Origin: a virus
Virus record (IMG/VR): IMGVR_UViG_3300017730_000076
Coordinates: 1 to 24,926 of that record
DNA length: 24,926 bases
Direction: 5' to 3' (one strand)
The notes below the pieces were generated by a model. It was not told the origin of the DNA and did not search any database. It saw nothing but the letters and a program-made list of their open reading frames with translations. Of the stretch, positions 1 through 24,926 are shown in pieces (the first letter of the stretch is position 1; each line of letters starts with the position of its first letter). A program made the translations under genes and the position numbers.

Positions 1-84
1 TATTAAACCTTGATATCTGTTAGGTATTCCAACTAATAATTTTAATCTCGTATTTGTTAAAAATTTAAGAAAAATTTCTATCAT
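1..84 (-). CDS. Partial hypothetical gene, N-terminus only (cut by left edge)
   Basis: An open frame starts with ATG at 84-82 and stays open for 28 codons to the window edge, beginning MIEIFLKFL and ending near IPNRYQGLI. A good Shine-Dalgarno sequence, GGAGAG, lies about 5-7 bases upstream on the minus strand (revcomp of 91-97), which is the main reason for calling it. The visible part is basic and hydrophobic, but too short to assign a family or say whether it is membrane-bound. It is the last gene seen of the leftward replication operon. Confidence 0.55.
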   Translation of the reverse strand, partial: MIEIFLKFLTNTRLKLLVGIPNRYQGLI

Positions 85-116
85 TATACTCTCCGGTTAT
101 TTTTTAATGGTGTGGA

Positions 117-218
117 TTAAAATAGGATTGCGCCCACTACTATTCCTATTACTGCACTGATAATACAGTGATGGTAGTCTTGCCAAAATTGTTGGCATTT
201 TATTTTCAATTGTCCCAT
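117..218 (-). CDS. 33-aa single-pass membrane peptide
   Basis: This very small gene begins ATG at 218-216 and ends TAA at 119-117. The protein starts MGQLKIKCQQFWQDYHH, followed by a hydrophobic C-terminal helix (CIISAVIGIVVGAILF), so it looks like a tail-anchored or single-pass inner-membrane peptide. The Shine-Dalgarno AGGAGA lies 5-6 bases upstream and overlaps the TAG stop codon of the preceding 219-aa gene, strongly supporting translation. Function is unknown. Such mini membrane proteins in phages may be holin- or antiholin-like, or act in superinfection exclusion, but nothing here decides that. Confidence 0.7.
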   Translation of the reverse strand: MGQLKIKCQQFWQDYHHCIISAVIGIVVGAILF

Positions 219-226
219 GTGTTCTC

Positions 227-886
227 CTAGTCTTTGTTATCTTCTTCTAAGTTTCTAAGATCATAGTCGTACATACCTTCTTCATGTTCGTCTGTAATCC
301 ACTTAGCAGAATTTTCTACGGAATATATTTTATTACTAACCAATCTATTAATCAAGTTTTTATTTGGGTCAACTCCCATTGATGCATCAAACATTTTAAG
401 TCTATTATTAGGCTGTATAGCAAAATTTCCATCTTCTAATTCTAATACATGACCACATTTATGTTGGTCTGGTTTTTCTGCATAACCAAAATTTAACTCA
501 TTGAAGTCTCCTGCACACCAATCTATTGTAAATAAATACTTACCCTTACGTTTTACCTTACGTCTAGATGTATATTGCATGGTAGCACCTGCTAGTTCAT
601 AGAAAGTTGTAACACTTACATTGTAACTAAAGCTGTCCCACATAACTAATTCATCTAATGGTAATTCTTTTACTCCAGGTTTAGTACAGAAAGCTGAGAT
701 AGGTGCTCGCCACCATAGACCACCGTCTTCCATTAAGAAATGAAACATAGGTACTCTGTTTGGTATAGAACTAAAACCAAATACTCCTACTTCAAAATAT
801 TTATCGTGTGAATCTTTTTGGTCCCGTAAATAATTACCTCGGACACAACATTCTATTACTGGTATGTTTGCATTTAAATAAGCCAT
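227..886 (-). CDS. Conserved hypothetical protein, about 219 aa
   Basis: I prefer the ATG at 886-884 (MAYLNANIPVIEC...) to the upstream in-frame TTG at 907, because it forms a TAATG junction with the polymerase stop codon and has a purine-rich GGGGAGA about 13 bases upstream. The protein is soluble-looking, with several Cys residues (CC near residues 13-14), aromatic-rich segments such as GGLWWRAPISAFC, and an acidic C-terminus (EEGMYDYDLRNLEEDNKD). It resembles a family I associate with marine phage contigs, usually placed beside DNA polymerase, with no known function. The position suggests a role in replication or early host takeover, but that is inference only. Confidence 0.8.
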   Translation of the reverse strand: MAYLNANIPVIECCVRGNYLRDQKDSHDKYFEVGVFGFSSIPNRVPMFHFLMEDGGLWWRAPISAFCTKPGVKELPLDELVMWDSFSYNVSVTTFYELAGATMQYTSRRKVKRKGKYLFTIDWCAGDFNELNFGYAEKPDQHKCGHVLELEDGNFAIQPNNRLKMFDASMGVDPNKNLINRLVSNKIYSVENSAKWITDEHEEGMYDYDLRNLEEDNKD

Positions 887-2742
887 TAGTCGTAAATATC
901 TCCCCAAGTGTTTCCAGATTCATAGTCAACCTTATTAGGTACTGCAAGTGTAACAGCATTTTCCATGATCTCAATTATTTTTTTAGCGTGTTCTGGTGAC
1001 TCAACAGATATGTCAAGTTCATCATGAATTTGAATATGTGCTAAGATCCCTTCTTTGTAAAGATCTAACATACATTTTTTTGTCATATCTGCAGCTGATC
1101 CTTGTATTAATTTGTTTAATGCTTTGTAGGTGTATGCTCTTTTAATCCCTGGTCCATGTTCCCTTAATGCATCTTCATGAGACATAGCTTTATGCATACC
1201 GAAACTGTTTGGCTCCCATAGAGGAAATCTACATAGTCTACCAAGTAAAGTTCTTATCTGACCTCGCTCTTGAGATCTGTTAGAAGCACTATTCATTAAC
1301 TGTTTAACAAAAGGTACTTTTGCATGATACTGATCAAACAATTCCTTAGCACGAACTGAAGTCACACCAAGTTCTGCTTGTAATTTTGTTTTACCCATAC
1401 CATAAAACAATCCTAAGTTAATTGTCTTAGCTTGTGATCTAGGTATCTTTGCCATCTCTGCTACTGTCTTATGAAAGTCTGTACTTAAATCTTCTTGATA
1501 AGCATCGACTACATCGTAAACAGAAGGAAATTGATGTAAAGCTGCATAATGCACTACCAACCTAGGCTCTTGCTGAGAATAGTCAAAACAACCCCATGTA
1601 TGGTCCTTCTCGGGTATAAATAAAGACCTTATCATAGGACCTAGATCTTTGTTTCTAGCCGGAAGTTGTTGTAAATTTGGATTAGAATAACTAAACCTAC
1701 CAGTAACTGTACCACCTTGGTCGGATCTTATTTGATTTATATCTGCATGTATTCTACCTTTGTGTTCATATCTTATAATTGTATCAATAAATGTTGTGTG
1801 TGCTTTATTGATCTCTCTTGCTTGTGCAATTTTTTTTACTAATGGATGTTTGTGTTCTTGTAAAAAGTTTTTTGTAAAACTTGGCGCTTGAGTTTTTTCT
1901 GTGCGTTCGTAATCTAATTTTAATTTATCAAATATTTTAGCAATGTTTCTTGCAGCCCATATCTGAGGTTGTACTCCTGTTTCTTTTTCAATTTCTAATA
2001 ACAACTGTTCTTCCTTTGTTGCTAAATGAATCTTGGTTTGATTCGCTTTTTCAACGTCAACGCGAACTCCTTTAAATTTCATATCAACTAAACAAGGAAA
2101 CAAATCTGTTTCTAAATTAAATATATCTTCTATGTCTTGTTGAACTATTTCTCTTTTAAAAACTTGCCACAATTCCAATGTAAGCTGTGCATCTTTTTCT
2201 GCATACAATCCTACTTCTAATGCAGGCAGTTGCCACATGTCTGCTTTAGGATCTAACCCTCTTGACTTTGCAGCTTCGTTTAATGCAGTTTCATTTTTAC
2301 CATGTCCCAAATATTCCCAAGACAATGCATTTAAAGAATATTGAAATCTATTCTCATCTACCAGTGATGCAGCAATCATTGTATCTACGATTAAACCATT
2401 GATTTTTATACCTAAATTACGTATCCAACATACGTCATACATTGCATTATGAAATATTTTTGTAGACTGTGTTGACATCGTATCTGCAAACCATTTTAAA
2501 ACTCTTTTACGTTCCATGTTAGGCCCTGAGCCGTGAGCAATAGGAAAATAAAAAGCTTTGCCTGGTACAGCAACAGCAATACCTATAACTTCACCTTCGC
2601 CAATAACAGCACCAGATCCTTTTGTTTTTAAATTAGGATCTCTTGTTTCTAAGTCGACAGCTATCTCATCAACCTGTCTTAGATCAGGAAATTCTTTTGG
2701 CTCGACCCATTCTTTTTGAGTTTCAAATTTGGGTATTATCAT
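886..2742 (-). CDS. Family A DNA polymerase with 3'-5' exonuclease (PolA-like)
   Basis: This 618-aa replicative DNA polymerase has a complete proofreading domain: Exo I D30-L-E32, Exo II N99..Y102-D103 (FHNAMYDV), and Exo III Y180xxxD184. The polymerase domain shows motif A at D387-Y388 (DYSQQEPR), motif B at R435-S-Q-A-K439 followed by L443 and FYG 446-448, and motif C H573-D574-E575. There is no 5'-3' exonuclease domain, as usual for phage PolA. Motif B carries Leu443 at the position of E. coli Pol I Phe762, a variant known from virioplankton polymerases. The start ATG has an AAGGA Shine-Dalgarno 6-7 bases upstream and overlaps the end of a 55-aa gene. The stop codon overlaps the next start (TAATG). 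Confidence 0.97.
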   Translation of the reverse strand: MIIPKFETQKEWVEPKEFPDLRQVDEIAVDLETRDPNLKTKGSGAVIGEGEVIGIAVAVPGKAFYFPIAHGSGPNMERKRVLKWFADTMSTQSTKIFHNAMYDVCWIRNLGIKINGLIVDTMIAASLVDENRFQYSLNALSWEYLGHGKNETALNEAAKSRGLDPKADMWQLPALEVGLYAEKDAQLTLELWQVFKREIVQQDIEDIFNLETDLFPCLVDMKFKGVRVDVEKANQTKIHLATKEEQLLLEIEKETGVQPQIWAARNIAKIFDKLKLDYERTEKTQAPSFTKNFLQEHKHPLVKKIAQAREINKAHTTFIDTIIRYEHKGRIHADINQIRSDQGGTVTGRFSYSNPNLQQLPARNKDLGPMIRSLFIPEKDHTWGCFDYSQQEPRLVVHYAALHQFPSVYDVVDAYQEDLSTDFHKTVAEMAKIPRSQAKTINLGLFYGMGKTKLQAELGVTSVRAKELFDQYHAKVPFVKQLMNSASNRSQERGQIRTLLGRLCRFPLWEPNSFGMHKAMSHEDALREHGPGIKRAYTYKALNKLIQGSAADMTKKCMLDLYKEGILAHIQIHDELDISVESPEHAKKIIEIMENAVTLAVPNKVDYESGNTWGDIYD

Positions 2743-2890
2743 TTAATTCCTTTTTGTTATTGTAATAAATCATTCCAGGCTTTTCATACATAAGCAAACG
2801 TTTCTTCATTACTTGGTTTTCTCGATAAAGTTTATCTACTTTGTTATTTAAAGTTTCTATTTTTAATCTTAAGTTTAAAAATAAATTCAT
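2723..2890 (-). CDS. 55-aa coiled-coil protein, unknown function
   Basis: This short gene starts with ATG at 2890-2888, overlapping the TGA of the DUF3310 gene (ATGA), and ends with TGA at 2725-2723, inside the start of the polymerase gene in another frame (20-base overlap). The protein begins MNLFLNLRLKIETLNNKV. Residues about 7-34 form a heptad-like amphipathic helix rich in Leu, Lys, Asn and Glu, suggesting a coiled coil; a polar tail follows. It fills the only gap between DUF3310 and DNA polymerase, and both borders are coupled. A small oligomerisation or polymerase-accessory factor is possible but unproven. Confidence 0.65.
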   Translation of the reverse strand: MNLFLNLRLKIETLNNKVDKLYRENQVMKKRLLMYEKPGMIYYNNKKELNDNTQI

Positions 2891-3135
2891 TTCTTTTTAT
2901 TAGTGTCTTTCATTTTTTTAATTTCTAAATCACAATAGTGTTTTATTTTTTCTAGATCTTGTATACCACCTTTATACGGATAACGCATTACATATTTTAT
3001 TATGTTACCTTGAAAAAAAGTAAGTTCATTTTTTGAAATAAATTCATAAGGTTGAATGTGGTAGTGTTGATAGTGAGATCCACCTATTTGTTTATCTTGC
3101 GGAAATGCATCTTTAAAGATATCTTTGTTTGTCAT
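2887..3135 (-). CDS. DUF3310 family protein
   Basis: An 82-aa protein if started at ATG 3135-3133 (MTNKDIFKDAFPQ). This start forms an ATGA overlap with the helicase stop and has AGAAAGGA upstream, so I prefer it to the upstream start at 3213, which would add 26 residues inside the helicase gene. The hallmark DUF3310 pattern is clear: IGGSHY, then YEFI, FFQGNIIKYVMRY, and DLEKIKHYCDLEI. DUF3310 proteins are very common small phage proteins in replication or nucleotide-metabolism neighbourhoods. They are sometimes labelled nucleotide-kinase-like, but no biochemical role is established. The Lys-rich C-terminus (KKMKDTNKKK) could contact nucleic acid. Confidence 0.85.
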   Translation of the reverse strand: MTNKDIFKDAFPQDKQIGGSHYQHYHIQPYEFISKNELTFFQGNIIKYVMRYPYKGGIQDLEKIKHYCDLEIKKMKDTNKKK

Positions 3136-4640
3136 AAGTTGTAACCATTCCTTTCTTTTTTTGATTTTAATATATACAGGTTTTGTGCTGATCTGGTTAC
3201 ACCAACATACCAAACCCGGTGTTCTTCGTCTTGCTTTTCTATACTACTTGCTATAGAATCTCTTATTTTTTTAGCATTATCTAACACTAAAACTACGTTG
3301 TCACATTCACCACCTTTGGCTGCATGAATAGTCGATACTTGAATTCTTGGTTCCTTAGATAATTTTTCGTCCATAGTCAGCATATTTCTAATATAGAAAC
3401 ATTCTGCTTGATCTGCATTAGTAAATACTTCATACCAAGGCAAACCTTTTTTAAAATTTAAATCTTCCATTTTAATATCTTGTCCTAAGTTTTCATTAAA
3501 CTCTACGTTAAGATAATCAAATATATCTTTACAATCTGCTCTGTTAATACTTTCTCCTTTTGTAAGTCTTGTCCAGTTTAGAATAGTTCTAAACAACTTA
3601 GTATCAAAACTTTTACCAAACCTGTAATGATTGTAGTATAAATTAGATTCTTTTAATTTTTTACATATCTCTCCAACTCTATACGTTGTCCTAGCTAAAA
3701 TTAACCATTGTCCTTGCTGCAAGTTCAAGTTATCTAAAGAGTAAATAGATTCTGTGTAACCCTCTACAATTTTTTTAGTTTCTTTATTTATTTTTGGATA
3801 ATATATTTTTTCTTTTCTAAGACCTTGTATTCTATTTATAATAACACTAGACATTTCTTGAACTACCTTTGGTATTCTTTCTGATTGATCTAAAATAGTT
3901 TCTTCTGCAGGTTCTGTAATAAATCTATTTACATCTGCACCAGCCCAAGCAAAGATAGCTTGGTCATCATCACCTGCTAGATACATATCTTCAGTACATT
4001 CTTTTAAAGCATCGTACATCTGCCATTGAACTGGAGCTAGATCCTGAGCTTCATCAATAAAAATAGCTTTAAACTTTGGAATAATCAATTTTTCCTTGTT
4101 TTTAGCCACTAATTTAGTAATCATATCGGTATAATCTACGAGGTTACTACCTGTTTTAAAGTCCATAAAATACTTATAGATGTGTTGCAAGATAGGAAAA
4201 TCTATCTCACGACTCCATTCATTGGTATTGAACTCTTCCTCGATAGAAATGTCTTTGACTCTAGCCTTGTTTATTAATTTAAAATATTCATTGTCACAAT
4301 CCAGGTAACAAATTTCATCACTCTCAGTAAAATAATTTACTCTAATACTTAGATCTGTACCAATCTGTTCATAGTGTTCTGGTTGCATCACACCATCTTC
4401 ACTTAATCCTAAAGTGTGAAAAGCAAATGAATGTAAGGTTTGAAAATACTTTAAATCTTTTTTTTCTAAATGAGGATTATCTTTTAACATCCTACCTTGT
4501 GCTTCACCTGCAGCTTTTTTTGTAAATGCAAAGTAGCCTATTTGATTTAATGGTACTCCTTGTTTAATATATGAGTCTACAAATTTTAATAGTGTCCTTG
4601 TCTTACCTGTACCTGGTGGACCCAGTATTTTTTTAATCAT
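3132..4640 (-). CDS. UvrD/PcrA-like superfamily 1 DNA helicase
   Basis: A 502-aa ATP-dependent DNA helicase with the SF1A motif set: Walker A GPPGTGKT at 7-14, motif Ia-like region around 36-48 (GYFAFTKKAAGEA), QTLH near 67-70, Walker B DEAQD at 196-200, motif III GDDDQAIFAWAGA at 223-235, motif IV LARTTYR near 315-321, motif V STIHAAKGGE at 436-445, and motif VI VGVTRS at 479-484. It is shorter than bacterial UvrD (about 720 aa), with reduced 1B/2B insertions. It lies between the primase and polymerase genes, with a TAATG junction to the primase and an ATGA junction to DUF3310. It is therefore a good candidate for the phage's replicative or accessory helicase; no DnaB/gp4-type helicase is visible in the window. 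Confidence 0.95.
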   Translation of the reverse strand: MIKKILGPPGTGKTRTLLKFVDSYIKQGVPLNQIGYFAFTKKAAGEAQGRMLKDNPHLEKKDLKYFQTLHSFAFHTLGLSEDGVMQPEHYEQIGTDLSIRVNYFTESDEICYLDCDNEYFKLINKARVKDISIEEEFNTNEWSREIDFPILQHIYKYFMDFKTGSNLVDYTDMITKLVAKNKEKLIIPKFKAIFIDEAQDLAPVQWQMYDALKECTEDMYLAGDDDQAIFAWAGADVNRFITEPAEETILDQSERIPKVVQEMSSVIINRIQGLRKEKIYYPKINKETKKIVEGYTESIYSLDNLNLQQGQWLILARTTYRVGEICKKLKESNLYYNHYRFGKSFDTKLFRTILNWTRLTKGESINRADCKDIFDYLNVEFNENLGQDIKMEDLNFKKGLPWYEVFTNADQAECFYIRNMLTMDEKLSKEPRIQVSTIHAAKGGECDNVVLVLDNAKKIRDSIASSIEKQDEEHRVWYVGVTRSAQNLYILKSKKERNGYNL

Positions 4641-6256
4641 TAAAATATATCTTTCTTGTTTTTAAATGGTATCTTTTCTGTTACAATCTCGCCTTCTTTA
4701 TAATTACCTAAAGCAATCTCTACTACTTCTACAGGAGGATGATTAGTTTCTTCTCCATCTTTTTTAGGAAATCTTTTATTAACCGCAAACTTAGCATTAA
4801 ACAAACGCATCATCATCTCACCTGTTTTAGATTTATTCTCTTTCCATTCTTTGTTTCGTAAACTATCAAAAAAACTTTTGTATTTAAAGTACATCATGTC
4901 TTCTTCTACAAGAGTTGCACCTGTTCTAAACGATGCGTAGTTTGTAGCTTGTGGACCATTAACGTATTCTCTTAGATACTCTTCTAATAATTCTTCTGGT
5001 GTTGTTCCTTTAGGTGGTGTCGTTGTTTCTTTAGGCGGAAACAATGTATCCATAACTTCTTGAAACTGATCACCTTTTATTTTAGGTGGAATAAAACCTG
5101 CAGCATTACCAATGATACCTCTAATCTCATCTTGATTTATTATTTGTTTAATGTTTTTTGCTCTGACTTGTCTAGTAGTTTCTCCATCTGGTAGTACTAC
5201 ATTAAAAGTATATTCTGGTTCTGGATATGCAATCTTAACTAATCCAGATAAAACAGGGTAGTGTGTTTTCTTATCTGACATATAACCAAAGGCTCTTTTT
5301 CTACATTCAGCTTTCATACATACACTATGTATAGGATCTTCATTGCAAGTGTGGCCTTTGTTAGTACCTTTTTTCCATGCTCTAATTTTCTCTTCTACTT
5401 TTTTATCTCCCCACTCATTGTCATAAATAAAATTATTTCTAGCAAACTCCAATAATTTTTTCTCCCAACTATCTGAATATTTTTTTTTAGCAAATACCAT
5501 ATAGTTATATAAAACTCTGTCTCTACCATCTTTTAGTTTACTTTGTGTCAATAACTGCAAACAAGGAGGGCCGTCGACTAAATCTTCAGCACCTCCCTGT
5601 AGCAGATTTTTCACATGGGCTAGTGAAAACTCTTCTAATTGTTGTTTTGTAAATCTATTTGCATTTACAACTTTTATAAATTCTTCGTATGAAAACTCAG
5701 TGCCATCTAAATTTAATGCAACTCTTTCTTTTTTATTAAAGTATGGAATGTTTATAAACTGTCCATCAATAGGGTTACCTTCAGAGTCTAAACCTAGTTC
5801 TGTTTGTTTAGGGTAGATCTCTATTCCTGGTTTAAGATCTAAACTATATAATAAATTTTCTAAACACTCTCTTGCAAAAGTAGCTTTAACTTTTTCTGCA
5901 AAAAACATATAGATGTGTAATCCACCACTTTTAGATTTAACTGGTACTACAGGTAATTTATGTTTAGCAATAGCTTCTAAATATTTTTGATAGGGAAAAT
6001 TTGTATAGCTGTGTTCTTTGTCATCAATGTCGATTGCTCCAAAGCTAACCATACCTTCATCATCACAAGGTTGAATACCTATAGATGTTTTACCATTTAA
6101 ATGGTCTATATAATCTTGATCTGTAATTTCTTTTTTGGCCCAAGTGTAAACTGTCTTGAGTTTACCTTCGTTGTTATGTTTGCTACTACCTATGTCTTTG
6201 ATGTAGCCATAATTTCTTTCTAATCCGTTAAATATCTTTATAAAATCTTTTTCCAT
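4640..6256 (-). CDS. Archaeo-eukaryotic primase (AEP) superfamily protein
   Basis: A 538-aa protein from ATG 6256-6254 (MEKDFIKIFNG); an upstream in-frame TTG at 6286 lies in a strong hairpin and is unlikely. The AEP catalytic core is visible: metal-binding GAIDIDD with D76 and D78, then KSKSGGLHIY (S110...H114, the nucleotide-binding sxH-type motif), then GIEIYPKQ with acidic E146. H302, C304, H310, C313 and C318 form a probable zinc site. The C-terminal 120 residues contain TNYASFRTGATLVEED and an aromatic-rich helical segment resembling the helical C-terminal region of primase-helicase proteins. It should synthesise primers for the family A polymerase. No helicase Walker motifs are present in this chain; the helicase is the next gene. 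Confidence 0.85.
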   Translation of the reverse strand: MEKDFIKIFNGLERNYGYIKDIGSSKHNNEGKLKTVYTWAKKEITDQDYIDHLNGKTSIGIQPCDDEGMVSFGAIDIDDKEHSYTNFPYQKYLEAIAKHKLPVVPVKSKSGGLHIYMFFAEKVKATFARECLENLLYSLDLKPGIEIYPKQTELGLDSEGNPIDGQFINIPYFNKKERVALNLDGTEFSYEEFIKVVNANRFTKQQLEEFSLAHVKNLLQGGAEDLVDGPPCLQLLTQSKLKDGRDRVLYNYMVFAKKKYSDSWEKKLLEFARNNFIYDNEWGDKKVEEKIRAWKKGTNKGHTCNEDPIHSVCMKAECRKRAFGYMSDKKTHYPVLSGLVKIAYPEPEYTFNVVLPDGETTRQVRAKNIKQIINQDEIRGIIGNAAGFIPPKIKGDQFQEVMDTLFPPKETTTPPKGTTPEELLEEYLREYVNGPQATNYASFRTGATLVEEDMMYFKYKSFFDSLRNKEWKENKSKTGEMMMRLFNAKFAVNKRFPKKDGEETNHPPVEVVEIALGNYKEGEIVTEKIPFKNKKDIF

Positions 6257-6276
6257 TGTAACCCATGTTTGTGTAA

Positions 6277-6300
6277 GTGGGGGCAATTGCTTGCCCCCAC
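6277..6300 (-). other. Strong RNA hairpin, 10-bp perfect stem with GCAA tetraloop
   Basis: The minus-strand RNA would form GTGGGGGCAA-GCAA-TTGCCCCCAC, a perfect 10-bp stem capped by a GNRA-type tetraloop. It lies between the stop of the 272-aa gene (6308) and the ATG of the primase (6256), about 20 bases before that ATG. No T-tract follows on either strand, so it does not look like a standard intrinsic terminator. More likely it limits or punctuates transcription, blocks 3' exonucleases on the upstream message, or tunes primase translation. Confidence 0.8.
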
Positions 6301-6307
6301 CAGAAAA

Positions 6308-7126
6308 TTAAAAGTGTGCGCTAGTTTTTTCTGTAGTCGAAGCTGCGGTATCCCCATGCTTGACTTGAACGTCTCCTTTAGAGACACTTTCAGAAAAAGA
6401 TTTAGCTTGGTTGTATACTGCTGCATCAGCAATAGGTCCAACCTTACTTATTTCCCAACCAAACCACGTACCTTTATCGTTCGATTGTTGAACAGTTTTT
6501 AGCTTGTATACATGACTAAAAGAAGCTGGAGTGTATAGTTTTCCATTTGCTCCTTTAAGATTTATACTAGCCATCATACTGTTCCACTTTCTACTAATCT
6601 TTAATTGCGTTGATTTCATGGCAATTAAAGCAGTCGATGGGCTTGCACCATTTACTATTACAAAATGGCTTGCAGTTCTCTCGATGTAATTACCGTTAGG
6701 TAATCTATCTTTAAACCCTGCATCTCTTGTAGTTTGAGACATGATATCGCTAGAAGAAGAGTGTATATTCACTGGTGCTCCAGCGCCTTCTCCTCTATCT
6801 TGCCACTCTATGTATTCTAACTTATAGTGACATGGAACGACATCCACTCCGGTTACTCCATCAAACAATTCTCCTGTAACAGAGTTGTAAATCATGCCAG
6901 GTTCTGCACCTTCAACATACTTACCATCTCTCTTATTTACCTCTGGAGATAATTGTCCTAGGATCTTAAGAAAAGGTAGGGCTAGATCATCATGACCTAT
7001 ATTACCCAATCCTTTATCTGCGTCAGCCTCAAAGAGGCTAGTAGACAATGCACCTGCAGCAGCTTTTTCAGCTACCGCAGACTTTTTAGTTGCGCCGTTG
7101 TCCGTGTTTCGTTTTTCATTACTCAT
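6308..7126 (-). CDS. Putative single-stranded DNA-binding / replication accessory protein
   Basis: A 272-aa protein with a low-complexity N-terminus (Ala/Lys-rich, residues 1-35), then a conserved-looking core beginning DDLALPFLKILGQLSPEV, followed by GAEPGMIYNSVTGELF, VDVVPCHYKLEYIEW, KISRKWNSMM and GTWFGWEISKVGPI. I associate this core with phage proteins placed next to primase and helicase genes and often labelled ssDNA-binding, but I see no decisive OB-fold signature. The C-terminus is Ser/Thr-rich and ends in Phe (TSAHF) without the acidic tail of T7 gp2.5. A good Shine-Dalgarno, GAGGA, precedes ATG 7126. The strong hairpin just downstream suggests this gene is expressed differently from the primase. 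Confidence 0.7.
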   Translation of the reverse strand: MSNEKRNTDNGATKKSAVAEKAAAGALSTSLFEADADKGLGNIGHDDLALPFLKILGQLSPEVNKRDGKYVEGAEPGMIYNSVTGELFDGVTGVDVVPCHYKLEYIEWQDRGEGAGAPVNIHSSSSDIMSQTTRDAGFKDRLPNGNYIERTASHFVIVNGASPSTALIAMKSTQLKISRKWNSMMASINLKGANGKLYTPASFSHVYKLKTVQQSNDKGTWFGWEISKVGPIADAAVYNQAKSFSESVSKGDVQVKHGDTAASTTEKTSAHF

Positions 7127-7128
7127 GT

Positions 7129-7677
7129 TTATTTCCTCGTTATTTTGGTTCGGCTTCCTGCGAACACGTTAAATAGATCCGTGGGCATATCTTTTCCAGA
7201 CTCGATACGCTCACGAACCAATGCTTTTAGGGTCATAGGTTCAACCTTTAATTTCTGGACAGGTTGATAACCTTTACCTTGCGCAAGGACAGCGTATTCC
7301 ACTGCCTTGTTATCTTCGTTACGACCAAAGGAAACAGTAACCTCATTTTTAATAAGGTCACCCAAGCCGTTGTTTCGAAGCCAGTTAAATGCTTCTTCTT
7401 TTTTATCTGCTGTGATAGAAGCACCGTAGATAGGTTTCACTTCAACTGCGGAACCATCTGCTAATTTTAATGTTGATATGTTCATTTCCTGCATCATCGT
7501 AGGAATAACTTCACCAGAAATTAATTCTATATTCTTTTTTAATTTCTTAAGTTCGTCCTCTCTTGATGTCAACTCATCTTCTAAATTTTTTAATTTAGAA
7601 ACTTGAGCAGATAACAAATGAGCATCATCTGTTTTGTTTATATCTTCTTGTTTGTCTTGTTCAAAATTAATTGACAT
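7129..7677 (-). CDS. Hypothetical protein with N-terminal coiled coil
   Basis: An 182-aa protein. Residues about 20-55 are a clear charged coiled coil (SAQVSKLKNLEDELTS, then REDELKKLKKNIEL). The rest looks globular, with ISTLKLADGSAVEVKP, a segment DLIKNEVTVSFGRNED, and a basic C-terminus (GSRTKITRK). The layout of helix, small beta region and basic tail would suit a DNA- or partner-binding accessory factor, but I do not recognise the family well enough to name it. Two AAGGT elements precede ATG 7677. It ends 2 bases before the candidate ssDNA-binding gene, so the two are almost certainly co-transcribed. Confidence 0.8.
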   Translation of the reverse strand: MSINFEQDKQEDINKTDDAHLLSAQVSKLKNLEDELTSREDELKKLKKNIELISGEVIPTMMQEMNISTLKLADGSAVEVKPIYGASITADKKEEAFNWLRNNGLGDLIKNEVTVSFGRNEDNKAVEYAVLAQGKGYQPVQKLKVEPMTLKALVRERIESGKDMPTDLFNVFAGSRTKITRK

Positions 7678-7709
7678 ATTGTTTTACCTTTTTACCTTTC
7701 ATAATATCC

Positions 7710-7737
7710 TATATAATGCGTAATTTTTATTTGTCAA
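7710..7737 (-). promoter_or_regulatory. Candidate sigma70-type promoter for the replication operon
   Basis: On the minus strand, TTGACA (7737-7732, perfect -35) is followed by a 16-base spacer and TATATA (7715-7710, 4/6 match to -10). It overlaps the last codons of the 119-aa gene and would start transcription about 25-30 bases before the 182-aa gene. The AT-rich background weakens the evidence, but this is one of the larger gaps in the leftward operon. Confidence 0.4.
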
Positions 7738-8086
7738 ACATTATTTCTCCTCTTTCATATAAATCTATTTCAATAGGGTAATAAGTTTTTTCCTGTCTGT
7801 CCCATTTAAGTATGTTATATCTACCATTTGTAAGGTCTGCGACAATTGAGCACGCCACTCCAATTATGGCAGGATCTCCTGTTAATAACAAATAATCATC
7901 GGAAGTATAATTTTTTAAAAGTTTTCTTAGTTTAAACACTAAGGGACCTGGTGACAGAATAATTTGGGAAAATTCAGGCAACAATGTGACAATATCGCCA
8001 TATTTTGACGCACCCATAATATTAAATTTAGGTTCGCCTTTACTTGTTCCTGGTAGTTCTTGAATAACGTAAACTTTATTTTCCAT
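7727..8086 (-). CDS. Conserved hypothetical phage protein, 119 aa
   Basis: A 119-aa soluble protein starting MENKVYVIQELPGTS. It has a hydrophobic middle, QIILSPGPLVFKLRKLL, then LLLTGDPAIIGVACSIVADL, and ends NILKWDRQEKTYYPIEIDLY plus a short acidic tail. The pattern matches a small protein I associate with marine phage replication modules, but no function is known. It is the first gene of the leftward unit, starting at the divergent region shared with the SNF2-like helicase, which suggests early expression. A weak AGAAAG precedes the ATG at 8086. Confidence 0.8.
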   Translation of the reverse strand: MENKVYVIQELPGTSKGEPKFNIMGASKYGDIVTLLPEFSQIILSPGPLVFKLRKLLKNYTSDDYLLLTGDPAIIGVACSIVADLTNGRYNILKWDRQEKTYYPIEIDLYERGEIMFDK

Positions 8087-8096
8087 AACTTTCTAT

Positions 8097-8131
8097 TTGA
8101 CTTTCCTATATCATTAGAATACAAAAGTCAA
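8097..8131. promoter_or_regulatory. Divergent promoter region with 8-bp inverted repeat
   Basis: TTGACTTT at 8097-8104 is mirrored exactly by AAAGTCAA at 8124-8131, in the 65-base gap between two divergent genes. On the plus strand, TTGACT (8097-8102), a 17-base spacer and TACAAA (8120-8125) make a plausible promoter for the SNF2-like gene. On the minus strand, the other arm gives TTGACT (8131-8126), with TATAGG 15 bases further as a poor -10. The symmetry places the two -35 elements so that polymerases would compete, or it could be an operator. Confidence 0.4.
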
Positions 8132-8151
8132 CAGAAAGAAGAATTATAATT

Positions 8152-9585
8152 ATGAACTATAAATTTAAAACTAAGCCTTACGCACATCAATTAACTGCGT
8201 TAAAAAAATCTTGGGACAAAGAATGCTATGCTTATTTTATGGAAATGGGTACTGGTAAATCAAAAGTATTAATAGACAACATTGCTATGTTGTATGACAA
8301 AGGTAAAATAAATGGTGCTTTAATTGTAGCACCCAAAGGTGTAATTGGTACTTGGCATGCTAATGAATTACCTACACACTTGCCAACACACATTGATCAT
8401 AACACAGTTCTTTGGCAAGCAAATATTACTAAGACTCAACAAACAAAACTAGATACCTTATTTGAAACAGGTGAAAACTTACACGTTCTTATTATGAATG
8501 TAGAATCTTTTAGTACTAACAAAGGTCTTAAATTTGCAGCTAAATTTTTAAGTTGTCATAGGACCCTAATGGCTATTGATGAATCTACTACTATTAAAAA
8601 CCCAGAAGCTAAACGAACTAAGGCTATTGTTGCTTTAGGAAGAGAGGCAAAATTTAGACGTATTCTTACAGGATCTCCTGTAACAAAATCACCATTAGAT
8701 CTTTACAAACAATGTGAATTTTTGGGTGATGAACTATTAGATTTTAGTTCTTACTACGCATTTAGAACTAGATATGCAATTATGAAATCTGCTAACTTTG
8801 GTGGCAGGTCTGTACAAATTGTAGTAGGTTATAAAAACCTTGGTGAACTGTCTGACAAACTAGAAAAATTTTCATACCGGGTGTTGAAAGAAGATTGTTT
8901 AGATCTTCCTGACTATACTTTTATGAAAAGAATTGTTCAACTAACTCCAGAGCAAAGAAAAGTTTATGATCAAATGAAACGAATTGCTTTGGCTTCTATG
9001 GATAACAAAATGATGACTACTTCAACTGTGTTAGTACAGTTGATGCGACTTCATCAAATTACTTGTGGTCACTTTACTGCAGATGATGGCACTGTTAAAT
9101 TTATTAAGAACGAAAGAATTATAGCATTGATGGATATCCTTAAAGAAGTAGAAAACAAAGCTGTGATTTGGGCCCATTGGCGACATGATATTAAATCTAT
9201 TATTGAAGCTGTTGAAAAAGAGTATGGTAAAGACTCTTATGTTACTTACTATGGAGACACACCTCAAGAAGATAGACAAGATAATATTAAAAAAATGCAG
9301 GATCCCAATAGTCCTGTTAGATTTTTAATTGGTACTACTGCAACAGGTGGTTATGGTATTACACTTACTGAAGCCAACACTATGATTTATTATTCTAATG
9401 GTTATGACCTTGAGAAAAGAACTCAAAGTGAAGCTAGAATAAACAGAGCAGGTCAAAAAAGAAAAATGACTTACATAGATATCCTTGCAGAAGATACTGT
9501 TGATGCAAAGATTGTAAAAGCTTTGAGAAAAAAAATGAATATAGCTAATGAAATTATGGCAGAGGATTTTAAAGAATGGATTTAA
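8152..9585 (+). CDS. SNF2/SWI2-type superfamily 2 helicase (DEAD-like ATPase)
   Basis: A 477-aa SF2 ATPase with an N-terminal Q-motif-like YAHQLTAL, motif I EMGTGKSK (31-38), motif Ia IVAPKGVIGTW (58-68), motif II DEST (143-146; Ser-Thr replaces the usual Ala/Gly-His), motif III LTGSPVTKSPLDLY (172-185), motif IV VIWAHWRHDI (338-347), motif V GTTATGGYGITLTEA (394-408) and motif VI QSEARINRAGQ (425-435). These are SNF2-like proteins, which translocate on duplex DNA and often act in recombination, replication restart or removal of bound proteins. It is the only large plus-strand gene, with AGAAAGAAG upstream of its ATG. The next gene overlaps its end by 10 bases. Confidence 0.93.
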   Translation: MNYKFKTKPYAHQLTALKKSWDKECYAYFMEMGTGKSKVLIDNIAMLYDKGKINGALIVAPKGVIGTWHANELPTHLPTHIDHNTVLWQANITKTQQTKLDTLFETGENLHVLIMNVESFSTNKGLKFAAKFLSCHRTLMAIDESTTIKNPEAKRTKAIVALGREAKFRRILTGSPVTKSPLDLYKQCEFLGDELLDFSSYYAFRTRYAIMKSANFGGRSVQIVVGYKNLGELSDKLEKFSYRVLKEDCLDLPDYTFMKRIVQLTPEQRKVYDQMKRIALASMDNKMMTTSTVLVQLMRLHQITCGHFTADDGTVKFIKNERIIALMDILKEVENKAVIWAHWRHDIKSIIEAVEKEYGKDSYVTYYGDTPQEDRQDNIKKMQDPNSPVRFLIGTTATGGYGITLTEANTMIYYSNGYDLEKRTQSEARINRAGQKRKMTYIDILAEDTVDAKIVKALRKKMNIANEIMAEDFKEWI

Positions 9586-9782
9586 TAATATTAAATGATG
9601 GCTTGTATCAACTGATACCTGTAACAAAACAAATAATGGAAGGTATAGCCATAACAGCAGAAGTAGATTGTTTTGCTTTGTGTGATATTTTAAGACTTAA
9701 ATTATCTGGCTATGCTGATACCTTAAACTTGCATATAATGAAAGATGGCTCTGGTTATTTTATGGGCTGCATGTGTAATTAA
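9576..9782 (+). CDS. Hypothetical 68-aa protein downstream of the SNF2-like helicase
   Basis: A 68-aa protein starting at ATG 9576, inside the last codons of the helicase gene (10-base overlap, different frame), so probably translated by coupling. It begins MDLIILNDGLYQLIPV, has a central helical Cys-containing region (DCFALCDILRLKL) and ends DGSGYFMGCMCN. Four Cys residues, two close to the C-terminus, hint at metal binding, but the spacing fits no motif I know. Its TAA stop overlaps the TAA of the convergent decarboxylase gene in the palindrome TTAA. The family is unknown. Confidence 0.65.
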   Translation: MDLIILNDGLYQLIPVTKQIMEGIAITAEVDCFALCDILRLKLSGYADTLNLHIMKDGSGYFMGCMCN

Positions 9783-10156
9783 ATATCCTGGAGCCCTGTT
9801 TCACGATTAAGAAATTTGTATTCTATTTTCTGTATATTAAAATCTTCTTTTATTTTTTTACATATAGCTTCTACATCTAAATTACCGCAACTATAAACAT
9901 CAAATTGCATTAACGCTGGATTAATTTCATCCCAAATATGCATTGCTATGTGCGATGTTTCAATAATTGCAACTGCAGTAATGCCTCTGTTACCTTCCAT
10001 ATGACAATACTTAACATAAGGACCCATAAATATTTTCATATTAATAGACTCTACAAATTCTTTCATCCATTCTATTAATTGTTCTTCGTCGGTTGGTGGA
10101 GTTACAGCTTCAGCGCGCACAATTAAGTGCTTGTGTACCAGTAAACTGTTTTTCAT
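9779..10156 (-). CDS. speD: SpeD-family pyruvoyl-dependent decarboxylase (AdoMet decarboxylase-like)
   Basis: A 125-aa protein matching class 1b SpeD in length and motifs: N-terminal HKHLIVRAE, GNRGITAVAII, the processing region ETSHIAMHIWDE with Ser68 as the candidate pyruvoyl precursor, His73 five residues later, and Cys90 in DVYSCG. SpeD self-cleaves before the Ser to make a pyruvoyl cofactor and decarboxylates S-adenosylmethionine for spermidine synthesis. Two departures are visible: Thr67 replaces the usual Glu before the Ser, and HIWDE replaces HTWPE, with two extra residues before the Cys. Similar viral proteins exist, and some SpeD homologues are known to have become ornithine or arginine decarboxylases, so the substrate is uncertain. 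It starts with an ATGA overlap with the membrane protein gene. Confidence 0.88.
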   Translation of the reverse strand: MKNSLLVHKHLIVRAEAVTPPTDEEQLIEWMKEFVESINMKIFMGPYVKYCHMEGNRGITAVAIIETSHIAMHIWDEINPALMQFDVYSCGNLDVEAICKKIKEDFNIQKIEYKFLNRETGLQDI

Positions 10157-10347
10157 TGTAATGCTAAAGCAAAGATAACATAAGCCATACCACTGATTAA
10201 AGCGCCGACTGATACTAATAGAATACTTTCTACTCTATTAATTTGATGTTCTAATTTTAAAATTTTATCGTGAGTTTGTTTTTGCATTATTCTACAAAGT
10301 TTTTCGTGAGAATCTATTCTCTCTATTGCTGTATTTTTAGTAGCCAT
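10153..10347 (-). CDS. Small XhlA/holin-like membrane protein
   Basis: A 64-aa protein with a charged helical N-terminal two-thirds (residues about 8-42, including HEKLCRIMQKQ and KILKLEHQINRVES), then a single C-terminal membrane helix, ILLVSVGALISGMAYVIFAL. This layout of amphipathic helix plus tail membrane anchor is that of haemolysin XhlA-like and some holin-accessory proteins of phages, so a lysis role is plausible. No endolysin is visible beside it, so the assignment is tentative. It overlaps the end of the 310-aa gene by 11 bases and the start of the decarboxylase gene by 4 (ATGA). The Shine-Dalgarno, GGA, is inside the preceding coding sequence. Confidence 0.7.
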   Translation of the reverse strand: MATKNTAIERIDSHEKLCRIMQKQTHDKILKLEHQINRVESILLVSVGALISGMAYVIFALALQ

Positions 10348-11269
10348 ATGTGTTTATAATTCCTCCATTTGCCATTTGAGGTAATGGAAAGTATGTGTTA
10401 GCAAATTCTTCTATATTCATTCCTGTGCCTTCCTCTGCACCTGACTCTATAAACATTTTAGTTACCATAACCCGGTAGTTTGTATCACCACCAAGTTCAA
10501 AGTTTACTCTACCACCATCTGCACCATGAAAAGATTGACCATATGAAGCAGTTCCTTGACCACCTTTAGAAGTGTCTTTAGTACTACCAGTATTTTCAAA
10601 CCCACCTTCAGCACTATGCATTCCTCCATCATATGTACCACCTGCATCTGAAAGAGACGCTCCTCCACCAATGTATGTGCCACCACCGCCATTATTGTTG
10701 CTAGTATCTACATAACTATTTTCATTAGCATCTACACTAGTATCTCCAATAGTTGAATAGTCAAAACTAGGTGTAGTATTTTTTTTAAAAGGATTACCTA
10801 TATTAGAAATAGTATCTTTCCAATTTTGTGGAATACCTTCTGTAAAAGTTCCTTTAATAGAACCAGGTTTAAAGCCACCTGTTTCGTTTAGATCAAATTT
10901 ATCTCCAAAACCTAACGCCTCTAGTGCGTAAGCAAACGCAGGTTTAATATTTAAACCTAAATGATTAATATTTTTACCATCAATGGTTTGATAAAGTCCT
11001 GAAGTTGCATTTTTATATCCTGTAACTTCTGTTGGTACAAAGTCATATGCACCAACACCTCCTGTTTCAGTCCAGACATCTTTAGTAAAAGTTTTTTCTG
11101 TGTCTTTTAATAAGTTTCCAAACTTTCCAAAATCTCCTTGTGGTCCATCTCCGCCACCTTGTTGATATTGTTGTGGAACTATTACTTGTTTATTAGATAT
11201 AGATTCAATACCTTCGCCTGTTTCAGCGCCTTTGTTTTTATAGTATTGATATAATTCGTAAAATGTCAT
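10337..11269 (-). CDS. Probable virion/internal protein with a GGRVNF module
   Basis: A 310-aa, Gly/Thr/Ser/Asn-rich protein starting MTFYELYQYYKNKG. Residues about 185-250 are low complexity (NNNGGGGTYIGGGAS and similar), probably flexible. Residues 250-261 carry ADGGRVNFELGG, a variant of the GGRIG module found in the two neighbouring virion proteins. The C-terminal 60 residues look globular (MVTKMFIESGAEEG, NIEEFANTYFPLPQ) and end ANGGIINTYGY. The start codon forms a TAATG junction with the 1430-aa gene. Location among large virion genes suggests an internal or tail-associated protein; no enzymatic motif is seen. Confidence 0.75.
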   Translation of the reverse strand: MTFYELYQYYKNKGAETGEGIESISNKQVIVPQQYQQGGGDGPQGDFGKFGNLLKDTEKTFTKDVWTETGGVGAYDFVPTEVTGYKNATSGLYQTIDGKNINHLGLNIKPAFAYALEALGFGDKFDLNETGGFKPGSIKGTFTEGIPQNWKDTISNIGNPFKKNTTPSFDYSTIGDTSVDANENSYVDTSNNNGGGGTYIGGGASLSDAGGTYDGGMHSAEGGFENTGSTKDTSKGGQGTASYGQSFHGADGGRVNFELGGDTNYRVMVTKMFIESGAEEGTGMNIEEFANTYFPLPQMANGGIINTYGY

Positions 11270-14200
11270 TATGTTCTAAACGTTGTGTTACCAAATAAGG
11301 CCTCTTCTTTTTGAGCAGAGGACATTTTATTATATGGTATTCCATATAAAGATGCAATATTTGTTGAGTTATTTTGAGCTAATATAGGAAGTATCTGAGC
11401 TTGTCCTGCAGCCATTACATTTGTTGCAGGTAACGTAGCTTTTACTTGTTCAACTGGAGCTATGTTTGGAGCTACAGATGTATCTACTATTTCTCTAGAT
11501 TCCTCTACTCCTGGTGATAAAAGCTCATCTATAAATTGTTCTAATTCTTCTATAGATCTTCCTAATTCAAATTTTCTTAAATCTTTTTGACTGTCTTTAA
11601 AAATATCCATTACAATTTCGTTTTGGTCTTTAATTTCGTCAGCTTTAAAAGGATCTTCATCTTCTAATCTTTTTGCTAATTGTTCGAAGGCTTCAATACT
11701 ATAAGTCGGAGATTTAAACTCACCTCTCATTAAAGTTCTTGATTCAGTTTTAGTTAATCTGTTTTCTAAAATTTTTCTCAATTCCCTTGAACTAATACCT
11801 AATTCTTCTGCTGCATTTAATGTGTTAAACATTTGAGTTTGATTAGCATAGTTTTCTAATACATATTGTTTCCATGCAGCAATTTTATTTTCAGGTGAAG
11901 TTCTTGCTGAGTATGCTGTTTTAGCAAATTTACTTCTAATCAATCCTTTATCTTTTCCGTAAGAAGTTAATATAAAAGGCATACTAGATAGAGGTTTAGC
12001 ATCTTCTAATCTAACCCCTGACATCAAAGCTGCTATTTCAGCTGCACCATCTCTTTGAGTTCCGTAATCTGTAAATTTTCCAGTTGCACCTTCCCATACA
12101 CGTTGAGCACTAGTAACTGCTCCAGGTGTTAATCCACCAAAAATATGATTAATAGATTTTGCTAATTTAACATCTGGTGAGTCTTGTTCAAAATAAATTA
12201 CTTTACCTGTTCTTGTTTTACCGTTTCTACCCACAGGTAAAACATCTGTAACTCTTTCTGTACCAATTGATTCTGTAACAAATGGAGTAATAAATTCTGC
12301 AATAGCACCTTTTCTTTTTTGACCATCTCCACCAATTAGTTCACCAAATAAAGCATTGTATATAATCTCATTAGCAGTAGATTTATTTAAACTACCATCA
12401 GAGAAAGCACCTATCACAGCATTAACCGGAGCAACTAAAGTATCGTATGGATTTGAATATGAAAAATTATAATATTTAAAATTACCGTTTTCATCTGGAG
12501 AAGACATTGGTATTAACGTAGAATTTCTTTGATACGTCGGAGCAAAGTAAGTTTGAAAAGCTTCCATAGTTGCATCATCTACTCCCGTTACATATTGAGC
12601 TCCCTTTTTAACAGTATATCCAACACCACCAAGAACAGTCGAAAGACCTACCAATCTTCTCATTCCCATTTGTCTTATGTAAGGATTATTACTAGTCAAC
12701 TCTCTTGTACCAAGTGAAAATATATTGGATGAAGTTCTTAAAATTTCTGCAGGGAAAGCTATAAAGTTTCCTAAAGGTAAGTTTCTAATATTTTCAATTA
12801 ATTTTGGAACCTTACTATAGGTAGGAATTGTATTGGTAACTAAATACGCAGAAGCTTCTTCTAATGCTTCCAAAGGAGTTTTAGCAGCACCTGTAAAAGT
12901 ATTAATTTTTTCAAATCTACTACCTGTAACTGTTGTAAACCAATCATCTATGTTTCTAAAAAAAGCAGCTTGAGCAGCATCTTTTTTACTACCTGCAGGC
13001 ATCTTCATTAAGGCAGTTGCATCCATAGCACCGTTTCTAGAAAAAGCAGTTCCTAACGCACCTTGATAAAAATTATCTGAATAAATTTTCCAGTAGTTAT
13101 CAGCACCTTGATATACATCAGTTAGTTTTTTCATAGCAGGACTATTCATTAATCCTTGAAAATCAAGTTTACCATTCTTAGCAGACTCTAAAACTCTTCT
13201 CATTTCAGCTAAGTTAACGTTTTGATCAATAACTCCTCTTTCAATTAATCTTTCTATTCTAGCAATTCTTTCTATATCTGTTTTTGCTCCTGCAAATATA
13301 TCTTCACCTGTTAATCTCCAAGCATCTTTAAAACCAATTCGACCTCCTATTAATCCACTAGCCATAGGAAACATTGCTGCTGTTGTAAAGTTTCTTATTT
13401 GTGTCATAGGTGATAAAATTGTTTTAGATATTTGTGCACCTGCTTTTAGAGTCATTAAACCTTTATAAAAAGGAAGACTATATAAACCAGCGGTTGCTTC
13501 TTTAGCACCTACTAATGCATGAGCTAATTCTGGAGCAGCGTAATACTTACCGTTAAATAAATCACTTGTCATAACAAGATCAGAAAAATTTTCTTTACGC
13601 CCAATTTTAGATAAATCTACAAGTCTTGTTTTACTGCCCAATCTTGCCATAGCAGCAGCATCAAATATTGCTCCGTTTACATTGTCTCCAGTTCTTAAAC
13701 CTGCTTGTAAAATACCATCAAAAGCTTTCTTACCATACATTTGTTTTGATTGTTGAAGAGCTACATCTAGACCCGCATTAATTGCGCTCCAAGTTTTAAC
13801 GTCTTCAGTTATTAGTTTTCCAGAAGAATCTTTTATACCTCGTTTAGAAAGCTCTACACCTGTTCTACCTTTTTCAACAGACAACATTCTTTTTACTGCA
13901 TCAGGTAGATCTTCTCCTTTAAAAGCTCTTAACGGTTCGCCTTTAGTTTTTTCTGTAACATTCCACATTTTATTTAATTCGTTGAATGCAAACTCAGGGC
14001 TTTCTGCTCCAGATATAACTTTTTGTTTGTATGCTAACATATCTCTTTTAGCAAATTTATCTAATGCTTGTTCATAAGCATCGTCATAAACTTTTCCTGA
14101 AGTAGCTCCTTTAGCTATTTTAACAGCTTCTTGTCTGACTGCAGCTAACACATCTTTGTCACCTGTTTTAATTATATTTTTAAATTCTTTAATAGCATTT

Positions 14201-15561
14201 TTTTCTAACAGTGGATTAAATTCAAATTTTTTATTATTAAATGCAGCAAAATTTCTTTTACTATACAAAGCGTAGTCTGCTGCTAAACTTTGCAAAGCAT
14301 CTTTTTTAGTTATTCCAGACGTAAATGCACTAAATCTTGTAGCTGCAGCATCAATTAATTTATCAAACCGCATTACATTTTTTCTAACATCTTTTGGAAT
14401 TGTTTTTAATATTTCTCTTTTTTCGTTTTTTGAAGTAGCTAATAATAAATTATGTACTTTGTTGTCTTCTAATTGTAATTTTAATAATGAATCTCCATCT
14501 CTATTAAAAATAACTTTGTATTTATCTACAATATCTTTGTGTCCTTCCTGAATAGCTTCACCAATTTTAGTTAATGTTTTTTGTTCTGCACCAAATTTTA
14601 AATTAAGATCTACTTGTATATCTCTTATAGCTTTACCTTGTCCTCTATATGTATCAAATTGATCTCTTAATTTTATAATTCTTCTTTTAAGATGATCCAT
14701 TACACCACCTTCAGCCGGAACATATCTCCATTCTACATCACCTGCAATTTTTTTACCTGCATCTGACAATCTAGTTCGACCTGCTATTACTGCTTCTTGA
14801 AGAATACTTTTATTATTTTTACCAACGACAGCATTAATTGCTCCTGTTAATGGGTAGTCTATTACATTTAAAGCTTTTCCTCCTACATAACCAACTGTTT
14901 TAGCTGCAGGTAAAATTCCATATCTAAAACCTAAAGATGCTGCTTGTGGTAAAAGTGTTATTCCAGCTCCTAATACAGCTCCTTCTGCACCAAATTTTGC
15001 TTTACCTTTTATAGTTTCAATTGCTCTATCTCTTCCTTCTAAACCTGAGTAATCAGTTTGTTCCGTGAGCCCTGTAATATCAGACAAGGTCCCTAATTCA
15101 CTTGGAGTAGAAACTGCAAAATCTACGACTCCACCTATACCTCCAAAATAACCTGCACGTTTAGTAAGTTCAGCAGCTTTACCAGCTTTAGATAAACTAC
15201 CAAGTTTAGTCATTGTGAAACCAGCTCCTGATTTCATTTTACTTAAACCATTAGCAATTTTTAATGCTCCTAGATAAGGAATTCCAAACTGAGTTATAAC
15301 AGAAGTAATGTCTCCTAATGCAGTTTTAGTATCAGGAGTTGCAAGGAAACCATCTCCTTCAAAAATATCTTCTATTCCTTTTAATAAATTTGTGTTAGCT
15401 AAATAATCAATAGGCATTGCACCCATTTCTAACAATCCTCTCACAGCTAAACTTAATCCCTTAGCTGGACCTGTAATAACAGTATCAGTAATATATCCTA
15501 GTGTTCCAATGTCGCCACCTCTTGCGACTTCAACATCTTTTTCCCAAGTTTCCCAGGCCAT
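11269..15561 (-). CDS. Giant internal virion / DNA-ejection protein candidate
   Basis: A 1430-aa protein, the largest in the window. Gly/Ala-rich hydrophobic stretches occur near residues 85-106 and 190-230 (AVLGAGITLLPQAASLGF), and another around LVGLSTVLGGVGYTVKK in the C-terminal half; long charged helical regions lie between. Size, alternating helical and membrane-active segments, and position beside other virion genes resemble the large internal ejection proteins of podoviruses (T7 gp16, 1318 aa, is the functional analogue). I do not see a convincing lytic transglycosylase motif, so only analogy is claimed. The Shine-Dalgarno TAGGAGT precedes ATG 15561; the stop couples to the 310-aa gene. 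Confidence 0.75.
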   Translation of the reverse strand: MAWETWEKDVEVARGGDIGTLGYITDTVITGPAKGLSLAVRGLLEMGAMPIDYLANTNLLKGIEDIFEGDGFLATPDTKTALGDITSVITQFGIPYLGALKIANGLSKMKSGAGFTMTKLGSLSKAGKAAELTKRAGYFGGIGGVVDFAVSTPSELGTLSDITGLTEQTDYSGLEGRDRAIETIKGKAKFGAEGAVLGAGITLLPQAASLGFRYGILPAAKTVGYVGGKALNVIDYPLTGAINAVVGKNNKSILQEAVIAGRTRLSDAGKKIAGDVEWRYVPAEGGVMDHLKRRIIKLRDQFDTYRGQGKAIRDIQVDLNLKFGAEQKTLTKIGEAIQEGHKDIVDKYKVIFNRDGDSLLKLQLEDNKVHNLLLATSKNEKREILKTIPKDVRKNVMRFDKLIDAAATRFSAFTSGITKKDALQSLAADYALYSKRNFAAFNNKKFEFNPLLEKNAIKEFKNIIKTGDKDVLAAVRQEAVKIAKGATSGKVYDDAYEQALDKFAKRDMLAYKQKVISGAESPEFAFNELNKMWNVTEKTKGEPLRAFKGEDLPDAVKRMLSVEKGRTGVELSKRGIKDSSGKLITEDVKTWSAINAGLDVALQQSKQMYGKKAFDGILQAGLRTGDNVNGAIFDAAAMARLGSKTRLVDLSKIGRKENFSDLVMTSDLFNGKYYAAPELAHALVGAKEATAGLYSLPFYKGLMTLKAGAQISKTILSPMTQIRNFTTAAMFPMASGLIGGRIGFKDAWRLTGEDIFAGAKTDIERIARIERLIERGVIDQNVNLAEMRRVLESAKNGKLDFQGLMNSPAMKKLTDVYQGADNYWKIYSDNFYQGALGTAFSRNGAMDATALMKMPAGSKKDAAQAAFFRNIDDWFTTVTGSRFEKINTFTGAAKTPLEALEEASAYLVTNTIPTYSKVPKLIENIRNLPLGNFIAFPAEILRTSSNIFSLGTRELTSNNPYIRQMGMRRLVGLSTVLGGVGYTVKKGAQYVTGVDDATMEAFQTYFAPTYQRNSTLIPMSSPDENGNFKYYNFSYSNPYDTLVAPVNAVIGAFSDGSLNKSTANEIIYNALFGELIGGDGQKRKGAIAEFITPFVTESIGTERVTDVLPVGRNGKTRTGKVIYFEQDSPDVKLAKSINHIFGGLTPGAVTSAQRVWEGATGKFTDYGTQRDGAAEIAALMSGVRLEDAKPLSSMPFILTSYGKDKGLIRSKFAKTAYSARTSPENKIAAWKQYVLENYANQTQMFNTLNAAEELGISSRELRKILENRLTKTESRTLMRGEFKSPTYSIEAFEQLAKRLEDEDPFKADEIKDQNEIVMDIFKDSQKDLRKFELGRSIEELEQFIDELLSPGVEESREIVDTSVAPNIAPVEQVKATLPATNVMAAGQAQILPILAQNNSTNIASLYGIPYNKMSSAQKEEALFGNTTFRT

Positions 15562-15569
15562 TTAGACTC

Positions 15570-17204
15570 CTATGCAGTTTGTTGAGCAGGAGGAATAACT
15601 AAATTTACTCCGTATTTAACATTAAAATTTTGAACATCTTCTTGTGAAGTAATGTAAGCAAAGTCTTGTAAAGCCTGTTCACTACTTGCCAATAAAGATA
15701 CAACTTGATCTGTTATTTCAGGAGGTAATCTATCCCTAAGTTCTGCATAAGTTAAATTAAGCACAGGTTTTTCTTGAGTTTCCGTACCACCTGTTGTTAT
15801 TACTTCTGTAGATTCTATATCTTCGAATGTTTCATTGGGGTCTGTACCCATTGCATAACCAATTCGTCCGCCATCCTTAGCTTTAATTTTAGAAAGACTT
15901 TCAATTACTTCTCTAAATTGAGGAACCGTATCTAATAAAATACCTTTATTATCTATAAATGTTCCAAAAAGAGTTTCTGCTTCTGATACTTTTTGTATTA
16001 ATCTCATGTATTTTTTATCTTTAGTTATATCTTTTCCTGTGTAATTTTTTTTATATTCTTCTAATTGTGTTCTGTATTTTACAACATCACTATGTCTTTC
16101 ATCAATTTCAGGTAGGTATTGTTTAATAATTAATCTTTGTGATTTAACATCTGCAGATTCATCCATTGCATTTTTTATAAATGCTGCTTTTATTGTTTCT
16201 GGATCTCTTTTGTCACCATCTTTTATTAAAATCTTAGCTCTATTTTCTAAATTTCTCATTTCGTTAGTAGGTTTAGCTGCATCAGCTGCATATTTCTGTG
16301 CATACTTTTCTTTTTCTTTAGCAGCTTTGTAAGCAGTTAATGTAACAGCTTTATCTTCTTTAGCTCTTGATCTTGCAACAGGTAATGCAAGCTCTGTTGC
16401 TTTTTTAACTTTTTCATTAATTCCACCAGGCTCAGTTAAAGCGGCTGCTATAATTAAAGCATTCTCACCTCTAGTTAATTTGTCATTTTTTAACAGCTCA
16501 TTTAAAATTTTCTTTTCGTTTTCAACTTCTTCCATAATATCAGTTGTAAGTTTACCACTATTGTCTCCACCAGGTACGATATCTAATTTTTTCTTTTGTA
16601 ATGCATTAGCTCTAGCTATTTTTTCTGTTTCTGTAGCCATAGTAATTTGATCTCCTGCAGCACTTGTTTCAGAAAAATCTATTTGTTCAGATTTGTTTTT
16701 ATCGGCAATAACTTCTTCTAATGAAATTTGAGTATCCCCACTTGCTAGTTCATTGTACATTTTAATACCATTGTCCATTGCAAATTTTCTTTCTTCAGTA
16801 TTTAAAAATTTACCGTCTCTTGCTTTGGTTGTAACTCTTTCAAACATTTGAGCAAAAATTTCATCTTGAGAAGGACCTTCAACATTAACCATTTCACCAT
16901 CTATTCCATAACCTAAACCTTGCATAGCAGTATCAGTATTTTTTTTATTTATTGTAGGTCTAACATTGCTACTAGCTCCCATAACTTGTGCATCCATAGG
17001 GAAACTTTTCATCATTGGAACAATACCATCACCCATACCCATAGCAGCATTTGCTTTAATTTGATTTAAAGGTATAGGATAAATAGGTGTTTGACCAAAG
17101 TAACCGCTGTTGGCTTGAACTCTAGGTTCTACATGAGACATAATACCCTGTCCTTGAGTACTGCCGCCTTTTCTAAACATTGGTCTTTTAAATACGTTAT
17201 ACAT
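15570..17204 (-). CDS. Virion-associated protein with a DGGRIGY module
   Basis: A 544-aa protein with an unusual N-terminus, MYNVFKRPMFRKGGSTQG, then a Met/Pro/Asn-rich part to about residue 110, a long Lys/Glu/Ala-rich helical middle (about 185-430, including KAAKEKEKYAQKYAADAA), and the module DGGRIGYAMG at 444-453. The C-terminal domain includes LTYAELRDRLPPEITDQVV. It lies between the 291-aa and 1430-aa internal proteins, with a TAATG junction upstream and an 8-base gap downstream. An internal virion or scaffold-like role is likely; I do not recognise a defined family. Confidence 0.75.
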   Translation of the reverse strand: MYNVFKRPMFRKGGSTQGQGIMSHVEPRVQANSGYFGQTPIYPIPLNQIKANAAMGMGDGIVPMMKSFPMDAQVMGASSNVRPTINKKNTDTAMQGLGYGIDGEMVNVEGPSQDEIFAQMFERVTTKARDGKFLNTEERKFAMDNGIKMYNELASGDTQISLEEVIADKNKSEQIDFSETSAAGDQITMATETEKIARANALQKKKLDIVPGGDNSGKLTTDIMEEVENEKKILNELLKNDKLTRGENALIIAAALTEPGGINEKVKKATELALPVARSRAKEDKAVTLTAYKAAKEKEKYAQKYAADAAKPTNEMRNLENRAKILIKDGDKRDPETIKAAFIKNAMDESADVKSQRLIIKQYLPEIDERHSDVVKYRTQLEEYKKNYTGKDITKDKKYMRLIQKVSEAETLFGTFIDNKGILLDTVPQFREVIESLSKIKAKDGGRIGYAMGTDPNETFEDIESTEVITTGGTETQEKPVLNLTYAELRDRLPPEITDQVVSLLASSEQALQDFAYITSQEDVQNFNVKYGVNLVIPPAQQTA

Positions 17205-18079
17205 TATTTACCGAATAAACTTCCTAGACCATATACACTAGCTGCTGTTCCAAGTGCCGTGCTCAATGGTCCTGCTGTTCCTGCTCCACCTGCTCCTGAT
17301 GTAGTTGACATGTAAGCTTGTGGTTGACCTGATAACAATCCACCAGTTATAGAACTTAAGAATTGTAATCTGTTGTATGGTTCATATGCACTTAGTTGAT
17401 TACCTTGTGCAGACGCATCTAGTAATGCTTGTTGGTAACCAAGATCACTGGTACCTGCGCCACCTAATTGTTGAATGTTAGCTTGTGCTAATGATGGTTG
17501 TAATGATGCTAAACCTTTTTGTTGATCAAAAGCTTGATTAGCTAATTGATTAGATTGTGCAAATCCTTGACCTAACATTTGAGCTTGTAATAGAGCTCTA
17601 TCTTGTAAAGTCTGTGCACCGAATTCTGCTTCTTGAACACCTTGTCTAGCTCCACCAAAAGCTCCAGCAGTTAATGCTTTTTGTGAAATTTGGTTTTGTT
17701 GAATAGATCTTTGTTTGTCAAACTCTGCTAATGATGTATCAATAATATCTTGTTGATAAGGTGACATGAAACCTTGGTAGCCTTGTGGCCCTGAATATTG
17801 TGCTGCTTGATCTAAGAAAGGTTGATAACCTGCAACTCCTGTACCTGCACCTACTCCACTAATTTGTCCTTGAGGTCCAAAAGTTAAAGTACCAAGTCCT
17901 GCTTGTGTTGCCGCTTGTTGTTGTGCTTGTTGTGATAATACATTTTGATCTGCAACCGAAGGTGCAAATTTTGTAGTATCGACCGGTTGACCTGTAAGCT
18001 TGGTAGTAAGGTCTAATAATGTTTCACCTGCAGCTTCTAAATAGGGTGCGGGTCGGTTAATTGTAGTGTTCTCAGCCAT
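17204..18079 (-). CDS. Gln/Ala/Gly-rich internal virion protein (gp14-like by context)
   Basis: A 291-aa protein of biased composition. Residues about 48-60 are Gln/Ala-rich (QAQQQAATQ). The central motif SPYQQDIIDTSLAEFDKQR is followed by QNQISQKALTAGAFGGARQG and QEAEFGAQTL, a signature I associate with marine podovirus-like phages. The C-terminus is hydrophobic and Gly/Ala-rich (SGAGGAGTAGPLSTALGTAA, VYGLGSLFGK) and could insert in membranes. By size, helical Gln-rich content and position beside large internal proteins, it may be the small ejection component, analogous to T7 gp14. TAATG junctions connect it to both neighbours. Confidence 0.75.
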   Translation of the reverse strand: MAENTTINRPAPYLEAAGETLLDLTTKLTGQPVDTTKFAPSVADQNVLSQQAQQQAATQAGLGTLTFGPQGQISGVGAGTGVAGYQPFLDQAAQYSGPQGYQGFMSPYQQDIIDTSLAEFDKQRSIQQNQISQKALTAGAFGGARQGVQEAEFGAQTLQDRALLQAQMLGQGFAQSNQLANQAFDQQKGLASLQPSLAQANIQQLGGAGTSDLGYQQALLDASAQGNQLSAYEPYNRLQFLSSITGGLLSGQPQAYMSTTSGAGGAGTAGPLSTALGTAASVYGLGSLFGK

Positions 18080-20562
18080 TATGCTAATGTTCCTCCGTTT
18101 TCTAAATTTTTCATCATGTTGTACATTTTTTGTGCACCTTTATTAATATTGCCGTCACCAGCATTTCTTACAGCATCTGCTGTAAATACAAATTCGTTTT
18201 TGCTTAACATTGCAGGGACATCATCAGCTCTTTCTTTAACACCAACAGGCACAAACCCACCAGTATTTCTGTAATCTAATTCACTAACACCGCCCTGATT
18301 TTTTCTTACAGGAACTTCCATTCCCATGATACCACCTTTTTCTTTCTTTTCAACTTTATCTGATTTTTTAGTTATCCAATTTTTTTTCTTTTTCTTAATC
18401 CATTGTGTAACATCCTCTTCCATAGCATCTTCATCAAATAAACTTCCTAAACCTTCTTCATCTTCGTCATCTGATTTTTTAGTTATCCAATTTTTTTTCT
18501 TTTTTGTAATCCATTTATTAGTACCATCTCCAAACCCTATTCTACCACCATCAGCTTTCATTCCCATAATAGCAATTTCTTTTAATACTGCTGCATCTTT
18601 AGGAAATAAATCTGGACGTTTTAAAATTCCATATAAATTTTTAAATTGTTTATTAGATCCACTTCCTCCACCTAATCTTCTATACAAATATGTTTTTTCT
18701 GCAGAGCTAAATGTAATACCTGCCATCTTCATATCATCATTCTTTGGCTCTTCTTCCATTTCCATATCAACATCTATAGTTGTAATACCTTCACCTTCTT
18801 CAGGTGAACCAAACATTCTGTTTACTCTACCACCTTTAGCATATTTTTTCATTTCTTTATCTATGTCAAATTTAATTTGCATAATCATATCCATGTCATT
18901 TTTTGCTTCAGCTTCTTCAAGAGCTAGCATTAACTGTGTTAACCTACTACTATTTAAAGAAACCATTTTATCATCTTCTAATGTTTCTTCTAATACAGAT
19001 GGTTTATCATCAGGTCTGTAAATAGTGTCTACGTTTAATTCTTCAAACATTGTTTTGTCTTTAGGACTACCAAAGGCAAAACCTATTCTTCCACCGTCTT
19101 TAAAATTTAAAAAATTAGCTTCACCATATTCTTTATTAAAATCTATTTCTCTTTGAATAGCTTTTTTCTGATCTTTAATATATTCATCACCTAATTTATT
19201 ATACATATTACTAGACAATGTTGGATTTTTTTGACCACCAAATGCTACATCTTCCAGTAATTTGTTTGCTTTTTGAACTCCTATTCTAGCATCACCTTCT
19301 TTATCAAAAAATACTTTTTCCATAGTTTCATCAGGAGTAATTTTTTTTAAAAAAGCTGCAGCATCTGGTTCTAATCTTAACATTCCTATTTCATTCATAA
19401 GTTCTGTTGGATTAATAATACCTGCTCTAGCTCTTAAAATAGATTCTTTTATTTTTTCTTTTTGTCTAGCGGATAAATCTGATAACTCTCCATAGTCTAA
19501 AGCTTGAGATAACATTTTTAAATCATCACTTCCAAACATTAAAGTGTTGCCTTTTCCTTTATTTTGAAAACCTTCTAAATCATATTCACCTAATTTTAAA
19601 GTTTCTATGCCTACAAGATTTTCATCTGTACCATCTTTGTAACCTATTCTACCACCGTTTTTTAAACCAAAACTTTCATAAGGTAAGTTCTCTTGATACT
19701 TAGTCATGTAGTCTGCTTTTTCTGCATTGTATAAATCTTCATTAAATTCCTCGTCCGTGAGCCCTGCTTCATCAGCTAAAGCTTTTGCTTCCAAGTAACT
19801 TGGAACAGCAACAATGGCTGCAAGTAATGCAGTCTTATCTAGTACTATATTTCCTGCTGCATTTTCTTTAGTGAATACTGCTTTAAGTGCTTTACCACCC
19901 ATGTCCATAGTTGCATTACCTATAGCACTCATGTCACCTGATTTTAATACGTTAAAGTAATTTTTAAAAATACCATCTGAAGCTTGAGTAGTTGTATTTT
20001 TAATAAATTCTTGATTAGCTAAGTCAGCAAGTCTTTCAGATTCTAGTCCTATTTTTTTAGCTGCATCTTGATTTAAAAATCCTTCTATATTTTGAGGTTC
20101 TGTACCTACTCCTTCAACAGCAGCAACATCTTCTGCTCCGCTTAACATTTTTCCAAAACCTGTTTTATTTCCAAACGGAGAACTAAAACCTCCTTTAAAT
20201 CCTTCAAGGCCTCCTCTAAATGCTCCACCATCTGTAAAAGGGTTCCCTTGAAATCCTGCACCGCCTGCGTATCTTGCTAACTGACCACCACCATAAGTTA
20301 AGGCAGCAGATTTTAATGAGGAACCTATTCTGCCTGTTTGATCAAAGCCACCGATACCAGCCATACCTGCTGCAAGAGCCGGGTTAAACGGCGCTACAAA
20401 AGGTGCAGCTTTAACTGCGATAGCAGATATTTCATTGGGAATTATTTTTCTTACAAATTTTTTAAGTGAACTACCTAGTCCAAATTTCTCTCTGGGTGCA
20501 ACGGTCATTATCCCGCCATTTGCATATAGTTGTCTATTCATTTGCGCTCTTGTTATTGACAT
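18079..20562 (-). CDS. Large modular virion protein with four GGRI/VG modules and a duplicated Lys-rich segment
   Basis: An 827-aa protein. The N-terminus contains ANGGIMTVAPREKFGLGSSL and a basic amphipathic helix (KKFVRKIIPNE), then Gly/Ala-rich hydrophobic sequence to about residue 135. NGGRIGYKDG lies at 302-311, DGGRIGFAFG at 489-498, KGGRVNRMFG at 576-585 and DGGRIGFGDG at 671-680, with acidic helical spacers between. Lys-rich KKKKNWITKKSD occurs twice (residues about 687-698 and 724-735), apparently a recent in-frame duplication. The C-terminal 45 residues, with ADDVPAMLSKNEFVFTADAV and GAQKMYNMMKNLE, form a motif found at the ends of many marine phage tail or internal proteins. A structural/internal role is likely; exact function unknown. 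There is no clear Shine-Dalgarno before ATG 20562. Confidence 0.75.
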   Translation of the reverse strand: MSITRAQMNRQLYANGGIMTVAPREKFGLGSSLKKFVRKIIPNEISAIAVKAAPFVAPFNPALAAGMAGIGGFDQTGRIGSSLKSAALTYGGGQLARYAGGAGFQGNPFTDGGAFRGGLEGFKGGFSSPFGNKTGFGKMLSGAEDVAAVEGVGTEPQNIEGFLNQDAAKKIGLESERLADLANQEFIKNTTTQASDGIFKNYFNVLKSGDMSAIGNATMDMGGKALKAVFTKENAAGNIVLDKTALLAAIVAVPSYLEAKALADEAGLTDEEFNEDLYNAEKADYMTKYQENLPYESFGLKNGGRIGYKDGTDENLVGIETLKLGEYDLEGFQNKGKGNTLMFGSDDLKMLSQALDYGELSDLSARQKEKIKESILRARAGIINPTELMNEIGMLRLEPDAAAFLKKITPDETMEKVFFDKEGDARIGVQKANKLLEDVAFGGQKNPTLSSNMYNKLGDEYIKDQKKAIQREIDFNKEYGEANFLNFKDGGRIGFAFGSPKDKTMFEELNVDTIYRPDDKPSVLEETLEDDKMVSLNSSRLTQLMLALEEAEAKNDMDMIMQIKFDIDKEMKKYAKGGRVNRMFGSPEEGEGITTIDVDMEMEEEPKNDDMKMAGITFSSAEKTYLYRRLGGGSGSNKQFKNLYGILKRPDLFPKDAAVLKEIAIMGMKADGGRIGFGDGTNKWITKKKKNWITKKSDDEDEEGLGSLFDEDAMEEDVTQWIKKKKKNWITKKSDKVEKKEKGGIMGMEVPVRKNQGGVSELDYRNTGGFVPVGVKERADDVPAMLSKNEFVFTADAVRNAGDGNINKGAQKMYNMMKNLENGGTLA
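18358..18504. repeat. Two 36-bp direct repeats 111 bp apart, inside the 827-aa gene
   Basis: Positions 18358-18393 and 18469-18504 are identical (poly-T-rich on the plus strand, with the core TTAGTTATCCAA). After two mismatches, the match continues through TAATCCATT. The 111-base offset equals 37 codons, so the copies are in frame and each encodes KKKKNWITKKSD. This looks like a recent duplication of a basic segment, separated by an acidic stretch. Confidence 0.9.
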
Positions 20563-20626
20563 ATGTGTTTAAAATAAGGCAGGTGTATTTACCTGAATTA
20601 TATAATTTATACTAATTTTACTCCTA
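20563..20626 (-). other. Short non-coding gap with weak hairpin and TATAAT
   Basis: This 64-base gap holds a 5-bp hairpin on the minus strand (CAGGT at 20595-20591, ACCTG at 20584-20580, 6-base loop) followed by CCTTATTTT, a weak terminator candidate. A TATAAT lies just upstream (20602-20597), without a convincing -35. It may be a partial terminator or a small promoter for the 827-aa gene. Confidence 0.3.
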
Positions 20627-20860
20627 TTACAAGTTAGTCTTTGCACCAAATGGAGGTAATTTAACATTGATCTTAACACTTCGTGTTATATCCCCTGGCT
20701 TGGTGTCGGTGTTGGGGTCTTGAAGATCCGTTAAAGCTTCTGCATCTGAGTTATATTCTTTACCTGTTACCTTGTTTTTTAAAAGAACCTCTACTTTAGG
20801 CTTAATAAAAGGCACTCCTTTATCATTAATTACTTCTTCTTCTTGTTCTACAAATGACAT
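20627..20860 (-). CDS. Small conserved hypothetical virion-region protein, 77 aa
   Basis: A 77-aa, acidic, soluble protein: N-terminal MSFVEQEEEVINDKGVPF, then VEVLLKNKVTGKEYNSDAEA, then DPNTDTKPGDITRSVKI and a C-terminal VKLPPFGAKTNL. It resembles a small protein family I associate with marine phage structural clusters, of unknown function. It starts with a TAATG junction to the preceding 114-aa gene and has AGAGGA upstream. It is the last gene before the 64-base gap that precedes the large internal protein genes. Confidence 0.75.
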   Translation of the reverse strand: MSFVEQEEEVINDKGVPFIKPKVEVLLKNKVTGKEYNSDAEALTDLQDPNTDTKPGDITRSVKINVKLPPFGAKTNL

Positions 20861-21204
20861 TATGTATCCTCTCTGTTGATTTCTAATATAGACGCTACTA
20901 CAAACAATCTATCAGCATCTGCTGCTGTTACTTGCAACACTTCATTTTCTTCCATTACCAAAGGTTCTGTTATAAATTGTAGTGTCTCATTGCTTGAAAC
21001 AGCTTTTGTTTTAAATAAAGTAAATTTACTAGCCGAAGCTGGGTTTCCATTAAATAAATCTACCGTTAAAGTACTGCCGCTACCACTATCATCACTAACT
21101 AATAATGATTTTACAATAGCTCTAGAGTTTGAAGGTACTGTATATAAAGTTGTAACTGTATTAGTAGTTAAATCTTTTTTTGAATTTTTATATATATTTG
21201 CCAT
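20860..21204 (-). CDS. Probable small beta-rich virion protein, 114 aa
   Basis: A 114-aa protein whose sequence alternates polar and hydrophobic residues (TTNTVTTLYTVPSNSRAIVK, LLVSDDSGSGSTLTVDLF, EVLQVTAADADRLFVVASIL), as expected for a beta-sandwich. The arrangement of TVP, a strand, then a Gly/Ser turn is common among small capsid- or tail-decorating proteins of marine phages. No catalytic motif is seen. Its ATG directly follows the stop of the 55-aa gene (TAAATG). Virion attachment or decoration is inferred from fold-like pattern and context. Confidence 0.75.
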   Translation of the reverse strand: MANIYKNSKKDLTTNTVTTLYTVPSNSRAIVKSLLVSDDSGSGSTLTVDLFNGNPASASKFTLFKTKAVSSNETLQFITEPLVMEENEVLQVTAADADRLFVVASILEINREDT

Positions 21205-21372
21205 TTACCCTAATCCAAACCAAGTAAATCGTTCTTGGTCTTCTTTTAAATCTCTTAAAAATGTTGAATTTAGTTGTTCTATAACAGAAGTTAATGCTCT
21301 GTTAATTTGTCTTTGATTATCTTCTGTATATTTCTTTTTTGGTTCTGGTAATCTTACTACTACTTTTGTCAT
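21205..21372 (-). CDS. Small conserved 55-aa virion-region protein
   Basis: A short gene from ATG 21372-21370 to TAA 21207-21205, giving a 55-aa protein that begins MTKVVVRLPEPKKKYTEDNQ, continues RQINRALTSVIEQLNSTFL and ends DQERFTWFGLG. The helical core and the terminal WFGLG are a pattern I recognise from small proteins located between tail/stabilisation genes in marine phages. It fits exactly between its neighbours: the start forms TAATG with the 665-aa gene and the stop abuts the next ATG. Function is unknown; a small head-tail or tail component is likely from context. Confidence 0.8.
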   Translation of the reverse strand: MTKVVVRLPEPKKKYTEDNQRQINRALTSVIEQLNSTFLRDLKEDQERFTWFGLG

Positions 21373-23369
21373 TATCTTCTCCCGTCTGGTTGTACATCAA
21401 CTTGAAAAGGACCAAATCTCCATGATTCTCCTGCCCCATCATTTTCTACTCTAAGACTAGCATATCTTCCTCTTGCACGTGTATCTTTTTTAGTAGTACT
21501 AGCGTCTACTGTAAACGGACTTAAGGCTGTTGCTGCACTTGTCTGAGAAGGAAAATTCTTAACTGATATAGTTATTTTAGCATTACCTGTTATTGCTTTA
21601 AAGTTAGGTAAAAATCTACGCATAGATAAAAATTGTTCAGGTGCATCTTGTTGAAGTGCAAAACTATAGGACTCAATAAAAGAAGTTAAAATAGTAGTGG
21701 TTCCATCAGCATTAACTTGATCGGTCCCTGTTTCGTGTTGAAATAATGTAGTAGAACCTAACCCTGTTTCACCAATAACTTGAGGAAAACTTCCTGTAGC
21801 AGAGCTTGTATAAGCTGTTGCAAATGGTTTAGGATACACTAACGAATCAAGCCAAGTAGTTCTAATTGAGTTTGTATTAACACCTGTATACCAATTACCC
21901 ATAGGTAATTCACCAGACTCCCCATAATTAAAAACAACATATCGATTATTAAAACTAGATCCAGAGCTAGGGTAATACCACACTACTTCAGTAAATAAGT
22001 TGTTTATTCCAGCACACACTTGTTGACCTTTGGTAGTATCAAAATCATCATAAACATAATCCTCAACTGAACATGGTAGTGAGTTTACTGTACCATCAAA
22101 TGCAAAAAAACCATTGTTAGACATCCAATATGCAACACCATCAATTTCACAACAAGCATTCTGTCCTATTAATCCACAGTTAGTACCAACCTGTTCAAAG
22201 CCAAATGTAAAAGGCGCACCTACAAATTTCATTGTATACAATGCATTATCTGTCCATATTAAAATATTTTCTTTACCTTTAATAGCACCCATAATTTTTG
22301 TACCATCTTGAAGTCTTTGTGATCCTGCTGTGTTAATTGCAGTAGGTGTGTATTCATTTAATCCTTCTTGAGTAGAAAATCTAATAAACATATCATCTTG
22401 AGTACTATCATCTCCAATAGTAGTTTCGGTTCCACAATGAATAATGTGTCTAGTAGTAGGAGATATTAAAGTTATTCTAGATGCTGTAGGATTACCTAAA
22501 TCAGTTCCGGCTACTAAAGCAGTTACAAAATTAGTTGTTGTAGTAGAAGCTCGAGTTGTAAATGCAGTGCTTGCTCCAACTGACGTATCCCAAGTAAAAG
22601 TTTTACCATTTAAAATAGTTGCGATTAATACTTGTCCAAAATTACTAAATGACCATAACCCAGGTTCTAAGGTAACTGAAGAAGCAGAGGCAGCAATTCC
22701 CCATCCTGTTTGTGAACCACTACTTACAGTTCCTCCATATTGAGGTACACCCCAACCATAACCATAAGTCTGCTCAACTGGACCAATTCTTTCATAAGGT
22801 TTAACTGTCATAGAACCACCTGTTGAAACAACAGCAGTAGCTTGATTTAAAGAATCAATAGTAAAAGTTGTTGTAGTAGGAATAGTCAAAACTTGAAATA
22901 GTTTATCTTCAAAATCAGAAGCATTTAATCCTGTACCACTTGGTAAAGTTACAGCATCTAATTGAATAATATCTCCTACCTCTAAACTATGAACACCACT
23001 TGTAGTTATCGTACAAGTTTTAGCACTCGTACTATTTGTAGCTAGCGTAGCTCCAGAAAAGGTAACAACAACTCCATTATCATCTGATCGATAAGGAGTA
23101 ATATCATAAATTTGACCCTCAAAGTATATAAGTAAAAATTTATCCGTTCCTAATGCAGTATATCTATTTCCTTCAAGATCTACAAAAGCAAATAATTTTC
23201 TTGCTGCACCTACTAAAGTATCAGTTAACAAAGAAGACCAGCCTCCTACTTTTTCAGGAGTTCCATATCTAAATCTAGCATTATCTGAATCTGTCCAACG
23301 AGCTTGAGCGCCAACATTTGTGTCTTGTTTATCTACACCGGGAAATATTTTAATGGTTGTCAGAGCCAT
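21372..23369 (-). CDS. Packaged-DNA stabilisation / tail protein (P22 gp10-like candidate)
   Basis: A 665-aa beta-rich virion protein. The N-terminal signature FPGVDKQDTNVG, ARWTDSDNARFRYGTPEKV and GGWSSL is typical of a widespread phage tail/stabilisation family related by annotation to P22 gp10-type proteins. Further on it has many Thr/Ser-rich strands (TLATNSTSAKTCTITTSG) and repeated Trp/Gly segments such as GLIGQNACCEIDGVAYWMS. Such proteins sit at the head-tail interface and close the channel after packaging, or form the tail tube. The Shine-Dalgarno AGGAG lies 7 bases before ATG 23369. The stop couples to the 55-aa gene (TAATG). Confidence 0.8.
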   Translation of the reverse strand: MALTTIKIFPGVDKQDTNVGAQARWTDSDNARFRYGTPEKVGGWSSLLTDTLVGAARKLFAFVDLEGNRYTALGTDKFLLIYFEGQIYDITPYRSDDNGVVVTFSGATLATNSTSAKTCTITTSGVHSLEVGDIIQLDAVTLPSGTGLNASDFEDKLFQVLTIPTTTTFTIDSLNQATAVVSTGGSMTVKPYERIGPVEQTYGYGWGVPQYGGTVSSGSQTGWGIAASASSVTLEPGLWSFSNFGQVLIATILNGKTFTWDTSVGASTAFTTRASTTTTNFVTALVAGTDLGNPTASRITLISPTTRHIIHCGTETTIGDDSTQDDMFIRFSTQEGLNEYTPTAINTAGSQRLQDGTKIMGAIKGKENILIWTDNALYTMKFVGAPFTFGFEQVGTNCGLIGQNACCEIDGVAYWMSNNGFFAFDGTVNSLPCSVEDYVYDDFDTTKGQQVCAGINNLFTEVVWYYPSSGSSFNNRYVVFNYGESGELPMGNWYTGVNTNSIRTTWLDSLVYPKPFATAYTSSATGSFPQVIGETGLGSTTLFQHETGTDQVNADGTTTILTSFIESYSFALQQDAPEQFLSMRRFLPNFKAITGNAKITISVKNFPSQTSAATALSPFTVDASTTKKDTRARGRYASLRVENDGAGESWRFGPFQVDVQPDGRR

Positions 23370-23379
23370 TATCTAGCTC

Positions 23380-24123
23380 CTATTGATTCGTTGATTTTAA
23401 TAACCAACCTTTAGTGGCATCTGTATACATAAAAGTAATAGATTGATTATTTACATTCATTGTAAAATTACTTGCTGCCCCTTGAATAGGTTGACTATTT
23501 CTATTTACTGTAACATTATTAGAAGCAAAACCTCCAGTTGCAGAAATATCCATAACAGTTACTTCATCACCTGTTGAAGGTGAAGCAGGTAGTGTGATAG
23601 TTACTGCGTTACTAGTAGTTGAGACTAAAACTTGATCTCCATTAACTGCAGTATATGCAGTAGTAGAAGCTGAATTAATAGTAATTGTTCCTTTTTGAAG
23701 GATAGCACCTAATGTTGTATTAGTTCCGTCTGAATAAAATAAAGAAGTAGATCCTGGTGCTAAAGGAACACTAGTTCCGCTACCACTTGTCAAAACATTT
23801 ATTGTAAATTCAGATGTAGTTCTATTGGTTGTGTCTTCTAATATAAAAACTCTAGCTCCTGCTGCAGCCATAGTTACAGTGCTATTTGCACCTAACGTAC
23901 CTGCAAGTTTAATGTATAAATTTTTTCCCTCTGATGTTGCACCATCAGAAACAGCTAGAGCTGTATCATATGGAGCTGTTGCTACCATAGTTTTACTTAA
24001 GACTCCACTTGAAGCCTGAGCTAGTATATTTAAATTTGTATTTGTAATTGTTCCCCACTGACCAGCTTTTTCGCCGGTAGTCATTATTTCTAATTTTAAA
24101 TCTGATGAATATGATGATGGCAT
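23380..24123 (-). CDS. Tail-fibre-like protein, MPSSY family
   Basis: I start this protein at ATG 24123 (MPSSYSSDLKLEIMTTGEKA), which gives 247 aa and begins with the usual N-terminus of this family; an upstream in-frame start at 24150 would lie inside the previous gene. The segment TGEKAGQWGTITNTNLNIL is the hallmark of a tail-fibre/appendage family abundant in marine phages. The rest is Thr/Ser/Val-rich beta sequence (ITINSASTTAYTAVNGD, TVMDISATGGFASNNVTV), ending in a GWLLKSTNQ tail. It probably contacts the host surface or joins fibres to the tail. The start lies 2 bases after the preceding stop codon. Confidence 0.8.
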   Translation of the reverse strand: MPSSYSSDLKLEIMTTGEKAGQWGTITNTNLNILAQASSGVLSKTMVATAPYDTALAVSDGATSEGKNLYIKLAGTLGANSTVTMAAAGARVFILEDTTNRTTSEFTINVLTSGSGTSVPLAPGSTSLFYSDGTNTTLGAILQKGTITINSASTTAYTAVNGDQVLVSTTSNAVTITLPASPSTGDEVTVMDISATGGFASNNVTVNRNSQPIQGAASNFTMNVNNQSITFMYTDATKGWLLKSTNQ

Positions 24124-24125
24124 AA

Positions 24126-24572
24126 TTAATACGGTATTATTTCTTTCCAAACACTATTAGTATTTGGATCTATGTTACTCCATGTTATTGCACTACCGAC
24201 TCCTGTTTTTACTACAATTGAAGAACCTGTAGGACTTATATTTGCGTCACCAGTTATTGTAACCGATGTTGTCGTTAAATTCAAGGTATTTCCAGTAATA
24301 GATACAACTGCATCTCCTGTTACTACTACTGTTCCAGATCCTAGTCCTAAAGCATTACCATTAACTGTAAGATTGGCATCTCCTGAAACAACAGGAGTTC
24401 CTGATTTTAATAAAATAGGATCAGGGTCAGCTATTTGAACTATAGAGTTAGCTGTAATATTAACATTACCAATACCAACAGCAATATCATTACCGTTAAC
24501 TGTAATTACAACACTATTATCTATTCCAGATGTAGCCCAAGGGAACTCTGAAAATGATCCAAATCCTAACAT
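24126..24572 (-). CDS. Beta-repeat tail protein, 148 aa
   Basis: This protein has an N-terminal MLGFGSFSEFPWATSG, then about four imperfect 22-24-residue repeats with the pattern VxVTGDAxxxVxGNxLxL (VVSGDANLTVNGNALGL, VVVTGDAVVSITGNTLNL, VTITGDANISPTGSSIVV), and a C-terminal ITWSNIDPNTNSVWKEI. Such repeat proteins are common in marine phage tail regions and probably form a beta-solenoid-like adhesin or fibre. The Shine-Dalgarno AAGGA lies 7 bases before ATG 24572. It is the first gene after a strong promoter and a hairpin. Confidence 0.8.
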   Translation of the reverse strand: MLGFGSFSEFPWATSGIDNSVVITVNGNDIAVGIGNVNITANSIVQIADPDPILLKSGTPVVSGDANLTVNGNALGLGSGTVVVTGDAVVSITGNTLNLTTTSVTITGDANISPTGSSIVVKTGVGSAITWSNIDPNTNSVWKEIIPY

Positions 24573-24587
24573 ATAAAATCCTTAAAA

Positions 24588-24621
24588 GGAAGCAGGGGGT
24601 ATGTGGTGGTGCCCTGCCTCC
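24588..24621 (-). terminator. GC-rich hairpin between oxygenase gene and tail operon
   Basis: On the minus strand, GGAGGCAGGG (24621-24612) pairs with CCCTGCTTCC (24597-24588) as a 10-bp stem with one mismatch and a 14-base loop. It is followed by TTTTAAGGATTTT, a weak T-tract. It could terminate the upstream oxygenase transcript, or, because the promoter at 24657-24630 would start transcription just before it, form a protective 5'-end stem-loop on the tail mRNA. Confidence 0.55.
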
Positions 24622-24629
24622 ATCTAAAG

Positions 24630-24657
24630 ATTATACACTATAAATCTACAGTATCAA
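24630..24657 (-). promoter_or_regulatory. Strong sigma70-type promoter for the tail/virion operon
   Basis: On the minus strand, TTGATA (24657-24652, 5/6 match to -35) is followed by a 16-base spacer and TATAAT (24635-24630, perfect -10). It overlaps the last codons of the oxygenase gene. Predicted start about 24623-24625, just before the hairpin. It is the best promoter in the window and lies in one of the few real gaps. Confidence 0.6.
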
Positions 24658-24926
24658 CTCCGTTAATGATGCATTTTCTCCTAAATTGCCTTTGTAAAAA
24701 GTGTTAAAAGCAAGACTTACTCTAGTATTATTACCTTGTTTAGTTTCTACTTGATGAGTAGTTGATGATGGAAACATAAATAAATTACCTGTTTCTACAG
24801 GAAAAAACCAAGTATTAGAGTTCCACAAATTAAATTTTTCTTTATCTATTTCAGCAGATATTTGTTGATAACCTTTACTATGACTAAAAAGTATTTTATC
24901 ATTTTTTATATCTGAATCAAAATAAA
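24646..24926 (-). CDS. 2OG-Fe(II) oxygenase, C-terminal part (cut by right edge)
   Basis: An open frame enters from the right edge and ends with TAG at 24648-24646; 92 residues are visible. The C-terminal signature of phage 2OG-Fe(II) oxygenases is present: NSNTWFFPVETGNLFMFPSS, then T-H-Q-V-E with the likely distal iron-ligand His, then NTRVSLAFNTF with the 2-oxoglutarate-binding Arg, and KGNLG. The HxD pair would lie beyond the window. Such enzymes are common auxiliary genes in marine phages, hydroxylating unknown protein or nucleic-acid substrates. The start lies outside the window. Confidence 0.75.
   Translation of the reverse strand, partial: YFDSDIKNDKILFSHSKGYQQISAEIDKEKFNLWNSNTWFFPVETGNLFMFPSSTTHQVETKQGNNTRVSLAFNTFYKGNLGENASLTELIL

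Follow-up and report, generated by a model that had tools for sequence, protein, structure and literature searches.

We describe here a widespread gene set for DNA replication in a marine virus of bacteria, kin of the HTVC023P-type pelagiphages, which we believe with moderate confidence to form a self-contained replisome core, where an archaeo-eukaryotic (AEP) primase and an SF1A helicase would act as a two-subunit helicase-primase in place of DnaG-DnaB, gp4, or an AEP-SF3 combination. The window (the whole stretch of DNA analysed) is a 24.9-kb fragment of an incomplete genome, and contains the following features:

886..2742, minus strand: family A DNA polymerase (PolA) with 3′-5′ exonuclease, 618 aa (PF00476, 2.1e-66; PF01612, 5.1e-13)
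2723..2890, minus strand: 55-aa protein, possibly coiled coil, poorly conserved (below-cut-off matches only)
2887..3135, minus strand: DUF3310 protein, 82 aa from ATG (PF11753, E = 2.2e-12 to 4.2e-12)
3132..4640, minus strand: SF1A UvrD/Rep/PcrA-like helicase, 502 aa (UvrD-helicase PF00580, 1.8e-28; phrog_1967, 7.1e-79)
4640..6256, minus strand: AEP primase, 538 aa (AEP-TOTE PF22548, E = 1.1e-14; PHROG 21866 primase, 1.8e-119)
4640..5251, minus strand: primase C-terminal domain, residues 336–538, with a winged-helix-like part at 419–525; candidate helicase-coupling domain
5252..5605, minus strand: PriCT-1-like domain of the primase, residues 218–335 (four invariant cysteines)
5606..6256, minus strand: AEP catalytic domain of the primase, residues 1–217 (invariant columns and structure match)
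6276..6301, minus strand: RNA hairpin between gp34 and the primase (11-bp stem with one G-U, GCAA loop, no T-run)
6308..7126, minus strand: gp34, Pam3_Gp34 family, 272 aa (PF23977, 7.2e-69)
7129..7677, minus strand: gp33, DUF7307, Pam3 gp33-like (PF23984, 1.4e-36)
7727..8086, minus strand: gp32, Pam3_gp32-like (PF23992, 2.8e-31)
8152..9585, plus strand: SNF2-type SF2 ATPase, 477 aa, divergently transcribed (PF00176, 3.6e-22; phrog_62, 1.4e-113)

The primase, SF1, DUF3310, 55-aa, and PolA genes all lie on the minus strand and, as the original prediction had it, are joined by TAATG, ATGA, or direct overlap. Read from the sequence, the primase and SF1 genes meet at TAATG with a 1-nt overlap, the SF1/DUF3310 and DUF3310/55-aa junctions are both ATGA, and the 55-aa ORF overlaps PolA by 20 nt. 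The span first given to this cassette (2723–6256) proved too narrow; its genes and junctions are real, but it takes in only the 20 overlapping nucleotides of PolA and omits gp32, gp33, gp34, and SNF2 (6308–9585), all of them part of that conserved set. The true module comprises SNF2, gp32, gp33, gp34, the AEP primase, SF1, and usually PolA, and occurs in several orders. We read the primase from the ATG at 6256 to 4640 (the mechanical ORF opens at a TTG at 6286), and the ORF list likewise places the DUF3310 start at an upstream TTG (3213).

The assignment of the primase to the archaeo-eukaryotic type, already made in the original prediction, is supported by the AEP-TOTE match and by every aligned relative, with AEP-TOTE matched by 32/32 and PriCT_1 by 12/32 (both with E up to 1; best PriCT_1 E of 0.0011). 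The protein comprises an AEP catalytic domain, a PriCT-1-like cysteine domain, and a C-terminal winged-helix region. In the first of these, D76/D78 (motif I, DxD), S110-x-G112-x-H114 (motif II, sxH), and E146 (acidic motif III), together with P149, are invariant in all 32 sequences, and the model of residues 1–217 superposes on the CAPP Prim-Pol (7nqf; Z 19.5, rmsd 3.2, 194 aligned). The third acidic AEP residue in this family is a glutamate. Four cysteines (C232, C304, C313, and C318) are invariant in 26/26 and 32/32 primase sequences and may form a metal or Fe-S site. A relative of this primase occurs in at least 598 IMG/VR stretches.

The C-terminal domain of the primase matched 5vfx with a Z of 8.6 over 89 residues. 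In two phages of thermophiles, Riverbug and MMP7, separate proteins matching the profile of this domain adjoin SF1 (9.3e-12 and 4.1e-9, respectively, with no reversed decoys matching), and the occurrence of the domain on its own beside the helicase suggests that it may couple the primase to the helicase. The AEP gene of MMP7 is from another family (PF09250), and its Prim-Pol gene displays a partial match to a helicase family (phrog_256, residues 198–294 of 347, E = 2.1e-5).

The SF1 protein matches both UvrD-helicase and UvrD_C above the Pfam cut-off, and the UvrD signatures GPPGTGKT, IDEAQD, HxxKGxE, and VGxTR (Walker A/B and motifs V/VI) are invariant in 21/21 SF1 sequences. Among solved structures, it is closest to Rep, UvrD, and PcrA (Rep 1uaa, 6.4e-14), and a Pif1-like SF1B identity of the herpesvirus type was rejected. 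Two aligned blocks lie 168 residues apart in SF1 vs. 269 in Rep (~100 fewer), so the protein appears to be shortened in the 2B region, between motifs III and V. By its family, it is predicted to unwind in the 3′→5′ direction.

The pairing of primase and helicase can hardly be due to chance. SF1 follows the primase in 80/80 loci (L005–L084), with the same 1-nt overlap in 66 and with 624–690 extra nucleotides between the two genes in 10, and is present in 45/45 and 75/75 loci of two large sets having 3 kb of contig downstream. The 24 primase-bearing phage records are also the top 24 for SF1 (among the best 60 of 68 listed, with R5C present twice). In one contig (L201), SF1 is located ~39 kb from the AEP primase, so adjacency is not universal, and other phages keep the gene set in different orders. 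The gene order of the window nevertheless recurs in relatives, with no loss of the kind that would have counted against the original prediction. In ct3Et533, Pan1, and R5C, the gene following SF1 is not polA, which ties SF1 to the primase and not only to PolA.

This bears on whether the polymerase could open the fork by itself. The window PolA carries a leucine in the motif KTINLGLFYG, at what we take to be position 762 of the E. coli enzyme, and the same leucine is found in 122 of 133 relatives' ORFs >500 aa (one carries phenylalanine and 10 are unmatched by the pattern). Strand displacement has been described for 2/5 primer-extending Leu762 viral PolAs, and it was proposed that the polymerase itself separates the strands in SNF2-bearing viruses (PMC9069017), in which case SF1 would serve in repair or as an accessory helicase, and SNF2 would act as a translocase. 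Given the constancy of SF1 in both sets of far-reaching loci and its tie to the primase gene, we consider that PolA alone is fairly unlikely to do this work.

Cells and most phages replicate with hexameric ring helicases, and the original prediction depended on the absence of such an enzyme. Its statement that the SF1 and SNF2 proteins are the only helicases visible holds for the window, an incomplete fragment and the only part of its own genome that could be searched for DnaB or gp4. Among relatives, DnaB_C was above cut-off in 0/28 AEP+SF1 records, complete genomes among them, and in 0/49 further IMG/VR records (0/77 in total, with R5C counted twice and many IMG/VR records being fragments). 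All three positive controls (T7, HMO-2011, and the T4-like HTVC008M) were found. Likewise, VapE and DUF5906 were each above cut-off in 0/15 AEP+SF1 relatives, with one SF3-model trace below cut-off in Pan1 (14.5 bits), and Riverbug and MMP7 gave no match to DnaB_C, SNF2, VapE, or DUF5906. As no ring-shaped helicase was found, a single motor, SF1, probably opens the DNA at the fork.

A ring helicase diverged beyond the Pfam models might hide among the hypothetical genes, given that many genes in these phages are unannotated, that a single DnaB_C trace occurs below cut-off in G022 (11.3 bits), and that a general Pfam scan of 46/87 HTVC027P proteins returned several general AAA families not assigned to particular proteins. 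However, the same DnaB_C model recovers the T7, T4-like, and HMO-2011 helicases, UvrD is the only named helicase family among those listed in the scan, and five of its six AAA models also match the window SF1, making this highly improbable. Recruitment of host DnaB is known from temperate phages, lambda among them, and a phage protein such as gp32 or gp33 could be the recruiter here, with SF1 as a Rep-like accessory motor. HTVC027P infection does raise host dnaE, dnaN, dnaQ, dnaX, and dnaG transcripts (PMC12753301). We regard this as distinctly unlikely, since DnaB works with primases of the DnaG type whereas this one is an AEP, an own helicase is found in virus genomes with their own polymerase (Kazlauskas 2016, cited in PMC6302109), and no loader family appeared in the general Pfam scan of 46/87 HTVC027P proteins (25 of 27 families listed).

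Together with the split C-terminal domain, phages that share SNF2, gp33, and gp34 but lack this primase lend further weight to SF1 as the partner helicase of the primase. All five sampled (chosen from among 504 records with gp34 matches) encode an SF3 ring-type helicase (VapE or DUF5906), and the SF1A profile found no match in the entire sequence of PB1 or in the sequence read of the other four. SNF2 is present in 15/15 AEP+SF1 records tested and in all five SF3 phages; its presence is thus unrelated to the loss of the ring helicase, with which SF1A does coincide. That SNF2 is itself the replicative helicase, with SF1 as an accessory, would agree with its constancy and with gp32–gp34 being found close by in most loci that extend far enough to include SNF2, yet its presence beside SF3 helicases, its lack of a match in Riverbug and MMP7, and the description of SNF2 proteins as translocases without strand separation (PMC9069017) render this very unlikely. 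The original suggestion of a UvrD-like replicative helicase has held up in two respects, with no DnaB or gp4 found in relatives and a recurring gene order, and fork opening by SF1 is what we infer from them. Counting against SF1 in this role, UvrD-type motors are described as less processive than rings (PMC6302109).

Regarding the remaining genes, gp34 is predicted to adopt an OB-fold (model pLDDT 75.1) and is a candidate single-strand DNA-binding protein. The top VIA-align rows are mostly OB-folds (9teh_I, a phiC31 integrase-RDF fusion entry, Z 8.2; BRCA2, 6.1), with RB69 SSB (4.9), RPA (4.3), and SsbB (4.3) lower down; the best Foldseek match was an unrelated fold (E = 0.048). Some gp34 relatives have SSB-like C-terminal tips, the SSB profile PF00436 matched 0/25 phage records, and Bhz20 and K21lambda1 encode another SSB family in addition to gp34. 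The 57-nt spacer between gp34 and the primase folds at −21.6 kcal/mol, and the predicted hairpin appears conserved, with a mean folding z of −2.75 across 122 distinct relatives (four other gene ends gave −0.33 to +0.12) and GNRA in 50/69 four-base hairpin loops.

The two small proteins were originally proposed as adaptors of the replication machinery, a role for which we found no support. The T7 nucleotide kinase gp1.7 has DUF3310 as its C-terminal domain (residues 122–184, 4.5e-23), and this family is found in only 3/33 second-lineage loci having at least 9 kb downstream. At 82 aa vs. 196 aa, the window protein corresponds to the DUF3310 part only, so identity with the full gp1.7 kinase was rejected. 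The 55-aa protein, whose matches to coiled-coil or leucine-zipper models all fall below cut-off, was detected in 8/80 loci (L005–L084), and other small ORFs occupy the site elsewhere.

Taken together, a compact Rep/UvrD-like motor would open the fork by travelling 3′→5′ along the leading-strand template, the polarity of the eukaryotic CMG helicase, while the primase, tethered to SF1 via its own C-terminal domain, would prime the lagging strand where its template is exposed. The Leu762 PolA would extend both strands and may assist through strand displacement of its own. gp34 may coat or chaperone single-stranded DNA, and SNF2 may strip bound proteins off the duplex, either in front of the fork or away from it. 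The hairpin that follows gp34 could allow gp34 to be produced separately from the scarce primase-helicase. If true, a common phage group copies ~60-kb genomes by a single-chain SF1A motor bound to an AEP primase, and the view that a ring is required for a fast-moving fork breaks down beyond herpesviruses. The "unknown" families gp32, gp33, and gp34, along with one primase domain, would become testable replisome parts, and AEP-SF1 vs. AEP-SF3 beside the same SNF2, gp33, and gp34 would provide exchangeable modules for probing what a fork helicase requires.

The combination of PolA, UvrD, and SNF2 was already published in 2018, where Nasko et al. (PMC6302109) reported Leu762 Group II PolA with UvrD-like and SNF2-like helicases in virioplankton, probably from the same kind of phage. 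The passages of that paper concerning this set tie it to temperate life, not to a helicase-primase unit, and do not mention an AEP primase, gp32–gp34, or an SF3 swap. We found no report of an AEP-SF1A pair in the literature. Close known relatives are HTVC023P, HTVC027P, and 023Pt_psg01, which share the order gp34, primase, SF1, DUF3310 region, and PolA with the window; PolA, SNF2, the primase, and this order place the window among HTVC023P-type phages. In the HTVC023P-type records, SNF2 lies near the other end, and HTVC027P carries one additional gene separating primase from SF1. The primase of the window shares 47.1% identity with the HTVC027P protein, and 26.4% and 27.4% with its other two counterparts across a portion of the sequence. 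PB1 and PaMx11 resemble the window module in their SNF2, gp33, and gp34 relatives and a RepB_primase-type AEP (a gp32 relative was detected in PaMx11 and not in PB1), but differ in having an SF3 helicase (VapE or DUF5906), with no SF1A match in the sequence read. CRISPR-associated Prim-Pol (CAPP), the closest solved AEP domain, likewise has a cysteine-bearing PriCT region (PMC8211822), but carries TPR repeats and belongs to a CRISPR context, whereas the window primase lies in a phage replication operon.

Herpesviruses, which are not known to have a ring helicase, likewise combine an SF1 helicase and an AEP primase at the fork in UL5-UL52(-UL8). UL5 works with UL52, moves 5′→3′, and has been modelled on Pif1 (PMC8187027), whereas the phage SF1 is Rep/UvrD-like and predicted to run 3′→5′. 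We see an even chance that a widespread class of tailed phages replicates with this non-ring SF1A-AEP helicase-primase, and that, with its opposite polarity and dedicated C-terminal coupling, it represents a third phage type next to DnaG/DnaB-gp4 and AEP-SF3 and an independent counterpart of UL5/UL52.

The original prediction of a five-gene cassette with linked junctions was confirmed, and the set is to be widened by gp32, gp33, and gp34 (Pam3-like families) and the SF2 ATPase SNF2 beside them, which lie on the other side of the primase from the helicase. The features are as follows:

6256→4640, minus strand: archaeal/eukaryotic-type (AEP) primase, from sequence and Pfam
4640→3132, minus strand: UvrD/Rep-like SF1 helicase, from sequence and Pfam
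3135→2887, minus strand: DUF3310 protein, from sequence and Pfam
2890→2723, minus strand: 55-aa ORF, from sequence
2742→886, minus strand: family A DNA polymerase (PolA), from sequence and Pfam
6301→6276, minus strand: hairpin GGTGGGGGCAA-GCAA-TTGCCCCCACT in the gp34–primase spacer

Read off the window sequence from the primase to PolA, the cassette junctions are TAATG, ATGA, ATGA, and a 20-nt overlap. The window is a virus record of 24,926 nt. Near DNA matches among phage records were limited to 023Pt_psg01 (8% of the window) and Pelagibacter phage HTVC027P (6%), which identifies the window as a relative of HTVC023P-type pelagiphages. The gene after PolA (227-907 in the window; L001:8172-8819 in HTVC027P) is annotated as PurM in both phages; the window protein matches phrog_3704, called a ferredoxin, which conflicts with that name, and neither the window nor the HTVC027P protein matched a Pfam family. 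Elsewhere on the minus strand, the window encodes an S-adenosylmethionine decarboxylase (9779-10156; PF02675, 8.9e-18), a host-type metabolic gene, and four large ORFs (10337-20562) with 3, 1, 1, and 1 copies of a GGRIGY/F-kind short peptide motif that HTVC027P and 023Pt_psg01 also carry in a few ORFs.

The gene order recurs in relatives of the window. SF1 follows the primase in 80/80 loci found with the window primase, with the 1-nt overlap of the window in 66 and a gap of 624–690 nt in 10; HTVC027P has an extra stretch here too (L001:3493-4200), its gp05, which gave a sub-cut-off glycosyltransferase trace only. Within this first set, SF1 and DUF3310 are each present in 45/45 loci that reach 3 kb or more past the primase, and PolA in 22/22 that reach 5 kb. 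A second lineage (80 loci, DSL-LC04 primase as query) retains SF1 (75/75) and PolA (69/69), with DUF3310 in 3 of the 33 loci having 9 kb downstream. On the upstream side, where a locus was scored for gp34, gp33, gp32, or SNF2 if it extended at least 1.5, 2.5, 3, or 5 kb, respectively, these genes are found in 44/44, 30/30, 28/28, and 18/18 loci of the first set and in 69/69, 64/64, 64/64, and 51/51 of the second. Fifteen more loci were collected using the Pan1 and K21lambda1 primases as queries, and these, together with the named phages, display other orders (primase–SNF2–gp32–gp33–gp34–SF1–PolA and SNF2–gp32–gp33–gp34–primase–SF1). Retention of the members under a changed order makes a good case for a functional unit. 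No SF1 was shown in seven of the 95 loci found with the other primase queries (L107–L201); in two of these, L199 and L201, it lies elsewhere on the contig (about 39 kb from the primase in L201), and the remaining five are short contigs without SF1 that cannot decide. An 85-aa protein (phrog_13182) lies between the primase and SF1 at L087:9509-9766, with relatives in 55 of the same 95 loci.

As the original prediction had proposed the UvrD-like enzyme as the replicative helicase, we searched relatives of the window for a DnaB/gp4-type ring helicase, and none was found above cut-off. The DnaB_C model had no match at E ≤ 1 across 28 whole records carrying relatives of both the primase and SF1 (hereafter AEP+SF1 records; 11 named phages and 17 IMG/VR), all 28 of which contain the SF1 family. 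Two control phages with such helicases matched, and T7 gp4 was found as well, indicating that the model detects gp4-type helicases. A further 49 IMG/VR records, one of them phage R5C again, yielded nothing above cut-off; the single trace scored 11.3 bits. Contigs between 57 and 89 kb long, of unstated completeness, are among the records searched, and fragments carry little weight; of the isolates and circular records, the five closest (HTVC027P, HTVC023P, 023Pt_psg01, DSL-LC04, and ct3Et533) give a clear answer, with no DnaB_C match. UvrD was the only named helicase family among those listed in a Pfam scan of HTVC027P (46/87 proteins, the SNF2 gene lying outside this set; in one part of the scan, 25 of 27 families listed and AAA models without protein assignment). 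AAA_25 was above cut-off in the two control phages only, with sub-cut-off traces mostly at the SF1 gene and others in Pan1 (two) and R5C. DNAG_N was absent from 15/15 AEP+SF1 records, a weak test given that the T7 control was silent and the two other controls were sub-cut-off only.

Of 50,697 phage records searched, the primase matched 24 and SF1 68, and a set comparison found the 24 primase records to be the 24 best-scoring SF1 records among the 60 listed of the 68. R5C occurs twice among the 24 and the samples are not independent, so no probability was attached to this agreement. The primase-bearing phages comprise pelagiphages, phages of Acinetobacter, Klebsiella, Pseudomonas, and Salmonella (some with adenylosuccinate-synthetase-like genes), Kokobel2, DSL-LC04, ct3Et533, Pan1, and Dinoroseobacter phages. 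Among the 44 SF1 records lacking a primase match, four were checked: DnaB_C was found in DAC16 and MTATph1 and not in Riverbug or MMP7; given their DnaB_C, the SF1 of DAC16 and MTATph1 is probably accessory.

A tblastn search with gp34 matched 504 phage records. From outside the 24 primase records we chose five phages, MTx, Carpasina, JSF39, and PaMx11 from the gp34 list and PB1 by accession, and in each of them an SF3 helicase scored above cut-off (with the VapE model in PB1, MTx, Carpasina, and JSF39, and with the DUF5906 model in PaMx11), compared with 0/15 AEP+SF1 records for the same two models. RepB_primase is a separate gene in PB1 and Carpasina and is fused with DUF5906 in a single PaMx11 protein. 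The SF1 alignment profile detected no member in complete PB1 or in the examined stretches of the other four, and the PaMx11 helicase annotated as UvrD and the Carpasina one annotated as Dda-like both belong to the Pif1/Dda type. SNF2, gp33, and gp34 are present in all five SF3 phages, with gp32 detectable in three (not PB1 or MTx). The distribution of SF3 versus SF1A over constant SNF2, gp33, and gp34 indicates that the ring-type helicase and SF1A replace one another. SNF2 is itself a candidate for the fork helicase, being present in 15/15 AEP+SF1 records, yet its presence in all five SF3 phages disfavours this role.

The domain composition of the primase and SF1 was also analyzed. In the predicted model, residues 1–217 of the primase share their Prim-Pol fold with CAPP (Z 19.5) and carry invariant motifs, and the CAPP domain was the sole significant match of the primase sequence profile to solved structures. 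Four cysteines (C232, C304, C313, and C318) are invariant in 32/32 sequences, and the region is PriCT-1-like, PriCT_1 being matched in 12 of the 32 members (best E 0.0011, Pfam); a PriL-like Fe-S domain was considered, but Pfam points to PriCT_1, the fold search having barely covered this stretch. A similar cysteine-bearing region is described for CAPP in the accessible text of PMC8211822. Residues 419–525 are winged-helix-like in the predicted model (Z 8.6, a middling value). For SF1, the solved relatives are Rep, UvrD, and PcrA, placing it in SF1A. The two Rep-aligned blocks are separated by 168 residues versus 269 in Rep, a difference that probably reflects a reduced or absent 2B subdomain. 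Deletion of 2B in Rep activates the monomer, and a 2B-less SF1 would, by analogy, fit a fork motor acting alone.

Thermus phage Riverbug and Meiothermus phage MMP7, a sample selected for bearing SF1, likewise lack any match to SNF2 phrog_62, VapE, or DUF5906. In both, a frame a short way upstream of SF1 (L100:3980-4990 in Riverbug and L101:3737-4765 in MMP7) matches the window primase family over the family's C-terminal part alone. A profile restricted to this part matched at E 9.3e-12 (Riverbug) and 4.1e-9 (MMP7). When the 22,582 ORF entries, in which some loci occur twice, were reversed as decoys, 0 matched, and these frames gave no match to the AEP-domain profile. The Riverbug frame overlaps SF1 and its match starts ahead of the annotated gene start, which was probably set too late; in MMP7, an annotated 225-nt ORF lies between the frame and SF1. 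The preceding MMP7 gene, annotated DUF3987, encodes an AEP from a different family (Prim-Pol PF09250) with a partial match to the phrog_256 helicase family; no AEP was identified in the preceding Riverbug gene, which gave a sub-cut-off PriCT_1 trace only. PHROGs offered weak, independent support for the MMP7 protein (phrog_21866 at profile 368–488, E 0.0052) and none for that of Riverbug. A plasmid search with the MMP7 protein had no match, and a phage search with the Riverbug protein returned Riverbug alone. A simple reading of these frames is that the primase C-terminal domain belongs with the helicase and would couple SF1 to whichever AEP is present.

The proposal that DUF3310 and the 55-aa protein act as adaptors was unsupported; it was rejected on the distribution of the two, DUF3310 being sparse in the second lineage and the 55-aa protein detected in 8/80 loci of the first set, and on the match of DUF3310 to T7 gp1.7. 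The window DUF3310 (2887-3135) corresponds to the C-terminal domain of this nucleotide kinase (residues 122-184). NCBIfam gave names below cut-off only; for PolA (886-2742), the best-scoring model is that of DpoZ, a 2-aminoadenine polymerase, with 340.5 bits against a cut-off of 500, and the module is common to phages with adenylosuccinate-synthetase-like genes (Bhz20, K21lambda1, and PSA28).

The predicted model of gp34 (6308-7126, minus strand; pLDDT 75.1) has a strand-helix order that fits an OB fold. DNA-binding proteins with an OB fold make up most of its top VIA-align rows, which include 9teh_I (a phiC31 integrase–RDF fusion entry, Z 8.2), BRCA2 (6.1), RB69 SSB (4.9), RPA (4.3), and SsbB (4.3), values below 8 being middling. 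Foldseek gave no row under E 0.001 (best E 0.048, an unrelated fold), and the sequence profile matched no solved structure up to E 10. Some relatives (L187, L188, and L189) end in DDDIPF or DEEIPF, resembling the C-terminal tip of bacterial SSB; the window gp34 ends in SAHF. PF00436 matched 0/25 records, an absence that says little as none at all matched. The case for gp34 as the sole SSB is weakened by a further SSB family in Bhz20 and K21lambda1. In Bhz20, the relative of gp34 spans two frames (L089:17254-18157), one part being annotated, probably wrongly, as a primase.

A 65-nt stretch counted from the stop codon of gp34 has a mean fold z of −2.75 in 122 distinct relatives (48% under −3); the gene ends of gp33, SF1, the primase, and PolA give −0.33 to +0.12. 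Perfect stems of 7 bp or more occur in 58 of the 122, with 36 different arm sequences; the structure is thus kept while the sequence changes. GNRA accounts for 50 of 69 four-base loops, which points to an RNA hairpin, and the missing T-run (mean 1.9 T in 8) indicates that it is no classical terminator. No Rfam family was found in the window at gathering scores, hairpin included. Our guess is that the hairpin either defines a 3′ end or lends stability to the gp34 mRNA.

Taken together, the computational evidence of ring-helicase absence, SF3 exclusion, co-occurrence, and the split primase domain supports the UvrD-like SF1 as the putative replicative helicase of the cassette. In the available text of the literature searched, which covered little subscription literature, no phage helicase–primase made up of an AEP–SF1A pair was found to be described. 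UL5/UL52 is described in the accessible part of PMC8187027, and strand separation by the polymerase itself is suggested in that of PMC9069017. The HTVC023P-type core, as far as the available text of PMC9599517 goes, includes helicases and a DNA polymerase, with the primase used as a tree marker. Leu762 Group II PolA with UvrD-like and SNF2-like helicases is a common virioplankton replisome according to the accessible sections of PMC6302109, where non-ring helicases are also discussed.
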